Assembly (NCBI RefSeq): GCF_001590835.1
Contig: NZ_LTAQ01000067.1
Coordinates: 34,752-98,751 of the forward strand
Direction of reading: 5' to 3'
Source: Bacillus gaemokensis
Lineage (GTDB): Bacteria; Bacillota; Bacilli; Bacillales; Bacillaceae_G
Length of the DNA: 64,000 nucleotides
A model generated the notes under the pieces. The model did no database searches. It was given only the letters and a program-made list of their open reading frames with translations, and was not told the DNA's origin. Below are positions 1-64,000 of the stretch, in pieces; position 1 is the stretch's first letter, and each line of letters opens with the position of its first letter. A program made the translations under genes and the position numbers.

Positions 1-290
1 AGTATAGCAGAGACACAACGAATATTTTTAAGACGTATAAAACACGCTCTATCATAATACAAAAAGAATAGCATTTTCTGTGAATTATAAGTATAAATTT
101 ATCTTAGATTAATAGGAGGATGGTGAGACCTCAGTTGCACTTACATATAGGACAGTCTTATTTTTAGAGATTGGAAAAGAATTTTTGGATTTGTTGGGCT
201 GTTCTTTTGATTTAAAATGAGAAGTAATGTTCTGAAAAATATAAAGAGTATAGAGGTAAAAAAAATGAATGGTTTTAAAGATGGGAGATT

Positions 291-734
291 ATGATTATAA
301 GTGAAATATTTAAAATAAATATTTTTTGTAGTTCACCTATAAGTAAAATAAAGGTAAATAAAAAAGAAATAGATACTATGTTCCCAATTCAGATATTTGA
401 TCAGATAGTTAAAGAAGAGATTCAAGTTGATTTTGTAAACATATCTGTAGAGGAAGTCTTATTTTCTATAGAAAATGAAAAATTAGCCAAGGTAATTACA
501 ATTATCGAACAGTTAGACTATATTCCTGAAATCCATCCAGGGTGTATTAAGGTAACCATAGAAGGAGCAGCTGAATTTTTTTGGGTACCACCAGGAAACG
601 TAACACAAGTCATTTCTGCTTTATGGAAAAAAGGTGTGCAAATCTTACAAGCTACTGATAGTCATAAGACAATTTTTACACCTGGAGATGCCAATTTTCT
701 CTTTTTGGGGTATTTGCTGAATCTATACCAATAG
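291..734 (+). pseudogene. Aspartokinase C-terminal (ACT domain) remnant
   Basis: The 147-residue product resembles only the C-terminal regulatory part of a lysine- or diaminopimelate-sensitive aspartate kinase of the DapG type. Seen directly are a segment like 'VDFVNIS', a 'CIKVTIEGA' strand and the 'GVQILQATDSHKTI' stretch that matches the family's 'GVQILQSADSHTTI'. The kinase domain (about 250 residues) is absent, and the usual valine-rich end is replaced by an unrelated tail, suggesting a frameshift near base 680. The ribosome site (GGGAG, 4 bases before ATG) is badly spaced. Most likely a decaying fragment; a free-standing ACT ligand sensor is a less likely alternative. Confidence 0.6.
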
Positions 735-869
735 AAGGAGTTATTTCAGGTCCAATACATTTTGAAGGAGCTCGAATAAGTTAGAACTAATTATTCCTCT
801 AAACGTACAATTTTCTTTTTTGATATAGTTACTCACTATTTCCATAATTGTATCTTTTTTTAATTTCCT

Positions 870-2560
870 TGAAGACGAGCAGTTAGCTTTTGCTATCTGC
901 TCTTTTGTTTGCGTCGAATGGTCCAATATCTTCACCAATAGCACCTAAGTAATTCTTACGATCCATATCCCAACAACTGCGGCACATCTTTTTACTAGGA
1001 ACGAAATCTAATAAGTGTGGTCCTCGTAATTCCTTACTGATACCACCACACCAATCACATTCACTGCCATTTTCATACTCTGCCATAATTTTATTCACTT
1101 GATGTTCTGAAAGCTCTATACTTCCAATTGGCTCTGTACAAGCTAGCTCGCCAGTATCATATTTACTTGGCATACCGTCATACGCTAATGACTCCATGTA
1201 ATCATCTGTCATTTTGTTTAAATCGATAACCAATTTATGATCAATAATTTTAAGTTCATATTTTCCCATTTCCCTCTTCCTCCCTGAATAAAACTCAATA
1301 TTTCGTCAATACTGTAGATAGGCCAACCAGCCAAAACTCATTTGAATTTCTTTCTCCTTGTTCCCCCTTGGAGATGAGCGGTTAGCTTTTGCTAGCTGCT
1401 CTTTTTTGGTTACATTTACCACTAGTAACTATTACAGTTACACTTTATAATATAGAGGCTCGAATAAATCGAGCTGTTATACCCATTACCCTAGGAAACT
1501 AGGGTTTTGTTTTGTACAAAATGAAATTTTTGTTAACTAGCCTTCACTTCATGAATAATTCCCCAAATATTATCCATAATATAGATAAGCTGGTGAAACA
1601 GCTATACTACAATCCATAATGAATCTCTGATTTTCTTGAATTCTCCCTAAGACAAGGCAGTTAGCTTACGCTAACTGCTTTGTTGTATAAGTTTTCATCA
1701 CAAGTACATACTATTTACGGGATGCTTGATTGATTGTCATTTGAGATGTTATTTAACTTCGACGCTCCCGCTCCTTTGGAGAACAGCTTATACAACTGTT
1801 CTCCTGTTTTTTATTTAATTTTCACCTTTGAATAAAAAATAAATATACTATCATGAAGTTACCTATTAGGATACATCTTAACAAGAGCACTATTTGAAGG
1901 TGCTCTTTTTTCTTTATCAAATAAATACTTTGTCTTCCTTTACATATTTTTAGGAAAACTACACATACTAGCCATAAACCGTTTAAACTAGCGGTTTCAC
2001 TCTTCTTGTAATGAGAAGGCAATTTATCTAATTGACCAACTCGTTCAACCCACCGGCAGATAACTAAAAACGTTATCTGCCAAACCATTAACAATTTTTG
2101 TATACTAAGTATCAAACTTGTGCATACTTTTAAAGAGCTACATGTATTAATATTTATATTCTTTCTAACGGATTCCCCTCCGTTACATAAGATCCTAATT
2201 AGCAGATAACTAAAAAGTTGTCTGCTATTTTTTGTATAGCTATATTTTTTTTACACATACTATCTACGAGCCAGCTTACCAATATGAGTCATTTGGACAC
2301 TTGAGAGTCCTCCTAAATTATTTTACTTTTGATAGGGCAAGCAATTTCGCTTGTCCTATTCTCAATTAAATATTTATTTTTCCTCTTTCTCTACTTTCTA
2401 CTCAAATGAAGTTTTTATTAAGTTCCCTTTCATTCCGCATAATATTTCCAATCCCGTTTATACTATAGTTGTAACTGTCCGTTACAAATCATTGCTTGTA
2501 AGCGCGGGTTTCTTTTGTACAACGAGCAGTTAGCTAATTGAGCTAGCTGCTTTGTTGTGC
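870..2560 (+). repeat. Tandem array of diverged stem-loop units
   Basis: From 1270 to 2686 no convincing gene is seen. The interval, plus the end of the preceding gene, holds at least ten hairpins. T-rich tails follow many of them on the plus strand: 877-902, 1376-1401, 1489-1504, 1657-1678, 1778-1804, 1885-1905 and 2202-2229. Others are at 2055-2081, 2169-2186, 2332-2359 and 2526-2550. Several units carry a second, smaller hairpin upstream (for example GCTCGA/TCGAGC near 1458-1474, AGCTG/CAGCT near 1587-1602, TTGTAAC/GTTACAA near 2470). Unit starts recur as ACATACTATYTACG at 1706, 1963 (shorter) and 2257. The layout suggests diverged tandem copies of a small transcription unit or structured RNA; the function is unknown. 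Confidence 0.5.
883..1269 (-). CDS. Small hypothetical protein with two CxxC knuckles
   Basis: A 128-residue protein that I do not recognise. A strong ribosome site (GGGAGGAAGAGGG, read on the minus strand) lies just before ATG, so translation is credible. Two cysteine pairs, 'CDWC' near residue 72 and 'CRSC' near residue 98, suggest a zinc-binding fold, and the protein is acidic overall. The last codons overlap a stem-loop at 877-902. The surroundings (integrase, dUTPase and aspartokinase remnants) suggest accessory or phage-like DNA. No function is assigned. Confidence 0.6.
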   Translation of the reverse strand: MGKYELKIIDHKLVIDLNKMTDDYMESLAYDGMPSKYDTGELACTEPIGSIELSEHQVNKIMAEYENGSECDWCGGISKELRGPHLLDFVPSKKMCRSCWDMDRKNYLGAIGEDIGPFDANKRADSKS

Positions 2561-2686
2561 AAAATAGCGTTTTTGTTCAAAAACTTCACAAACTCATTTC
2601 TACTAATATGGTTTCAAATTTTTCTATTGACAGTTATAATACTTTTACACAATTGAAATTCTACAATCAATATCGGAGGCACTTTA

Positions 2687-3034
2687 ATGGTAAACACCCC
2701 TAAATTTTCATCACAACAATTGAATCCCAATACATATCAAAATAAGGGTAAGAATAAAAAACTCAGACGTCGTCTTTTATTAGCTTTAGCTTTTATGTTA
2801 CCTCTAATTTTTTCTACTCAATATTCCATTTATCAGCAACAAAAAATGATTAAAGAAAAACAAATCATACTTAATAAGGAAAAACAAAGATTATCTTCTT
2901 TAAAGAAAATTGGGCATGATCTTGAGTACGATATTAAAACTTTAACAGGAAGTGAAGAAGGTATTTTAAAATTCGCAAGGAAACTATATGGATTTTCTAA
3001 GCCAGATGAAACTATATTTCAAATAACTGAATAA
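2687..3034 (+). CDS. DivIC/FtsL-type septum formation initiator family protein
   Basis: A 115-residue bitopic membrane protein with the architecture of DivIC/FtsB: a basic N-terminal cytoplasmic segment (to about residue 28), one membrane helix (about 29-48), a Gln/Lys-rich coiled coil (about 50-85), and a C-terminal part containing 'EEGILKFARKLYGFSKPDETIF', which resembles the DivIC ending where a methionine or phenylalanine follows the coiled coil. The ribosome site TCGGAGG precedes ATG well. The chromosomal divIC normally sits elsewhere in a conserved locus, so this is probably a paralogue carried in accessory DNA. Whether it joins the divisome or acts as an interfering paralogue cannot be told from sequence. 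Confidence 0.65.
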   Translation: MVNTPKFSSQQLNPNTYQNKGKNKKLRRRLLLALAFMLPLIFSTQYSIYQQQKMIKEKQIILNKEKQRLSSLKKIGHDLEYDIKTLTGSEEGILKFARKLYGFSKPDETIFQITE

Positions 3035-3174
3035 ATTTTTATGATATATGAACGACCTTACGAAAATTACATATCCTACAAGTAAAATCAGCTTCAATCT
3101 AAAAGTGCTCGGCATTCCCCCAAAGGCGATATAATGATAATCGTCTTTTTATTTATCAGCAATCTATCAAATAA

Positions 3175-3354
3175 CTATTTTGTACTAATTGCATCCCAAT
3201 CAAATGTTTCTAATATATTTAACAATCGTTCCACTTTCGGTGGTCTCCAAGCCATCATAGCATAGGTGTGAGCTTTTGAAGTATAGTGATAATCATTTTC
3301 CTGTGTTAGCAATTCCTGCTGCAGTTCCTTTAAAAATTGAATGTGCTTGTTCAT
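3175..3354 (-). CDS. Small 59-residue hypothetical protein
   Basis: A short gene read on the minus strand, from ATG at 3354 to TAG at 3175. A good ribosome site (GGGGGAATGAG) sits just upstream. The product begins 'MNKHIQFLKELQQELLTQ' and ends 'IFETFDWDAISTK'-like, is rich in Leu/Gln and helical residues, and contains an aromatic 'YAMMAWRPPK' segment. The balanced amino-acid composition and ribosome site make it more believable than the 68-residue reading on the opposite strand. It is not recognised; small proteins of this kind are common in phage and ICE cargo. Confidence 0.5.
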   Translation of the reverse strand: MNKHIQFLKELQQELLTQENDYHYTSKAHTYAMMAWRPPKVERLLNILETFDWDAISTK

Positions 3355-3502
3355 TTCTCATTCCCCCAATTTGTATTAAAATAACGCTTTTGTTTAGTTT
3401 GCGTTTTATAGTCCTCTTCTTTCTTATCAACAAAAATTTGTTCATATTCCATTCATATTGTGCATTTAATAAGTACGATTAGAAATTTCTGGAGATGAAA
3501 AT

Positions 3503-4077
3503 ATGTCTGAAAAAGATGAATTGAATTCATCTGAAATTTTATATAGCGCTGCATTAAATCCAAGTTTAATCGGTCCCACATTACCATCTATTCCACCATT
3601 CGCTTTTCCATCAGGGTCAACTGGACCGACTGGACCAACTGGGTCAACTGGTTCTCAGGGAATAGTTAATGTTTTTTTGCCAGTGAAAGGAACTCCCTAA
3701 GTCCCATCCCAGCCACCACAACTTTAGTACTGCCTCCAATAACTGTAGCATCAGGGCAAGTCGTAAAATTAGAAGCATTTGCTTTTGGTCTTTCCCTCCA
3801 AGCAGATCTAGATGTCACCTATACAGCTCGTTTTCGTCTAAGAATATTTAGGGACATAGTTACTATTGTAGATATAGAACAAGGGGTTAATTCTCAAACT
3901 TCTGATGGTGAAGCGGGAGTTTTATCTCTAAATCCATCTTTGTTTTGGTTAGATTCCCCATTACCAGGCACATACACTTATTCTCTACGAATTGATCTTG
4001 TAGGGCCTCCTTTTAACCTACTAGATTTTAGCTCACTAAGAGATCGAGCAATAATTGCAACACTAATTAATACGTAA
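3503..4077 (+). pseudogene. Exosporium leader / collagen-like spore surface protein, frameshifted
   Basis: The first 65 codons encode the BclA-family exosporium targeting leader ('LIGPTLPSIPPFAFPSG') followed by a short collagen-like stretch of GST/GPT triplets and 'GSQGIVNVFLPVKGTP', then TAA at 3698-3700. Reading continues in the next frame from about 3700 to TAA at 4075 with a plausible beta-rich C-terminal domain ('TTTLVLPPITVASGQVVKLEAF' and onward), so one indel near 3690-3700 splits the gene. The ribosome site TGGAGA precedes the ATG. An intact form would be attached to the exosporium basal layer via the leader. Here only the leader/collagen part would be made, unless the indel is a sequencing error. 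Confidence 0.75.
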
Positions 4078-4111
4078 AAAAATTTTGTTAATAAAGATTC
4101 TATTAATGTAA

Positions 4112-4145
4112 AGTCTCTCTAAATCTTTTAGAGGGATTTTTTTAT
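4112..4145 (+). terminator. Intrinsic terminator of the exosporium gene
   Basis: A stem of about nine pairs (TCTCTCTAA with TTTAGAGGGA) is followed by seven T residues. It lies about 35 bases after the second-frame stop of the exosporium gene, which supports the idea that the split gene was once one transcription unit. Confidence 0.8.
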
Positions 4146-4191
4146 TTCTAGATACACATTTAATATTTCTTAACAAAATTCAAATTTGATC

Positions 4192-4602
4192 TTAATATCC
4201 GTTATCCTGACGTTGGTGATTTACTTCATTCTTTTTGATATACGCTTGTTCGATTTCATCAAATGTAAATCCTAATTTCTTACCTAAACCTAGGAAAGAA
4301 TATAGTAATTCTTTATAGCACTCTATATCTTTTGGATTTGCACGAAATTCCGAAACCATTTCATATACATTATTAAACTGACTAACTAACGTACTTGATG
4401 TAAAAACATCCGCATTATGATTTAGTAATTTTAAGTTATACTCATTAGGATTAAATTGAATTCCATTTCCTAATGATGCTATAAAATGCAATCCGTCAAC
4501 ATATTCCATTAAAATGACCTCTTTTTCACTAGGTCCTTTATTGCTCCAATTTTTGAAACATCTTGTTTCATTTGCAAGTTCTCCATTTACTGTTTTTAAC
4601 AA
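4192..4602 (-). pseudogene. Dimeric dUTPase, N-terminally truncated
   Basis: The product matches the C-terminal two thirds of the all-alpha dimeric dUTPase/MazG-like family: 'GELANETRCFKNWSNKGPSEKEVILMEYVDGLHFIASLG' carries the metal-binding ELANE and E..D helix residues, and it ends with the family's 'YIKKNEVNHQRQDNGY'. A functional enzyme needs an upstream helix of roughly 35 residues, which is missing. The frame opens with TTG and a stop lies five codons earlier. There is no good ribosome site. Such dUTPases are typical of Bacillus phages and also have host copies. Together with the adjacent broken integrase this points to prophage or ICE debris. Confidence 0.7.
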
Positions 4603-4752
4603 GGAATGACAAACTTATCCTATAACCTATGCTGTTTATATATAGTAAAATAAATCCATCGCTGATATGTCCCAAAATGTAATTTTCATAACAGCAAAAT
4701 TACAACTAGACTTACACAACATGATTCAAAATGAGATGAAGGAGTGTTTAAA

Positions 4753-5833
4753 GTGAAAGGGCATATTCGAAAAAGAGGAACAAAGTGGTGTATTATCATC
4801 GACATCGGTGCTGATTCAGAGACAGGAAAAAGAAGACAAAAAAAGAAGCGCAAGCGGATGTTGCGAAAAAGATTACTGAGTTGAATGAGGGTACTTTTGT
4901 TGAACCATCAAAAATCACAGTTAAATCCTTTTTAAACGAATGGGTTGAAACAAAAAAATAAATGTTAAAAGTAGCACTTATAAAGGCTATCACTCTGTAA
5001 TAACCAAGCATTTAACACCTAACTTGGGTGAAATTAAACTCGTAAAGTTAAATGCATTGCAAATTCAACATTTCTATAAAAAGATTAGTGAAACTACTCA
5101 CCCTAATATGGCGCATTATATACACAGAATTTTGACCATATCATTAAATCAAGCTGTAAAATTGAAATTGATTAACATTAATCCGACTACATTGGTTGAA
5201 ATACCTAAAAAAGAAAAAACCTCATTCCAAGTGTGCGATGAGGATGACATAAAACATTTCTTGAATATAACTCAAAAATCACGATATCATATCGCGTATA
5301 TATTAGCAATCACTACTGGAATGAGATTAGGAGAAATATTAGGATTAAGATGGCAAGATGTTGACTTGAAAAGCAAAACAATATCCATTAATCAAACTTT
5401 AAGTCCCGATAACCAATTGGTGTTAGATACAAAAACTTCAAGTTCTAGACGTTTGATATCAATAGATGAAAGAACTATAGAAGCATTACAAAAACACAAA
5501 TCAAAAATTAATATCGAAAAGATAAGGCTTGGTCCATCGTATATAGACCATAATTTAATTGTTTGTACAAAGATAGGAAATATAATTTGTCGTGGTGGCT
5601 TTCATGATACTTTTAAAACTTATATAAAGAAGTCTGGGATCAAAGACATTCGATTTCATGATCTACGCCATACTCATGCAATTCTACTCTTAAAACAAGG
5701 AGTACATCCAAAAGTGGTAAGTGAGCGGCTAGGACACAAAGATATATACATTACTTTAAATCGCTATTCGCATGTATTGCCTGGTATGCAGGAAGCAGCA
5801 ATAAAAATGTTCTCTGAAAATCTGTTTGGATAA
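4753..5833 (+). pseudogene. Tyrosine recombinase (phage/ICE integrase), multiply frameshifted
   Basis: A GTG start at 4753 with an AAGGAG site begins an AP2-like arm-binding domain ('GHIRKRGTKW'). A frame change near 4840 leads into 'EAQADVAKKITELNEGTFVEPSKI', then a second near 4955-4962 leads into the SAM-like core-binding domain. The rest, from about 5024, is intact: 'LAITTGMRLGEILGLRWQDV' (catalytic Arg), 'HDLRHTHAILLLKQGV' (His/Arg box), 'LGHKDIYITLNRYSHV' (His and Tyr nucleophile). Family members run about 370-390 residues. The full-length enzyme cannot be made, but the catalytic domain alone (269 codons) remains open. It marks an old integration event. Confidence 0.85.
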
Positions 5834-5868
5834 CGAATGTTTGCAAAATGTTTGCAATCGCAAAAAAC

Positions 5869-5895
5869 GCGGTTTCTTCTATCAGCAGAAACCGC
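5869..5895. terminator. Bidirectional terminator between integrase and ABC genes
   Basis: A perfect nine-pair stem (GCGGTTTCT with AGAAACCGC) with a nine-base loop sits between converging genes. An A-run precedes it on the plus strand, so its U-tail is best for the minus-strand ABC operon. Confidence 0.75.
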
Positions 5896-5914
5896 ATTAC
5901 ATCAATGTTTTTAA

Positions 5915-7711
5915 TTAAATCTTAAACTGACTTGTATACAATCCATGATAGAATCCTTGATTCTCCATAAGAGATTCATGGTTCCCTCTCTCAATAATCT
6001 CTCCATCTTCAATAACAAGAATTTGGTCTGCTTTTTCAATTGTCTTTAATCGATGGGCAATTACAAAACTTGTGCGTCCTTTCATCAAGTTGTTTAATCC
6101 TGCTTGGATTTGTAATTCTGTTCTTGTATCAATATTAGATGTCGCTTCATCAAGAATTAAAATATCTGCATCTGCTAAAATTGCTCTTGCAATTGCAAGT
6201 AATTGCTTTTGCCCCTGACTCAAATTCGATCCTTCCGAAGCAATCTCGGTTTCATATCGATTTGGTAAATGCTTAATAAAAGAATGTGCAGATGCCGCTT
6301 TCGCTGCCGCAATAACTTCATCATCACTTGCATCTAGTCGTCCATAACGGATATTATCCATAATCGTCCCGGCAAAAAGATATGTATCTTGTAAGACGAC
6401 GCCTATTTTACTTCGCAAAGAGCTAATATCGTAATCTTTTATATCTCTACCATCAATTTGAATTTGTCCCTTTTGAATATCATAAAAACGTGTTAATAAA
6501 TTAATGATTGTTGTTTTTCCTGAACCAGTTGGTCCAACAAGTGCGATCGTTTCTCCTGGATTGGCATGCAAGCTTACATCTTTTAAAATTTCTTTTTCTT
6601 TCTCATATCCAAATGATACATGCTCAAAAGCAACATTGCCTTTTAGGTTCTTAACAACGATGGCATCTTTTTTATTTTGAATTTCTGGTACTTCGTCCAT
6701 AATTTCAAAGACTCGCTCTCCTCCAGCAACTGCAGCTTGAATTGTATTCATAAGCGTTGCAAACTGACTTAGCGGTCTTGAAAATTGGCGAGAATAGTTA
6801 ATAAATGCTGCGATGACACCAACTGTTGTCATACCGTTTAAAACCATAATTGCTCCTGCTCCGATAACAAGTCCCATTCCTAAGTTATTAATAAAGTTCA
6901 TGCTCGGGAAGATAAATGCTGAAAAAGTGTCAGCTTTTGTAGCAGAAGATCTAAGCTGTTCATTAATTACATGAAACTTATTGACAGTTTCTTTTTCTTT
7001 TCCATATAACGTAATAACATCTGATCCTGTAATGGCTTCTTCAATAAAACCATTCAATTCACCTAAATCCTTTTGACGTTTTGCAAAGTTTTTACCACTA
7101 TAGGCAACCAATTTTTTTGTAACGAAAAACATAATTGGGACTGTAATTAATGTCACGATTGCTAAAATCCAATCTAGTGAAAACATCGCAATTGTTACGC
7201 CTACAAATGTTAAAGCAGACGAAATAATTTGGACAACACTTTGTGTTAGCGCTTGGTTTAAGCTATCGATATCATTTGTAACACGACTCATTAAGTCCCC
7301 TTGTGAACGTACATCAAAAAAACGAAGAGAAAGTGTTTGGATCTTCTCGAAAATATCTTGTCGTATTTTTTGTATCGTTTTCAGTGCAACGTTTATCATT
7401 ACGAATGTTTGTAGCCATGTTAATAATACAGTCACACCATAAATTCCAATGAGTAGCATACACATTCGCGCTGTACCATTTAAATCTCTTGGTACGATAT
7501 ATTCATCGATAATAACTCCCATATAATATGGACCTAGTAAACCAAGTAATGTCGTAACAAATACGAGAACAATAACGAAGATAAGGGCTGCTTTTTGATA
7601 TCCCATATAGTTCCATACCCGCATTACTGTTCCTTTTGTATTTTTGGGTTTGCCTGACTTTGGATTGTTACGTCCGTTTTTATTTCCGAATTGCCCTTGG
7701 AAATTACGCAT
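5915..7711 (-). CDS. ABC exporter half-transporter, canonical ATP site (YfiC-like)
   Basis: A 598-residue membrane-spanning/ATPase fusion (type IV ABC exporter). The true start is ATG at 7711 with a GGAGGGG site; the frame can be extended upstream but only into the previous gene. Six membrane helices fill roughly residues 50-330. The nucleotide-binding domain has Walker A 'GPTGSGKTT', signature 'LSQGQ', Walker B 'ILILDEATS' with the catalytic Glu, and H-loop 'IAHRL'. It overlaps the preceding half-transporter by 8 bases, so the two are translationally coupled. By analogy with YfiB/YfiC and BmrC/BmrD of B. subtilis it forms a heterodimer for drug or lipid-like substrate export. Confidence 0.9.
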   Translation of the reverse strand: MRNFQGQFGNKNGRNNPKSGKPKNTKGTVMRVWNYMGYQKAALIFVIVLVFVTTLLGLLGPYYMGVIIDEYIVPRDLNGTARMCMLLIGIYGVTVLLTWLQTFVMINVALKTIQKIRQDIFEKIQTLSLRFFDVRSQGDLMSRVTNDIDSLNQALTQSVVQIISSALTFVGVTIAMFSLDWILAIVTLITVPIMFFVTKKLVAYSGKNFAKRQKDLGELNGFIEEAITGSDVITLYGKEKETVNKFHVINEQLRSSATKADTFSAFIFPSMNFINNLGMGLVIGAGAIMVLNGMTTVGVIAAFINYSRQFSRPLSQFATLMNTIQAAVAGGERVFEIMDEVPEIQNKKDAIVVKNLKGNVAFEHVSFGYEKEKEILKDVSLHANPGETIALVGPTGSGKTTIINLLTRFYDIQKGQIQIDGRDIKDYDISSLRSKIGVVLQDTYLFAGTIMDNIRYGRLDASDDEVIAAAKAASAHSFIKHLPNRYETEIASEGSNLSQGQKQLLAIARAILADADILILDEATSNIDTRTELQIQAGLNNLMKGRTSFVIAHRLKTIEKADQILVIEDGEIIERGNHESLMENQGFYHGLYTSQFKI

Positions 7712-9458
7712 GCTCTTCCCCTCCTTCTTGATGCAAATTGCCACCTTGGGAAAGATAAATTTCCTGATATACTTCACATTTTTGTAACAGATTTTCGTGC
7801 GTATCATTTCCAACTAACTCACCATTATCTAAAACGAGGATCTGATCAGCATCGATGATAGATGATATTTTTGATGCAATTAAAAATGTCGTTGTTCCTG
7901 CATACTCATCGCTCAACGCTTCTTGTATAATTGCTTCTGATTTCGCATCAACTGCTGATGTAGAATCGTCTAACACAAGAATAGAAGGTTTTCGTACAAG
8001 TGCTCTTGCGATTGAAAGGCGCTGTTTTTGACCGCCAGAAAGATTCGTTGCACCTTGCGTTAAATTGTGCTGATATGCATCTTCAAGCTTATTAATAAAT
8101 TCTGTTGCACAAGCAGCTGCAGAAGCCGTTTCTAATTCACTATATGTAGCTTCTTCTTTTCCATATCGCACATTTTCTTCAATACTTCCTGAGAATAACA
8201 ATGCCTTTTGTGACACAAAACCGATTGAAGAACGCAGCATTTGTAAATCATATGCTTTGACATTGACGCCATCAATAAAAACTTCACCTTTATCCACATC
8301 ATACAGACGTGGAAGTAGTTTAACCAATGTAGACTTACCACTTCCTGTGGATCCAATAATCCCTATTTTTTCACCTTTACGTACGGTAAATGAAATATCT
8401 TTCAAGACATATTCATCATTTTTGCTATAACTGTAGCTGACATGTTTAAACTCAACATTGCCGTTTACTTTTTCCGGTTCATACATATCCTCTTCATTTG
8501 TAATATCGACTTTCGTCTCTAACACTTGTTGTACACGATCAGCGGACGGAAAAGCACGAGCGATTTGAATAAATACCATACTGATAGACATGAGTGACAT
8601 TAAAATAATATTTAAGTAGTTAATAAATGCTAAAATCGCCCCTACTTGTAGTGTACCGTTAAAGACTTTCACACCACCAATCCATAATGTAGCTACAATA
8701 CCGCCATTTACAACGAGCATAATAATGGGCATCATTAATGAAATGATCTGCACTGCACGAATATTAATCCCTGTTAAATTCTTATTTACCTTCTCAAACT
8801 GTGAGATTTCATGATTTTGTCTTACATATGCTTTTACAACACGAACACCAGATAAATTTTCTTGTAGCTTTGTATTTACTTTATCCAGTGCTTCTTGCAC
8901 CTTTTTAAATGACCCACTTGCTTGACCTGCAATTAAAACAATCGCAACTAATAAAATAGGTACAACTACAAGTAATATAGGAAATAAATCTCTCGCCGTT
9001 ACAAAGACAATAATAATACTCCCTATAAATAATAAAGGCCCTCGAACAAGAACACGTAATGTCATCGTCATAGCTGCCTGAATGGATGTAATATCATTTG
9101 TTACGATTGTCAACAATTTTCCTGTTCCAAATGAATCACGATTTTTACTAGAAAACGTCTCGATTTTCGTAAAAACCTCTTTTCTTATATCCGTGGCAAA
9201 ATTAACCGCAGCTTTCGTAGAATACATCATACATCCAAGACCACCAACTAATCCAAGCGCTGCCGCTCCTATCATGAGAAGTCCCATTTTGATGACATAA
9301 TTAAAATCTTGGTTTGCAATGCCAACATCAATAATATGTTGCATAATAGTTGGTTGAATTAAGTCCATCGCAACCTCAAGTACCATAAACAGTGGTCCAA
9401 TAACAGCGAAGAACGTGTATGGTTTTAAATGCTGTAACAATTTGCGAAATGATTTCAT
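7704..9458 (-). CDS. ABC exporter half-transporter, degenerate ATP site (YfiB-like)
   Basis: A 584-residue half-transporter, first gene of the two-gene exporter operon (ribosome site AAGGAGA). Membrane domain about residues 15-310, ATPase domain about 340-575. Walker A 'GSTGSGKST' and signature 'LSGGQ' are intact, but the Walker B is 'ILVLDDSTS' with Asp in place of the catalytic Glu, and the H-loop reads 'IASKI' without the His. This is the standard asymmetry of heterodimeric exporters: this partner supplies the degenerate site's catalytic residues, the other the consensus ones. Substrate unknown; multidrug export is an inference from the family. Confidence 0.9.
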   Translation of the reverse strand: MKSFRKLLQHLKPYTFFAVIGPLFMVLEVAMDLIQPTIMQHIIDVGIANQDFNYVIKMGLLMIGAAALGLVGGLGCMMYSTKAAVNFATDIRKEVFTKIETFSSKNRDSFGTGKLLTIVTNDITSIQAAMTMTLRVLVRGPLLFIGSIIIVFVTARDLFPILLVVVPILLVAIVLIAGQASGSFKKVQEALDKVNTKLQENLSGVRVVKAYVRQNHEISQFEKVNKNLTGINIRAVQIISLMMPIIMLVVNGGIVATLWIGGVKVFNGTLQVGAILAFINYLNIILMSLMSISMVFIQIARAFPSADRVQQVLETKVDITNEEDMYEPEKVNGNVEFKHVSYSYSKNDEYVLKDISFTVRKGEKIGIIGSTGSGKSTLVKLLPRLYDVDKGEVFIDGVNVKAYDLQMLRSSIGFVSQKALLFSGSIEENVRYGKEEATYSELETASAAACATEFINKLEDAYQHNLTQGATNLSGGQKQRLSIARALVRKPSILVLDDSTSAVDAKSEAIIQEALSDEYAGTTTFLIASKISSIIDADQILVLDNGELVGNDTHENLLQKCEVYQEIYLSQGGNLHQEGGEEHA

Positions 9459-9710
9459 ACATAGTCTCCTTTTCTTATGAAATTGTCATTTTATAATTCA
9501 AATACTCACTCCTTTTTATTCATCTATAAGTACATTTTCATCACTATTACTATTATATTCTATAGATTAATATTTAACATGATTAAATGATAAATATTAA
9601 TTTTGTATTCGTCAATCAATGTGCCCTACTTTTATGTAAGAGGAATCTGCTATCATTAGGATTTATATATTACTTAACTCTACACCTTTACCTTTCCAGC
9701 CATAAATAAA

Positions 9711-9738
9711 ACCGCATTCTTTTATACTAGAATGCGGT
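9711..9738. terminator. Terminator after the DUF1349 gene
   Basis: A ten-pair stem ACCGCATTCT/AGAATGCGGT lies immediately downstream of the minus-strand gene ending at 9748. AT-rich sequence flanks it on the exporter side, where 9459-9700 otherwise shows only presumed promoter DNA. Confidence 0.75.
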
Positions 9739-9747
9739 CTACTTCAA

Positions 9748-10350
9748 TTATATATATTGAATCGTAAAATTTAAAAATTCTGTTTCAAAACCACCATTTT
9801 TTGATGGACTACAAGTATAGAATCCTACCCTTATAGGATTATTCCCCTGATCTTCCATAAGATGAGCGATGCGAATCTGTTCCCACTCCTGATTTTGTTG
9901 TTCCGTCTTCACATAGATTGAATAATCTCCGTTCTTTCGAATGATGCGAAATGAAAGATTTTGATTCACCAATTCATTTTGAAAATCTTGCGTCGACCAA
10001 TCAGAGTATCCACTATTCGTCACAACAGCCCCTAAATGTGAGGGCCCCTCAGGAATATATTCAAGTGATGTTTTCAACCAGCACTCCTTAGATATCATTA
10101 CAAAAAGTCCCGCTTGATCGTATGTTGCTTTCGGGTTCATACGTAATGAAACTTCAGCTTGAAAGTCTGCAGAAACCTCTTCATAAAACACATGACCATT
10201 CATCACTTCAAATCCGTAATGTGTTTTTAACCAAAAATCTGTTTCTTCTTTTGAATGAACAATAAGTGAATCATCTTTTCTCTCATGATATTTTGGTTCA
10301 TTCATTATTGTAAGTTGTTCTATATGAGTTGGTACGTAAGATGTTTTCAT
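9748..10350 (-). CDS. DUF1349 domain protein (concanavalin A-like fold)
   Basis: A 200-residue cytosolic protein without signal peptide. The pattern 'FWLKTHYGF...GHVFYEEVSADFQAEVSLRMNPKATYDQAGLFVMISKECWLKTSLEYIPEGPSHLGAVVTN' (described by its parts) is the DUF1349 family's jelly-roll core, including the 'DQAGL' turn and the 'W.K' strand. The ribosome site GGAGGAG fits ATG at 10350. Family members are small lectin/glucanase-like proteins of unknown activity in Firmicutes and fungi. It lies 34 bases after a GNAT gene on the same strand and may be co-transcribed with it. Confidence 0.8.
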   Translation of the reverse strand: MKTSYVPTHIEQLTIMNEPKYHERKDDSLIVHSKEETDFWLKTHYGFEVMNGHVFYEEVSADFQAEVSLRMNPKATYDQAGLFVMISKECWLKTSLEYIPEGPSHLGAVVTNSGYSDWSTQDFQNELVNQNLSFRIIRKNGDYSIYVKTEQQNQEWEQIRIAHLMEDQGNNPIRVGFYTCSPSKNGGFETEFLNFTIQYI

Positions 10351-10383
10351 AGCTCCTCCATAAAAATCTTTTTACATTACACA

Positions 10384-11268
10384 TTAAAATTCAGTCAAAA
10401 TCGGAAATTTATACCCATTGAAATGAATCTTATTACTGCTCCGAACCATTAAATACTTATCAGACTGAAATTCTTTGTATGCTAACTTTTCAATTCCTAA
10501 CTCATCAGGATAAAAATAAAACTCAATCTCTGTAAATACTTCAGGGATTTCAGCACATATTTCATCTAAAATTGGAAAAACAGATGCAAACACACCAAAT
10601 AACTTTAGTGTTTGATCTTTTACTTCATATACAAAAAGTGCGTCCAATTTCTTTGAATAGTATAGTTTTTCATTCCACTTCGTATCATACATATTAAAAT
10701 AAAAAGAAGATTGGTAGTTTAATGTCGAAAACATATTGGAAAGCGGTTGACTATTTTCCAGTTTCTCCTTTATTAATTGTAAATCCTCTTCATCAGAAAA
10801 ATTTAATTTTTGAAGTGATAAAGTTTTATGTTTCGTTTTATCATACGATAATGTCATCAGATGTTCTTTTACAACTTGAAATCCAAACGCCTCATATAAT
10901 TCTGGTTTTTCTGTGAATAACATAGCACATTCATAATGTTCATCTATTTTTTGTAACATCTCACAAAAAAGTTGTTTCATCAATCCTTTTCCACGATAAT
11001 CAGGATGTGTCATTACAGATTGGATACCTGCCGCATTTACAAATTCTCCATTTACAAAGAGTGGAAGTGAAAAACTAGATACATTCGCAATTACCTGTTC
11101 TCCTTGCATATATGCCACAGGTTTATATGTTTGATCCCAAAATCCCCTCGCATCAAAATTTTGCATTGTTTGCACAGAAATATCAAACACTTCTTCAAAC
11201 AATTGAAATAACTGCTCCTTTTTTGGTTCTTGCACAAACAAATTTTCAGAAATAGTAACATTCTCCAT
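10384..11268 (-). CDS. GNAT-family N-acetyltransferase (Eis/YkwB-like, two-domain)
   Basis: A 294-residue protein starting at ATG 11268, chosen because GGAGGGG lies eight bases upstream. The N-terminal GNAT domain contains the acetyl-CoA pyrophosphate loop 'HPDYRGKGLMKQL' (about residues 90-102) and 'LFTEKPELYEAFGFQ' helix-strand. The C-terminal half (about 150-294) looks like the second, non-catalytic domain of Eis-type acetyltransferases. The acceptor substrate is unknown. It precedes the DUF1349 gene in the same direction. Confidence 0.8.
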   Translation of the reverse strand: MENVTISENLFVQEPKKEQLFQLFEEVFDISVQTMQNFDARGFWDQTYKPVAYMQGEQVIANVSSFSLPLFVNGEFVNAAGIQSVMTHPDYRGKGLMKQLFCEMLQKIDEHYECAMLFTEKPELYEAFGFQVVKEHLMTLSYDKTKHKTLSLQKLNFSDEEDLQLIKEKLENSQPLSNMFSTLNYQSSFYFNMYDTKWNEKLYYSKKLDALFVYEVKDQTLKLFGVFASVFPILDEICAEIPEVFTEIEFYFYPDELGIEKLAYKEFQSDKYLMVRSSNKIHFNGYKFPILTEF

Positions 11269-11289
11269 GTTGCCCCTCCATAAATTCAT

Positions 11290-11651
11290 TCCATTAGTTT
11301 AATTGTATTGTATTTTATTGTATATATATGTAATAATAATCCTTTCAAATCAATATAGTATCACATAATTTACCAAAAGAGTTTAATTTATTTTATGTTT
11401 CGATTGCTCCATGAAAATCAGAATAAAAGAATGTTACGATTTCAATACTTTCAGTTTTTTAGTTGATTCCTCCATAATCAATATCTATACTGTCATCTTC
11501 ATCATGAGCTACACTAAGAAAAATAATTATAAAAAATGTGTCCCTCTGTCAGCTGTTCAGCCATTTTAAGGACACATTTTCTCCCATAATTATTCTATTA
11601 AGACCTAAAAAAGATTCTTCATCAAAGCTTTAAGAATCAAATATCCCTCCA
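11290..11651. other. Intergenic region with one strong hairpin
   Basis: These 362 bases contain the presumed promoter of the GNAT gene and a hairpin (11533-11581) pairing AAAATGTGTCC with GGACACATTTT, which is the likely terminator of the gabT-MOSC operon. Nothing else is seen. Confidence 0.6.
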
Positions 11652-12341
11652 TTACTCACTAATTCCTTCTAATCGCTCCTTCGTACTTACTTCTTCTCCT
11701 TTCAAACGTTTTTCAAATGTTTTTCTCCAACTTGCTGAAAGAGCCTCTACTTCTAAAATTCTTCGTACTCCCTCAAAATTACGTTTTTCTTTATGCATCA
11801 TGTGGTTTGCAAAAGCGATTGAGATACCTTTACAATCAGGCTCAAGCTGTATAAGAGCATCTGTTGGTGATACCCACCCCTCTTTTAGGACGCGAAAATA
11901 AAATCCCGTATAACCTGTATTTTGGAAGTACAGTGGTAATTGCGGTATATCATACTTTTTGGCTAATTTAAAACAAGGTTGTCTTGGTTGGCTTACTTGT
12001 ACCATCGCTTCGCCAATTTGAAATATATCCCCTATACAAACATCCTCTTCAAGCATGTCTTGTACGGTCATATTTTCGCCAAAAGCACCATATAGAAGTT
12101 TTCGATTTAATTCCTTTTCCCAATATGGATAATGGTTATAGGAATAAACACAAACAGCTTTATCTATTCCGCCATGATGAACTAAATCAGCTTGCCCATC
12201 TCCATTAAATTTTAATGATGATAAAAAGACAGGCTCACTTACCCGTGATTTATTCATACCGGTTTGTATTATTTTCCCTCCATATGACACTTCTTTTGGC
12301 ATGCCTAAATTAAGAGACATCAATTTATATAATTTTGACAT
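11652..12341 (-). CDS. MOSC domain protein, YiiM/YflK family
   Basis: A 229-residue protein with the MOSC sulfur-carrier fold: 'FNGDGQADLVHHGGIDKAV' and 'YGAFGENMTVQDMLEEDVCIGDIFQIG' are the family's core, 'VSQPRQPCFKL' holds the conserved Cys (about residue 125), and a C-terminal 3-alpha extension follows. YiiM-type proteins reduce N-hydroxylated bases or participate in molybdenum-cofactor linked detoxification. The ATG at 12341 overlaps the TGA of gabT (TGATG), so it is coupled to gabT; a GTG one codon earlier is the alternative start. Why it is paired with an aminotransferase is unclear. Confidence 0.85.
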   Translation of the reverse strand: MSKLYKLMSLNLGMPKEVSYGGKIIQTGMNKSRVSEPVFLSSLKFNGDGQADLVHHGGIDKAVCVYSYNHYPYWEKELNRKLLYGAFGENMTVQDMLEEDVCIGDIFQIGEAMVQVSQPRQPCFKLAKKYDIPQLPLYFQNTGYTGFYFRVLKEGWVSPTDALIQLEPDCKGISIAFANHMMHKEKRNFEGVRRILEVEALSASWRKTFEKRLKGEEVSTKERLEGISE

Positions 12342-13693
12342 CACTCACCACTCCTTTCACTATTTTGACAAAGTACTTCAAAAGCTTGATTTATTATCTC
12401 AAATCCCTTATCAATTTCCTCATTCGAAATTACAAGTGGTGGTAAGAATCGAAGAACATTATCATATATGCCTGCCCCAATACTTATAAGTCCATTCTTC
12501 CAAAACTCCTCAATTAACTGCGTTGTTAATTCTTTTGCTGGTTCTTTCGTTACACGATTTGTCACTAGCTCCATCGCCACCATTGCACCAATTCCACGAA
12601 CATCACCAATCACTTCATATTTCAGCTGCATTTGAAGCAGGTGCTCCTTCACCCTCTCCCCAATTTGCTGTGCTCGTTCAATTAAACTCTCTTCTTCCAT
12701 TATTTCAAATACAGCAAGTCCTGCTACACATGACAGTGGACTTCCTGCAAAAGTACCTCCAATTTGTCCTTTTCCAGGCGAATCCATCAGTTCCGCCCGT
12801 CCGACAATAGCACTTAATGGAAGACCTGCTGCAATAGATTTTGATAGTGTCATAATGTCAGGTTCAATTTGAAAATGCTCTGTTGCAAACCACTTTCCAG
12901 TTCGCCCAAATCCGGTTTGCACTTCATCCATTATCATTAAAATGCCATATCGATCACAAATTTTCCGAAGACGTTTCACAAATGTAACTGACGGAGTAAT
13001 AAATCCACCTTCACCTTGTACTGGTTCCATCACAATTGCCGCCACTTTCTCAGGTGATACTTGTTCTAAAAAATTTTCGAATTGACTAATAACTTGATAA
13101 TCGACTTCGTCAGGAGACATTCCTTCTTCAGCTCGATAATAATACGGGTAAGGTAATATATACATATCTGAAACAAAAGGACCAAATCCTGCTTTATATG
13201 GATTTTCCTTTGTTGATAAAGACATTGTCATTAGCGTTCTTCCATGAAAACCACGTTCAAAAGATACAACCTTACTTCGCCCTGTTACTTTACGTGCTAT
13301 TTTCACAGCATTTTCAATTGCCTCTGCACCACTATTAGCAAACATCGTTTTCTTTTTGCTTGTTCCAGGAGCTTTTTCATTTATTTTCTCTGCTAAAGCA
13401 AGATAACTTTCATATGGCGTTACATGGAAACATGGATGAATAAACAATTCCACTTGTTCTTGTATAGCTTTTACAACTTTCGGATGACAATGTCCAACAT
13501 TTTGCATACCAATTCCACCCGCAAAATCAATAAAATCATTTCCATCTACATCTGTAATAATGGATCCTTTTGCCGCTTGTACGTACAAAGGAGTTAAATT
13601 GTATACCCCTGTTGGCACAGCTTGTTGATATCGTTTATAAAGTTCTTGAGAATAATTACCTGGTAATGCGCTAGATTTTAATCCTTGTATCAT
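12341..13693 (-). CDS. gabT: 4-aminobutyrate aminotransferase
   Basis: A 450-residue class III PLP aminotransferase, normal length for GabT. Visible landmarks are 'FANSGAEAIENAVKIAR' (phosphate-binding), 'FHGRT', 'EPVQGEGGF', 'DEVQTGFGRTG' (PLP ring Asp) and the Schiff-base Lys in 'TLSKSIAAGLP' (about residue 287), plus 'GGTFAGSPLSC'. It transfers the amino group of GABA to 2-oxoglutarate, giving succinic semialdehyde. It is divergent from a LysR regulator at 13831, which is a likely regulator. No gabD lies nearby. Other omega-amino acids could be the real substrate. Confidence 0.88.
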   Translation of the reverse strand: MIQGLKSSALPGNYSQELYKRYQQAVPTGVYNLTPLYVQAAKGSIITDVDGNDFIDFAGGIGMQNVGHCHPKVVKAIQEQVELFIHPCFHVTPYESYLALAEKINEKAPGTSKKKTMFANSGAEAIENAVKIARKVTGRSKVVSFERGFHGRTLMTMSLSTKENPYKAGFGPFVSDMYILPYPYYYRAEEGMSPDEVDYQVISQFENFLEQVSPEKVAAIVMEPVQGEGGFITPSVTFVKRLRKICDRYGILMIMDEVQTGFGRTGKWFATEHFQIEPDIMTLSKSIAAGLPLSAIVGRAELMDSPGKGQIGGTFAGSPLSCVAGLAVFEIMEEESLIERAQQIGERVKEHLLQMQLKYEVIGDVRGIGAMVAMELVTNRVTKEPAKELTTQLIEEFWKNGLISIGAGIYDNVLRFLPPLVISNEEIDKGFEIINQAFEVLCQNSERSGE

Positions 13694-13795
13694 TTCATCA
13701 CCTCGTCTATTTTTTTACAATGATTACATTACTTTTCTACTAATGTGAGTATAATTTCAAGATAATCATTGTTCAATTCAATTATTTATATGATA

Positions 13796-13816
13796 ATGAT
13801 AGGTAAAACCTATCAT
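13796..13816. promoter_or_regulatory. Palindromic operator upstream of lysR
   Basis: ATGATAGG and CCTATCAT are perfect inverted arms separated by five bases (TAAAA). The site lies 14 bases before the LysR start codon in the divergent gabT-lysR promoter region, where LysR proteins usually bind for autoregulation. Which protein binds is inferred from position only. Confidence 0.5.
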
Positions 13817-13830
13817 TAGAGGTGATTTTG

Positions 13831-14727
13831 ATGGAATTAAGACAATTAGAATATTTTTTAGCTGTTTCGAAAGAACTGCATTTTACAAAAGCAGCCGAAA
13901 AATTAAATATTTCACAGCCTTCACTTAGTCAACAAATTCGTGCGCTTGAGCATGAATTTGGCATGCCTCTTTTTGATCGAATTGGCAAAAAAATCTCTTT
14001 AACAGAGGCAGGGAGAATTTTGTTTTCACACAGTAAAAAAGTCTTTCACGAAATAGAACAAGCGCGTACTGCAATTCAAGAGTTAAACGGACTACAGCAA
14101 GGAAATTTAACCGTTGGTGCTTTATTGACGGTCATAAACTACTTATTACCACCAGCCATTTTGAATTTTAATGCGTTATATCCCAATATTGAACTTTCTG
14201 TGTTAGGTCTTCGTACGGGAGAAATCCGTGAAAAATTATTACAAAACGAACTAGATATTGGCATTACGTTTCTTCCTGTTCAAGATAAAGAAATCATATC
14301 TATTCCACTTTATCAAAGTGAACTTACTTTAGTAGTACCAACTGGTCACGAATTAACACAACACACTACTGTGACGATGGAAGTATTACAAAAATATCCT
14401 GTCATCCTCCTACCGAAAAATTTCTTTTTAACACAGCTTATTACTTTACATTGCCAGAACTTTAACTTTACACCGAAACCAATTTTAGAAATAAGTACAA
14501 TGGAATCATTAATTCATATGGTATCAAAAGGCATGGGAATTACAGTTTTACCTAAACCATATATAGACTTTCTACAGAGTAACTCTATTCAAGCTATTAA
14601 AATCAAAAATCCTACTCCCACGATAGAAATTGGAATTATTTATAGAAAAGATAAATATATGTGTGCTGCTACACGTGAGTTTATTGAGCAATTAAAAAGC
14701 ATTGTAGGTTCTTTTTTAAAAATATAA
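13831..14727 (+). CDS. LysR-family transcriptional regulator
   Basis: A 298-residue regulator; ATG 13831 is preferred (AGAGGTG upstream) over GTG three codons earlier. The N-terminal winged helix is classic: 'MELRQLEYFLAVSKELHFTKAAEKLNISQPSLSQQIRALE' (in parts), with the recognition helix 'SQPSLSQQI'. Residues from about 90 form the two-lobed effector domain ('GNLTVGALLTVINYLLPPAI'). Divergent from gabT-MOSC, which it probably controls. It resembles the CynR/YwfK branch, but the effector is unknown. Confidence 0.88.
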   Translation: MELRQLEYFLAVSKELHFTKAAEKLNISQPSLSQQIRALEHEFGMPLFDRIGKKISLTEAGRILFSHSKKVFHEIEQARTAIQELNGLQQGNLTVGALLTVINYLLPPAILNFNALYPNIELSVLGLRTGEIREKLLQNELDIGITFLPVQDKEIISIPLYQSELTLVVPTGHELTQHTTVTMEVLQKYPVILLPKNFFLTQLITLHCQNFNFTPKPILEISTMESLIHMVSKGMGITVLPKPYIDFLQSNSIQAIKIKNPTPTIEIGIIYRKDKYMCAATREFIEQLKSIVGSFLKI

Positions 14728-14733
14728 AAATAA

Positions 14734-14758
14734 AGAGAGTATGTTTACCACACTCTCT
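14734..14758 (+). terminator. Terminator after lysR
   Basis: AGAGAGT pairs with ACTCTCT and is followed by GTTTTTA, directly after the LysR stop. A second, longer hairpin at 14828-14876 (AGGC..TCTAAAAAAT with ATTTTTTAGA..GCCTTTTT) separates it from the converging small membrane-protein gene. Confidence 0.75.
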
Positions 14759-14897
14759 GTTTTTATATTTTCTATTATTCACTTTTGTTATGAATGAAAC
14801 TTACAAAAACATCACTTAAATAGAAGAAGGCCGCTCTAAAAAATCGTTGAATGACAATTTTTTAGAACAGCCTTTTTATGAAAAATTTTCTCTACTA

Positions 14898-15164
14898 TTA
14901 ATGAACTTTCTTAGATATTGGAATATACTTTGTACAATACGCACCCACTAACAATAAAATCATTGACGTTAGCCAAGTGACTATCCCTACAAAGTTAAGC
15001 CAATATGCAAGTAAGTTTAAAATTGCAATAAGAAAGCAACAAATAGAAGTTAATGCACTTTTTACTCCTGTTAGTCCTGCATTTTTTCTTTTTTTATAAA
15101 CCAAATACATTGAAACCAAAAGAGAAATAATAAGAACAATTGATAATATGAAAGGTAACAACAA
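14898..15164 (-). CDS. Small membrane protein, three helices
   Basis: An 88-residue hydrophobic protein starting with TTG behind GGAGGGAG. Three membrane helices can be seen at about residues 2-21, 35-54 and 58-76, with a Lys/Arg-rich loop 'YKKRKNAGLTG' after the first. It lies 50 bases downstream of a lipase-like gene on the same strand and may share its message. No family is recognised. Confidence 0.6.
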   Translation of the reverse strand: MLLPFILSIVLIISLLVSMYLVYKKRKNAGLTGVKSALTSICCFLIAILNLLAYWLNFVGIVTWLTSMILLLVGAYCTKYIPISKKVH

Positions 15165-15213
15165 ATCTCCCTCCTATACAATTCCATTCACGTATACATT
15201 TTATATTACCACC

Positions 15214-16728
15214 TTATTCCTTTTTTAGAGTGACTTTTTCATTATTCAAGAACTTAACCTCAGGAAAATTTGCATTCGGTCCCGAGATCAGTTGTCCTTC
15301 TGTTCCTTTTAAATGTTTATTAAAGAAGTCTAGTACATATTGATTTACAATATACATACCTCTTTGGCCATCTATTTCTCCAGTCATCTTTGTTAGTTTA
15401 ATAAGATCAGAAAACAATTGTAAGTCAGTGAAATTATAATGCGCCGTTCCTTTTATAGAAATCATGATCCCCCCATCAGCAAGAACCTGATCTATTCGTT
15501 GATACTCCTTTTCTTTTTGCTGTCTTATCATATTGAACTTATCTTCTGATAATTGCTTTGGTTTTATTTCACCATCAGAATGAATCTTACCTTCGATCTT
15601 CTCCCGGTTTAACATAAAATCTTCAGTTTCCATAAGCATAAAGGGCTTTTTTAAACTTTGCTTCAGTTCTAACTCATAAAGTGACCCATCCATATTTATC
15701 CCTGCCTTTACTTTCTCATTTACATACATAGCATTTAGTGCGGTTGCCCCACCAAACGAATGACCCATTACTCCAATATTATTCATATCTATATTCCCTT
15801 TAAACTTACTTTGAATGATTCCTGAATTCATCTTTTCTAATTGATTTATAACGAATCCAATATCTTCTGTCCATATCTTCCCAAGTTTACTACCATCCTC
15901 ATAGAAGTTATCCAAATTAAGTGCTGTCCTAAAACCAGTCACCTTACCGTCTGGAAATGCTGTTGCAGCTGTACTATAGGTATGATCTATAGCTACAACG
16001 ACAAAACCATGACTTGCAAGATTTTCAGCTTGAGCGTAGTGTAACCTGTTACTTGTACCAAGACCGTGACTAATTAATACTACGGGATAAGGATTTCTGA
16101 CAGACAAACTCTCTGTTTCTTCATAAGAATTACTTTTTATATACTTCCAGTAATCTAATGTAAACTTAGGAACACTTAATTTTCCAGAAAATGATTGCAT
16201 GTACTTGTTAAATATCCCTTTATCTTCTGGAAAAAGTAATTTACGTTTTTTATCTTTCATGTTTTGTGCAGGATACCAAACTTGCATCATTAACTCTCTT
16301 TTATCCTGTATATTTTCTGTCAAAACTTCATCTCTAGCATTATCTACTAAATGAAATGTTTGTGTCCCTACCGGATATAAGCCATCAGGTTTTGGTAATG
16401 TGAAAACTGGAAGGTATATTGCAGCGCAAACAGAGAAGAGAATGAAAACAAAAGCGATACAATACAAAATATAAATGAACTGTTTCCATATTTTTATTCC
16501 AAGAAATCTTTTGGATTTACAAAACATAATAAGAAGAATCAATACAATTGAAATCATATAAACAAAAAACAACTGCCATCGATATCCTTCATATAACAAT
16601 TGCAAAATTAATATAAGGCTACTAATCACACACAAAAAAATTCTATTTTTTTGTGTTACTCTTTTCGAAAAAGAAATATATAACAAAAGAATCGAACATA
16701 TAATCAATAATGCTTCAAGTAATCTCAT
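15214..16728 (-). CDS. Membrane-anchored alpha/beta hydrolase, PAF-acetylhydrolase-like
   Basis: A 504-residue protein with four hydrophobic N-terminal helices (to about residue 118) followed by a catalytic domain like plasma platelet-activating-factor acetylhydrolase. Evidence: 'PVVLISHGLG' (oxyanion strand), 'LASHGFVVVAIDHTYSTAA', and the nucleophile elbow 'GHSFGGATAL' (Ser near residue 322), then 'NMDGSLY' and a late His in 'GTAHYNFTDL'. This fold hydrolyses short-chain esters; in bacteria the substrate is usually unknown. The catalytic domain is probably outside the membrane. The ribosome site AAGGGGGA precedes ATG. Confidence 0.82.
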   Translation of the reverse strand: MRLLEALLIICSILLLYISFSKRVTQKNRIFLCVISSLILILQLLYEGYRWQLFFVYMISIVLILLIMFCKSKRFLGIKIWKQFIYILYCIAFVFILFSVCAAIYLPVFTLPKPDGLYPVGTQTFHLVDNARDEVLTENIQDKRELMMQVWYPAQNMKDKKRKLLFPEDKGIFNKYMQSFSGKLSVPKFTLDYWKYIKSNSYEETESLSVRNPYPVVLISHGLGTSNRLHYAQAENLASHGFVVVAIDHTYSTAATAFPDGKVTGFRTALNLDNFYEDGSKLGKIWTEDIGFVINQLEKMNSGIIQSKFKGNIDMNNIGVMGHSFGGATALNAMYVNEKVKAGINMDGSLYELELKQSLKKPFMLMETEDFMLNREKIEGKIHSDGEIKPKQLSEDKFNMIRQQKEKEYQRIDQVLADGGIMISIKGTAHYNFTDLQLFSDLIKLTKMTGEIDGQRGMYIVNQYVLDFFNKHLKGTEGQLISGPNANFPEVKFLNNEKVTLKKE

Positions 16729-16882
16729 TTGTTTCCCCCTTGTTATCTATAAAATTACTTCCCCACAATTTTCATCATAATCGTTGAAGTTTAAACTGCA
16801 GAATCATTTTGTTTAAAAATTGTTTAAATCCCTTTAATTTAGAACCTATTCTTCTTTATTTGCTATACTTTTATCCAAAATA

Positions 16883-16917
16883 AAAAAGAGTTATCTTTTA
16901 TAGATAACTCTCTTTTT
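16883..16917 (-). terminator. Terminator after the C45 acyltransferase gene
   Basis: AAAAAGAGTTATCT/AGATAACTCTCTTTTT is an A-rich/T-rich flanked stem just downstream of the minus-strand gene ending at 16924, so it can act in both directions. Confidence 0.75.
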
Positions 16918-16923
16918 ATTACT

Positions 16924-18030
16924 TTAATTATTTTCTACTCTCCAAAAATCAGCGTATGTTTGATTTACAAAATTCACATCTACTTCAGAAAACGGAAGCT
17001 CTTCCCCCACTTTCAATGAGTACCATTTATTTAAGAGTGGTGATCCAAAACAAACATCAATTGTTCGTTCATGTAAATCAAACAATAATGAGTGCAATGT
17101 CCCAAACCATTCTTGATAGTTATGAACTGTTAAGCCAGCAGGATATTCACGCTCTACTAAATTTTTTAATGAGTCCATACTTATATATTCATTTTGAACC
17201 AGGTAATCATGTAACATATGAAATCTCTTAGCCGAGTGTTCTAATTTCCTACTATTTAACTTCTTAATTGTGGAACTAACTGCATGATTAGTTGATACGA
17301 TAAAAGCTTGGTTATCTTCTTCTATTCTTGTTACATATTTATGACCATCAAATATTTCAATCCTTGCTGCCTCAAAACAATCAGATATAATTACATTTAT
17401 ATTAGCCGCAATTGGCATTTCTTCTATTAATAAACTCGCTTCCTTTACATTCTTACATTTTTCTAATAAAACACGAATTACAGCAAAACACTGTAAACCA
17501 TTTACCATCGGCTTCTTTAACCCCTCAATATTTCCAACGGGTTGACCACATGCAGAAAAAGTAACAGATAATCCATGTTCATTTATACCTTCAGTTCTCC
17601 CAAAAAACTGAGTGGAAAATCCGCTATGATAATAGGAACCTGTCACATGAGTCGAACAAAAACGCATATCATCAATTTGTGGTGATAAGTCATAATTTCT
17701 TAATACATATGTATGTTTTGAATCTGTTTTCTGAGGTAATATTGCACAATGACTACATCCCGCTTTTAAATAAGTTTGATAATAATACATGATTTGTCTA
17801 GGAACTATCTTTAACACATCACAAAACCCTTCAATTTCTTCATTAATCCCTGGACAATATTGCTCTAATATATTTCTAGATTCTCTCCAATGCTCGTCCG
17901 ATATAAATTTTTCTTGTTGTAAAAATGAAGGTAAAAGATACAAATTATTTCTAACAAATTCACCTTGCTGTCTCCCCATTTCATAATGACTTCCACTTAG
18001 TGATGCAAAATGCCCCTTTACTTGATACAA
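16924..18030 (-). CDS. C45-family acyltransferase/peptidase (penicillin acyltransferase-like)
   Basis: A 368-residue Ntn-type hydrolase, similar to the acyl-CoA:6-aminopenicillanic acid acyltransferase family. The N-terminal 'GSHYEMGRQQGEFVR' is the family's opening signature. 'KAGCSHCAILPQ' (Cys at about residues 92 and 95) should contain the self-cleavage and catalytic Cys. 'VLRNYDLSP', 'FFGRTEGINEHGLSVTFSACG' and 'STNHAV' follow in the usual order. Processing would create a new N-terminal Cys. The biological acyl substrate is unknown in bacilli. Start is TTG with GGGGG upstream; the 'MYQVKGHFASLSG' start fits the family length. Confidence 0.82.
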   Translation of the reverse strand: MYQVKGHFASLSGSHYEMGRQQGEFVRNNLYLLPSFLQQEKFISDEHWRESRNILEQYCPGINEEIEGFCDVLKIVPRQIMYYYQTYLKAGCSHCAILPQKTDSKHTYVLRNYDLSPQIDDMRFCSTHVTGSYYHSGFSTQFFGRTEGINEHGLSVTFSACGQPVGNIEGLKKPMVNGLQCFAVIRVLLEKCKNVKEASLLIEEMPIAANINVIISDCFEAARIEIFDGHKYVTRIEEDNQAFIVSTNHAVSSTIKKLNSRKLEHSAKRFHMLHDYLVQNEYISMDSLKNLVEREYPAGLTVHNYQEWFGTLHSLLFDLHERTIDVCFGSPLLNKWYSLKVGEELPFSEVDVNFVNQTYADFWRVENN

Positions 18031-18135
18031 CTTTATAACCCCCTTGTATATTCTGGTTATGTATATCGTATCAAATGAATATTTTTTATCCTTGATGTTT
18101 TTTGCTATATATGACTTACTTTCTACTCATAGAAA

Positions 18136-18175
18136 ACGCTATTCTTCGTATATATTTCTACAAAAAGAATAGCGT
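18136..18175 (-). terminator. Terminator after the asd copy
   Basis: ACGCTATTCTT pairs with AAGAATAGCGT across an 18-base loop. It lies between the C45 gene's promoter and the 3' end of the aspartate-semialdehyde dehydrogenase gene. Confidence 0.7.
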
Positions 18176-18250
18176 CTTTAATTATAAGGATACAACTTCT
18201 TAGCTTAATTATGATGTAGCGATTGATCCCATAGTTATTATGGTTAAATA

Positions 18251-19294
18251 TTAAATAATGCCTTTCTCCACCATCGTCTCCGCAATCTGAACTGAATTCC
18301 AAGCTGCTCCTTTTAACAAATTATCTGATACAATCCAAAGGTGGAATCCTTTTGGATGATCCGGATCTTTTCGAATTCTTCCAACAAACGTGTCTATTTT
18401 ACCTGCTGCAGATAACGGCATTGGATAAATCTGTTCACTTGGATTATCTTGCAAGATAACACCTGGGGCACTGGATAATACTTCTCTTATTTCATCAACA
18501 GTTGTAGATTTTTCCAACTCAATATATACAGATTCTGAATGCCCCGATACAACTGGAACTCTAACGCAAGTCGCTGCCATCTTAAGATTCGGATCCTCTA
18601 AAATTTTCTTGGTCTCTTGAATCATCTTTACCTCTTCAAACGTGTAATCATTATCAGTAAACACATCTACTTGAGGCAATACATTAAATGCAATTGGATA
18701 GTGTTTTTTATCCTTCTTTGCAGGCAGTATGGCGGACTTTGTCTCATTACCCGCAAGTATTGCCATTGATTGTTCTTTCAACTCATTGATGGCATGGATT
18801 CCTGATCCCGATACTGCTTGGTACGTAGAGACAATAATTCGCTCTAAACCAAATGATTTCCGAATTGGCTGGAGAGCAATTACCATCTGTAAAGCGGAAC
18901 AATTCGGGACGGCAATGATGCCTTTATGGTCAGTTAGAGTATGGGCATTCACTTCCGGAACGACAAGTGGAACATTAGGTGACATCCGATATTCGCTCGT
19001 ATTATCAATAACAATTGCACCACTGTCAACTGCGTAGGTTACAAATTGTCTTGACACTTCTCCGCCTGCGCTGAAAAAGGCAATATCAATACCTTTAAAA
19101 CTTGTTGGTTTCGCTTCTTGTATGATGATTTCTCGTCCCTTAAATGATATTGTCTTACCAGCAGATCGTTTTGACGAAAGAAGTGTGACTTCTATTATGT
19201 CAAAATTGGTTTCCTGCTCCAACAAATCTATAATTTTTTATCCTACTGCACCTGTGGCCCCTACTACAGCGACATGGTATTTCTTTTTGCTCAT
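18251..19294 (-). pseudogene. asd: Aspartate-semialdehyde dehydrogenase with one nonsense codon
   Basis: The full-length frame (348 codons, ATG 19294 after GGAGGAGAA) is open except for TAA at 19238-19240, codon 19, directly after the nucleotide-binding motif 'GATGAVG'. B. subtilis Asd has Gln there as I recall it, so CAA to TAA is the likely change. The rest is intact: 'LLSSKRSAGK', 'DNTSEYRM', the active-site Cys in 'VPNCSALQM', 'GSGIHA', 'HSES', 'FVGRIRKDPDHP', 'SDNLLKGAAWNSVQIAE'. Asd makes aspartate semialdehyde for Lys/Thr/Met and diaminopimelate; this would be a second copy. It is divergent from a LysR gene. Restart at TTG 19225 would lack the NADP loop. Confidence 0.88.
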
Positions 19295-19459
19295 TACATT
19301 CTCCTCCAATGCCCTTAAATAGTTTGATAACCATGTTTCATGCATAACAAACAACTTTTACTTTCTTAATTTTATTTTAAAAGAAGTATTACCATTTGAG
19401 AAATTGAAATATATGATATAATCGTTCATAAATCATGATACTAAAAAGAGGGTTTATCT

Positions 19460-20341
19460 ATGGAAATGAGACATGTAAAAACATTTTGTGCTGTCATCAA
19501 ATATGGTGGATTCTCAAAGGCGGCTCATGCATTAGACTATGCACAATCTACTGTGACAACACACATTAAAGCACTAGAAAACGATTTACACACTCCTCTC
19601 TTCGATCGATTAGGAAAAAAAGTACTTCTCACGAAGGCAGGACACCATTTTCATCCGTATGCATTAGAATTACTAGCTATATACGAAAAAGCACAAGAAA
19701 TACCACAAGATAGCAATCATCCTAAAGGGACACTTACCATTACAGCAAATGAATCTTTAGCTGTTTACCGATTACCTCACGTATTACAAACATATAAGCA
19801 GAGGAATCCTAAAGTAAATATTATTCTTGAGACAGCTACGAATGAACAAGCACTTAAAAAGCTACGAGATGCTGAAACAGATATCGCCTTCTTGATTGAA
19901 GAATCTATGGAGTACGATGAGTTCTCTACAACAATATTAGTTAATGAGACGTTCGGATGGATTTTGCCTACTAATTTAGCCTCACGTGAAAATCCATTGG
20001 ATCTTTTAAGGGACTATCAATTTATTTATACAGAGAAAAGTTGTGGATACAGGGCAATGGTAGATCACTATTTACATATAAACGGAAAACTTCCTGAGAG
20101 AACATTTGAAAGTTCGAGTGTTGAAGTCATTAAACAATCCGTTATGTGTGGATTAGGCATTGCTATCCTCCCTTATATCGTTGTAAAAGAGAACTGTAAC
20201 AAAAAACAATTAGCATTTAAACCTATCGAAGTACCACTGCCTATAAAGAGTCATGCTATCCATCATAAATCCAGATGGATATCGCCCGTGTTACAATCTT
20301 TCCTTACAATATTAGGAGAGCTGGAAACGGAGCCAAATTAA
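19460..20341 (+). CDS. LysR-family transcriptional regulator, divergent from asd copy
   Basis: A 293-residue LysR protein with ribosome site AGAGGG. The winged helix is visible as 'MEMRHVKTFCAVIKYGGFSKAAHALDYAQSTVTTHIKALE' (in parts), with 'YAQSTVTTHI' as recognition helix; the effector domain begins about residue 88 ('GTLTITANESLAVYRLP'). The 166-base gap to the asd copy holds both promoters. It most likely controlled that gene, which now carries a nonsense codon, leaving the regulator as an orphan or acting elsewhere. Confidence 0.85.
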   Translation: MEMRHVKTFCAVIKYGGFSKAAHALDYAQSTVTTHIKALENDLHTPLFDRLGKKVLLTKAGHHFHPYALELLAIYEKAQEIPQDSNHPKGTLTITANESLAVYRLPHVLQTYKQRNPKVNIILETATNEQALKKLRDAETDIAFLIEESMEYDEFSTTILVNETFGWILPTNLASRENPLDLLRDYQFIYTEKSCGYRAMVDHYLHINGKLPERTFESSSVEVIKQSVMCGLGIAILPYIVVKENCNKKQLAFKPIEVPLPIKSHAIHHKSRWISPVLQSFLTILGELETEPN

Positions 20342-20816
20342 AAAATAGATTATTTTACATAAAGTGAAACCTTCCATCAACGAAGATTTTCTTCACCCTT
20401 CGCGGTTGGTTAACTCTCGTCCATATTCTAGCTAATTTATTTATTACTCTAGCTAGATTAACAATAATGTTTCAATATCTTAAGATTAAAAAAATCTCAA
20501 AAAACGATAGTTTTTGAGATTTTTTAGTTTACCCCACACGCTCCGGAATCTGAATAAAACGAGCAGCAAACCTCTAATTCAAAGGATATCAAATCATTGT
20601 TTCATTTTTTGAATTAAGCGGCATTATTATGAGATGCGAAACAATAATATAGGAAACACAAGATATTATTGTTTTCCTTTCATATCAATGTAATTTCTGT
20701 CCGTTTCTCTCCTAAAGATAAAAAATGAAGAAAAATCTTTGATAATTGTAGGATAATTCTATATTAATTCATACCCTACTTACTTTAATAAATTGATTTC
20801 ATTCAATTATAATTAC
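20342..20816. other. Intergenic region with repeat copy and terminator
   Basis: This 475-base gap holds a copy of a dispersed repeat (20357-20430, starting ACATAAAGTGAAACCTTCCATCA) and a strong hairpin with T-tail (20490-20525, AATCTCAAAAA/TTTTTGAGATT) that would terminate the LysR message. The remainder is AT-rich with no gene seen. Confidence 0.6.
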
Positions 20817-21776
20817 CTAGCTCCCTTCTTTTTTTACTAATAAATTTTCTACATCTAACCACTCTTCTATAGATCCCGCATCTGGAAAAACTGTAACAAC
20901 ATTAAATCCGGCCCCTTTTTCTCTCCCAATTTGTTTAGCAGCTAATAGGTTTGCTGCAGCAGACGTACCTATTTTAATTCCAGTTTCATTATAAAAACGT
21001 GCCATTTCATACAAAGTATCTTCATATGAATAATTCCATTGCTTATTTATCAAATAATCTTCCTTTTCTAAAAAATGTTATTTCCTACCTAAACCCAATC
21101 CGCCTGATCCAGCATATTTCTTTAAGCCGTTTGGAGGCTGTTCAGAACCGTAAGGTAGTTCCGCAGGCATGACCAAATGTAGCTCAATACTTGGTGTATA
21201 CTCCTTTACCACTTGATATACTCCCATTAAAGTTCCACCTGTTCCAGCAGATGCAACCCAAGCGTTAACTGATTTCCCATCCATTTGACTAATAATTTCT
21301 CGGCCCGTTCCCTCTATATGACTTAAAAGATTAGCATTATTATAGTGTTGAAATAAAAAATAGTAATGTGGGTTTTGTTTGCTAATCTCTATTGCCTTCT
21401 CAATAACTGAATAAAAGCCCTTTGATTTATCAACCAAAACAGTTTTAGCTCCATAATTATCTAATTCATTTAATAGAGATTTCCCTGACCCGGAACTTAA
21501 CACTAAGGTACACTCAATACCTAGGTGATAGCAAATCTGACCTATGGATTTCGCTAAGTTCCCCCCACTGTACTCTAAAATGTGTAGTTTTTTATTCGTT
21601 TCTTCCATATATTTTTTTATCATTCCAAGTGCTGCTCTATCTTTGATTGATCCTGTAGGATTATGCCATTCACATTTAGCATAAATAGAAAAATCCTTTG
21701 TTTCTTCACACTCTAATTTAATTAGAGGTGTATTTCCGACTTTTCGAGAAAATTCTTCAAAGTGGTTTAATATCAT
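20817..21776 (-). pseudogene. PLP-dependent cysteine synthase-family protein with internal stop
   Basis: A 320-codon frame of the cysteine synthase/cystathionine beta-synthase fold (fold type II). Seen are 'VGNTPLIKLE', the PLP lysine in 'NPTGSIKDRAA', 'EYSGGNLAKSIGQIC' (substrate loop), 'ASAGTGGTLMGV' (phosphate loop) and the late 'GIKIGTSAAANLLAAKQIG'. TAA at 21078-21080 (codon 233, after 'LGLGRK') interrupts it in the same frame, probably from CAA. The truncated product would lack the C-terminal lobe that holds the PLP pyridine contact. The family makes cysteine, cystathionine or specialised diamino acids. No neighbour indicates which. Confidence 0.85.
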
Positions 21777-21818
21777 ATTCCCATACCTCCTTAACTTCTC
21801 ATTCTTACTAATTTAATG

Positions 21819-21862
21819 TCTGGTCAAGTGATCTTTATATTTTAGAAAATCATTTGGCCAGA
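21819..21862 (-). promoter_or_regulatory. Long inverted repeat upstream of the PLP-enzyme gene
   Basis: TCTGGTCAAGTGAT and ATCATTTGGCCAGA pair over 14 positions with two G-U-type mismatches and a 16-base AT-rich loop. It lies about 45-85 bases before the start codon, so it may be an operator or a leader hairpin. No known riboswitch pattern is recognised. Confidence 0.4.
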
Positions 21863-22070
21863 TTTATTTATTTCTTTTATATAATAGACCACATTTATTG
21901 ATACTGATTTAAACCGCATTATCTTAATAGTAATATATCTTTATGTTCAAAAGTATGCTCAGAATAATGCTTTTTTTACATAAAAATCCCTACAAATGTT
22001 GTAGGGATGAAGAACAAAAATTTTGCTACATTCTGTTATTACTAGAGTCATTACTTTATAAAATCTTACT

Positions 22071-22460
22071 TTATCCATCTGTATTCATTAATACAATTCT
22101 CCAACCATCAGGGTCTTCTATTGTAGTTCCTTTTTCTTTCCAATACGGGTTTTCTGGTTCGACTTCATAATATCCTATTTTATTTAGTCTATTAGTCATT
22201 TTTTCAATTTCATCTTTATCAGGCATATAAAAAACAAGTAAGTTATCTTTTGTGGGAGCAGGACATGGACTCCCATTAACATGTCTTGTAAACTCTAAAT
22301 GATATTCTACATCAGGTAATCCAAACATTACCCCGTCGTAACCTTCATTATTTTGAAACTCCCCTATACGTTTTAAGCCCAATCCTGTTTCATAGAAATT
22401 TATCACTTCTTCAAATTTATCTGTTGGTCTTGCAACTCTAAACTGAACCCAATTTTTCAT
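22071..22460 (-). CDS. VOC-family (glyoxalase/bleomycin-resistance fold) protein
   Basis: A 129-residue single VOC module pair, close to B. subtilis YycE in pattern. The metal-ligand style motifs are 'FEEVINFYETGLGLKRIGEF', 'YHLEFTRHVNG' and the C-terminal 'TIEDPDGWRIVL' with a Glu/Asp ligand. The ribosome site AGGAGGG precedes ATG. Members are metal-dependent lyases, dioxygenases or drug-binding proteins; the substrate cannot be predicted here. Confidence 0.82.
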   Translation of the reverse strand: MKNWVQFRVARPTDKFEEVINFYETGLGLKRIGEFQNNEGYDGVMFGLPDVEYHLEFTRHVNGSPCPAPTKDNLLVFYMPDKDEIEKMTNRLNKIGYYEVEPENPYWKEKGTTIEDPDGWRIVLMNTDG

Positions 22461-22636
22461 GCAATTCCCTCCTCATAAATTTAAAAATCCTTTCATTTGC
22501 TATTATAAGCTAGAAATATACTATTTAAATCCCCCATTAGGATTAGGATTAAGTAAGACAAAAGGCCTATAGATTAATAAACAGTAAAACTTTATCTTGC
22601 TGGAGATGTGGGCATACCCACTATCCTCTTTCCATC

Positions 22637-22991
22637 TTACATGCCAATTGGATTTTTCTTAGGTACCGCCTTCTCCTTAACAAGAAAATAAATCATCGGC
22701 AAAACAAGTAAACTAGCAATTGCGCAAACAACCCCTAAGGAAACAAATGGTAACCCCTGACTCAAAGCAAACGATGCAGTCCCAGAAGCAATCGTCATTC
22801 CCACATACATTGCTAAACTATTTAACGCCATAACAGTCCTTCGTATATGCTGTAATGAAAAGCACACCCTTTTCAGCAGGAATTCCTGTTGTTTGTGCAA
22901 TAGCTGGCAATAATGGTGAAACAATTAAAGAATCTAAACCGATAAAGAATGCGACAACTGCTAAGATACGTAACATAGATTTCATTTGCAT
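22637..22991 (-). pseudogene. MFS transporter remnant with large internal deletion
   Basis: The gene begins properly (GGAGAG, ATG 22991) with a first transmembrane segment 'ILAVVAFFIGLDSLIVSPLLPAIAQTTG', then after about 45 codons jumps frame near 22860 to the last two helices of a 12-helix carrier ('RTVMALNSLAMYVGMTIASG...LPMIYFLVKEKAVPKK'). About 270-300 residues of the middle are gone. Intact relatives are drug/H+ antiporters of about 390 residues. Its operator and the adjacent MarR gene survive, so a MarR-controlled efflux pump was lost here. Confidence 0.75.
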
Positions 22992-23012
22992 TTCTAACTC
23001 TCCTTATTATTT

Positions 23013-23028
23013 ATTTCATATATGAAAT
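23013..23028. promoter_or_regulatory. MarR-type palindromic operator at the MFS promoter
   Basis: ATTTCATATATGAAAT is a perfect 16-base palindrome just upstream of the MFS remnant. The same core recurs upstream of the marR gene, so it is very likely the MarR binding site. Confidence 0.7.
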
Positions 23029-23055
23029 ATTATATAAAGAAAAATGTAACTTTAT

Positions 23056-23108
23056 CCCGCGTTAACGAGCAGCACACCCCCACTGATGGAAGTTTCACTT
23101 TATGTTAC
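23056..23108 (-). repeat. Dispersed repeat copy (minus orientation)
   Basis: Read on the minus strand this copy begins TAACATAAAGTGAAACTTCC and runs through a GTGGGGG tract to CTCGTTAACGCGGGATAAA. It matches copies near 20357, 28120 and 45859. It lies downstream of marR. Confidence 0.6.
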
Positions 23109-23129
23109 ACTTTTACTTCCCTACTAAAA

Positions 23130-23552
23130 TCAACTTAAATAACGCTTCCATTTTAATAACAACTCTTGTAACTTTTCTTCCTCTTCATCCGTAAAGCCAC
23201 TACAATTTTCTTGTAAAAAGCGTACATATTTTACATCTACCTTTTCTCTTGCCTGTTCTCCCTTTTCTGTTAAATAGACGAGTGTTTCACGTTGATCATT
23301 TGGATTTTTTTCTGTTGCAACATAACCATCTCGTTTCATCCTTTGAATCATCGTTGTCATATTACTCGGAACACACCCCATATTTTCAATGAGCTTAGAC
23401 ATAGAAACCTTTCCAGACTTCGCAAGCACTTGAATAACACCAAATTGCACATAGCTTATATCATACTCTTCAATTGCCTTATCCAAATTTTTTTGCAGTT
23501 GATGATAGACATCTCGAATATTTCCATATAATTCTCTTTTATTCATATTCAT
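23130..23552 (-). CDS. MarR-family transcriptional regulator
   Basis: A 140-residue winged-helix repressor. The DNA-binding part is 'SYVQFGVIQVLAKSGKVSMSKLIENMGCVPSNMTTMIQRMKRDGYV' (in pieces), followed by the wing 'NPNDQRETLVYLTEKGE'; N- and C-terminal helices form the dimer. A Cys near residue 71 ('MGCVPS') and another near 117 could give oxidant sensing, an inference only. Palindromic sites sit in front of this gene and of the adjacent MFS remnant, indicating autoregulation and pump control. Confidence 0.87.
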   Translation of the reverse strand: MNMNKRELYGNIRDVYHQLQKNLDKAIEEYDISYVQFGVIQVLAKSGKVSMSKLIENMGCVPSNMTTMIQRMKRDGYVATEKNPNDQRETLVYLTEKGEQAREKVDVKYVRFLQENCSGFTDEEEEKLQELLLKWKRYLS

Positions 23553-23572
23553 TTAATAAGCCATCCTTTATT

Positions 23573-23616
23573 ATTTCATATATGAATCTTATTCCTGTTT
23601 ATTTCATATGTCAAAT
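23573..23616. promoter_or_regulatory. MarR operators upstream of marR
   Basis: ATTTCATATATGAAT (23573-23587) repeats the operator core found at 23013. A second, less perfect site ATTTCATATGTCAAAT lies at 23601-23616. Two adjacent sites fit cooperative autorepression. Confidence 0.6.
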
Positions 23617-23700
23617 AAAATAACCTTTTCTTGGTAAATTTTTTCTCATCCACCAAGAAAAGGTCTGCAACAATCTAATCTTTTCAAAATTATTTATAGG

Positions 23701-24306
23701 TTATTTTTTATCTTGTTCACCACTTGCGATTAATGTACTTCCTGAAAATGTCCCCTTTTGCATAAAAACTTTATGAATCAACTCTTTCTGTTCATCTTGT
23801 GACATTACACCTTTACCCTCACCAAGATTTCCACTTTGTAATTTCCAAATCGTATTATGATCTGCATCTGCCTTCTCGTATTTTCCTTGTTTCCATCTCT
23901 CTAAAATATCTACATATGTATTTTTATGATTCATATCACTACTCTTAATAATTCCTAATAAACTCTCAATTCGTTCTTGCGTTATGAAAATATATCCCCA
24001 CTTTTGGTCCGCTTTTGCTTTTTGATGTGCCATTTCATGCAATGCAGTTTGTACTTTTTCATCAGTCCACTTAAAGCTTTTGTTGAAGTCACTATTTGGC
24101 AGCGAATAATTACCATTCTCTAAAAGCTTCGCATTTTCTGCTTTCACTTTACTATCAGCTAATACTTCTACTGCTGGAGCAGCTGTTGATGTTTTTTTAG
24201 CAGTTGATTTACTATGATTGAGATAATATAAGATTCCATAAGTAAGTGCCCCCCCAACTACTGCCATCCCAGCAATTATCCCTAGTATTTTAAATAGTGT
24301 TCTCAT
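23701..24306 (-). CDS. Membrane-anchored hypothetical protein (probably DUF6241-like)
   Basis: A 201-residue protein with one N-terminal membrane helix (about residues 7-29) and a mostly helical extracytoplasmic domain. Recognisable segments are 'ALHEMAHQKAKADQKWG', 'ERIESLLGIIKSSD' and 'WKQGKYEKADADHNTIWKLQSGNLGEGKGVMS', which I associate with the DUF6241 family in Bacillus, though with only moderate confidence. The His and Lys-rich helix is not a known catalytic motif. The ribosome site is GGGGAGGAAAC before ATG. Confidence 0.6.
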   Translation of the reverse strand: MRTLFKILGIIAGMAVVGGALTYGILYYLNHSKSTAKKTSTAAPAVEVLADSKVKAENAKLLENGNYSLPNSDFNKSFKWTDEKVQTALHEMAHQKAKADQKWGYIFITQERIESLLGIIKSSDMNHKNTYVDILERWKQGKYEKADADHNTIWKLQSGNLGEGKGVMSQDEQKELIHKVFMQKGTFSGSTLIASGEQDKK

Positions 24307-24815
24307 TGTGCATGTTTCCTCCCCTGTATTCCATCACTCATTCTCTTCATGCCCATCTCATTTCACAACATCATTCACTATACATTCCCCATTGAAAATA
24401 TTTTCCCATCAAATGTCTTTTATCTATTCCCACTCCTCTGCAATACTATTTTACAGGAATATTCATATATTTCCTTATATTGTATTTCTTTTCAGGATAA
24501 TATTGCAAGATTATTCTGAAAAAATAGCGCGATTTTATTTAATATAACTCATCATCCTTCACTTGCTTCATTTTACATTGGAAATACTCCCCCTCTTTCA
24601 TAAGAAACACATTGTTTTTGATTCAAATTTGTGGTGAGATTCCCTTTTCACCGTCTCAACTATTTTTACTACCATACCAGGAAGCTGTTGCAAAGAATGA
24701 AAAAGCAAATATACAAATCTTAAAAACCATCTACCAAACATCTAAACATTATAGCCATACATAGTAATCAATAATAAAACAACGAGTGCATCGTATCGAT
24801 GTACTCGTTGTTTTA
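24307..24815. other. Gene-poor stretch with a possible coding fragment and a terminator
   Basis: No full gene is seen. A plus-strand frame from about 24639 to 24765 reads like protein ('LPYQEAVAKNEKANIQILKTIY') and may be the tail of a lost gene. A strong hairpin with ACAACGAGT/ACTCGTTGT arms near 24778-24814 lies at the end of the following minus-strand gene and is its likely terminator. Confidence 0.4.
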
Positions 24816-25457
24816 TTATGCACAATTTTTTTGTAACCACTTCGTAATAGTCTTCAACATAAAAACATCATACCGCTGTTCTAGATTTACTTGCCTTCCT
24901 AACAAGTCTTTCATTATTTCTGTTTCATTTGTTTTCACACTTTTTGCTTCTATCATCTTACAGTAGCTTTCTTCAATCGTATTTAAATTGTTATACTACT
25001 CTTTATGCGCTTTAACAATATGTATATGCTTTTCGAAATTCCTTCTTTTTCTTGTATAATCAAAATCTTTTCGTTTTCTCAACTCACTATCTGTTGTATA
25101 CAAATAAAAATATTGGTCTGGAAACCCAATTTCTCTTTTCATCATGCTTTTTTTATAAAATTCTTCTAAAAAAGACAACGGTTGATCAAATATTCCGAAA
25201 TGAAAACACCAATTATAACTTAGCGGTTGAAAAACATCCCCATCAAGTATAACAATTTCATAATTCTTTGATTGTCGTACCGCCATATTCCATCGCTCAA
25301 CTTGTCTCTCTAAATACCATGTTTTGTGTTCGTTCTTAGGACGTTCAAATAGAAGATTGACCTCAGGAATAATATACGCACCATAATCTTCTTCTAACTG
25401 CTGACATGTCGTCGTTTTCCCAACCGCACTCGGTCCCTCTAAACAAACGATAGCCAT
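24816..25457 (-). pseudogene. P-loop kinase-like ATPase with internal stop
   Basis: A 214-codon frame with an amber codon (TAG, 24996-24998, about codon 154) that otherwise stays open to TAA at 24816. The N-terminus 'MAIVCLEGPSAVGKTTTCQQLEE' is a Walker A of nucleoside/antibiotic-kinase-like AAA proteins; 'VILDGDVFQPL' is the DxD-type Walker B; 'RKRRNFEKHIHIV' is a lid-like Arg cluster. After the stop the frame continues plausibly ('YNNLNTIEESYCKMIEAKSV'). CAG to TAG is the likely origin. The 153-residue product keeps the P-loop but loses the C-terminal helices. Substrate unknown. Confidence 0.75.
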
Positions 25458-25479
25458 GATGTAACTCATCCCCTATAAA

Positions 25480-26382
25480 TTATCCAATATTACGCTGCTT
25501 TTCCTTTTCCCTTCTTCCCCATATTTGCCTCCATAATACGATTGAAGCAACAGCAAGCATAATTGTTGTAATTACACTTCCTTCAATTCCAAATGCTCCT
25601 CCATGCAATGCTTCTTGCCCATTCGTTACAGACTTAAATATTGGTGTAGAGTGGATTGTTAAACCGCTCACCGCAAAACCATATACATTGTATTGAGCCC
25701 AGTTCCATATAGAATGCCACGCGCATATTCCCCACAGACTATTCTCTTTTAATACATAAAAGGCGGCGAATACACCAACTAATATGATATTTGAAATTGA
25801 AAGGATGGTTATACCAGGATTGAGTAAATGAAGAAATCCAAATAAAAAAGAAGTAACTACAACCCCTACCCATATCCGACTTCTAACTGAAATAACTGGA
25901 AATAACCAACCACGAACAACAATTTCTTCTGTGGCACCTTGTACTAAAAATGCAACTAAAGAGCTCAGAATACCTAAAATAACTGTGCTTGTAAATTGCT
26001 GTATTTGCAGTTGTACAATTCCTGTTACTACAAGTAATAATACCGGTATTGATATGAATATAAACCCTACTAAAGCTCCTCTTACATAATTTCTCAAAAA
26101 TCCTTCTTTCCAAAGACCAATTGATGAAAACGACCTTTTTTCCACAAACCGAACCCATAGAAATACAATTAAAATTGCTCCTCCAAACGTTAATATCATT
26201 CCTAAATTATCATAAATCCCTTTCATAAATGTCGTTTCTGCTTTTGGTAAAAATAACATAAATAGCATAAACAACTCACCGAGAGTTAAAAATACAACCG
26301 ATAATATTACTGCTAAAATGGGATGTACTTTCTTTCTACCTTCCTTTGCTGCATGAATCGTTTTAAAATGGCTACTATTCAA
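25480..26382 (-). CDS. CPBP-family intramembrane metalloprotease
   Basis: A 300-residue membrane protein with about eight helices, starting at TTG behind GGAAGGAGCG. The Abi/CPBP motifs are present: 'GATEEIVVRGWLFP' (EExxxR, about residue 150), 'FLFGFLHLLNPG' (FxxxH) and 'AWHSIWNW' (HxxxN-like). In this family the Glu and His residues bind metal for CAAX-type or intramembrane proteolysis, and some members protect against self-produced bacteriocins. No bacteriocin gene is seen nearby, so the role is open. It is separated from the kinase gene by 22 bases and may be co-transcribed. Confidence 0.85.
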   Translation of the reverse strand: MNSSHFKTIHAAKEGRKKVHPILAVILSVVFLTLGELFMLFMLFLPKAETTFMKGIYDNLGMILTFGGAILIVFLWVRFVEKRSFSSIGLWKEGFLRNYVRGALVGFIFISIPVLLLVVTGIVQLQIQQFTSTVILGILSSLVAFLVQGATEEIVVRGWLFPVISVRSRIWVGVVVTSFLFGFLHLLNPGITILSISNIILVGVFAAFYVLKENSLWGICAWHSIWNWAQYNVYGFAVSGLTIHSTPIFKSVTNGQEALHGGAFGIEGSVITTIMLAVASIVLWRQIWGRREKEKQRNIG

Positions 26383-26876
26383 AGTTATCGCTCCTTCCTT
26401 TTATCCCTTCATAAACATTTCCTATTTTACGATTAATTAACAATTTTTAACACACTCATGTTTTTTGTTACTTTCTAGAAGAATAAACCTTTGAGTTTAT
26501 CATTCTTTTCCATTCCTGCTATCAAATAACTACAAGTCACATACGTAAATTCGATTAAGAAATTATAAATACATAGTAAGAGACTGTTTTAGATCACCTT
26601 ATTTATAAAAGAAGTACGTACATGGAGTTGTATAGCCCCCTCTATTTAATCAATAAACCACACTTTCTTTTCCAGCACTTGCTATTTCTCTCCATTTGTT
26701 GTAAGATGTGTTGTAGGGTCAAATTCATCCAGATTTCACTTTACATATTATCAAGCATCAATTAGGAATAATAAGTGTTCCTCATGGATTTTTGATAATA
26801 TGTGAATTTTTATTTCCGTTGAAATAAGACGGATCATATTGTAATTTATTTTTCTTATTTTTAGGAGGCATTTACC
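26383..26876. other. Long regulatory gap before the cold-shock gene
   Basis: These 494 bases hold no gene. The first 200 bases serve as the presumed CPBP promoter. The last 150 bases form the csp leader, described separately. Confidence 0.5.
26741..26806 (+). promoter_or_regulatory. Structured leader hairpin upstream of csp
   Basis: ACATATTATCAA (26743-26754) and TTGATAATATGT (26792-26803) are perfect 12-base arms that extend by three more weak pairs, enclosing a second stem AGGAA/TTCCT (26764-26768 with 26778-26782). It lies about 70 bases before the cold-shock start codon, possibly within its 5' leader; cold-shock mRNAs in other bacteria use temperature-dependent leader folding. Terminator of an upstream transcript is an alternative, as ATTTTTATTT follows. 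Confidence 0.45.
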
Positions 26877-27080
26877 ATGACATTAACAGGTAAAGTAAAA
26901 TGGTTTAACAGCGAAAAAGGTTTCGGTTTCATCGAAGTTGAAGATGGTAACGATGTATTCGTTCACTTCTCTGCTATCACTGGTGATGGATTCAAATCTC
27001 TTGACGAAGGTCAAGAAGTTAGCTTCGAAGTTGAAGATGGCAACCGCGGACCTCAAGCTAAAAACGTTGTAAAGCTATAA
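26877..27080 (+). CDS. Cold-shock protein (CspA family)
   Basis: A 67-residue single cold-shock domain, the usual length. RNP1 'KGFGFI' and RNP2 'VFVHF' are intact, with the conserved 'GKVKWFN' start and '[12 protein letters not shown]' end. It binds single-stranded RNA/DNA as a chaperone. Ribosome site AGGAGG lies eight bases before ATG. B. cereus strains carry five to six paralogues and I cannot say which one this is. It is followed by a YdjO-like gene in the same direction but with a terminator between them. Confidence 0.95.
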
Positions 27081-27090
27081 TTTAAACAAT

Positions 27091-27128
27091 AAAAAGGTTG
27101 TTACCATCGCACGGTTAACAACCTTTTT
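27091..27128 (+). terminator. Terminator after csp
   Basis: AAAAAGGTTGTTA pairs with TTAACAACCTTTTT around an 11-base loop, immediately after the csp stop; it can work on both strands. Confidence 0.85.
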
Positions 27129-27168
27129 ACTTATATAATTAAAATTTTTACATAAAAGGAGTGGTCCC

Positions 27169-27354
27169 ATGTATCGAAATAGAAAGAACGATGTGGCAGA
27201 AGTACCACCAGAACAAACACCTGTCTGGGAATGTGAAGCCGAGGATTGTTTAGGATGGATGAGAAAAAACTTTTCATTTGAAGAGGAGCCAAAATGCCCT
27301 TTATGTAAAAGTAGCATGAAAAGCGGAGAACGTTTATTACCTAAATTAGGCTAA
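27169..27354 (+). CDS. YdjO-like cold-inducible zinc-knuckle protein
   Basis: A 61-residue protein with 'WECEAEDCLGWMRKNF' and 'CPLCKSSM', giving two Cys pairs for one zinc site; this is the pattern of the B. subtilis YdjO family, known as cold-inducible. Ribosome site AAAGGAGTGG precedes ATG. Its position behind a cold-shock gene fits a cold-response role, but binding partners are unknown. A terminator (CCCCTCTTACC..GGTAAGGGGG, 27366-27390) follows. Confidence 0.8.
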   Translation: MYRNRKNDVAEVPPEQTPVWECEAEDCLGWMRKNFSFEEEPKCPLCKSSMKSGERLLPKLG

Positions 27355-27365
27355 TGATTTCATTA

Positions 27366-27390
27366 CCCCTCTTACCTTTTGGTAAGGGGG
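27366..27390 (+). terminator. Terminator after ydjO-like gene
   Basis: CCCC..TTACC pairs with GGTAA.GGGG over a four-T loop and is followed by TTCTTTATTTTT. Confidence 0.85.
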
Positions 27391-27493
27391 TTCTTTATTT
27401 TTCATTTTCTTCAAACCAATTATTCATACAAAAAAATGATGAATAACTATTTTTAAACGCTGTATGTTGCTCACTTATCTGCTTGATTCCTTT

Positions 27494-28048
27494 TTACATT
27501 TCAAAATCTTTTATCCAATCCGTTCGTAAAATAGAATATATAAAAGCATCATGCTGCTGTTCCCCTTGATTAATATATCCACGTAATAGTCCCTCTTTAT
27601 GAAATCCTATTTTGGATAGCATCTTACAAGAAGCCACATTTTCAGGATATGTAATCGCCCCTATTCTAAATAAGCCTAATTCCTGAAAACTATAAGTAAT
27701 AATTTCTTGAGCAGCTTCTGATGCATACCCCTTCCTCCAATAAGTAGGATGTAGATCATATCCAATCTCAGATCGTTTACTCCAAAGTTGTAAATTGTTT
27801 AACCCAATTGTACCTATTAAAGTATTCGTTTCTTTTAAAACCATTCCCCACCGAATTGCGCGTTTCCCAAAATAATTTTTTGAAAAAGATTCAATCATAC
27901 GGGAAGCTTGGCCAAACTCTGTAAAAGAATTCATTCCATAATAACGAGTTACTTCTTTATGCGAAAAAATCTCATATATTTTTTGACAATACGATTGATC
28001 AATCTCAACCAATCGTAATCGTTCTGTTTCTAAAACAGGAAATGTCAT
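27494..28048 (-). CDS. GNAT acetyltransferase, RimJ/RimL type
   Basis: A 184-residue GNAT with the RimL-like order: 'LETERLRLVEID' first strand, 'IGTIGLNNLQLWSKRSEIGYDLHP', the acetyl-CoA loop 'YWRKGYASEAAQEII', then 'NVASCKMLSKIGFHKEGLLRGYI'. RimL-like proteins acetylate protein N-termini or small amines; this substrate is unknown. Ribosome site AAAGGAGGG fits ATG at 28048. Confidence 0.85.
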   Translation of the reverse strand: MTFPVLETERLRLVEIDQSYCQKIYEIFSHKEVTRYYGMNSFTEFGQASRMIESFSKNYFGKRAIRWGMVLKETNTLIGTIGLNNLQLWSKRSEIGYDLHPTYWRKGYASEAAQEIITYSFQELGLFRIGAITYPENVASCKMLSKIGFHKEGLLRGYINQGEQQHDAFIYSILRTDWIKDFEM

Positions 28049-28119
28049 TAAAACCCTCCTTTTCTTTCTACTAATTTATTATAGCAGAAAAACCTCCTTT
28101 CCTTTTGAATTCATCGCAT

Positions 28120-28178
28120 AATAAAGTGAAACTTCCACCAGTGGTGTTCTTACTACCCGTTAATGCAAGATAAACTCT
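28120..28178 (+). repeat. Dispersed repeat copy (plus orientation)
   Basis: Begins ATAATAAAGTGAAACTTCCAC and continues AGTGGTGTTCTT..CCCGTTAATGCAAGATAAACTC, matching the copy at 23056-23108 read on its other strand. It lies between the GNAT promoter and the 3' end of tyrZ. Confidence 0.6.
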
Positions 28179-28189
28179 TCCATTATGTT

Positions 28190-29440
28190 TTATTCATTCA
28201 TACTTATTCTTACAAATTTTCTTTTTCCAACTTGCACGATCGTACCATCTTGGATGCTTGTTAATAATTCCGTGTCCTCAACTTTTTCTCCGTTCATTTT
28301 AATTCCACCATTTTTTATCATTCTTCTCGCTTCACTTTTTGAACTTTGCAAGTCGAGTGTTACTAGCAAATCTATAATAGGTACCTCTTTTTCTCCGTTC
28401 CAAGCAACACAGGGTACGTCTTCTGGAAGATTTCCTTTTTGAAATACATTTTTAAAATGTTGTTCTGCTTTTTCTGCCAACTCTTCCCCATGGTACATCC
28501 TTACAATCGTTTTGCTTAAAAGCATTTTTGCATCACGTGGATGTAACGTACCTATTTCCAGCTGTTCTTTTATTTGATTCTTCTCTTCTAAAGAAAGATC
28601 TGTTACAAGTTCAAAATACTTCACCATAAGTTCATCTGGTACAGACATTGTTTTCCCATACATTTCATTTGGCCTTTCATCAATCCCGATGTAATTCCCT
28701 TTCGATTTCGACATTTTTTCAACGCCATCTAATCCTTCTAGTAACGGAAGTAAAATCACGACTTGTTTCCCTTTTCCAAACTGCTCTTGCAGATGTCTTC
28801 CCATCAAGACATTAAAGTGTTGATCATTCCCACCTAATTCCACATCACTTTCTAATTCTATTGAATCGTAACCTTGCATTAGCGAGTAGAAAAATTCATG
28901 TAATGAAATAGGTTTCCCAGTAGATAATCGTTCCGAAAAATCATTTCGTTCCAGTAAACGAGCTACAGTTATTTTTCCTGCTAAATGAATAATATCCTCC
29001 AAATTTAATTTTGTAAGCCATTTTCCGTTATAATGCAGTTCCACCTTCTCCATATTTAATACTTTTCCAAATTGTTCAAAGTACGTTTTCGCATTCCGCC
29101 TCACTTCTTCATCCGTTAATTGTTTTCTAGCAACTGATTTCCCTGTAGGATCACCTATTTTCCCTGTGAAATCACCAATAATTAATTGAATGATATGACC
29201 ATTCTCTTGAAATTGACGTAATTTATTTAATACGACCGTATGACCAATATGAACATCTGGAGCTGAAGGATCTAATCCTAATTTAATTTTCAGCGGCATA
29301 CGATTCAATACTGATTTCGCAATTTTTTCTTTCAATTCTTGTGCTGGTAGTACTTCTTGCGTACCAGATACATAAGTTGAAAATTGTCTTTCCACTTCAT
29401 GAAGTTGTTCACTTGTTAATTCATCAAATACATGAACCAT
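28190..29440 (-). CDS. tyrZ: Tyrosyl-tRNA synthetase (TyrZ type)
   Basis: A 416-residue class I synthetase. '[12 protein letters not shown]' contains HIGH (about residues 64-67), '[14 protein letters not shown]' lines the active site, '[11 protein letters not shown]' is the KMSKS loop, and a C-terminal S4-like RNA-binding domain starts near '[26 protein letters not shown]'. The long motif spacing and '[23 protein letters not shown]' place it with TyrZ rather than TyrS of B. subtilis. It charges tRNA-Tyr. It is preceded by a T-box leader, so it should be induced when tRNA-Tyr is uncharged. Confidence 0.92.
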
Positions 29441-29471
29441 TGCTTAACTCCTCCTCTAATCATTTTTTACA

Positions 29472-29715
29472 TAATAAAAAACCACGCCCCTATAAAAGGG
29501 ACGTGGTTAACTGCACGCGGTACCACCCTTGTTGAAGAATTTAATTCTTCCGCTCATACACATAACGGTTGCCCGTTCTTTGCTACTGACCTATTTCACA
29601 AAGAAAGCTCAAGGAGGTAATTCGCACTTATCTTTGTACTAATTCACACCATACATCAGCTCTCTGTTACAGGGAGATAAGTTGCTACTGATTCCTATCA
29701 TCGCTTATCATTATT
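29472..29715 (-). promoter_or_regulatory. T-box leader of tyrZ
   Basis: Read on the minus strand the conserved T-box AGGGTGGTACCGCG lies at 29516-29529, followed by a terminator (AACCACG..CGTGGTT, 29480-29508, T-run). Upstream, stem I contains AGTACAAAG, and UAC (29636-29638) is a fitting tyrosine specifier. Uncharged tRNA-Tyr should stabilise the antiterminator and allow read-through into tyrZ. Confidence 0.92.
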
Positions 29716-29997
29716 TTATTATACAGAATTAAATAAATAATCTATCATTTAAACCTTGGAGATATTCTAGCATATTTGGATTTTACTTACAAGTTAGAAA
29801 TTAATGTATAATCGTTTGATAATACGTTCTCTTCTCCTTTTTGGTTGCTTATCCGTACCTACACCATACTAAAATTGGATATTTATGTTAACATGTAAAA
29901 TAAACAATCAATTCCATTACTTTGAGATTTGAAAATAAGAGTTATATTTATAATCATTTTATTTTATATATAATCTAAAGGGAGGTGAATACAGAGC
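29716..29997. other. Divergent promoter region
   Basis: About 280 bases of AT-rich sequence hold the tyrZ promoter on one side and that of the small membrane protein at 29998 on the other. No gene or structured RNA is seen. Confidence 0.4.
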
Positions 29998-30555
29998 ATG
30001 TATTTTTTTATAGGTATATCTCTCTTGTTTATTTTATTTGTCTTTTTATTTGCACAGAAATTCGCACCAAATTCAGCCATGATGACTAGTTTCAAAGGAA
30101 ACAGCCTAAAGAAATTTATAATTGGACTTGGCGTAGCCTCAGTATTATCACTTTCTTATGGCATTTATCATGCGGCCACCTATAAGCCTGCCTTTCTAGA
30201 CATTCAAATAGACAACAAACCATATACTGTTTTAGGTGATATCGGTGAATTTGGCTACTTCTCCGAGCAATTAATCAAAAAAGAAAATGAAAGTGAACTA
30301 TATTTCGCTTCTTGGAAACCACTTCATTTAGAAAAACCTCAAATTATAATAAACTACCCTTCTGGTAAAAAAGAAACGTGGAAGCCTAATCTATCCCTAC
30401 TAACCAATAAATCAACGAAAGAAATCAATAAAAAACATAAGATAAAAGAGATTTATCGAATTTCCTCTTATTCATTTAAAGAAACTGGGAATGTCACATT
30501 AACAATTAAAGAAAATGAAACGACACGTGCTGAAATTCCGATCAAAGTGAACTAG
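29998..30555 (+). CDS. Hypothetical membrane protein, FixH/YtkA-like topology
   Basis: A 185-residue protein with two membrane helices (about residues 2-20 and 37-58) and an extracytoplasmic beta-rich domain ending 'GNVTLTIKENETTRAEIPIKVN', which resembles an immunoglobulin-like sandwich. Ribosome site AAGGGAGGTG precedes ATG. I do not recognise a named family. It is immediately followed by an IS element whose insertion did not touch it. Confidence 0.6.
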   Translation: MYFFIGISLLFILFVFLFAQKFAPNSAMMTSFKGNSLKKFIIGLGVASVLSLSYGIYHAATYKPAFLDIQIDNKPYTVLGDIGEFGYFSEQLIKKENESELYFASWKPLHLEKPQIIINYPSGKKETWKPNLSLLTNKSTKEINKKHKIKEIYRISSYSFKETGNVTLTIKENETTRAEIPIKVN

Positions 30556-30623
30556 CGATATAATATTTAATAATAACGAACAAAACACCCTTCTTAACTA
30601 AAGTGAACCCAATTAATGAGACA

Positions 30624-30682
30624 TGAACAAAACACCCCCTTAATTCGCATACTAAAAATGCGAATTAAGCGGAGGTGTTTTT
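30624..30682 (+). promoter_or_regulatory. Hairpin that masks the orfA ribosome site
   Basis: CTTAATTCGCAT (30639-30650) and ATGCGAATTAAG (30658-30669) form a perfect 12-pair stem, which extends with AACACC..CC pairing to GG..GGTGTT over the GGAGG just before orfA. Transcripts entering from outside would carry the whole stem and hide the ribosome site; this is a known strategy of IS elements against read-through expression. Confidence 0.6.
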
Positions 30683-30685
30683 CAT

Positions 30686-30991
30686 TTGAAGAAAAGAGTA
30701 CATGATCCAGAAGAAGTAAAGTGGAAAGTAATCGAGATGAAGAAAGAAGGTTGTTCTAACCGGACAATTATGGAGAAATTAGGTATTAAAAATGTAAGTC
30801 AAATTAAACAGTGGATGAAATGGTATCGCACGGATCAAACATATCGTGTCCAACAGCCTGTCGGAAAACAATATTCCTATGGGAAAGGACCTGAAGAGCT
30901 AAGTGAAGTGGAACAGCTACGATTAGAAAATAAACACTTGAAAACAAAACTACTGGTTTTGGGAAAGTATCTGGAAATCGAAAGGGGTTGA
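30686..30991 (+). CDS. IS150-like transposase subunit A
   Basis: A 101-residue helix-turn-helix protein that binds the IS ends. 'HDPEEVKWKVIEMKKEGCSNRTIMEKLGIKNVSQIKQWM' (in parts) is the HTH, followed by a leucine-zipper-like 'EQLRLENKHLKTKLLVLGKYLE'. Intact and preceded by GGAGGTG. The start codon may be TTG at 30686 or the later in-frame one. Confidence 0.82.
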   Translation: MKKRVHDPEEVKWKVIEMKKEGCSNRTIMEKLGIKNVSQIKQWMKWYRTDQTYRVQQPVGKQYSYGKGPEELSEVEQLRLENKHLKTKLLVLGKYLEIERG

Positions 30992-31841
30992 AACCAAGTA
31001 TTGTCGCTAAGCTATGGGAAGAATTAAAAACTGGAATGACAGTAAAGGAACTATGCGCAGTGTTAGATTTACCACGTTCAACATTTTATCGTTGGTTACA
31101 AAAAGCAAAAGTTCTCAGAAACGAACTTGAGGAGAAGATTAAGAGAGTTTGCCTATGTCATAAACTACGTTATGGATACCGAAGAATTACAGCTACTCTT
31201 AGAAAAATGGGTATTTGTATCAATCATAAAAAGGTATTACGAATTATGAAAAGTTACAATTTATTATCGAGGTGCGTCGCAAGCACAAGAAGTATATAGT
31301 TGGTGCCGAACCTGTGGTAGCACCACATCTCTTAGCACGCCAATTTGAGGCATCAGCTCCGAATAAAAAGTGGTTTACTGATGTGACATACTTGATGTTT
31401 GGAGAACGTACCCTGTATCTTTCTACAATCATGGATGCCTTTAATCGTGAAATTATTAGTTGGGTGCTAAGTGAATCCCCAAATCTTCAATTATCCATGG
31501 ATACACTCAAACAAGCAATGAAAGGAAGAAATGTAGAAGGTGTCATTCTTCATTCTGATCAAGGAAGCATCTATACAGCGAAAGAATTCCAAATGTATGC
31601 CAAAGAAAAAGGCATTATCACCAGCATGTCTCGGAAAGGAAACTACCATGATAATGCCGTGATGGAAAGCTTCTTCGGACATTTGAAAAGCGAAGCTTTC
31701 TACTCACAAAAATTAACAAAAGTATCCAACACAACTGTGCGAAAGACTGTGCTAGAATACATTCATTACTACAATTGTGTGCGAATTCAGGAAAAATTAA
31801 ACTACCTATCCCCTAAAGAATTTAGAGAACAGGTAGTTTAG
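30988..31841 (+). pseudogene. IS150-like DDE transposase subunit B, frameshifted
   Basis: An HTH segment and the 'RYGYRRITATLRKMGICINHKKVLRIM' HTH_21 region are in one frame to about 31272; the integrase core is in another frame from there, with catalytic Asp in 'WFTDVTYL', Asp in 'LHSDQGSIY' and Glu in 'AVMESFFGHLKSE'. Restoring one G in AGGTGCG (to AGGGTGCG) rejoins 'LLSR' to 'VRRKHKKYIV', the usual sequence. The DDE triad is intact but unreachable. Confidence 0.85.
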
Positions 31842-31958
31842 GTGTTTTGATATATGCCCCATTTTCAGGGTTCACTTCACAACTTAGAGGGGTGCTTTGT
31901 TCGAAACTCATATTTTTTTATTAGACAAAATTAATTATGTAGTTCCCTTTCATTTGCA

Positions 31959-33359
31959 CTACTTAGAATGGGTATGTAATGTATCCATAATCATACCTGC
32001 TGTTTTCTTCCCATTTCCTATACAAGCGCCAATCCCCACACCATAGTATGATGCACCGGCTATATAAACATTTGGAAAAACAGCTGATAATTTCTCATTT
32101 AAAGATTGAACTGCCTGATTGTGTTCTAAATGGTAATTTGGCATTAAATCTTTCCAATTCGTAACTTCAACTGTTTGCGGTTCGCCCTTAATTCCAAGAC
32201 TCTTTTCAATATCAGATAAAGCAACTTGAATCAATTCCTCTTTACTATTATGCTTAATTTTTTCATACGCTGGATTTGAACTTTTATAAAACATTCTCAC
32301 CAACAAATTTTGTTTATCTGATGTATGCTTCCATTTCCGGCTTGTCCATGTACAAGCATCGCAATATAAATTACTATTTTCCGCAACAATAAAACCTGTA
32401 CCATCTGCAGGCAGTTGATCATCAGGGATTTCGAATCCTAAATAAATACTAATAAGGGATGAATTTTTAAACTTGTTGAAATCACTGTCTAATTCATTAG
32501 AATGTAATACAGTTTGTGCCACATCATGAGGCGTAGCTAAAACAACGTAATCAGCTTTTATGGTCTCGTGATTCGAGAAAGAAATTTCATATGTATCACC
32601 GTCTTTACTTACATTCGTCGTTGTTACTCCTTTACGTATTTCTGTCTCAGTCAATGCTTCTTCTAACTGATTGATAATCGTAGAAAGTCCACTTTTGAAC
32701 GATAAAAACTTTTTATTTCCAGCAGCCTGAAATTGTTTTTTATTCACTTCAAATCCTTTAATAATACTACCGTATTTATTTTTATAATCAAGTAAATATG
32801 GTAATGTGGATGCCATTGTAAGTTCATTCAATTTACCAGAATACACTCCTGAAAGAACAGGAGAAATTTGCTTCTCCACCAATTCTTTCCCTAAGAAACT
32901 CTCTAAAAACACCGCAAGTGATGTATCCTTTGTAAAGCCTTTATTCTTTGTAATAAAATCTTTCAGTGCAACAATTTTCCCTTTCGTTGAAACTAACGTA
33001 CTATTAAATAGTGATTCTACACTTGTAGGTATACCAAATACAGTGTCAGAAGGAATAGGATGTAACATATCATTTGAATAGATATATGAAATCCCTGTTT
33101 CGTTATATACCATTTCACCCTCTAAGTTTAACTCTTTTACAAGGGGCATGACATTTTCATTTCGAGCAACAATAGAATCTGCTCCCGTTTCCATCATAAA
33201 ATCCTGTTCTTTCAAACTGCGGATTTTTCCGCCTAAATATTTATTTTGCTCTACAAGGATTAAATCTACGTCTATATTGCAATCCTTTTTTAATCTTTCT
33301 AAGTAATACATAGTAGAGAGTCCTGTAATACCTCCCCCTATGACAACAACTGTTTTCAT
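31959..33359 (-). CDS. hemY: Protoporphyrinogen/coproporphyrinogen oxidase HemY paralogue
   Basis: A 466-residue FAD-binding oxidase of the HemY/CgoX family. The dinucleotide motif 'VVVIGGGITGLSTMYYLE' opens the protein, 'LGGKIRSL', 'METGADSIV' and the C-terminal 'AGASYYGVGIGACIGNGKKTA' are family signatures. In Firmicutes this enzyme oxidises coproporphyrinogen III to coproporphyrin III. B. cereus group genomes usually carry a main hemY in the hemEHY operon, so this is a second copy, without hemE/hemH neighbours. It is at the IS element's right side but intact. GGAG lies 11 bases before ATG. Confidence 0.88.
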   Translation of the reverse strand: MKTVVVIGGGITGLSTMYYLERLKKDCNIDVDLILVEQNKYLGGKIRSLKEQDFMMETGADSIVARNENVMPLVKELNLEGEMVYNETGISYIYSNDMLHPIPSDTVFGIPTSVESLFNSTLVSTKGKIVALKDFITKNKGFTKDTSLAVFLESFLGKELVEKQISPVLSGVYSGKLNELTMASTLPYLLDYKNKYGSIIKGFEVNKKQFQAAGNKKFLSFKSGLSTIINQLEEALTETEIRKGVTTTNVSKDGDTYEISFSNHETIKADYVVLATPHDVAQTVLHSNELDSDFNKFKNSSLISIYLGFEIPDDQLPADGTGFIVAENSNLYCDACTWTSRKWKHTSDKQNLLVRMFYKSSNPAYEKIKHNSKEELIQVALSDIEKSLGIKGEPQTVEVTNWKDLMPNYHLEHNQAVQSLNEKLSAVFPNVYIAGASYYGVGIGACIGNGKKTAGMIMDTLHTHSK

Positions 33360-33422
33360 ATTTGCTGTGCTCCTAACCGATACTATGATTATTAAACCCT
33401 TTTATTATTATACCCAAAAAAG

Positions 33423-33707
33423 TTAGCTTTCTCGACTAGTAGCTTTCATAGTCTTTAAAAAGGCATGTAGTGTATGCGAATATATTTCGGGTTGATCATC
33501 ATGTACCAACTGATTAGCAAAAGGAATAACAGCAATTTAAATTTCAGAATTTAATTTTTCAAAAGAAACCGCAGCCGAGAACTTCAGCTCTGTGCTCCCT
33601 CCTGCAACACATAATGTAGGTACTTGTAGATTTGAAACATCAGTTGTTTCGTGAAAAAGATATTTTTTATTGCTTGATGTGATTCTAAAATGAGGTTCAT
33701 AATGCTT
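33423..33707 (-). pseudogene. Alpha/beta hydrolase C-terminal fragment
   Basis: A minus-strand frame of about 90 codons reads like the last third of an alpha/beta hydrolase: 'VPTLCVAGGSTELKFS' (acidic-residue strand), then 'AVIPFANQLVHDDQPEIYSHTLHAFL', where a normal enzyme has the catalytic His in 'AGH'. Here that His is replaced (ANQ). A TAA at 33537-33539 interrupts the frame. No start or N-terminal half is seen. A relic. Confidence 0.6.
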
Positions 33708-33836
33708 ATATTAGAAACTACAGAGAAGGTATATTTCAATAAGGAAATAATTGCACTTTATTATTATTTACAGATTAGTGGTTATAAAATTATTAACTAT
33801 CATTTCTTCATCATTTATACATAAAGTGATCATTTT

Positions 33837-33986
33837 TCATTTTAATAACATAAACCAATTTATTAACTTATCTAATTCTTGGCTCACTTCAAGTACTTTT
33901 TGGTGTTGAAATCCATAATTTGAAACAAGTTTAAAAAGCTCGTCTTTTTTCACTTCAATAATCTGCTCTAATTTTCTCAGCTCCAT
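33837..33986 (-). CDS. Spo0E-like sporulation regulatory phosphatase
   Basis: A 49-residue reading frame beginning 'MELRKLEQIIEVKKDELFKLV' and containing 'VSQELDKLINWF', the Spo0E-family S-Q-E-L-D-x-L-I motif. These tiny helical hairpins dephosphorylate the response regulator Spo0A~P and delay sporulation. The ribosome-site spacing to ATG 33986 is long (GGAG 14 bases before). B. cereus genomes carry several paralogues. It is short enough to be missed by standard length cut-offs. Confidence 0.75.
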   Translation of the reverse strand: MELRKLEQIIEVKKDELFKLVSNYGFQHQKVLEVSQELDKLINWFMLLK

Positions 33987-34201
33987 GTCGTATTTACTCG
34001 CTCCAATTTAAAAAGATATGTACTCTAGTATAAACCACTTACATAATAAGTAAAAGTGTCATGTTTATGTAAATCTTACATCTTTAAGAAAAAACGAGTA
34101 AATGCCGATCAATCAAAAATAAGGCGAATGCAAGAAAGTATATGCTATGTCAAAAGAAAAAAGAAACTTAGAAGCATCATTTCCTACTCGTAGCTTACCC
34201 G

Positions 34202-35152
34202 CTAAAAGCTGATAATGTAACGAAAATTCTCCATTGTTGAATCTTTATATCCAGAAGCTCTCTGTAAATGGTTAAAATAACTAAGTGAAAATTTAAATTG
34301 ATGCCCAAAATCCCAATCTGAATGGCTGTGATCTTTAAGCCAAAATAATTCTTCCGTCGGTAACGCCGTTGCTTGTTTTTTCCTAACTAAAGGTAGGCAA
34401 TCGACAGGAGAATTTAATTTAATGGGCTCATCTAATTTGAGATTTTGACTTTCCCTAAGAACCTGAACTAGTTTTAAGAGAGAAACTAAACCTTTCTTAA
34501 AAAATGAAACATGACCCAAATCGTGTAAAATATTCAAGGCATGTGAGAAGGTAAGCATATGTCCAATTAAATCATGATGTGCCTCCGCCTTATAAATGAC
34601 TTTAAATTGTGATAGTTCTTTTAAAATAAACTCTGATAACTTTTCCGGATTATTGATGGAAGAAATGGTATCATTGTTGTTTATTTGAAGTCTCTTCACT
34701 TCCGAAGTTGAAAAGCCAATCCAGGATCTCCCTGGAATCGTTTTTTCAAAAGAAAGAATGAGATCTGCTATACCTTCAATATCTTCCTGTGTTCCCCAAT
34801 TATGAAGTTCACGAATTGCTAATAAACTTAAAGCAGTATAAATAACATTGTGTCCCACCCAGTGAAGACCATTAATGTTTTTTTCTAAAGCTGTTAGAAT
34901 CATATCTTCAGCTTTTTGAAAATCAACTCCATGCATTACATCAATTGTCTCTCCTAAAGCATGTTTATTAAGCATAGCTGTAGTTTGGGAGCTAATCTGA
35001 TTAACCGTATCTAAAGCGAGATTGTTCTCTTTACTAAAAAAGTAACTAGCGATAGCTGCCACACCAAAATGCGCATGCCAAATATCTTTTGTTTCTTTTT
35101 TACATCGAGAAACAATTGAAAGTCCCCTTTTCAAAACATTTGTATCTTGCAT
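34202..35152 (-). CDS. Unrecognised His-rich helical protein
   Basis: A 316-residue soluble protein with no signal peptide and a strong ribosome site (AGAGGAGTAGGG). It appears all-helical with four His-rich segments: 'WHAHFGVAAIAS', 'LHWVGHNVIYTALSLLAI', 'EAHHDLIGHMLTFSHALNILHDLGH', and the C-terminal 'HSHSDWDFGHQFKF'. Spacings such as HHxxxGH and HxxxxxHDLGH could bind metal or haem, but no family is recognised. It stands alone between a Spo0E-like gene and a tnpB element. The function should be treated as unknown. Confidence 0.7.
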   Translation of the reverse strand: MQDTNVLKRGLSIVSRCKKETKDIWHAHFGVAAIASYFFSKENNLALDTVNQISSQTTAMLNKHALGETIDVMHGVDFQKAEDMILTALEKNINGLHWVGHNVIYTALSLLAIRELHNWGTQEDIEGIADLILSFEKTIPGRSWIGFSTSEVKRLQINNNDTISSINNPEKLSEFILKELSQFKVIYKAEAHHDLIGHMLTFSHALNILHDLGHVSFFKKGLVSLLKLVQVLRESQNLKLDEPIKLNSPVDCLPLVRKKQATALPTEELFWLKDHSHSDWDFGHQFKFSLSYFNHLQRASGYKDSTMENFRYIISF

Positions 35153-35428
35153 CCCTACTCCTCTTTCTCATCATTCTTTTGAATTTTTACCGAATCACAT
35201 ATTACTTACACAAAGAATTTGCACATCAACTACTCTATGATACTAAATTCCTTTCTATAGCACAAAATACTTATAATATAACTCCATCGGTGAATGACCC
35301 CTCCTTAACACTCTTACGAGTCGTTTGAAGAAGGGGCTTCCTGTTTTGCTGCTTATGAATCCAAGCAGTCTTACATACTCTCCACAGGCGTCGTTTATAC
35401 TGTTTGGACACAACCTTGCCCTACAGTT
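35153..35428 (-). ncRNA. Candidate guide-RNA (omega/reRNA) region and right end of the tnpB element
   Basis: In IS200/IS605 elements the guide RNA starts within the 3' end of tnpB and runs through the right end into flanking DNA. Here the minus strand from the tnpB stop (35429) to about 35285 contains a hairpin CCCCTTCTTC..AAGGAGGGG (35297-35336 region) that ends in GTCATTCAC, a plausible right-end tip. The about 20 bases after it would be the guide. This is positional inference supported by the hairpin; boundaries are uncertain. Confidence 0.5.
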
Positions 35429-36556
35429 TCAGTCTTCAGTCGTTCTCACAAGTAATTGTTCTAACCCTTTTCGCAAAATGTTTAGACTTGCATTATGATC
35501 TCTGTCTAATACCATTCCACACTTTGTACAAATATGTGTCCGAATCGAAAGTGATTTTTTCACACGATTCCCACAGCTCGAACAATCTTGTGATGTGTAT
35601 GCTGGATCTACTTTCACAAGTAGCCCTCCAAATTTCTCGCACTTATACAAAAGCATCTTACGAAAAGCGCCCCAGCCCGCATCAGAAATCGACTTCGACA
35701 CTTTTCGATTCCGAACCATCTTGCGAATATCAAGATTTTCTATACAAATCACCGAATACACTTGCGTGAGATGATAACTTAATTTGTGTAAAAAATCTTT
35801 TCTTTGATTCGCTACCTTTTCGTGAAGATTACGAATCCGCTCTACTTGTTTCTTATAGTTCGCAGAGCCTTTCTTTTTCTTCGAAAGATTACGCTGTGCT
35901 TTTCTCCGTTGCTTTTCTTTTTGCAGAAGAAATCTTGGATTTTCAAATACAGTTTCATTTGAAAGAACAGCATATTTCTGAAGTCCTACATCTATACCAA
36001 TTGCATTTTCTATCACAACAGAGGAAGGTACAACTTGTCTTTCGACACTAAAAATAGCATACCATCTCTTGGATTGGCGTTTGATAATCAGTTGCTTAAT
36101 GGTTCCTTCTATCGGACGATGAAGAAAGATATCTATTTCTCCTAATCGTTTGTTGTATAATTTTCCGTTCTCTGCAAATGACATCACCAAGCGATATTTC
36201 CCATTCGGTTTGAATCCAAATTGAGTGAAAGTAAGACTATTATAATCTTTATACTTTTTCAATTTTGGGTAGTTGGCATCTCCACGAAAAAAGCCATCAT
36301 ATGCCTTTTCCAATCGTAAAAATACTTCTTGTAAGGGCTGTGATGGCACTTCTTTTAGGAAAGGATACATCTTCTTATCCATTGTTTGTTGCTTTTGCAT
36401 ATCAAAACGTGTGTACAATTGTTTGTTTTCTTTATATTTCCTCTGTTTATCTAAAAGAGCAGAGTTGTAGGTTTGACGACAATATTGTAGCCAACGGCCT
36501 AGCGTTTCTTTTTGTTCTTTCATTGGGAAAATCTCGTATTTTTGGCTTAGCAACAT
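35429..36556 (-). CDS. tnpB: TnpB RNA-guided nuclease, IS605 family
   Basis: About 375 residues; ATG 36556 is preferred for spacing to AAAGG. It is complete: N-terminal HTH 'MKEQKETLGRWLQYCRQTYN', RuvC-like residues Asp in 'AIGIDVGL' (about 189), Glu in 'VICIENLDI' (about 273) and Asp in 'LDRDHNAS' (about 353), and a zinc ribbon 'CSSCG..CTKCG'. TnpB proteins are ancestors of Cas12 that cut DNA guided by the element's own RNA. No tnpA lies beside it, so it is a non-autonomous single-gene element. Confidence 0.92.
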   Translation of the reverse strand: MLLSQKYEIFPMKEQKETLGRWLQYCRQTYNSALLDKQRKYKENKQLYTRFDMQKQQTMDKKMYPFLKEVPSQPLQEVFLRLEKAYDGFFRGDANYPKLKKYKDYNSLTFTQFGFKPNGKYRLVMSFAENGKLYNKRLGEIDIFLHRPIEGTIKQLIIKRQSKRWYAIFSVERQVVPSSVVIENAIGIDVGLQKYAVLSNETVFENPRFLLQKEKQRRKAQRNLSKKKKGSANYKKQVERIRNLHEKVANQRKDFLHKLSYHLTQVYSVICIENLDIRKMVRNRKVSKSISDAGWGAFRKMLLYKCEKFGGLLVKVDPAYTSQDCSSCGNRVKKSLSIRTHICTKCGMVLDRDHNASLNILRKGLEQLLVRTTED

Positions 36557-36931
36557 TGTCATCACCTTTCTCTTTTTTCGTTATAGTGTTTCAAATTCCT
36601 AAATACAAAGAAGAATGTATGTTCTTGTTTTCTAGTGCTAGCATACATGGAATTACATAAAAAGGAAATAGAAACTTCGTGCTGTGCACGACCAACATTC
36701 ATCCCCTCCCTACCACCTGGACTATGCCCTGCACGTACTTGAGGAAGGGGACTTCTGTTGGAGTACTGTTAAAATATATCATATATCAAACTATTTTTCG
36801 TCATTTTTGACTCTATATAATAATCCGTTATGGTAATCTCTCATCGTTTAGAGAGGTATTTCACTTTTAAAAAACGAATTATAATATTATTAGGATGAAC
36901 ATAAGAAAATTAATATGATGAAGGTGAAAAT
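36557..36931. other. Left end of the tnpB element and intergenic DNA
   Basis: No gene. A hairpin with CCCCTCCCT/AGGAAGGGG arms (36712-36750) mirrors the one at the right end and is the likely left-end structure. The flanking TTTTAAC on the minus strand is a candidate target motif. The remainder is presumed promoter for the RelA-like relic. Confidence 0.5.
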
Positions 36932-38331
36932 ATGAAAAAAGAATTGATAAAAAAAGCCTCCTATCTACATAAATCAGAATTAGAACAGTTGAATACTGCT
37001 ATATATGTCGCAGAGAAAGCTTATGAAGGTCAATTTCGAGTTTCAGGTGAGCCTTATATTACTCACCCATTTGCAGTTACAGAGATTCTGCTAGATTGTA
37101 AAGCGGATATCACAACTTTAGTAGCAGCATTACTACATGATTGGTGGAAGATACAGATTACACAATTGAGGATATACTTAGTACGTTTGGCGAAAAGGTA
37201 GCCGATATTGTCGAAGGATTAACCAAAGCGGATAAAAAACAGATTCCCAGTAAAGAAGAGTATGAAGCAATTAATTTAAAGAAGTTATTGTTAGCTACAC
37301 AAGCAGATATATGAGTAGCTATTATAAAAGTGGTAGATCGTCTCCATAATATGAGAACTTTACAGGTGAAAACTGTAAAGAAACAAGTTCCTTATGCAAA
37401 TGAAACACTCAAAATTTTTTCTCCTATATGTAAAAGGTTAGGATTATTACATATTCAACGAGAGTTAGAAGATTTAAGTTTTTTTCATCTTAATCATTCT
37501 AAATATAAGGGCATGAAAATACTTTTACAGAATTATGTTCAATTACTAGAGGATATGTCTCAAAATATCATTCAAGACATAAATAGCTTTCAAGAGCCGC
37601 TTTTAATGTTTGAAGTAGACTATGAAGTGAGTCCCATTTATACAGCTTATTCTCGTCTTCAAGACATGCAAGACTTAGCTACAATATCAAAGATAGTCAT
37701 CACAACCTCAAGCAATTTGAACTGTTATAAAATGTTAGGAATCATACATCAACTATATAAACCAGTTCCTCATCAATTTGAAGATCATATAGCAATTGAA
37801 AACGATGTATTAAACAAATACTTAAAGACTAAGGTGGAAATAAATGATCATGAGGTAGTGATATGTATCCAAACAAAAATAAATCAGGAGATAAGAGATA
37901 AAGGGTTTTTCTACATTCTTACAAAAAGTATAACTGATAAGGAGATGCAAGACATCATTGATAAGTTGATGAACCAGTCTATCGCAACGAATGATTTAGT
38001 AACTCAAGACGCTCTAGAATTTTATGATTTAGTATCATTTGAATTATTTCAAGATACCATTGTTGTATTTACACCTAAATTAGATCCCATACATCTGCCA
38101 CAAGGTGCTACTGTAATTGACTTTGCTTTTGCTCTAAATCCCGAGATTGCTAAACACATGTCAGGTGCTAAAATTAATGGTATAAAAAAAACAATAACAA
38201 CAAATGTTTCGCATCTAGATATTGTCGAACTTTGGATTACTGATAATAAAAGTAAAGTGAGGACCGATTGGTTAAATTTTGCGAATACCTCTAAAGCTCA
38301 GCTTGAAATTAATAAAGAGTTACAAGGATAA
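36932..38331 (+). pseudogene. Degenerate RelA/SpoT homologue
   Basis: The frame starts with an HD hydrolase domain ('YITHPFAVTEILLD', 'LVAALLHD') and loses a base near 37143; restoring it gives 'HDVVEDTDYTIEDILSTFGEKVADIVEGLTKADKK'. TGA at 37312-37314 stops it again in 'ADI*VAIIKVVDRLHNMRTL', where family members have Arg (CGA). The rest is open but the synthetase part is divergent, lacking an intact substrate-binding 'EVQIRT' and Tyr motif, and a TGS domain ends the frame ('FTPKLDPIHLPQGATVIDFAFAL'). (p)ppGpp metabolism by this gene is unlikely. Another copy would be the true relA. Confidence 0.85.
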
Positions 38332-38360
38332 ACTTCTAATAAACACTAATTATGTAAATG

Positions 38361-38390
38361 GAAAGTCTCTTCAGATCTCTGAAGGGACTT
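38361..38390 (+). terminator. Terminator after the RelA/SpoT relic
   Basis: AAGTCTCTTCAGA pairs with TCTGAAGGGACTT, followed by TTTAAAG. A shorter hairpin with CCCT/AGGG arms (38430-38459) follows. Confidence 0.7.
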
Positions 38391-38499
38391 TTAAAGACTT
38401 TAAATTTCACTTTATTACATAACACAAAAATCCCTATCAAAAGAAAGGGATAAAAAAATTATGAAATAAAGCATTTTGTCACTGTACAGATTGTTCCAT

Positions 38500-38592
38500 T
38501 TATCTTTGTTTTAATCGTTGTTCCAAAACATGAACCATAAAGAGGAAGTACTCCGCCTCTCTTGTAACGTGATCAGCTAATAATGGATTCAT
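38500..38592 (-). pseudogene. DUF2935 protein C-terminal fragment
   Basis: A 30-residue frame 'MNPLLADHVTREAEYFLFMVHVLEQRLKQR' resembles the DUF2935 motif 'NPLLADHVTREA', in which a His and Glu can bind metal. No N-terminal part is found upstream, so it is a fragment of a lost gene. Confidence 0.45.
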
Positions 38593-38679
38593 TACATTAC
38601 GAATTTTTCAAGGTTTTTAATGCTTACAGTCCAAAATGAACACAGAAATAAAAACCACTTCTTAACAATCGCATTTTCC

Positions 38680-39018
38680 TTATTTATCACCTGGGGCGGG
38701 CTGATCTACTCCCTTAATACGGTGTTTATGCCCATTATCTTCCGTTGTATAAAAATCGTAATAATGAACATGCATCCCATTTCCAACTGGAATTGCTGGG
38801 CCAGAGTACGCCTTGTAATAGTGCGTATGTCCATCCTCGAAAACAACATATCCTTCTGTATAATGAACATGCCCTCCATCCTGCGCTTGAATTGGTGGGG
38901 ATGTAACATCTAAACATTGATGTACGTGTCCCGCTTCAATAGATGTATAATCCACTGATCCATGGTTATGATTTGGTACAAATCCAGAAACAAAGTCATT
39001 TTTCCCTACCCTGTTCAT
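38680..39018 (-). CDS. YmaF-like histidine-rich protein
   Basis: A 112-residue protein (start ATG 39018 with AAGGGGA) made of repeating 'GHxH' or 'GMHVHYY' units: 'NHNHG', 'AGHVHQCLDVTSPPI', 'GGHVHYTEGYVVFEDGHTHYYKAYSG', 'GNGMHVHYYDFYTTEDNGHKHRIKG'. This is the YmaF family of B. subtilis. HxH pairs in beta-strand repeats suggest metal binding, perhaps in the spore or cell surface, but no function is established. No signal peptide is visible. Confidence 0.8.
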   Translation of the reverse strand: MNRVGKNDFVSGFVPNHNHGSVDYTSIEAGHVHQCLDVTSPPIQAQDGGHVHYTEGYVVFEDGHTHYYKAYSGPAIPVGNGMHVHYYDFYTTEDNGHKHRIKGVDQPAPGDK

Positions 39019-39339
39019 TCTACTCATTCCCCTTATACACAAAAATAAATTCTATAAACTCATATGCTTCCAATGTCAAGATGATTCCTACCATTATTTA
39101 TCCAACCACTTGCTGATTACTTATTTTTATATCAATTTATTTAAATTATCAAACAAAAAGAGAGTAGGTCTATACAAATATTTTTATCGGACAGTATACA
39201 TGTAAATTGTGAAGTATTTTGCTTCTTTTATTTGTTGCCTAACGCAAAAAAACCTTGTTAAATTGTTATACTTTTCTCATACAATTTAACAAGGTTTTTC
39301 ATTTTTTAACGAACAACTTTCTTGCAATTACACATTTTT
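39019..39339. other. Intergenic region with a long terminator hairpin
   Basis: The stretch holds the YmaF promoter and a 19-pair stem (39248-39299, AAAAACCTTGTTAAATTGT with ACAATTTAACAAGGTTTTT) that terminates the GNAT gene ending at 39340. Confidence 0.75.
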
Positions 39340-39849
39340 TTAATTATGTACAAGTAAACCGTTTGGACGAAGACGACTCATCATAATCTCATCAACGAAC
39401 TTCCCTTGCGCTTTTAAATTCCCTTTCTTTACACCCTCTTCTACAAATCCAAACTTTTCATATAATCTTTTTGCACCAGGATTTATTTCTAAAACACCTA
39501 ACTCCACCCTCTCCAGCAGTAACCAATTATCTGCAAGATCCAGCATTTTCGTAAGCAATGCTTTTCCAATTCCTTTATTATGATATTCGCTATCTACCCC
39601 TATAAATAAATCTCCCACATGAGATCTTCTACCTTGCCCTTGGGTCAAACCAACAAATCCAACACCTATACCGTCATACTCTGCTACAAATTCAAATTGG
39701 TTAGGGGCTAAATTTCGAATTCTATTTTCCATCGCATCCACCCTCATACTAGGCAAGAAAACCATATAAGGTAAAACATCATTTTGTGTGCATATACGAT
39801 GAATTGCTCTAGCGTCTTGTATCTCTACTGCGCGAATTGTAACTTCCAT
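39340..39849 (-). CDS. GNAT-family N-acetyltransferase
   Basis: A 169-residue GNAT: 'VTIRAVEIQDARAIHRIC' start, 'VGFVGLTQGQG' strand, acetyl-CoA loop 'YHNKGIGKALLTKML', and 'NPGAKRLYEKFGFVEEGVKKG', which fits the PhnO/YhhY style. ATG 39849 gives better spacing to AGGAGG than the ATG before it. Substrate unknown. Confidence 0.85.
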   Translation of the reverse strand: MEVTIRAVEIQDARAIHRICTQNDVLPYMVFLPSMRVDAMENRIRNLAPNQFEFVAEYDGIGVGFVGLTQGQGRRSHVGDLFIGVDSEYHNKGIGKALLTKMLDLADNWLLLERVELGVLEINPGAKRLYEKFGFVEEGVKKGNLKAQGKFVDEIMMSRLRPNGLLVHN

Positions 39850-40003
39850 CATATTACCTCCTTTTCAACTCATACAATAAAGATTCTTTATACTACAAGA
39901 GAATCCTACTTGAAAATCCTTAATTTCTTGATTTTTCATTGTTATCCTATACTCTCAATCTTATTTCAAAACATCATTAATCATGAACATGGGAGGTACG
40001 AAA

Positions 40004-40855
40004 ATGAAGAAAAAAATATTTGTAATAGGTTTATGCATGCTTATAATAGCGGGGATTTTTACAGGGTGTAACAACCAATCGGATTCAAAAAATTCACCTT
40101 TTCAACAAGAGACGAAGAATAAGAAAAATACTGAACATGCCGCTCATACTGAAAAGAAAGCTCAGGATGTAAATATCTCATGGCATTTATCCTCTTCCAC
40201 TCCTAAAGAAAACAAACAAGAAAAGTTAACAATTGAAATTAAAAATAATCAAAACAAACCTATTGAAGACTATGAAATAAATCATGAGAAGAAAATGCAT
40301 CTAATTGTAGTGAGTAAAGATTTATCTTATTTTAATCACATTCATCCAACATATGATGGGAAAGGGAAATTTAGTGTGAATGTAAACTTCCCTAAAAGCG
40401 GCGAATACAAACTTATATCTGATTTTATTCCAAAAGGCAGTTCTCAAACTACGAAAACACATGCAATCAAAGTTGCAGGATCTACGCCGAAGTTAGAGCC
40501 TCTTCAAGCAGATAAATCATTCGTAAAGATTGTGGATGGAAAAGAAATTTCACTAAGTTATGATGGTGAAATAAAGCCTAGTAAGGAAGTTATGCTTAAA
40601 TTTAACCTATCAGATGCATCTACGAAGAAACCCATTACTGATCTTGAAAACTACTTAGGGGCCATTGGGCATGTTGTCATTTTAAGTGAGGATACTGAAA
40701 AGTACCTTCATGTACATCCGGCAGATTCAAAAACAATGGGACCTGAAGCTATGTTCTATACCGAATTCCCTACTAGTGGTACTTATAAAATATGGGGACA
40801 ATTTCAACATAAAGGTAAAATAATTACTGTGCCTTTTGTCATTACGATTCCTTGA
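40004..40855 (+). CDS. Lipoprotein with copper-trafficking-like Ig domains
   Basis: A 283-residue lipoprotein; ATG 40004 (GGGAGG) begins a signal peptide with lipobox 'IFTGC' (Cys about residue 22). Two immunoglobulin-like regions of FixH/YtkA character follow, each with a His-Ile/Val-His-Pro motif ('YFNHIHPTYDG' and 'KYLHVHPADSK') and a Gly-rich 'SGEYKL' or 'SGTYKIWGQF' strand. 'HAAHTEKKAQDVN' adds His residues near the start. This resembles periplasmic copper chaperone-like lipoproteins of Gram-positive bacteria, attached to the outer membrane leaflet. No copper pump lies nearby. Confidence 0.75.
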   Translation: MKKKIFVIGLCMLIIAGIFTGCNNQSDSKNSPFQQETKNKKNTEHAAHTEKKAQDVNISWHLSSSTPKENKQEKLTIEIKNNQNKPIEDYEINHEKKMHLIVVSKDLSYFNHIHPTYDGKGKFSVNVNFPKSGEYKLISDFIPKGSSQTTKTHAIKVAGSTPKLEPLQADKSFVKIVDGKEISLSYDGEIKPSKEVMLKFNLSDASTKKPITDLENYLGAIGHVVILSEDTEKYLHVHPADSKTMGPEAMFYTEFPTSGTYKIWGQFQHKGKIITVPFVITIP

Positions 40856-41070
40856 ATCTATTTACAAAAATAAAGAAAGGGCAGTTCATAGTATGGTGAC
40901 TTTTTTGTACATGTTTCAAATATGATCAAATCTCTTAAAAGTCTACCAATAAAAAAATTGATAAAATTAGAAAACAGATGGAACAAGACACAGATTAAAG
41001 TATGTTCATTTCAAACTCTCTTACAAATCTATTAATACAATAAAAATCATATAATAAAAGAGTTCATTTT

Positions 41071-41101
41071 AAAGACTATTAAATCACTTTAATAGTCTTT
41101 A
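41071..41101 (-). terminator. Terminator between the lipoprotein and Nudix genes
   Basis: AAAGACTATTAAA pairs with TTTAATAGTCTTT around a four-base loop; it lies at the end of the minus-strand Nudix gene. Confidence 0.75.
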
Positions 41102-41103
41102 AC

Positions 41104-41598
41104 CTACTTATCCAATAATTTATTCTCAACTATATGCTCAATACCATTAGGTAAATTTAATATCCGCTCTTTTAGAAATAACGGATATAGATATAAATCT
41201 TTAATTTCCTCTAACGGTTTCCAGTAGAAAACAAGTTCATGTTTTCCTTCTTCTATCATAACAAATTCATTTCCTCTTTTTAAAATTTCATCATCTTTCA
41301 ATTCTACTAAATAATAAAAACTTATTTCATGAAAAATTTCATCACAGACATCTTCTTTGAAAAAGTTCTCAACTAGCCAAAGCATTCTACCGACATGCAC
41401 ATCAATCTTTAGTTCCTCTCGTAGCTCTCCTGTAATTGCATCCGTACTTAACTCTTGCAAAGCGACTTTCCCGCCTGGAATATAATAACAAAAATAATTT
41501 TCATCCTTCATAACTAATAATTTATTATCGTGAATTAAAATTCCTGCAACTCTATACACAAAACGTTCTGCTTCTTTTGTAAATGTAATATCTGCCAT
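41104..41598 (-). CDS. Nudix hydrolase
   Basis: A 164-residue protein starting at ATG 41598 (GGGGAG eight bases before), rather than at 41652. The Nudix box 'GGKVALQELSTDAITGELREELKID' follows GxnEx7REUxEExGU with one variant at the final Gly (lacking). A strand 'YFCYYIPGGKV' precedes it. The enzymes hydrolyse nucleoside diphosphates linked to another moiety; the substrate is unknown. Two other genes follow in the opposite reading order in the same direction, possibly one operon. Confidence 0.83.
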   Translation of the reverse strand: MADITFTKEAERFVYRVAGILIHDNKLLVMKDENYFCYYIPGGKVALQELSTDAITGELREELKIDVHVGRMLWLVENFFKEDVCDEIFHEISFYYLVELKDDEILKRGNEFVMIEEGKHELVFYWKPLEEIKDLYLYPLFLKERILNLPNGIEHIVENKLLDK

Positions 41599-41661
41599 TG
41601 AAATTCTCCCCGATTGTATAATATCTACTGCATCTGTTATGAAAACATCCATTGATGAAAT

Positions 41662-42264
41662 TTAGTCCAAATGGATGTTTATTTCAAAACCTGTTAGTTT
41701 GTCTGTAAAAGGCTCGCTAAATTCCCTGAAGATTAAGTTAATTCCTGATGTATCATCAGGTAAGGGTGGTGATACAATAAAATTATAGGAAAGATGTCCT
41801 GCTGAACCACCTCCATCAATCATTCTACAATCATACTTTTCACCTAAAAACAACTCAAAAAAATGGTGTTTAGATTGCTCACCAGGCAAATCATTTACTG
41901 CATCCCAATCTATATTGAAGTTAATAACACTAGCGTTCTCATACTGACGAATGAATGTAACAGAATATAGATATTTATCCTTTTCAACGCACTTTAAAAC
42001 CGGTATATACCGTCTGAAGCCATTCGGTTCCACAAAAGGTCGAAAATCACTTTCATTTCTTAATAACTCAAATACACAATTTAAAAATTCTTCATAGAAT
42101 CCATATTTTATTGCCCAATTATTTATGTGTTCATCTAAAGGAAAACCTGGATCATCATTTGAAATTCCCTTACGTTTTCTTAGTAGTTCACAAATATGTT
42201 CATCAATTTTGAAAAGCCGTTTATCATAATGATCTGTTGGACGTACAAATGGTATTCTCTTCAT
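41662..42264 (-). CDS. Conserved hypothetical protein
   Basis: A 200-residue soluble protein starting at ATG 42264 (GAGGAGGGG upstream). It has no signal or membrane helix and contains 'KRLFKIDEHICELLRKRK' (helix), 'PFVEPNGFRRYIPVLKCVE' and a beta-rich C-terminal half with 'GGGSAGHLSYNFIVSPPLPDDTSGINLIF'. I do not recognise a family. It lies between a Nudix and a phosphatase gene on the same strand, with short spacings (63 and 62 bases), so co-expression is likely. Confidence 0.65.
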   Translation of the reverse strand: MKRIPFVRPTDHYDKRLFKIDEHICELLRKRKGISNDDPGFPLDEHINNWAIKYGFYEEFLNCVFELLRNESDFRPFVEPNGFRRYIPVLKCVEKDKYLYSVTFIRQYENASVINFNIDWDAVNDLPGEQSKHHFFELFLGEKYDCRMIDGGGSAGHLSYNFIVSPPLPDDTSGINLIFREFSEPFTDKLTGFEINIHLD

Positions 42265-42326
42265 CATACCCCTCCTCTTTCTAGCCCCCAAAATCACACA
42301 ATTCTTATATCATTCATATTCGATTA

Positions 42327-42905
42327 TTAATCTCCTTGCTTAATAATCGAATTACCGCTATTAATGAAAGCTTTTTTGTGTTTAAAATTATATACTTTAT
42401 ACTCTCCATTGTTTGAGGATAGTTTTAAAATATTTCTGTCTTCTGGTATCCGATCAAAATAAGCACCAATACAACCGGTTGTACATCTGTGTCCAGATAA
42501 CAAAATATTCAACCCTCTCTTGCCATATTTAACTTCAAGATCATGCATAAAGCCAAAAATTCTTCTCACATAACTGCTACTTTCTTCAATCCCATTATAA
42601 ATACTAGAATCCGGAACTCCTCCAGCCATTTTTACTTCGTCCTTTCTTAATCCGTCTGCTTCACCTAAATCAAAAACCTCAAGCCTTGTATCTATTATTG
42701 CTTTTATACCCGTCGCTATCTCTGCTGTTTGAATCGCTCTTTCTTGCGGAGAAGAAAATACATAATCGAATTTTATATTTTTAAATTTATCCCTTAAACG
42801 TTCTGCCTGTTCTATACCATATTCATTTAGTGGTAACCCTAATCTCCCTTGCAGTCTTCCTTCTTTATTCAAATCTGTTTGCCCATGTCTAATTACATAA
42901 ATCAT
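42327..42905 (-). CDS. Histidine phosphatase (phosphoglycerate mutase-like)
   Basis: A 192-residue branch-1 histidine phosphatase, start ATG 42905 after GGGAGGTG. The catalytic 'IRHGQTDLN' (His about residue 6), 'SSPQERAIQTAE' (Arg), 'DLGEADGL' and the second His in 'LLSGHRCTTG' are all present. The enzyme removes phosphate from small molecules or proteins. Substrate not predictable. Confidence 0.88.
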   Translation of the reverse strand: MIYVIRHGQTDLNKEGRLQGRLGLPLNEYGIEQAERLRDKFKNIKFDYVFSSPQERAIQTAEIATGIKAIIDTRLEVFDLGEADGLRKDEVKMAGGVPDSSIYNGIEESSSYVRRIFGFMHDLEVKYGKRGLNILLSGHRCTTGCIGAYFDRIPEDRNILKLSSNNGEYKVYNFKHKKAFINSGNSIIKQGD

Positions 42906-43226
42906 TGTCACACCTCCCAAATTGTTCTGACTGGTTTTTCTAAAGGGCTATGATATAGCATCAAATATATCTATTATTCTTTATTTAAATTTTAACATTT
43001 TTATCCACTAAGTAATAAGAACAATTAAAATATAAATACTGCTTTATCATCTGATGTTACAGGTCACATATTTTAGAATAAAGTCCAATTAAAATTGTTT
43101 ATAAATCAAAAAATCCCTTTCAATTTTTTTAGATTCATAGATATATTGAATTCTGATAGTGTTACATAATGTTAACCTTACATGAATAGAATATTCATAT
43201 AAAGAAGAAAGGATTGGTGAAGAATC
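42906..43226. other. Intergenic region
   Basis: About 320 bases of AT-rich DNA carrying the divergent promoters of the phosphatase and the SnoaL-like gene. Nothing else is seen. Confidence 0.4.
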
Positions 43227-43691
43227 ATGAATGAAGTAAGTGATAAAATCCGAACATACTTTGAGGAGTTCAATCGGGCGCATAATGCGTTTGAGCCAGG
43301 TCTTCTGGCTCCTCATGTGAGTGATCCCCTTGTGGGTGCGGGTCCTAGTGGCGCTATCCAGGTAATCTCGAAAGAAGACTATCTGGCAGGGACTGAAAAA
43401 AGTCAGGAATACTTACATTCCCTTGGTTTTCAATTCGTCAAAACGATCCCAGTTGAAGAGATTCCCCTCAATCCTTACTATACAATGGTGAAAACAAAAG
43501 GTACGATGTGCCTTGAAAAAATCCCAGGTCAACCAATAGATCTGATCCATGATACTATTTACATCTTGTACATTAAAGATGAGAAACCTAAAATGGTATT
43601 TACTCTTTCTCACGAAGACCCTATGAAAATGGCGCAAGAGCAGCATGGTGTATCCTACGATGGTCAAAGTTCATGGGATGATACGCTGTAA
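43227..43691 (+). CDS. SnoaL/NTF2-like protein, unusually GC-rich
   Basis: A 154-residue protein of the cystatin-like NTF2 cone fold: 'IRTYFEEFNRAHNAFEPGLLAPHVSDPLVGAGPSG' opening helices, then beta-strands with 'MVKTKGTMCLEK' and 'DTIYILYIKDEKPKMVFTLSHEDPM'. Related proteins are SnoaL cyclases and steroid isomerase-like enzymes. Its base composition, around half G+C at the start, is well above the neighbours, which suggests recent transfer. The ribosome site (GAAGAAAGGATTGG) is moderate. Substrate unknown. Confidence 0.7.
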   Translation: MNEVSDKIRTYFEEFNRAHNAFEPGLLAPHVSDPLVGAGPSGAIQVISKEDYLAGTEKSQEYLHSLGFQFVKTIPVEEIPLNPYYTMVKTKGTMCLEKIPGQPIDLIHDTIYILYIKDEKPKMVFTLSHEDPMKMAQEQHGVSYDGQSSWDDTL

Positions 43692-44101
43692 ATATAACTA
43701 AATACCTTTGTTACTGAAAATACCCCTTTAGATAATTTTATCCAAAGGGGTGAAACGGTACATTTTTTTATAAACGGTTAAACTTTGTTCAAAACAGTAC
43801 GTCTTTTTTATAAACATTGGTTCTTAAGATTATTCTTATTCTCATAGAACGCGTTGTTCTTCAACTTACAGAGGCGATTGTTAAATATTTAGCTCTTAAA
43901 ATATCAAAATAAAAACCGAGCTGATTCTATACATTCGTAGAGCCAACTCTATTTTTTTACCGAAAAACAACAATATCATTTAACATAGCCAAAAATAAAA
44001 GAGAGTGCATATCTAGTACCACTAATATGTACCCTCCTTATATTACTTCACAAATGTAGCCTTCCTAATGAATCCTTACACTGTAAATCTTCTATTTCAT
44101 T
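43692..44101. other. Intergenic region with terminator-like hairpins
   Basis: A stem ACCCCTTT/AAAGGGGT (43722-43751) follows the SnoaL-like gene but lacks a T-tract, so its role is uncertain. A second weak AT-rich hairpin near 43917-43958 is also seen. No gene. Confidence 0.45.
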
Positions 44102-44575
44102 TTAGTTAAACTCTTTCCTCATATGAAAATTAGTTAGCGTAATCCCTTTACGTTCTACCTGTTGTTCAGAAACTACATTATAACCACGTCGTTGAAAAAA
44201 GCGCTTGGCAGTAATACTCGCATTCGTATTGATTTCTTGAAGATTCAATTTTCTTGCTTCCAACTCAATTTTCTCAATTAAAGCAGTAGCTATTCCTTTT
44301 CCTTGATAACCTTTATGAACAAAAAGCCGATCAAGATAGCCAGTATGCATTATGTCACTAAAACCAACAATCATATCATTTATTTTAGCGACATACGTGA
44401 TATTTTGATGTAAAGAATCTCTCCAAATTTTTACCTTACTCTGTTTTTCTTCTTTAGGTGCCCACGCATCTAATTGGCTTTCCGAATAATCTTTTGCATT
44501 CACTGAATGGACTGTATCATAAAACAAATGAATAATTTCTTCAGTATCTTGTCTATCAAATTTCATAATGTTCAT
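44102..44575 (-). CDS. GNAT-family N-acetyltransferase
   Basis: A 157-residue GNAT of the PhnO/YafP kind: 'EEIIHLFYDTVHSVNAKDYSESQLDAWAP' acceptor helix, 'VGFSDIMHTGYLDRLFVHKGYQGKGIATALIEKIE' with the acetyl-CoA loop, and 'NASITAKRFFQRRGYNVV'. YafP-type proteins acetylate small toxic amines; the substrate here is unknown. Confidence 0.85.
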   Translation of the reverse strand: MNIMKFDRQDTEEIIHLFYDTVHSVNAKDYSESQLDAWAPKEEKQSKVKIWRDSLHQNITYVAKINDMIVGFSDIMHTGYLDRLFVHKGYQGKGIATALIEKIELEARKLNLQEINTNASITAKRFFQRRGYNVVSEQQVERKGITLTNFHMRKEFN

Positions 44576-44634
44576 ACATTCTAACCTCTCTTACAAACTA
44601 ATTTTCCCATAAGGAATCACAAACAATTCCTTAC

Positions 44635-45285
44635 TTAACAAAACCATTCATGAAAATTATTAGCTAACTCTTGTACCTCTTCTATAAATTTACTAGCATG
44701 ATAACCATCGCAAACAGCATGATGCACTTGTAATGAAATAGGTAACAATATTTTATCGTTTTGATTAAAATATTTCCCTCCTGTAATGATGGGGAGTAAG
44801 AAGTCGTTATCATTAATTATATTTAAATTAAAACCTGTAAAACCAACCCAAGGAATACTAGATATAGGAAAAGAATTCTTTGGTACATTCTCTTTTGTAA
44901 AAAGCCCATGTACATCACCGTATTCCTTTATATCATCTTGATAATTTTTATAAAAAGTACTAAATTCGTTAGAAAACGCAGTCCATATACTTGAGAAAGA
45001 TTTGTTATCGTTATGGAATATTGTATAACTCGGTATCATCTTATCCCAATACCCTAGAACGCCTTCATCATTAAAACAAGTTCGAAATTCTTTATGTGAA
45101 TTAACAGCCTTGCTGATCATATAAATAAAAGTAGGATATAGCTTAATTCCTTTGTGACGAAGTTGTTCTAATAATCTCGTGATATCTATATTCGCTGTCA
45201 TACTAAAAGTACATTTTAGATTTAAATAATGCTCAAAATAGGGATTTCTATCCCAATTTTCTCTATCAATTAAATGAAACTTCAT
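44635..45285 (-). CDS. catA: Chloramphenicol O-acetyltransferase
   Basis: A 216-residue trimeric CAT. The catalytic-site motif 'LQVHHAVCDGYHASKFIEE' (His about residue 187) is present and the N-terminal 'DRENWDRNPYFEHYLNLKCTFSMTANIDIT' is typical of CatA. It transfers acetyl to the 3-hydroxyl of chloramphenicol. Expression is probably inducible: an upstream leader peptide and hairpin match the cat translational attenuator. Chromosomal cat genes are common in the B. cereus group. Confidence 0.88.
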   Translation of the reverse strand: MKFHLIDRENWDRNPYFEHYLNLKCTFSMTANIDITRLLEQLRHKGIKLYPTFIYMISKAVNSHKEFRTCFNDEGVLGYWDKMIPSYTIFHNDNKSFSSIWTAFSNEFSTFYKNYQDDIKEYGDVHGLFTKENVPKNSFPISSIPWVGFTGFNLNIINDNDFLLPIITGGKYFNQNDKILLPISLQVHHAVCDGYHASKFIEEVQELANNFHEWFC

Positions 45286-45291
45286 TTTATT

Positions 45292-45344
45292 AGCCTCCTA
45301 AAATTATATTTTTTATTTTAGAAGGCTGATTTTCTTGTTTTCAC
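45292..45344 (-). promoter_or_regulatory. cat translational attenuator and leader peptide
   Basis: A leader GTG AAA ACA AGA AAA TCA GCC TTC TAA (45344 down to 45318) encodes an eight-residue peptide starting VKT, as in known cat leaders. The stem AGCCTTCTAAAAT with ATTTTAGGAGGCT (45327-45315 with 45304-45292) buries the catA ribosome site. Antibiotic-stalled ribosomes on the leader would open it. Confidence 0.85.
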
Positions 45345-45422
45345 CAAGTCTCTCACCCCTTTTATTTTTATAAGAAAGAAATTCCCTTTTACTTTTTAGT
45401 CTATACAAAAAAATATTTAAGC

Positions 45423-45842
45423 ATGCGTATTACGTTAGTAGAAAATAAGCTGATTCCATTTTTCAGTTCTGCTCAAATTGTATTTCTAAGTTTAGCAATT
45501 GTGGCGATGTTCGCATCACAAGGTAAATACTTATTACAAAACATGAACGTTGTCCTGTTATTACTTATTCCTGTATTACTGTTCTTCATCATTAACTTTA
45601 TACTAGGACAATTTGTAGGTCGTGTCATGCGTTTATCCTATCAGGATACAGTGAGCCTTAGCTTAACAACTTTGGCTAGAAATTCGCCTGTTGCTCTTGC
45701 GATTGCTGTAACAGCTTTTCCAAATGAACCCCTTATCGCGTTAGCATTAGTAATCGGACCATTAATCGAGCTTCCTGTACTCGCAAGCATTTCTCAATTA
45801 TTGTTACTGATTAAAAAGAAGCAACAAGTAAGCGAAAGTTAA
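45423..45842 (+). pseudogene. Arsenite efflux (ACR3-type) transporter C-terminal half
   Basis: A 139-residue frame with four membrane helices matches only the end of the ACR3/bile-acid-sodium symporter family: 'VGRVMRLSYQDTVSLSLTTLARNSPVALAIAVTAFPNEPLIALALVIGPLIELPVL' (in pieces), the part with the conserved 'ARNSP' motif. An intact pump has about ten helices, so the N-terminal half is gone. No ribosome site is seen before the ATG. A relic beside cat. Confidence 0.75.
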
Positions 45843-45858
45843 ACATGTATTTTCTACT

Positions 45859-45958
45859 ACAATAAAGTGAAACTTTAATCAGTGGGGGGGTTCTCCATCC
45901 CCCACTGATTATTAGCCTCACCAATCGTGCTTTTACGAACAGTTTATCTCCCACCTGC
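45859..45958 (+). repeat. Dispersed repeat copy (plus orientation)
   Basis: Starts CAATAAAGTGAAACTTTAATC and contains a hairpin AATCAGTGGGGG/CCCCCACTGATT. It is the longest of four copies seen (others near 20357, 23056, 28120), all between genes. Confidence 0.65.
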
Positions 45959-45993
45959 TTAGGCGCTTGTTTTTTTGTTTATTCACATCCATT

Positions 45994-46140
45994 TTACTTC
46001 TGTAATCCATTAATAATTGCATCTGTATTCCATTTCATCATTTGTAGATAAGTATCTCCATCTTCACCTAATTTACCTAATGAATCTGTAAAAATTGTAC
46101 CAGCAATTGGCATATTTGTTTCTTTTGAAACAGTTTTCAT
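45994..46140 (-). pseudogene. Metal-binding lipoprotein (TroA/ZnuA family) fragment
   Basis: The frame reads '[44 protein letters not shown]', the C-terminus of a zinc/manganese ABC-transporter substrate-binding protein, whose Asp in 'TDSLG' is a metal ligand. The other 250 residues are missing, so it is a remnant. Confidence 0.65.
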
Positions 46141-46281
46141 ACGTAATTATCGATAAATTATTGCTAGAAATAAAGAAACAGGTTCCCTACTTTAAATAAC
46201 TATGAATGAATTAGTAAAAATGATAACATCGCTCAATATTATGACTGTTTCAAAAATGGATAATAAAGTTGCTTAATACGA

Positions 46282-46791
46282 TTATCGAATCTTCCACTTC
46301 TCCCCCTCTATAAACCTACTTAAAATTTCTCCAGGTAACCCATCGATTTCACAAATCTTCTCTGATGTAAATCCTTGCTTTATTAAAATTTTTCTAGAGG
46401 GTATATTTTTTGGATCAATAACCGCTTTCAGTATGTTCACTTTTGTTTGCTTAGCTAATTCAATTAATTGTTTTGCAATCGTACTACCATATCCTTTACC
46501 CCAACATTCAGGTAATATCATATAACCAATTTCAGCTTCTTCGGTTTCGATTTCATTTAATGTTAAATGTCCAAGACCGATAAATCCATCCGTTACACGA
46601 TCGTAAATCTTATATGAGCCATATATCTCATATTTTTCATTACGCTCTAATAATTTTTGATAGTTTACTTGAGCTTCTTCTAACGGAATCGCTCGTTCTG
46701 TAATTTGCGCCATAACTTTTTCATTCGATACTAGTTGGAAGTAATCCTTAAAATCTATTGCTTCAAATTTCTTATATTTTAGTTGATGCAT
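46282..46791 (-). CDS. GNAT acetyltransferase, RimJ/RimL type
   Basis: A 169-residue GNAT with 'FEAIDFKDYFQLVSNEKVMAQITERAIPLEEAQ' opening, 'GLGHLTLNEIETEEAEIGYMILPECWGKGYGSTIAKQLIE' (acetyl-CoA loop) and 'NIPSRKILIKQGF' end. Ribosome site GGAGGG. Substrate unknown. Confidence 0.85.
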   Translation of the reverse strand: MHQLKYKKFEAIDFKDYFQLVSNEKVMAQITERAIPLEEAQVNYQKLLERNEKYEIYGSYKIYDRVTDGFIGLGHLTLNEIETEEAEIGYMILPECWGKGYGSTIAKQLIELAKQTKVNILKAVIDPKNIPSRKILIKQGFTSEKICEIDGLPGEILSRFIEGEKWKIR

Positions 46792-47262
46792 ATTCTCCCT
46801 CCAAACTGCCTTTTACTTAAATTAAAGTTCTTACTATTACAAGTGGCCCTTCTTCAAGGTTAAGATTTACACTTACTTTTTCAATAAGATTCATGATGAT
46901 TTACGTCCATTTTATATTAATACTTATGTTTTTCGAAAATCCATTTTCCAATCGTTGTTTTGTATTTATATTTGAAATATATTAGTAACACTTCTTTATG
47001 TCACTTTTCAACAAATGGACGGTTACAAAAATAACAGTTACTAACATATCTTTCTCCATTCCCCTTCAAACTTATCTGCGTAAACATACATCATTAGAAG
47101 AAGTCCATTTCAATAAATGATTTACCATGTTTCTTTGGAATACTCTAGAAATAGTGTTGAATGTTTTTTAACTTTATCTATAATCACTTCAAAATAATTT
47201 GGACTAATCTCTTCCCTTACATAGTAAGCTGAAAATGAAGGTTATAAATGGAGTGTGATAAT
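46792..47262. other. Gene-free stretch
   Basis: About 470 bases of AT-rich sequence between divergent genes, presumably promoters. No structured element or gene fragment could be recognised. Confidence 0.4.
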
Positions 47263-48000
47263 ATGGAACGATTGTGGATTCCAATGATCGTTACGTTTTT
47301 TTCATTTGGTGGATTACTTTTAGGCGGTGCTGTTGGACTTGCAACGCGGCAACTCATTGAAGAAAAAATGCACCGTTTATATGCGTTATGCGGTGGCATT
47401 TTACTTGGATTATTGTCTCTTGAAATTATTCCGGAGACTTTTTCAAGCTATGAAATCATTGGCCCTATTCTCGGAATTACGATTGGTATATTAATTATGA
47501 GTTTACTTGATAATTATTGCCATCACCCAATGATACATAAAAAAGACCAGCAAGCATGGCAAACCTTTTTATTTCTTTCCTTCGCTATTTTTATTCATAA
47601 TATGCCAAGTGGTTTTGCATTAGGAGCAGCCTTTACAAATCATAATGAAACGGCAATCCCCTTCTTATTCGCAATTGTTATACACCATATTCCAGAAGGA
47701 TTAGCATTAATCATTCCTTTTTTATTTACAAAACATAAGTACCTCTCCTTTCTATTAACGATTCTACTACTATCAATTATTCTAGGTACCGGTACAATCT
47801 TTGGCATTATGATGAACGGAAAAGCACTTCATTTACAAGGACTTATAATGGGTAGTGCAATTGGGTCATTAGGTTATGTCACAATACATGAAATGTTATG
47901 GAAGGCAAAAAAACACCTTTCGCCTCTTCCCTTTCTTTCTTGGTCTATGAGTGGTTTTTTACTCATAACCGTTTTTACTCTTTTCACAGGACACCATTAA
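47263..48000 (+). CDS. ZIP-family metal transporter
   Basis: A 245-residue eight-helix transporter. The metal-site motifs in helices 4 and 5 are clear: 'IHNMPSGFALGAA' and 'VIHHIPEGLALIIPF', plus the third 'TIHEMLWKAKKH'. It takes up zinc, iron or manganese by the elevator-type ZIP mechanism. ATG 47263 (GGAGTG upstream) is preferred; ATG 47248 is possible. The short cytosolic loop lacks the His cluster of some relatives. Confidence 0.85.
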   Translation: MERLWIPMIVTFFSFGGLLLGGAVGLATRQLIEEKMHRLYALCGGILLGLLSLEIIPETFSSYEIIGPILGITIGILIMSLLDNYCHHPMIHKKDQQAWQTFLFLSFAIFIHNMPSGFALGAAFTNHNETAIPFLFAIVIHHIPEGLALIIPFLFTKHKYLSFLLTILLLSIILGTGTIFGIMMNGKALHLQGLIMGSAIGSLGYVTIHEMLWKAKKHLSPLPFLSWSMSGFLLITVFTLFTGHH

Positions 48001-48065
48001 ATTTAGCCTTTTATTTATCATTTGTATATTTCACCTTTTTTCCGAAACATAATAGCATCTCAGTA

Positions 48066-48191
48066 TGTAAGAAGGAACCATCCTGTTTCGAAAATGCAGT
48101 AAAACAAAATAAACCGTGTGTTATTGATGTCCTAGTAGATATAAACGAGGCATCCATGTCTGCAAATATAAAACAGAAAAAAGATAGATGA
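48066..48191 (+). pseudogene. Thiamine-diphosphate enzyme C-terminal fragment
   Basis: The end of a plus-strand frame reads 'FENAVKQNKPCVIDVLVDINEASMSA', like the last strand of acetolactate synthase or pyruvate oxidase-type enzymes ('PVVVDVVVDPDE'). The rest is missing. A relic with a terminator just after it. Confidence 0.5.
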
Positions 48192-48221
48192 AAACAAATT
48201 GTTTCCATCTATCTTTTTTAC
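48177..48221 (+). terminator. Terminator after the fragment
   Basis: AAAAAAGATAGATG..AAACAA pairs with TTGTTT.CATCTATCTTTTTT, a 19-pair stem with one bulge that keeps its T-tail. It suggests the upstream fragment was a complete gene once. Confidence 0.8.
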
Positions 48222-48233
48222 TTAGATACTTCT

Positions 48234-48528
48234 TTATGAAAAAAAATCTTTTCTTCCGCTATTCACTTGTTCCTTCACTCTCTCTTCTTTCTTTTTTACT
48301 TTCCCTCTATTGCTGTTTCCTGTTCCAAGCGCTCCTTGCAGCCTATTGCTAATAAGGTTTCCTGCCAAAATTGTCAGGCTATAAAAACATATAGGTATAA
48401 GAACAATCCAAGTATGTGTGGTAAGATGACGAAAGTTTTTTCCAATCAGTCCTGTCCACTCTTTTGTTACACTATCTGCACTATCTGCAAATAAGATGGT
48501 CCCACCACTTTCCAATTCGAAATAACAT
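48234..48528 (-). pseudogene. Oligopeptide-type ABC permease with internal deletion
   Basis: A proper start (AGGAGGGGAG, ATG 48528) gives 'MLFRIGK', then the frame jumps into the last part of a permease: 'ILFADSADSVTKEWTGLIGKNFRHLTTHTWIVLIPICFYSLTILAGNLISNRLQ', where DppC-type proteins have the membrane exit helix. About 200 residues are gone. The Lys/Glu-rich end 'KVKKKEERVKEQVNSG' is unusual. Confidence 0.6.
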
Positions 48529-49026
48529 ACTCTTCTCCCCTCCTAAACCCTGTTCTTATTTTACAAAATATTTAAAAAATTCAAAAATGTATTTTTCTAG
48601 ATTTAAGGAGAAATTTGACCAAAGATTTTTTTAAAAAGTAAAAATACGTCTTGCAACATACTTCATTAAAACCTTATCAACAATCAGCTCAACCTTTTCC
48701 CCTCTCTTTATGAGGCACCCTATTCTTTCAACTTATGTTTTTCATTCCTTAACACCTTATAATCTCAGACATGCCGAATGAAGAATCCAAGAAGTACAAT
48801 GGATGAAATCAGCACTGTTCCTGTCTATTTGAAAGGGGCCGTGTTGAAAAGAAAGGCATGAGGAAAAATACAATCAATCGCAAACTTTCTTATCAATAAT
48901 GTGGAACATCACGAGAATTCCCTATTAAAACCTATGAGAGAATTTATCATCATTGCTAAAAATTTAGTCTCTAAGAAAAATGCTTTATTTACGACTCCCC
49001 TTCTTTCTTAAGAATAAATTACCTTG
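48529..49026. other. Gene-free stretch
   Basis: Almost 500 bases with no convincing gene. Short frames near 48790-48870 read weakly like protein but have no start or ribosome site, so they are not listed as genes. Confidence 0.4.
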
Positions 49027-49257
49027 CTACGTTACAGTTAAGATCACAATTACCCCAAAAATAATGATTGCTACAAACATAGAAACTAGATTCACCCACC
49101 ACTTGTTTTTAGATACAACAAATAATATCCCTGCAACCGTAACAAATGACCATTTTAAAACATGTTCGTTTATATTCATAAATTCAGGTAAAAATATAAT
49201 TGTTACATAAAACAATGTTGCTATTACTAAAGATGAAATAATTATTCTTACTATCAT
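49027..49257 (-). CDS. Small membrane protein, three helices
   Basis: A 76-residue hydrophobic protein with helices at about residues 3-23, 34-50 and 53-74; the 'SKNKWWVNLVS' turn places positive residues inside. Ribosome site GGGATGTAGG lies before ATG. No family is recognised. It may be a toxin-like or accessory membrane peptide, but nothing in the sequence supports either. Confidence 0.5.
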   Translation of the reverse strand: MIVRIIISSLVIATLFYVTIIFLPEFMNINEHVLKWSFVTVAGILFVVSKNKWWVNLVSMFVAIIIFGVIVILTVT

Positions 49258-49398
49258 TACATTACCTACATCCCTTTTTCAATAATCTTATTAAAATAGT
49301 ATACCTTAGCAAATTTAAATTTACCTAATAGTTCAATACCACTTTCTACTATAACAAATCAAAAAAATTGGATTTAAGACTATTTTGTTACATAATTT

Positions 49399-49803
49399 CT
49401 ACAAACTTCTAGACATTCCGTAAAAATCAGGATATACAAGATTAAACCCAAACTTTTGATATAATTTTATACTCGATACATCTGCCATTACCGTAACATG
49501 AGTACCTTTTAAAGACTTCCCTTCTAAATACGACAATAATTCTTTTAACACAATATCATCTATTCCTTTATCTTTTTGCAATGGCGAGGCCATCATATCT
49601 ACAATTTGAAAGAAATAAGCACCATCTCCGATAATCCTTCCCAGACCTAAAACTTCTGATTCGTCTCCCTCCTTTACAATAACGGAATGTATAGTATGAT
49701 TTAAAGCGATTTGGGCGAGTGATTCATCCTGTGCACTTTTTCCTGTGCTTCTTCTTAAATCGATGTATTCTTTTATAGTTGGCATTTCATGCAAAATATT
49801 CAT
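49399..49803 (-). CDS. GNAT-family N-acetyltransferase (short)
   Basis: A 134-residue GNAT: 'PTIKEYIDLRRSTGKS', 'VIVKEGDESEVLGLGRIIGDGAYFFQIVDMMASPLQKDKGIDDIVLKELLSYLEG' with a weak acetyl-CoA loop, then 'SIKLYQKFGFNLVYPDFYGM'. The loop is 'QKDKGIDDIV' rather than the canonical Q/RxxGxG/A, so activity is uncertain. Ribosome site AGGTAGGG. Confidence 0.75.
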   Translation of the reverse strand: MNILHEMPTIKEYIDLRRSTGKSAQDESLAQIALNHTIHSVIVKEGDESEVLGLGRIIGDGAYFFQIVDMMASPLQKDKGIDDIVLKELLSYLEGKSLKGTHVTVMADVSSIKLYQKFGFNLVYPDFYGMSRSL

Positions 49804-50029
49804 TGTGTTCCCTACCTTTTTTATTAAATTTTAATGAAATAAGTACCTATATAATCCAATATACAACATTGATGCAAGTGATAAAGTTCCACCAAAATCC
49901 CCATTAAAAATAGACTATCATGCACCAAAAAATTTATCTTAGCACTTTAAAGTTTTTATTTAATGTTTGTATCCATCAAAAGCTTTTGGTAAATTAAGAA
50001 TCTACTTTTCATTTTAAGGAAATGCTATC

Positions 50030-50803
50030 ATGCATTATTACAAGCCAATAGAGATTGCAAAAGAACTTCAAATCAGTACAAGCGCTTTAAGACATTATGA
50101 ATCTTCAGGGGTTATTCCATCTCCTGAACGATCTGAAACTGGATATCGTCTTTATACAAAGTTACATTTAGCCTATTTCCGTTGTCTTCGTGCCATGGTT
50201 CCTAGTTTTGGATATACAGTAACTTATAATGTACTACGTCATATTCAAAACAAAGATATAGACAATGCATTTTGGATTGTCAACGCAGAACAAGCAAAAT
50301 TACAGCATGAAAAAAGACTTGCTGATCAAACACTTCTATTGCTACAAGATAAAAATTTAACTGTTATGAAAGATAAGAAGTTAAAACATACAATGACTAT
50401 CGGTGAAATAGCCGCTCTAACCGATGTGCAAACCTCTGCCATTCGTCATTGGGAAAAAGAGGGTCTGTTATCTCCTAAGCGAAACCTTGAAAATGGCTAC
50501 AGGCTCTATACCCCCATACATGTAAAACAAATTCTACTGATCCGTACTTTGAGAAAAACAGGCTATTTTTTAGATCAAATGAAAGAAATTATTCAAGCTG
50601 TCGAAAATCAAAGTATTGAAAAGGCAAAAAAAGTTACCGAGAGTGCACTTTTAAGTATTCATCAACGAAACCGCCAACAGTATAATGGCGTACATAAGTT
50701 GGTAGAACTTTGTAATAAAGCTGAATTAATGGATTACAACGATACCTCTCTATTAAAACCTAATCATTCTTTTGACCAAACAAGGGAAAACACCCATGAA
50801 TAA
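50030..50803 (+). CDS. Transcription regulator with two MerR domains
   Basis: A 257-residue protein holding two complete MerR-type helix-turn-helix units, at about 3-72 ('PIEIAKELQISTSALRHYESSGVIPSPERSETGYRLYT') and about 121-190 ('MTIGEIAALTDVQTSAIRHWEKEGLLSPKRNLENGYRLYT'). MerR proteins normally work as dimers with one such domain per chain, so one chain could bind both half-sites of an operator or two sites. A short linker and no ligand domain follow. No target gene is evident nearby. Confidence 0.82.
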   Translation: MHYYKPIEIAKELQISTSALRHYESSGVIPSPERSETGYRLYTKLHLAYFRCLRAMVPSFGYTVTYNVLRHIQNKDIDNAFWIVNAEQAKLQHEKRLADQTLLLLQDKNLTVMKDKKLKHTMTIGEIAALTDVQTSAIRHWEKEGLLSPKRNLENGYRLYTPIHVKQILLIRTLRKTGYFLDQMKEIIQAVENQSIEKAKKVTESALLSIHQRNRQQYNGVHKLVELCNKAELMDYNDTSLLKPNHSFDQTRENTHE

Positions 50804-50869
50804 TTTTTTTATTGTAATAAAAAGCACACCACTTATTAGAAGTGGCGTGCTTCAACGTTTACTATTTTT

Positions 50870-52795
50870 TTATCTAGAACATTTATTATGAATTTCATCC
50901 TGTACGCTTTCCATAAATTCAACTAGTGAAACCACTTCAGATTGTTCTTCACCATATTTACGTACATTTACAGATTCATTCTCCATTTCTTTATCTCCAA
51001 TAACAAGAACATACGGTACTTTTTTAAGCTGTGCTTCACGGATTTTATAACCTAGTTTTTCACTACGAACATCTCGTTCGACGCGAACACCAGCTTGTTT
51101 TAACTTTTCTTCAATTTCTTTTGTATATTGGTCATGTACTTGATTGGAAACAGGAATCACCTTTACTTGAACCGGAGCTAACCATGTTGGAAATGCCCCT
51201 CCGAAATGTTCAATAAGTATTCCTAAGAAACGATCAAAAGAACCTAATACAGCGCGGTGAATAACAACCGGTCTTTTTTTCTCATTCCTTTCATCAATAT
51301 AGTTTAGATCAAATTTCTCAGGCATTTGGAAATCAAGTTGAACTGTTCCACATTGATGGCTTCTTTTTAACGCATCTTTAATATGAAAATCAATTTTCGG
51401 CCCATAGAATGCGCCATCTCCTTCATTTACTCTATAGTTATAATTTAATGATTTCAGTACACTCTCGAGAGACGCTTCAGCTTGGTTCCATAATTCATCA
51501 TCCCCCATTGAATCTTCTGGCCTTGTTGAAAGTTCAATTTCATATTCAAAACCAAATGTTTTATATGCATAATCAATTTGTTGTAGGACTAACTTTATTT
51601 CACTTTCTATTTGTTCAGGTGTTACGAATAGATGTGCGTCGTCCTGACAAAATGTACGAACTCTTAATAATCCGTTCAATGCACCACTAAATTCGTGACG
51701 ATGTACTTGGCCAAATTCACACATTCGAATTGGTAAATCACGATATGAATGTAATTTATTCTTAAAGATAAGCATGTGCCCAGGACAGTTCATCGGTTTT
51801 AATGCAAAACTTTTGTTGTCTACCTCTGAAAAATACATATTATCTTTATAATGATCCCAGTGTCCAGATTGCTCCCATAGCCCTTGATTCATCATAATTG
51901 GAGTACGTACTTCTTGATAATCGTATTTTTGTTGTATTTCTCTTAAAAAGGACTCTAATTCATTGCGAACAATTTGCCCTTTCGGTAAATAAAATGGCAT
52001 TCCTGGCGCTTCTTCCGAGAACATAAATAATTCAAGTTCATTCCCTAATTTACGGTGGTTTCTCTTTGCAGCCTCTTCTACAAAATGCAAGTAGCTTTCT
52101 AATTCTTTTTGAGATGAAAATGCAACGCCATATATACGCTGAAGAACTTGGTTATTACTATCCCCGCGCCAATATGCACCGGAAACGTGAGTTAATTGAA
52201 ATGCTTTCAAGTAACCAGTAGACGGTAAATGTGGTCCTCGGCATAAGTCTACAAATTCTCCTTGTTTATAAATTGTTACAACTTCACCATCAGGAATCGC
52301 TTCTAAAAGCTCCAACTTTAAGTGATCATTTACATCTTGAAAAAGCTTTTCCGCTTCCTTTCTAGTGATTTCAACTCGCTCCATTTCCAAGTTTTCATTC
52401 ACAATATTCTGCATTTCTTTTTCGAGTTTAGGTAGGTCCTCGACAGTTATGCTGCTCGGAAGATCCATATCATAATAAAATCCATTTTCAATAACAGGCC
52501 CTACACCAAGTTTTATATCACCATATACTCTTTTTACAGCCTGCGCTAATATATGTGCAGAAGTATGTCTTGCAACTTCTTTTCCTTCCTCTGAATCCAT
52601 AGTTATAATTTGAATTTCTGCATCCTGTTCTATGTTTCGGCGTAAATCAAATAATTGATCATTCACCTTTCCTACTACTGCTTTCTTTTTTAAACTAGAA
52701 CTAATTGATGCCGCAATCTCTTCTAGAGTAATTCCTCTAACATATTCTTTAACACTACCATCTGGAAAAATAATTTTAATCATCTGTTCACTCAT
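50870..52795 (-). CDS. thrZ: Threonyl-tRNA synthetase (ThrZ type)
   Basis: A 641-residue class II synthetase starting at ATG 52795 (GGAGCG; the frame could extend to 52828). TGS domain at the N-terminus ('IKIIFPDGSVKEYVRGIT'), editing domain with 'HTSAHILAQAVKRVYG' and 'RGPHLPSTGYLKAFQLTHVSGAYWRGD', then class II motifs ('MNCPGHMLIF', 'RDLPIRMCEFGQVHRHEFSGALNGLLRVR', 'VIHRAVLGSFDRFLGILIEH') and an anticodon-binding end. The two T-box leaders upstream match ThrZ in B. subtilis, which is inducible and not the housekeeping ThrS. Confidence 0.9.
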   Translation of the reverse strand: MSEQMIKIIFPDGSVKEYVRGITLEEIAASISSSLKKKAVVGKVNDQLFDLRRNIEQDAEIQIITMDSEEGKEVARHTSAHILAQAVKRVYGDIKLGVGPVIENGFYYDMDLPSSITVEDLPKLEKEMQNIVNENLEMERVEITRKEAEKLFQDVNDHLKLELLEAIPDGEVVTIYKQGEFVDLCRGPHLPSTGYLKAFQLTHVSGAYWRGDSNNQVLQRIYGVAFSSQKELESYLHFVEEAAKRNHRKLGNELELFMFSEEAPGMPFYLPKGQIVRNELESFLREIQQKYDYQEVRTPIMMNQGLWEQSGHWDHYKDNMYFSEVDNKSFALKPMNCPGHMLIFKNKLHSYRDLPIRMCEFGQVHRHEFSGALNGLLRVRTFCQDDAHLFVTPEQIESEIKLVLQQIDYAYKTFGFEYEIELSTRPEDSMGDDELWNQAEASLESVLKSLNYNYRVNEGDGAFYGPKIDFHIKDALKRSHQCGTVQLDFQMPEKFDLNYIDERNEKKRPVVIHRAVLGSFDRFLGILIEHFGGAFPTWLAPVQVKVIPVSNQVHDQYTKEIEEKLKQAGVRVERDVRSEKLGYKIREAQLKKVPYVLVIGDKEMENESVNVRKYGEEQSEVVSLVEFMESVQDEIHNKCSR

Positions 52796-53346
52796 TTTTA
52801 TCGCTCCATTCCATAATAAAAAGCACACTCATCCCTAATGATAGGGACGAGCGTGCTTTTTACCCGTGGTTCCACCCAGATTCCCATCGTATTACACAAC
52901 ATACGATGGCTTCTTTTGCAGTAACGTCGCTTACACGGCACTAGATACTCTTATTTCCCCAGTACAGCTCTAAGGTGGTAAGTTATTTCACTGCGTTAGG
53001 AAGTTCTCAGCATTCCTTCCCTCTCTGTACAACCGTTAAAAATAACTCGTGTCCTTTTCTTTGCTTATCATCATATAAAAATTAAAAATAAAAAAGCATA
53101 CTCATCCCTAGTAATAGGGACGAATATGCTTATATTCGTGGTTCCACCCAGATTCCCATCGTATTACACAACATACAATGGCTTCTTTTGCGGTAACGTC
53201 GCTTACACGGCACTAGATACTTTTATTTTCCCTAGTGCAGCTCTAAGGTGGTAAGTTATTTCACTGCGTTAGGAAGTTCTCAGCATTCCTTCCCTCTCTG
53301 TATAACCGTTGAAAATAACTCGTGTCCTTTTCTTTGCTTTTAAAAA
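52796..53346 (-). promoter_or_regulatory. Two tandem T-box leaders of thrZ
   Basis: Two nearly identical units, about 52812-53062 and 53090-53346. Each has a T-box GGGTGGAACCACGG on the minus strand (52864-52877; the second, 53136-53149, reads GGGTGGAACCACGA) and a terminator stem next to the gene side (AAGCACGCTCGTCCC..GGGATGAGTGTGCTT near 52817-52855; second near 53091-53130). Stem I contains ACC (52974-52979), the threonine codon. Uncharged tRNA-Thr must be bound twice to read into thrZ. Confidence 0.9.
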
Positions 53347-53425
53347 ACATCCATTAATTGTTATTTAATATATCCTATGTAAATTATTTTTGCAAGTGTT
53401 TTTAAATTTTTTTAGAGCTATAAAA

Positions 53426-53477
53426 AAATAGAGGGTAAACCAAAACTGTCTTAACGTTTTGGTTTATCCTCTATTTT
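53426..53477 (-). terminator. Terminator after rluF
   Basis: AAAAAATAGAGG.TAAACCAAAAC pairs with GTTTTGGTTTA.CCTCTATTTTTT over a nine-base loop, a 24-pair stem next to the stop at 53478. Confidence 0.88.
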
Positions 53478-54185
53478 TTACCATTCTTTCGGTTCGTAGT
53501 TTAAATCTGCGAATAATCGATTTTTTTCTTTCTTTGTTAAATCTCTCCATTGTCCAACTGGTAAATTGTTTAAATGGATATTCATGATTCGAGTTCTCTT
53601 CAATCTGTAAACTTCATATCCTAATGCTTCACACATACGGCGAATTTGACGATTTAATCCTTGCGTTAAAATAATTTGGAATTCAAATTTTGATAACTGT
53701 GTTATCTCACAAGGAAGTGTTTTTGTTCCTAAAATTTTAACGCCTGCTGCCATTTGCTTTAAAAACTCAGGGGTAATAGGCTTGTCTACTGAAACGATAT
53801 ATTCCTTTTCATGTTTATTTTCAGCACGCAAAATTTCATTGATAATATCGCCATCATTTGTAAGAAGTATCAAACCATCTGAGTCTTTATCAAGACGCCC
53901 AACGTGATGAATCCGTAAAGGATGATTAACTAAATCGATAATATTACCTTTTACCTTCTTTTCACTTGTACTCGTAATACCTACTGGTTTATTTAAAGCG
54001 ATATAAACGTTGTTTCGAGCAATCCTAATTTGCTCCCCATTTACTCGCACATCATCACCTTGTTGTACTTGATCACCTATTTTTGCAACCGATCCGTTAA
54101 TAGTTACTTTTCTTTCACTAACTAACTTATCTGCTCCACGTCTAGATGCTTTTCCAGATTCACTAATAAATTTATTAATTCGCAA
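53478..54185 (-). CDS. rluF: Ribosomal large-subunit pseudouridine synthase RluF-like
   Basis: A 235-residue RsuA/RluF family enzyme. The TTG at 54185 gives the family start '[32 protein letters not shown]', an S4 RNA-binding domain; a GTG at 54194 is possible. The catalytic '[22 protein letters not shown]' holds the Asp nucleophile (about residue 104), then '[24 protein letters not shown]'. RluF modifies U2604 of 23S rRNA. The leader S4 domain is complete. Confidence 0.88.
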
Positions 54186-54482
54186 GTTAGGCACATCCTT
54201 TTCTCTAAAAATTTCAAGCTTACACTGCTCCTACCTTACAATAACAAAGGGTAAGCCTCCTAGTATAACTTACATATAGTAACATGAAAGAGTGTCTGAC
54301 GTCTTCTATTAATTTCATGTTTGACAGAAAATAATTGGTCTTCTTTTCCTTCTCTTATTGAACTACATACTCATCAATAAATTCACTGCACTCTTTATGC
54401 TTTCAAACTAACATTTCATACAAATATAACCGCTCAAAGAATCTGCCTAGTGTATAACATCATTTATTCACTTTTTCTATAA

Positions 54483-54920
54483 TTAATATACAGACCATTC
54501 TTTCATGCACAAAACTTGCTTTCCATTTATATTTTCAACGTCCTCGTTTACATTAGCCATTTCATATAGTCCTGGGAAAATTTCTTTCACATAACGTTGA
54601 TGCAACAGTTCATTTTTCCAAAAAGAAAGGACTACATAACGATTTGAGTTTGTAAGAGATCTTCCTACAACTCCTCCTAACATTCCTTCTGATTTTTCCA
54701 TCCCTTTATTCCAAATCATTTCTTGCACATGCAAAAAATGCTGATCACTTCCATTTTTCACGTCACAAACTGCCGCTCTTACAAACGAACTTTGTTCAAT
54801 TGCATGCGTAAATGGCAACTCTGTCATATCAAACAAAGTTTGATATAATTCTATTTTGCAAGATACATATGTATTCTTTTGATTGCTACTTAAAAAAATC
54901 GGATCGTGCATATCATTCAT
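54483..54920 (-). CDS. Hypothetical protein, dimeric alpha-beta barrel-like
   Basis: A 145-residue soluble protein I do not securely recognise. It contains 'VSCKIELYQTLFDMTELPFTHAIEQSS', 'GMLGGVVGRSLTNSNRYVVLSFWKNELLHQRYVKEIFPGL' and 'KQVLCMKEWSVY', a pattern like DUF4937 or antibiotic-biosynthesis-monooxygenase-like barrels ('VVLSFWKNELLHQRYV' is the helix after strand 3). The ribosome site is weak. Tentative assignment. Confidence 0.5.
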   Translation of the reverse strand: MNDMHDPIFLSSNQKNTYVSCKIELYQTLFDMTELPFTHAIEQSSFVRAAVCDVKNGSDQHFLHVQEMIWNKGMEKSEGMLGGVVGRSLTNSNRYVVLSFWKNELLHQRYVKEIFPGLYEMANVNEDVENINGKQVLCMKEWSVY

Positions 54921-55119
54921 AAATGTTTGATAGCTATTCCTATTTTCTTAATCATTGACAATCTATCAACTCATTTCTATATAAAGTGTTACCTCTATGC
55001 TATATATAAATTGATCATAAATCAAAAAATTCTGAACAAAAACGTAAAAAACTATTTATCATGATAAACTTGTAACAGTATTTATATTGACTAAACAATT
55101 CGATAAAGGAGTATCAGTA

Positions 55120-55268
55120 ATGAATACTGCACATATCCATATGATTGAAACGAACGGCTTACAACTACTACATGAATTACAAAACTTCATTCCTTTTTCG
55201 TTCAGAAATTAAATCTTTCTCCACTACATGCAAAGGAGCTCAGATTGTTATCTTATATAATAAAATAA
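55120..55268 (+). pseudogene. Small frameshifted gene
   Basis: ATG 55120 with a strong AAAGGAG begins a 30-codon frame ending at TAA 55212. One base added in the T-run at 55193-55197 would extend it to TAA 55268 with a sensible helical end ('QKLNLSPLHAKELRLLSYIIK'). So the true gene may encode about 49 residues. The family is not recognised. It could also be a real 30-residue peptide. Confidence 0.45.
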
Positions 55269-55269
55269 A

Positions 55270-55311
55270 TAGGACACAAACAAAATAATCATTCTGTTTA
55301 TGTCCTATTCC
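55270..55311. terminator. Bidirectional terminator
   Basis: ATAGGACAcAAACA and TGTTTaTGTCCTAT pair around a 12-base loop between converging genes, next to the stop at 55325. Confidence 0.8.
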
Positions 55312-55324
55312 CTGATATCTCAGC

Positions 55325-55633
55325 CTATTCTTCAAACAAATAATATGTATTGTCTGCCGGATAATGTACTACAATTACCTTTCTGTCACCTTTTTGAAAT
55401 CCTACAGTATGTCCATCTTCTCCAAGACTCTCCCATCCCTTTGCTTTTGATATAGACATTAAGCTTATATATTTATAAGTTGCTTGATTATCATCTTCAA
55501 TATGAATTGCTGACATAGGAACTGGAAAGTCTTTAATTTTTGATTCTTTCGTCATGAATATTAGGCACCCTAACCCGCATAAAACCATCCATATAATAAT
55601 GTTCCAATATACTTTCCGCGTCTTTTTCTCCAT
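55325..55633 (-). CDS. Small membrane-anchored hypothetical protein
   Basis: A 102-residue protein starting at ATG 55633 (AAGGAGC). A single membrane helix at about residues 11-29 ('NIIIWMVLCGLGCLIFM') is followed by an extracytoplasmic domain 'FPVPMSAIHIEDDNQATYKYISLMSISKAKGWESLGEDGHTVGFQKGDRKVIVVHYP'. No named family. The stress-type 'GWESLGEDG' may be a small beta-sheet domain. It is transcribed divergently from the next gene. Confidence 0.6.
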   Translation of the reverse strand: MEKKTRKVYWNIIIWMVLCGLGCLIFMTKESKIKDFPVPMSAIHIEDDNQATYKYISLMSISKAKGWESLGEDGHTVGFQKGDRKVIVVHYPADNTYYLFEE

Positions 55634-55829
55634 AAAAGCTCCTTCCTCATATATCTTCAAATTCACAACTATCGGATATTTTACCAATTTCAAATATATA
55701 ATCCTACTATTTTTATTTATTCCATAAAAATACCTTCTTTTTTCGACAAAATAAAACAAATTCTGAATGTATAAATTGTTATTATAGATAAATACATCTT
55801 ATGTTTTGTATATTAGGAGGGAATGTTCA

Positions 55830-56414
55830 ATGAGGAAATTGTTCTATAAAAAACGTTTATTTTGGCTTTTTAGCATGATAATTATCGCTAGCATTGGGCT
55901 TACTATTTTTTTAAACTTCACGAAAGAAACAAAAAAACAGGCTACTAATGAACCTATCGATAAAACAATCTATCAACAAGAATTAAAATCTCAAATTGAT
56001 TTAATCACTACAAAATACGATAATATCGTAGAACAAGACTGGTTACCGACATGGACTGATCTAAATTCAAATCCAAGTAACATACATACAACTGAATTAC
56101 TGGATAAAATGAATAATATAGCGAAACATTTCAACGAAATTTCTAAAAAAACGGAGACATTTAAAGCTGAAGAAAAAATGAAAGACCCTACACTGAAACA
56201 AAAAATAAATAATTTTAAAACAGCATTTATTGCCGCTTCAAATTGTATGGCAAATGCAGCTTTATCTGTTACTCATAGTTTAAACAATGAGAAGCCTTTA
56301 AAAGATGGTGTAGAAAATGCCACTCAATCTTTAGGACTTGCTGATCAAAATATTGTAATGGCATTATCTACTTTAAATGAATTGGAAGAAATGTTGGGGA
56401 TAACAAAAAAATAA
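55830..56414 (+). CDS. Secreted or membrane-anchored hypothetical protein
   Basis: A 194-residue protein with an uncleaved signal or anchor (about residues 6-30, 'KRLFWLFSMIIIASIGLTIFLNF') and a helical extracytoplasmic part with four coiled-coil-like segments ('YDNIVEQDWLPTWTDLNSNPSNIHTTELLDKMNNIAKHFNEISKKTETFKAEEKMKDPTLKQKINNFKTAFIAAS' in pieces). ATG 55830 is chosen for AGGAGGGAA. No family is recognised. Confidence 0.6.
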   Translation: MRKLFYKKRLFWLFSMIIIASIGLTIFLNFTKETKKQATNEPIDKTIYQQELKSQIDLITTKYDNIVEQDWLPTWTDLNSNPSNIHTTELLDKMNNIAKHFNEISKKTETFKAEEKMKDPTLKQKINNFKTAFIAASNCMANAALSVTHSLNNEKPLKDGVENATQSLGLADQNIVMALSTLNELEEMLGITKK

Positions 56415-56568
56415 TTCCACTATGTACTTCCCCTTCATTCTAAGATGTAACACTTTTAATAAATAATGATTGCAATTCATTTGTAAGAGACCTATAATAA
56501 ATTTTATTGATTATGTAAAAAATATTTCATATCAATAGGATTAAATTTTTAATCACATAATTCGGATG

Positions 56569-56785
56569 AACCATTCAGGAGAAGATCAATTGATCTACCG
56601 ACGGGGCAAAAAGTTGATGACTCAGCTTTGAAACTCTCAGGTCTTGTTTACAAGTAGAACTGCATGGGGACGAATCTCTGGAGAGACTCCCTCTCGCTTT
56701 CATATAGCGCGGAGGAAACAGAGCACCGAAGGAGCAAATCCGTCAATTGACGGATAATCTCTCAGGTAAAAGGACAGAGACAAGC
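56569..56785 (+). promoter_or_regulatory. Tandem glycine riboswitch
   Basis: Two gcvT-type aptamers in series. The first (about 56577-56688) has ACCGACGGGGCAA, CTCTCAGG and GGGGACGAATCTCTGGAGAG. The second (about 56690-56781) has ACCGAAGGAGCAA, CTCTCAGGTAAAAGGACAGAG. The paired arrangement gives cooperative glycine sensing. A terminator (56839-56880, ACCATTTCAT/ATGAAGTGGT, T-run) lies before the following symporter start, so glycine should control read-through. Confidence 0.92.
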
Positions 56786-56892
56786 GAAAGAAATTGCCGA
56801 TTTGTATCGGTTTATTTTTCTATCCCTTGTTTCTCCAGAGACCATTTCATTTATATGAAGTGGTTTTTATTTTTTTTAAAAGGAGAATAAAG

Positions 56893-58260
56893 ATGGAGAC
56901 AGTAAGTAAAGTATTAGAAGTAATGAATCACTACGTATGGGGGTTACCGACCTTATTCCTTCTTGTCGGAACTGGAATCATTCTCACTGTGCGTCTAAAA
57001 GGTTTACAGTTTAGTAAACTATTGTACGCTCACAAACTAGCATTTAAAAAATCAGAAGATACGTCTTCTGCCGGAGATATTAGCCATTTCCAAGCACTAA
57101 TGACAGCAATGGCCGCAACCATTGGAATGGGGAATATTGCCGGCGTTGCAACTGCTGTTACAATTGGTGGACCAGGAGCAATATTTTGGATGTGGATTAC
57201 TGCCTTGTTCGGGATGGCAACGAAATATTCGGAAGCTATCCTTGCGGTAAAATACCGTGTAAGTAATGAAAATGGTGAATATTCAGGTGGTCCAATGTAT
57301 TACTTAGAACGTGGTTTAGGTAAAAAATGGCTCGCAATTTTATTTGCTATTTTCGGGACAACCGCTTCTTTTGGCATCGGGAATATGGTGCAATCAAATT
57401 CCGTTGCAGAAGCTATGAAAATAAACTTTTCAGTCCCTCCTGCTTTAACTGGTATATTAATGGCTTTCTTAATTGCAATTGTTATTTTAGGCGGCGTGAA
57501 GAAAATCGGAAAAGTCACTGGATTTTTCGTTCCAATTAAAGCTTTCTTTTATGTAATTTCTGGTCTTATTATTATTTTTTATCACTTTGATCAAGTTCCA
57601 GAAGCATTTTCACTTATTTTTTCTGGTGCGTTTCAAGGAACTGCAGCTGCTGGTGGTTTTATTGGTGCAACAGTTGCATCTGCCATTCAAATTGGAATGG
57701 CACGAGGAGTATTCGCCAATGAAGCTGGTTTAGGAAGTGCTCCAATTGCTGCAGCTGCTGCCAAAACAGATTCACCTGCGAAACAAGCACTCGTATCAAT
57801 GACAGGAACTTTCCTCGATACATTTATTGTTTGTACCATTACGGGTTTAGTATTAATAACGACGGGGGCATGGAAGTCCGGAAAAACTGGTGTTGAAGCA
57901 ACGACACTGGCTTTCCAATCTGTATTTGGTAGTACTGGTAGCATGATTCTCGGTATTGCAATCATTCTATTCGCCTACTCCACTATTTTAGGATGGTCTT
58001 ATTATGGTGAAAAATGCGTAGCTTATTTATTTGGACAAGGTGCTGTACAATATTATAAAGCTATCTTCATTGTAATGATCGCATTTGGTGCCAACTTAAA
58101 ACTAGGAATTGTATGGACGTTTGCTGATATCGCAAACGGACTTATGGCAATCCCGAACTTAATTGGTTTGATTGGATTAAGTGGTGTAGTCGTTGCCGAA
58201 ACAAATCGATTCTTACAAGCTGAGAAATTCAAAACATCGGATAAAAACAGAGCAAGCTAA
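56893..58260 (+). CDS. Sodium:alanine/glycine symporter (AGCS family)
   Basis: A 455-residue transporter with about eleven helices; ATG 56893 (AGGAG) is the likely start although the frame is open for 33 codons before it. Family signatures: 'GLPTLFLLVGTGIILTVRLKGLQFSKL', 'AMAATIGMGNIAGVATAVTIGGPGAIFWMW' (substrate-binding), 'AIQIGMARGVFANEAGLGSAPIAAAAAKT', and 'STILGWSYYGEKC'. It couples alanine/glycine uptake to sodium. The tandem glycine riboswitch before it makes glycine the likely substrate. It is in the cytoplasmic membrane. Confidence 0.92.
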   Translation: METVSKVLEVMNHYVWGLPTLFLLVGTGIILTVRLKGLQFSKLLYAHKLAFKKSEDTSSAGDISHFQALMTAMAATIGMGNIAGVATAVTIGGPGAIFWMWITALFGMATKYSEAILAVKYRVSNENGEYSGGPMYYLERGLGKKWLAILFAIFGTTASFGIGNMVQSNSVAEAMKINFSVPPALTGILMAFLIAIVILGGVKKIGKVTGFFVPIKAFFYVISGLIIIFYHFDQVPEAFSLIFSGAFQGTAAAGGFIGATVASAIQIGMARGVFANEAGLGSAPIAAAAAKTDSPAKQALVSMTGTFLDTFIVCTITGLVLITTGAWKSGKTGVEATTLAFQSVFGSTGSMILGIAIILFAYSTILGWSYYGEKCVAYLFGQGAVQYYKAIFIVMIAFGANLKLGIVWTFADIANGLMAIPNLIGLIGLSGVVVAETNRFLQAEKFKTSDKNRAS

Positions 58261-58261
58261 T

Positions 58262-58302
58262 AAAAAAGGGAGTGTCTCATAAAAAATGAGGCATCCCTTT
58301 TT
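58262..58302 (+). terminator. Terminator after the symporter
   Basis: AAAAAAGGGA.TG.CTCAT pairs with ATGAG.CATCCCTTTTTT over a short loop, directly after the stop at 58260. Confidence 0.85.
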
Positions 58303-58779
58303 TATTAGCTTGTAAAACATTTTTATAGAATGTATTAAACTCTTTTCACTTACTATTATTACGAAAAACAAAGATACACCTTACAGAACCAAGAAGACTT
58401 AATCAAAAACTGACAGTAAATTAATTTTATGACACATCCTTTTAAATAACACCCAGAACCTCCCTAGTATTTACAATTAAACAACTATTAAATAGTTAAA
58501 TCAAAATAACTACTAATAAACTTTTATCAAATTATTTCACAATATTAAAACAATTAATAATAATACAATTAACGAATAAACTATTCATTTTTTTGTTATC
58601 ACATACATTTTTAAACTGTGACAACTTTTTGAACAACGCATTATTATACATATTCTAAAAAATATAGGGTTTTATGTAGATTTTTGTCTACTAATATCTA
58701 TGTACACTTCCTATCTACTGGATATAGACTGTGAGGTGTAAGGAGCTATCTTACAACAAACGTAAAGGAGGTTTATCAA
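58303..58779. other. Gene-free AT-rich stretch
   Basis: About 480 bases of highly AT-rich DNA before a secreted-protein gene. No gene or PlcR-type box (TATGNAN4TNCATA) was found by eye. It may carry the long leader of that gene. Confidence 0.45.
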
Positions 58780-59154
58780 ATGAGTAGATTTACAAATTTT
58801 TCAAAGTTCGCATTTGCAACATTAATTGGGATAGGTAGCTTAGGTGTCTTTTCACAATCAGAAGGTGTAAAAGCTGACAGTTTAGATCGTACTTCTCAAA
58901 ACACTGTCCAATTCATACCATCTTCTACTATTACCAATACTTTTGAACAAAGAACTACTATTGTTCCTGAATCCAAAGTTATCCAAAATCATTATGTAAA
59001 ATACTCAAAAACGCATTACCAAGTTAAAGAAAGTATCCCAAAAGAAATTTATTATTCTTCAGAAGGCTTTAAGGGGTACGTACAAGTAACAACTATTATT
59101 GATATTGGTGATCATTTCTTAACTTTCTACTCTGGGACTGTAATTCGATGTTAA
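58780..59154 (+). CDS. Secreted hypothetical protein
   Basis: A 124-residue protein with a classical signal peptide (hydrophobic core 'FAFATLIGIGSLGVFS', likely cleavage after 'GVKA' near residue 32). The mature part is beta-rich with 'TFEQRTTIVPESKVIQNHYVKYSKTHYQVKESIP'. It has one Cys at the end. Ribosome site AAAGGAGG. The sequence is not recognised. Confidence 0.65.
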   Translation: MSRFTNFSKFAFATLIGIGSLGVFSQSEGVKADSLDRTSQNTVQFIPSSTITNTFEQRTTIVPESKVIQNHYVKYSKTHYQVKESIPKEIYYSSEGFKGYVQVTTIIDIGDHFLTFYSGTVIRC

Positions 59155-59446
59155 TTTTATGATTCTATTTCTTGAAAGTAGCGTAAAACATGTTGTTGAG
59201 AATACAGTAATGTCTATTTTCAAAAAAATAAACCACAAAATTATTCAATTTCATGGTTTATCAAATGCAAGATAATGCTAGACTAATACTCTCACATTAC
59301 CTTCCCCAAAGTTAATTATAGAGTATTAAAGTAGATATGCACAACAAAAAACATTCAAATACGTTATTTTTTCTGAACTTTCTATTTTTTAACTTCTAAA
59401 ACATGGTTCAGAATCGGAACGTAACAAAGTTCATTTCTAATGCAAG

Positions 59447-59719
59447 ATGCTACTTAGAAATGGAAAACCCTATATTAATAAAATTGATAAAATAGAAGAA
59501 TCATACTTAATTATTGCAGATATATCTACGAAAAACGAGGCACTATCTTATCAAAATGATTGGTGGGAATTAGTATCTCAAAATAAATTACTAAAAATTC
59601 CTGTCTCAAATAAAAATATTTTTCATGTAGGAGATAAGTTACATGCATACACAAAAGGAATAATTAAATCACTCCCACCTATCGCAATTGCTCCTACTAT
59701 TAAGAAAGTAGGAGGATAA
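59447..59719 (+). pseudogene. DUF3221/YobA-like protein, N-terminally truncated
   Basis: The 90-residue frame matches the last part of DUF3221 proteins ('HVGDKLHAYTKGIIKSLPPIAIAPTIKKVGG'), which in B. subtilis (YobA) are lipoproteins with a signal. There is no signal peptide or ribosome site before ATG, so the gene likely lost its start. A terminator (59729-59757) follows. Confidence 0.6.
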
Positions 59720-59728
59720 ATAATAAAG

Positions 59729-59757
59729 ACTCAGTTCAAAACGAGCTGAGTCTTTTT
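59729..59757 (+). terminator. Terminator after the DUF3221 fragment
   Basis: AGACTCAG pairs with CTGAGTCT over an 11-base loop, followed by TTTTTATTT. Confidence 0.85.
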
Positions 59758-59880
59758 ATTTCCAAAATTCTTCACAAAAAAGTCATAAATCGTATGGTCT
59801 AACTATATAGTTGAAAAGGAATGCGTAGATAAAGGAGTGCGCAGAAAAAAATTGTCCAAATAAAAAGGAGGAAAAATCTT

Positions 59881-61074
59881 TTGAAAAACAAATTCATTGT
59901 TTTCTTATCTGTTTTGTCAATTATTTTTGGAGGGTTCTTTTTTAACACCGATACTTCAAAAGCAGAAACACCATCTAGTGAATATGTCCCTAACCAACTA
60001 ATTGTAAAATTTAAAAACAATGCATCTATAGGAGATGTGCAAGAATTTCATAAATCTGTAGGAGCACGCGTGTTATCCAAAGATGATACATTAGGATTTG
60101 AAGTCGTTCAATTTGTAAAGGGCTCTGTAAAAGATAAGATAAAAAGCTATAAGAATAATCCAGATGTAGAATACGCAGAACCAAATTACTACTTCCATGC
60201 TTTTTGGACTCCAAATGATCCGTATTTCAATAGTCAATATGGATTACAAAAAATCCAAGCTCCTCAAGCATGGGATAGCCAAAGAAGTGATCCTGGTGTA
60301 AAAGTTGCTATTATTGATACCGGGGTTCAAGGTTCACATCCAGATTTAGCTTCTAAGGTTATCTATGGGCATGATTATGTAGATAATGATAGCCAATCAG
60401 ATGATGGCAATGGGCATGGTACACATTGCGCAGGAATTGCAGGAGCACTTACAAACAATAATGTTGGTATTGCAGGAGTGGCCCCGCAATCTTCCATATA
60501 TGCCGTTCGTGTATTAGATAATCAAGGAAGCGGTACTCTTGATGCTGTAGCGCAAGGTATAAGAGAAGCTGCGGATTCAGGAGCGAAAGTTATTAGCTTA
60601 AGCCTTGGAGCTTCTAGTGGTGGTACTGCCCTGCAACAAGCTGTCCAATATGCATGGAATAAGGGCGCTGTCATTGTTGCGGCTGCCGGAAATGCTGGAA
60701 ATACAAAGCCTAATTATCCAGCCTACTACAATGAAGTTATTTCTGTTGCTTCAACAGATCGATCGGATAGAAAATCTTCATTCTCGAATTACGGAAATTG
60801 GGTAGACGTTGCAGCGCCTGGTTCAAGCATATATTCCACATATAAAGGAAGCGCATATCAAACATTAAGCGGAACATCCATGGCAACACCTCATGTAGCT
60901 GGAGTTGCAGCCTTATTAGCAAATCAAGGCTATAATAATACTGAAATTCGTCAAATCATTGAAACAACATCAGATAAAGTTAGTGGAACAGGAACGTATT
61001 GGAAGAGCGGTAGAGTCAATGCAAATAAAGCTGTGCAATATGGTAAACAATTAAAAGAAAATAAAGCTTCATAA
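59881..61074 (+). CDS. Secreted subtilisin-like serine protease (thermitase-like)
   Basis: A 397-residue S8 protease with TTG start after AAGGAGGA. A signal peptide (cleavage after 'SKA' near residue 28) and an I9-type propeptide (about 35-118) precede the catalytic domain. The triad is Asp146 ('VAIIDTGV'), His179 ('GHGTHCAG') and Ser333 ('GTSMATPH'), with oxyanion Asn271 ('AAGNAGN'). It is close to thermitase of Thermoactinomyces and to B. cereus extracellular proteases. Terminator 61109-61144 follows. Confidence 0.92.
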   Translation: MKNKFIVFLSVLSIIFGGFFFNTDTSKAETPSSEYVPNQLIVKFKNNASIGDVQEFHKSVGARVLSKDDTLGFEVVQFVKGSVKDKIKSYKNNPDVEYAEPNYYFHAFWTPNDPYFNSQYGLQKIQAPQAWDSQRSDPGVKVAIIDTGVQGSHPDLASKVIYGHDYVDNDSQSDDGNGHGTHCAGIAGALTNNNVGIAGVAPQSSIYAVRVLDNQGSGTLDAVAQGIREAADSGAKVISLSLGASSGGTALQQAVQYAWNKGAVIVAAAGNAGNTKPNYPAYYNEVISVASTDRSDRKSSFSNYGNWVDVAAPGSSIYSTYKGSAYQTLSGTSMATPHVAGVAALLANQGYNNTEIRQIIETTSDKVSGTGTYWKSGRVNANKAVQYGKQLKENKAS

Positions 61075-61108
61075 ATAACAAAATAAATTCATTTTGTATA
61101 TGAAAAGA

Positions 61109-61144
61109 AGCAGGAACTTTAACTATAAAAAGTTCCTGCTTTTT
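61109..61144 (+). terminator. Terminator after the subtilase
   Basis: AGCAGGAACTTT pairs with AAAGTTCCTGCT, followed by TTTTT. Confidence 0.88.
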
Positions 61145-61215
61145 AACCTTCTTGTTTATATGAGTTTTTTATGTAGTAATGAATATATTCCTAATGTATT
61201 TTTCATCAGTACACA

Positions 61216-62139
61216 TTAATTATGTACTGTAATTTTCTCTAAATACTTTAAGTTTGATGTAAAAATCTCTGGATCATGCCAATTTTTATAAGCACTCGGA
61301 CATTGGACATCATCGATATTTGCATTCTCTCTAGCCAATAACGTTAATTCTTCAATATACTCTATTACTTTTCTCAAATCTGCCTTTATACCTATAGGGC
61401 CATGGCCTGGTACTGCTTTATCGATTTCAAGCCTCTCAATCGTTTCTAAAATATGCTTCCATTCTTGAAGATTAGATTCTTCAAAAAAAGTGGGGTGTGA
61501 TTTCACAAATAATAAATCCCCCATAAAACAAACCTTCTCTTTCGGTAAATAGAGAATTGTATCACAAATAGAATGTCCCTCGCCTAACGTAATCAATTTT
61601 GCAGTTCTCTTTGAACCATATAGAGTAAATTCATTTTGAAAAGAATATTGAGGTAGTACGAGTTGAAGTGTAGGTAATGAAATAGCTAACTGATTTAAGA
61701 ATGCAGTCTGTTTTCTTAAGCTTTCATCATTTGTTTGATTGAATTGATCTTGTAGGGATTGTATATATGTTTGTAGACCTTTTATATCTTCTTTCTGTTT
61801 ATTAATTCTTGAAGGGTGCATTTCTGCCATTTGTTTATATGTTTTATCGCTAGATATGATATTACAATTTTCAAAGACTTGATTCCCGCGAATATGGTCT
61901 CCATGCCAATGACTATTAATAACCCACGATATAGGCTGGCCCGTTATTTCTTCGGCTATCTCTTTTAGATCCGCGGCTGTTTATTGTGTATTACTTGTAT
62001 CAAAAATGATGGTTTGATCCCCCATATCAATAAAACCTGCATTAGCTAAGGAGCCTCCTCCTTCTTTCGCAATCGCCGCAAAAATACCTTCTCCTAATTT
62101 CTCAACGTAAAAATGTTCACTTACATATTCTTTATGCAT
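61216..62139 (-). pseudogene. Metallo-beta-lactamase-fold hydrolase with internal stop
   Basis: A 308-codon frame (ATG 62139, GGGAG) of the MBL fold. It is open except for TAA at 61981-61983 (after 'FDTSNTQ', where relatives often have Gln or similar). The catalytic 'NSHWHGDHIRGN' metal motif lies just after the stop, 'LGEGHSICDTILYLPKEKVCFMGDLLFVKSHP' supplies further ligands, and 'AVPGHGPIG' ends the site. The truncated product would have no metal site, so the gene is dead unless read through. Confidence 0.85.
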
Positions 62140-62173
62140 AAACTTACTCCCTTTTCTTATATTTTCTATGCAT

Positions 62174-62691
62174 TCAAATATCAAGTTTCGATTTCGAATG
62201 TAAATAAAGTACAAAATCAGTCATAGTAGTTGCGTGACCAATCTGCCTCAACATAGCTGTTACATTCCCTCTATGATAAGTTCCTTGATTCACCACGTGC
62301 TGTATCATAGAGGGAATAGATGTTTCCAATCGTCCAGCATATGGATTATCAATTACAATGACTCCATCTATATCTTTTTGTTCGTCAATAAATGCTTTAT
62401 ACTGCTGCGCTACATCAGAAAACATCATTTCCATTTCTTCATTGCTTTATTTTCTACTTGTTCTTGTAATTGTCCTCCAAGTTGTATGGCCTCAACCATA
62501 CTTTTACCAATTAGAACATTTAGCCATACACAATCAACTACATAAATATGAACCAGTGCCTTTGCTATAGAAGGAAATACATTTTGAACTTCTTAATTAT
62601 ACACATCCTTTGGAAGCTACTTGAGTCGCTCGAATATTCTTTTGTTTGCCCATACATGATAATCAAATTGTTTTATAATGTAATGTGTCAT
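62174..62691 (-). pseudogene. DinB-family protein with two stops and a frameshift
   Basis: Start ATG 62691 (AGAGGA) gives 'MTHYIIKQFDYHVWANKRIFERLK', the DinB four-helix opening with a metal His. TAG 62617-62619 and TAA 62593-62595 interrupt it, and the frame changes near 62447 into the intact end 'MIQHVVNQGTYHRGNVTAMLRQIGH' with the second and third His. DinB proteins are metal-binding thiol-dependent transferases or chaperone-like. This copy cannot make a whole protein. Confidence 0.85.
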
Positions 62692-62731
62692 ACCAAATTC
62701 CTCTTCTCTTCATTTTTTTATAACTAAATGA

Positions 62732-63496
62732 TTACCTCACAAAATATAATTCTAGTTTCTGAAATTCTGCTTTTCTATCCGCTTTAACGATACCAATTTC
62801 CTCTATTGTATTCCTTCGTATAGATTTGTACCTTACGTATGTCTTACATTCTGCTTCAAAAGGAAATGGCGTAATTCGAATCTTTTCTTTATCAATCCAC
62901 TCAGCTGTTAACGGTTCATTGGTAGCCTTGTTAAAAACTTCGCTCCCTTCAAATCCCTCTTTAAACAACTCAATTTCTTCTTTTTTCTTGACACCAGGTT
63001 CGTTCATACAAGCATACAAAGATAATTCATCACAGAATTTCAAAAGCTTATAGTGTTTATCAAACATAGCACACTGTATTTTTGTTAACGTTTTCAAAAT
63101 TCTTTTTTGACGATTTAATTCCTTGTTATAAAACCCTACCATTTCCTCATCTTCTTGATTAAGAGGAAATGATATAAAATGCTTACTACAAAGCAAAGCA
63201 CCGTAAGGATTTACATTCTCAATTTCATCAAGGCCTAGAGTATAAAAAACAAATCGTAATGAACTCGGACAATCCATAAACGTATACGGTACATTTTTAG
63301 CATCATTCCAAATTGGCGTTTTATCTAATGCAATCCATCCTCTATCATGTTCATAAATCGCATCGATGCACTCTTTTAAATAGACGTTATCTTCAAATAA
63401 ATTTGTTTTAACATACTTCGCAATTTCCCCTGCCAAAAATCCATGATCATGTTGCCGAATTAATATTAGTTCTTCACTTTTTGTGCGAATAATCAT
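62732..63496 (-). CDS. DUF3891 family protein
   Basis: A 254-residue protein starting at ATG 63496 (GAGGGGGAG). It has the family's His/Asp signature: 'IRQHDHGFLAGEIAKYV' and 'IYEHDRGWIALDK', reminiscent of an HD-type metal site, then 'YLLKFCDELSLYACMNEPGVKKKEEIELFKEGF'-like segments and a beta end. The function of DUF3891 is unknown; the His-Asp pattern suggests a metal-dependent phosphatase, an inference only. Confidence 0.8.
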   Translation of the reverse strand: MIIRTKSEELILIRQHDHGFLAGEIAKYVKTNLFEDNVYLKECIDAIYEHDRGWIALDKTPIWNDAKNVPYTFMDCPSSLRFVFYTLGLDEIENVNPYGALLCSKHFISFPLNQEDEEMVGFYNKELNRQKRILKTLTKIQCAMFDKHYKLLKFCDELSLYACMNEPGVKKKEEIELFKEGFEGSEVFNKATNEPLTAEWIDKEKIRITPFPFEAECKTYVRYKSIRRNTIEEIGIVKADRKAEFQKLELYFVR

Positions 63497-63819
63497 AATT
63501 ATACTCCCCCTCACTTCTATTTTATATATAAATCCACCTTTTTAAAGCTGCAATAAAAATAAATTCATCTATACTTTGCAGGGATTTAGCCTCTTTCACC
63601 GAAATTAAGATAACAATGCAACGCTACCAATCTTTTACACTAATAAATATTTCTCCATTCTATCAGATTTTACTGAAAGAGTACCCCTACTTCAATTATG
63701 TGAAGGGCGAAGCCAAATGATAAGTGGTGGGGTAAATTTCGCCTTGCAAAGCAAAAGCCTTGCTTTTCATTTTATCGTTGATACAATCAGTCTGATAAGT
63801 AATGAAGGTTGGTGTATCA
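63497..63819. other. Intergenic region with left end of an IS200/IS605 element
   Basis: The last part has hairpin-forming sequence with CCCC/GGGG arms (about 63686-63733) and a second small stem (CAAAGCAAAAGCC..) that resemble the left-end folds of IS200/IS605 elements before tnpA. The first 180 bases are the DUF3891 promoter. Confidence 0.5.
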
Positions 63820-64000
63820 ATGAATTTAGATAGTAATAATCATTCGGTATTCAGTTTACATTATCACTTGGTATTGGTTATCAAGTACCGTAGAAAAGTG
63901 ATAACTGATGATATATCAGAGCGTGCGAAAGAGATGTTTGTCTTGCTTAGGGAAAAATATCACATTTCACTACTAGAGTGGAATCACGATATTGACCATG
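63820..64000 (+). CDS. tnpA: IS200/IS605 transposase TnpA, partial
   Basis: The 60 residues visible before the window edge start 'MNLDSNNHSVFSLHYHLVLVIKYRRKVI' and reach 'LLEWNHDIDH', matching the Y1 HUH transposase family whose HUH pair follows in 'DxDHVH'-like context. The catalytic Tyr would be beyond the edge. TnpA cuts single-stranded DNA at the element's hairpin ends. A tnpB partner may follow outside the window. Confidence 0.85.
   Translation, partial: MNLDSNNHSVFSLHYHLVLVIKYRRKVITDDISERAKEMFVLLREKYHISLLEWNHDIDH

Follow-up and report, generated by a model that had tools for sequence, protein, structure and literature searches.

Several described systems resemble parts of the locus reported here. 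Related short sRNAs that exist in multiple copies and carry C/U-rich unpaired parts are known as LhrC in Listeria and as csRNAs in streptococci, and sspC of the SP-beta prophage is a prophage-borne SASP gene under sigma-G. To our knowledge, forespore sRNAs have been described singly, and phages act on sporulation mainly through proteins and excision. The Bacillus cereus repeats bcr1-bcr18 reportedly go back to a 2011 paper by Kristoffersen. Published reports describe bcr repeats as structured intergenic elements of 100-400 bp in the B. cereus group, mostly chromosomal and partly transcribed (PMC6542083, PMC8725734, PMC3446304). Other reports present CsfG and Bvs196 as Bacillus forespore sRNAs that have their own transcription under sigma-F/sigma-G and an intrinsic terminator (PMC9147052, PMC12456014), Bvs196 being forespore-specific, dependent mainly on sigma-G, and reported to bind the sspN-tlp and spo0A mRNAs (PMC9147052).

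Here we describe a hairpin-rich array in the window, i.e., the whole stretch of 64,000 nucleotides of Bacillus gaemokensis DNA that was analyzed. The units of this array, their conserved place and strand, an excess of promoter motifs, and the covariation of stems are direct observations. We interpret the array, with moderate confidence, as a modular and prophage-borne bank of small RNA genes, most of which would be read by sigma-G in the forespore.

Anatomy of the array

An initial sequence-only reading had placed a tandem array of diverged stem-loop units without protein genes at 870-2560. The hairpins are real and in excess, with 10 terminator-like hairpins in positions 1-4500 against 1.6 ± 1.2 in 50 shuffles, 8 of which fall in 1376-2227 (5 on the plus strand and 3 on the minus strand), but the array proper spans only about 1286-2561. 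The part before it does hold a protein gene, namely a prophage-type, minus-strand ORF of 128 aa that adjoins the array (883-1269; ORF call and DNA matches). The first hairpin (about 875-902, plus strand), a terminator-type hairpin of the GAGCAGATAGC/GCTATCTGCTC-like kind and a copy of the shared terminator discussed below (repeat family D1), overlaps the 3' end of this ORF, and DNA similar to the hairpin region at about 875-900 is present in 56-64 loci.

Strict tandem repetition is ruled out, as Tandem Repeats Finder returned 0 rows for the array and head-to-tail copies of one unit were not found there. The repeated words noted in the initial reading are present, with ACATACTATYTACG at 1706 and ACATACTA near 1963, although the second copy of ACATACTATYTACG lies at 2255 and not at 2257. 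The idea of diverged small transcription units held up: the array comprises about nine plus-strand units, each with a promoter-like element, a C/U-rich head, and a terminator hairpin, and several with a small 5' hairpin. Compared with dinucleotide shuffles, the predicted transcripts of all nine have more stable folds (z -2.7 to -7.9).

Each of the nine units has relatives in other prophage contigs (244 loci), and the alignment of units across genomes expected by the initial reading was thus obtained. The counts given here are loci among the 244 that match at least 80% of a unit; these loci were fetched partly via U1 and U8, and several share one contig, so that locus counts are not independent. 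U1 (1286-1406; 161/244 loci) combines GAATA-N17-AATACTG with a head and the shared terminator at 1376-1401, and U8 (2437-2561; 101/244) has GCATA-N17-TATACTA, a 5' hairpin TTGTAAC/GTTACAA, and a long terminator hairpin. GAATA-N17-CATAATA precedes a 5' hairpin and a terminator at about 1652-1683 in U3 (1553-1690; 23/244), while GTATA-N17-CATACTA is found in both U4 (1685-1816; 10/244; terminator stem AGGAGAACAG/CTGTTCTCCT) and U7 (2234-2364; 9/244; terminator stem AGGGCAAGC/GCTTGTCCT). U6 (1942-2086; 15/244) carries ACATA-N17-CATACTA, a covarying 5' hairpin, and a hairpin GGCAGATAAC/GTTATCTGCC, and is followed by U6b (2100-2234; 3/244), with GTATA-N18-CATACTT and a terminator at 2200-2227. The two remaining units lack a GHATA -35, namely U2 (1446-1516; 11/244), with TATAATATAG, a 5' hairpin, and a terminator at 1488-1505, and U5 (1844-1914; 8/244), with TATACTATCATG, a terminator at 1883-1907, and the weakest fold of the nine (z -2.7).

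Promoter elements

Sigma-G is the late forespore factor, with a consensus of GHATR at -35, a spacer of N16/18, and CATNHTA at -10. In the window units, the words TAATATAGAT, TATACTATAG, and CATACTA are located 17 or 18 bases after RHATA, and seven of the nine units match one of two related sigma-G-like patterns, with three matching the sigma-G consensus itself. Neither pattern fits U2 or U5, which have no clear sigma-G -35. One of the two patterns has 6 sites in 1270-2690, whereas its density elsewhere in the window predicts 0.02 and 500 shuffles gave 0.04 ± 0.21. The three TATAAT-like words of the initial reading are present as well, but sites detected by a simple sigma-70 scan are no more frequent than expected (19 sites vs 20.7 ± 4.9). 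We suggest that these promoter elements are better read as sigma-G (forespore) than as TATAAT-type, and one table in a published report gives sigma-G for all the B. cereus-group genomes that it covers (PMC3171730).

The sigma-G-like pattern was first spotted by eye, and was then subjected to three tests that do not presuppose it. In a promoter-blind test, sites were defined by shared terminators in 80 loci picked only by the presence of a phage integrase, which yielded 87 distinct cases. A relaxed sigma-G motif, derived like the terminator pattern from these data, lies ahead of the shared terminator in 47 of the 87 cases, compared to 0/87 for reversed sequence and 1.5% of 3000 random positions, and is missing upstream of the other 40. 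The stricter sigma-G consensus was found in 14/87 cases (0 reversed, 0.8% at random). In the same upstream regions, the sigma-K motif stayed at background, with 2/87 (2 reversed, 3.8% at random), and counts were 1/87 for sigma-F and 0 for both sigma-E and sigma-H. In the first locus set, a terminator occurs within 170 nt after 250 of 603 promoter-like sites, while reversed sequence yields 15 of 402.

U8 copies fetched with a pattern that excludes the -35 show the ATA of this element at 2.0 bits, with the 17 spacer columns ranging from 0.1 to 2.0 bits (58 of 71 distinct U8 segments, i.e., with duplicates merged and leaving out L005, L065, and units with short flanks). In 140 N17 units, which were selected by a related pattern, the last -10 position is A at a frequency of 0.77 and G at 0.20. 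The commonest promoters, those of U1 (AATACTG) and U8 (TATACTA), deviate from the sigma-G consensus in the outer positions of the -10. SASP genes of spores are classic sigma-G targets, and the same patterns were detected within the upstream 120 bp of 7 out of 10 such genes, including GCATAATATCTTTATTATTCGACATACTA upstream of a Rossellomorea SASP gene; the ten genes (L086-L095) were chosen from 79 plasmid records and include two near-copy pairs and one gene without an annotated start (L095).

Alternatively, the units might encode sRNAs of growing or lysogenic cells that are made from sigma-A or phage-regulated promoters and act, for example, in superinfection immunity. Prophage sRNAs of this type are known in other phages, the two units without a sigma-G -35 would fit such an origin, and the TATACT of U8 resembles a sigma-A -10. 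However, the sigma-A motif lies ahead of only 2 of the 87 terminators (5 in reversed sequence, 4.6% at random), which speaks against a vegetative TATAAT-type promoter as proposed in the initial reading. In the 80 integrase loci, furthermore, the strict promoter was found 72 times on the strand opposite to the integrase and lytic genes and 0 times on the other, and this absence from the lytic-gene strand argues against a promoter under general phage regulation. Overall, we consider a sigma-A or phage-regulated origin unlikely and retain sigma-G as the predicted factor for most units.

Place, strand, and neighbors in prophages

We read positions 870-5833 of the window as the remnant of a prophage in what appears, judging by an exosporium leader peptide and by the relatives of the array, to be a B. 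cereus-group chromosome. Beyond the 128-aa ORF, this region includes a gene for a DivIC-like protein of phage family phrog_18733 (2687-3034, plus strand; profile matches), a short plus-strand ORF that encodes an exosporium leader peptide (TIGR03720; 3503-3700; profile match) and is probably what remains of a longer gene for an exosporium protein, a phage-type dUTPase (4192-4602, minus strand), and a tyrosine integrase (5024-5833, plus strand; profile match). Pfam and PHROG searches at E 0.1 gave no match for the 128-aa ORF; its DNA matches an annotated hypothetical gene of the Lysinibacillus plasmid pFN9C (71.9%, over 923-1233) and a stretch of another prophage locus (L047; 81%). Ten ORFs scanned in 5915-20341 are host-like (ABC transporters, LysR regulators, an aminotransferase, and others).

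The array in the window could represent debris of a decaying prophage, with functional units perhaps restricted to intact relatives. Signs of decay include the dUTPase, which covers profile positions 41-162 of 162 and misses the profile start, the exosporium-leader ORF of only 65 aa, and host-like genes that start as early as 5915. Yet seven of the nine units retain promoter elements and terminators, along with compensatory differences from their relatives, and we find decay a highly improbable account of the array.

Across prophages, the array keeps to one place and one strand. In the integrase loci, 69 of the 72 strict promoters sit no more than 5 kb upstream of the integrase; the reversed control gave 11. 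Promoter-plus-terminator units number 126 in these loci and 20 in reversed sequence; 117 of the 126 are on the opposite strand, and 82 of these 117 lie 1-3 kb upstream of the integrase. When at least 5 kb of upstream sequence was available, at least one unit was found within 6 kb in 42 of 66 integrase loci and none in the other 24, and single prophage loci contain up to 8 units.

In two loci, the array is bordered on the lytic strand by genes for a phage transcriptional activator (phrog_248) and an integrase (phrog_216) at one end, and by genes for dUTPase and DnaC/DnaD-like helicase loaders at the other. The array strand itself carries cargo genes, among them those for exosporium-leader and collagen-like proteins, a GNAT acetyltransferase, and an Mrr-type nuclease. 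Exosporium-leader genes were detected in 10 of 49 unit-bearing contigs, a frequency that refers to unit-bearing contigs only. A TerL_ATPase match was obtained for 26 of these 49 contigs, and at least these 26 are thus phage-like.

This regularity bears on the possibility that mobile or interspersed repeats, perhaps corresponding to some of bcr4-bcr18, make up the array and spread as DNA. The units do recombine (see below), and bcr repeats are described as structured and group-specific elements of 100-400 bp with about half of the copies transcribed (PMC6542083, PMC8725734, PMC3446304). Against this stand the constant position and orientation of the units within prophages and their conserved order of promoter, head, and terminator; moreover, bcr groups B and C are described as averaging about two copies per strain, as opposed to up to 8 units in a single prophage locus. 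Spread as DNA repeats seems to us very unlikely.

Structure and coding potential of the predicted RNAs

The first two pattern scans recovered 354 units (277 distinct), of which 321 do not overlap any ORF of at least 80 aa; all unit scans omit L003, L005, and L065, and from the 354-unit scan onward also the ten SASP loci. Grouping of the RNA heads gave 36 families with one filter and 30 with another, and most families have one terminator type in common. This shared terminator accounts for much of the conservation (repeats D1, D2, and D4).

Covariation, which the initial reading had named as a check, was detected in the stems of two families. For the U8 terminator, both sides have changed in 21 cells vs 5.3 ± 1.8 in shuffles, based on a reference set of 42 out of 44 sequences (one was too short and one had an internal duplication). 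The 5' helix of U8, nearly invariant and partly fixed by the search pattern, displays no covariation. Within the U6 family, compensatory changes affect both the 5' and the 3' hairpins (10 cells vs 2.6 ± 1.6), while the number of pair types in this alignment is not above shuffles (9 vs 9.3). A 5' hairpin is not a general property of the heads, being found in 7 of 30 families vs 3.2 ± 1.5.

Representatives of the 30 head families are G-poor (14% G). Runs of 8 pyrimidines occur in 17 of the 30 (10.1 ± 2.1 expected), and anti-Shine-Dalgarno words show a modest excess (12 of 30 vs 7.0 ± 2.0), with no enrichment of TCCC and CTCCT at the head-family level. An uncontrolled search for 12-base complements of the heads in phage DNA yielded no clear target, and its matches were mostly of low complexity or in conserved genes.

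Small peptide genes were considered and rejected, since an ORF of at least 8 codons preceded by a Shine-Dalgarno sequence is present in just 5 of 217 distinct RNAs; a closed ATG ORF of at least 12 codons is present in 26 of the 217. Membership in a known Rfam family was likewise rejected, with 0 matches at gathering scores in the array and six array loci. An E-value Rfam search of 800-2720 gave 12 weak matches to unrelated families, all below gathering scores.

Could the hairpins simply stop transcription between facing modules, the promoters being incidental and the short RNAs idle? Such a terminator island would fit the concentration of conservation in the shared terminator, as well as the location of units between oppositely oriented modules, the nearest genes of at least 80 aa being in opposite orientation in 400 cases and parallel in 208. 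It has no need, however, for conserved promoters at a fixed spacing ahead of the terminators, nor for 30 recurrent and conserved head families, and we regard it as an unlikely explanation. At the level of sequence, the units have the features of sRNA genes, i.e., their own predicted promoter, an intrinsic terminator, an apparent lack of coding capacity, and, in the U6 and U8 families, a conserved structure with compensatory changes, which lends support to the sRNA bank suggested in the initial reading.

Elsewhere in the window, two tandem T-box leaders (52840-53343, minus strand) lie ahead of a 652-aa ORF (50870-52828), and a further T-box is located at 29494-29710 (minus strand). A glycine riboswitch aptamer (56668-56787, plus strand) is found just ahead of a 488-aa ORF at 56794, and a cspA thermoregulator match (26798-27131, plus strand) scores 79.3 against a gathering threshold of 78 bits in what is a Bacillus-like genome. 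A tRNA search of the whole window returned none.

Relatives and modular exchange

Searching IMG/VR viral contigs with a U8 pattern that consists of just the -10 and the 5' hairpin gave 80 matching stretches, with two or three matches in many contigs and at least one (L065) that looks like chance, and a 34-base pattern for the U1 promoter matched 95 stretches. The units are rare among named records, where U8 was found in 0 of 50,697 phages and 1 of 72,556 plasmids (pNY3A), and U1 in phage SpaA1 and plasmids pN24509_1 and pNY3A. In a collection of genome contigs, which seemingly lacks B. cereus-group genomes, the U8 pattern gave one match to an archaeal MAG that we take as chance.

Two of these records have features of their own. 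Phage SpaA1, which is filed as a Staphylococcus phage, carries a U1-type unit (L002, 3017-3133) between P52 and P51 and on the opposite strand. Plasmid pNY3A, filed under Klebsiella grimontii (CP079755.1), contains Bacillus-like DNA with a gene-poor hairpin array (L001, about 4300-5710), a U8 unit, and a SASP gene (L086), which may reflect a mixed assembly or an incorrect assignment of the record.

The window shares colinear array blocks with other prophages, with identities of 62-80%. In L047, the block of the 883-1269 ORF instead flanks the opposite side of the array. In another locus (L041, 1060-1222), a U6 head leads straight into a terminator of the U7 type, as though by recombination between two units.

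A candidate bank of forespore RNAs

Under our favored interpretation, each unit would be a separate gene of roughly 60-115 transcribed nt, made up of a promoter, a C/U-rich head, in some families with a small hairpin that closes the 5' end, and an intrinsic terminator. RNA polymerase with sigma-G would read most units, so that the RNAs would appear in the forespore of a sporulating lysogen, and neither in growing cells nor in the lytic cycle. There, or in the germinating spore, the unpaired C/U-rich heads would probably pair with purine-rich stretches of mRNAs, e.g., ribosome-binding sites. The units would be gained, lost, and recombined as modules, beside sporulation-related cargo such as exosporium-leader proteins. 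Transcription, the use of sigma-G, mRNA pairing, and a benefit to the lysogen or the prophage are the steps that we infer.

More tentatively, temperate phages of the B. cereus group might keep an exchangeable bank of forespore RNAs as a cell-type-specific form of lysogenic conversion, possibly programming the spore through short RNAs that are swapped between phages. If so, these RNAs would affect spore resistance, dormancy, germination, or the prophage's own fate in the spore. This would represent a novel route by which phages influence dormant hosts, provide dozens of candidate sporulation regulators, and account for long intergenic stretches in many prophages. While forespore sRNAs are already known, a prophage-borne bank of many families would be new, and no description of such prophage forespore sRNA arrays was found in the titles and abstract openings of open-access PMC literature.

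Comparison with known systems

Compared by description, the array shares with bcr1-bcr18 its structured and intergenic nature and its bacterial group, and differs in a prophage-specific place and strand and in a promoter-terminator layout. LhrC and the csRNAs are alike in forming sets of related short sRNAs whose unpaired parts are C/U-rich, the comparison by sequence being the Rfam scans above; unlike the array units, they are host genes under other regulators and form few families. As for sspC of SP-beta, it is likewise a prophage gene with a sigma-G-type promoter, and the sspC loci L088 and L089 both have GTATA-N17-CATAATA, but sspC codes for a protein, whereas the array units appear to be non-coding. 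CsfG and Bvs196 match the proposed units as independent forespore sRNA genes with an intrinsic terminator. However, CsfG and Bvs196 are single, conserved, and host-borne (Bvs196 with 294 nt), whereas the array units are many, short, diverse, and prophage-borne.
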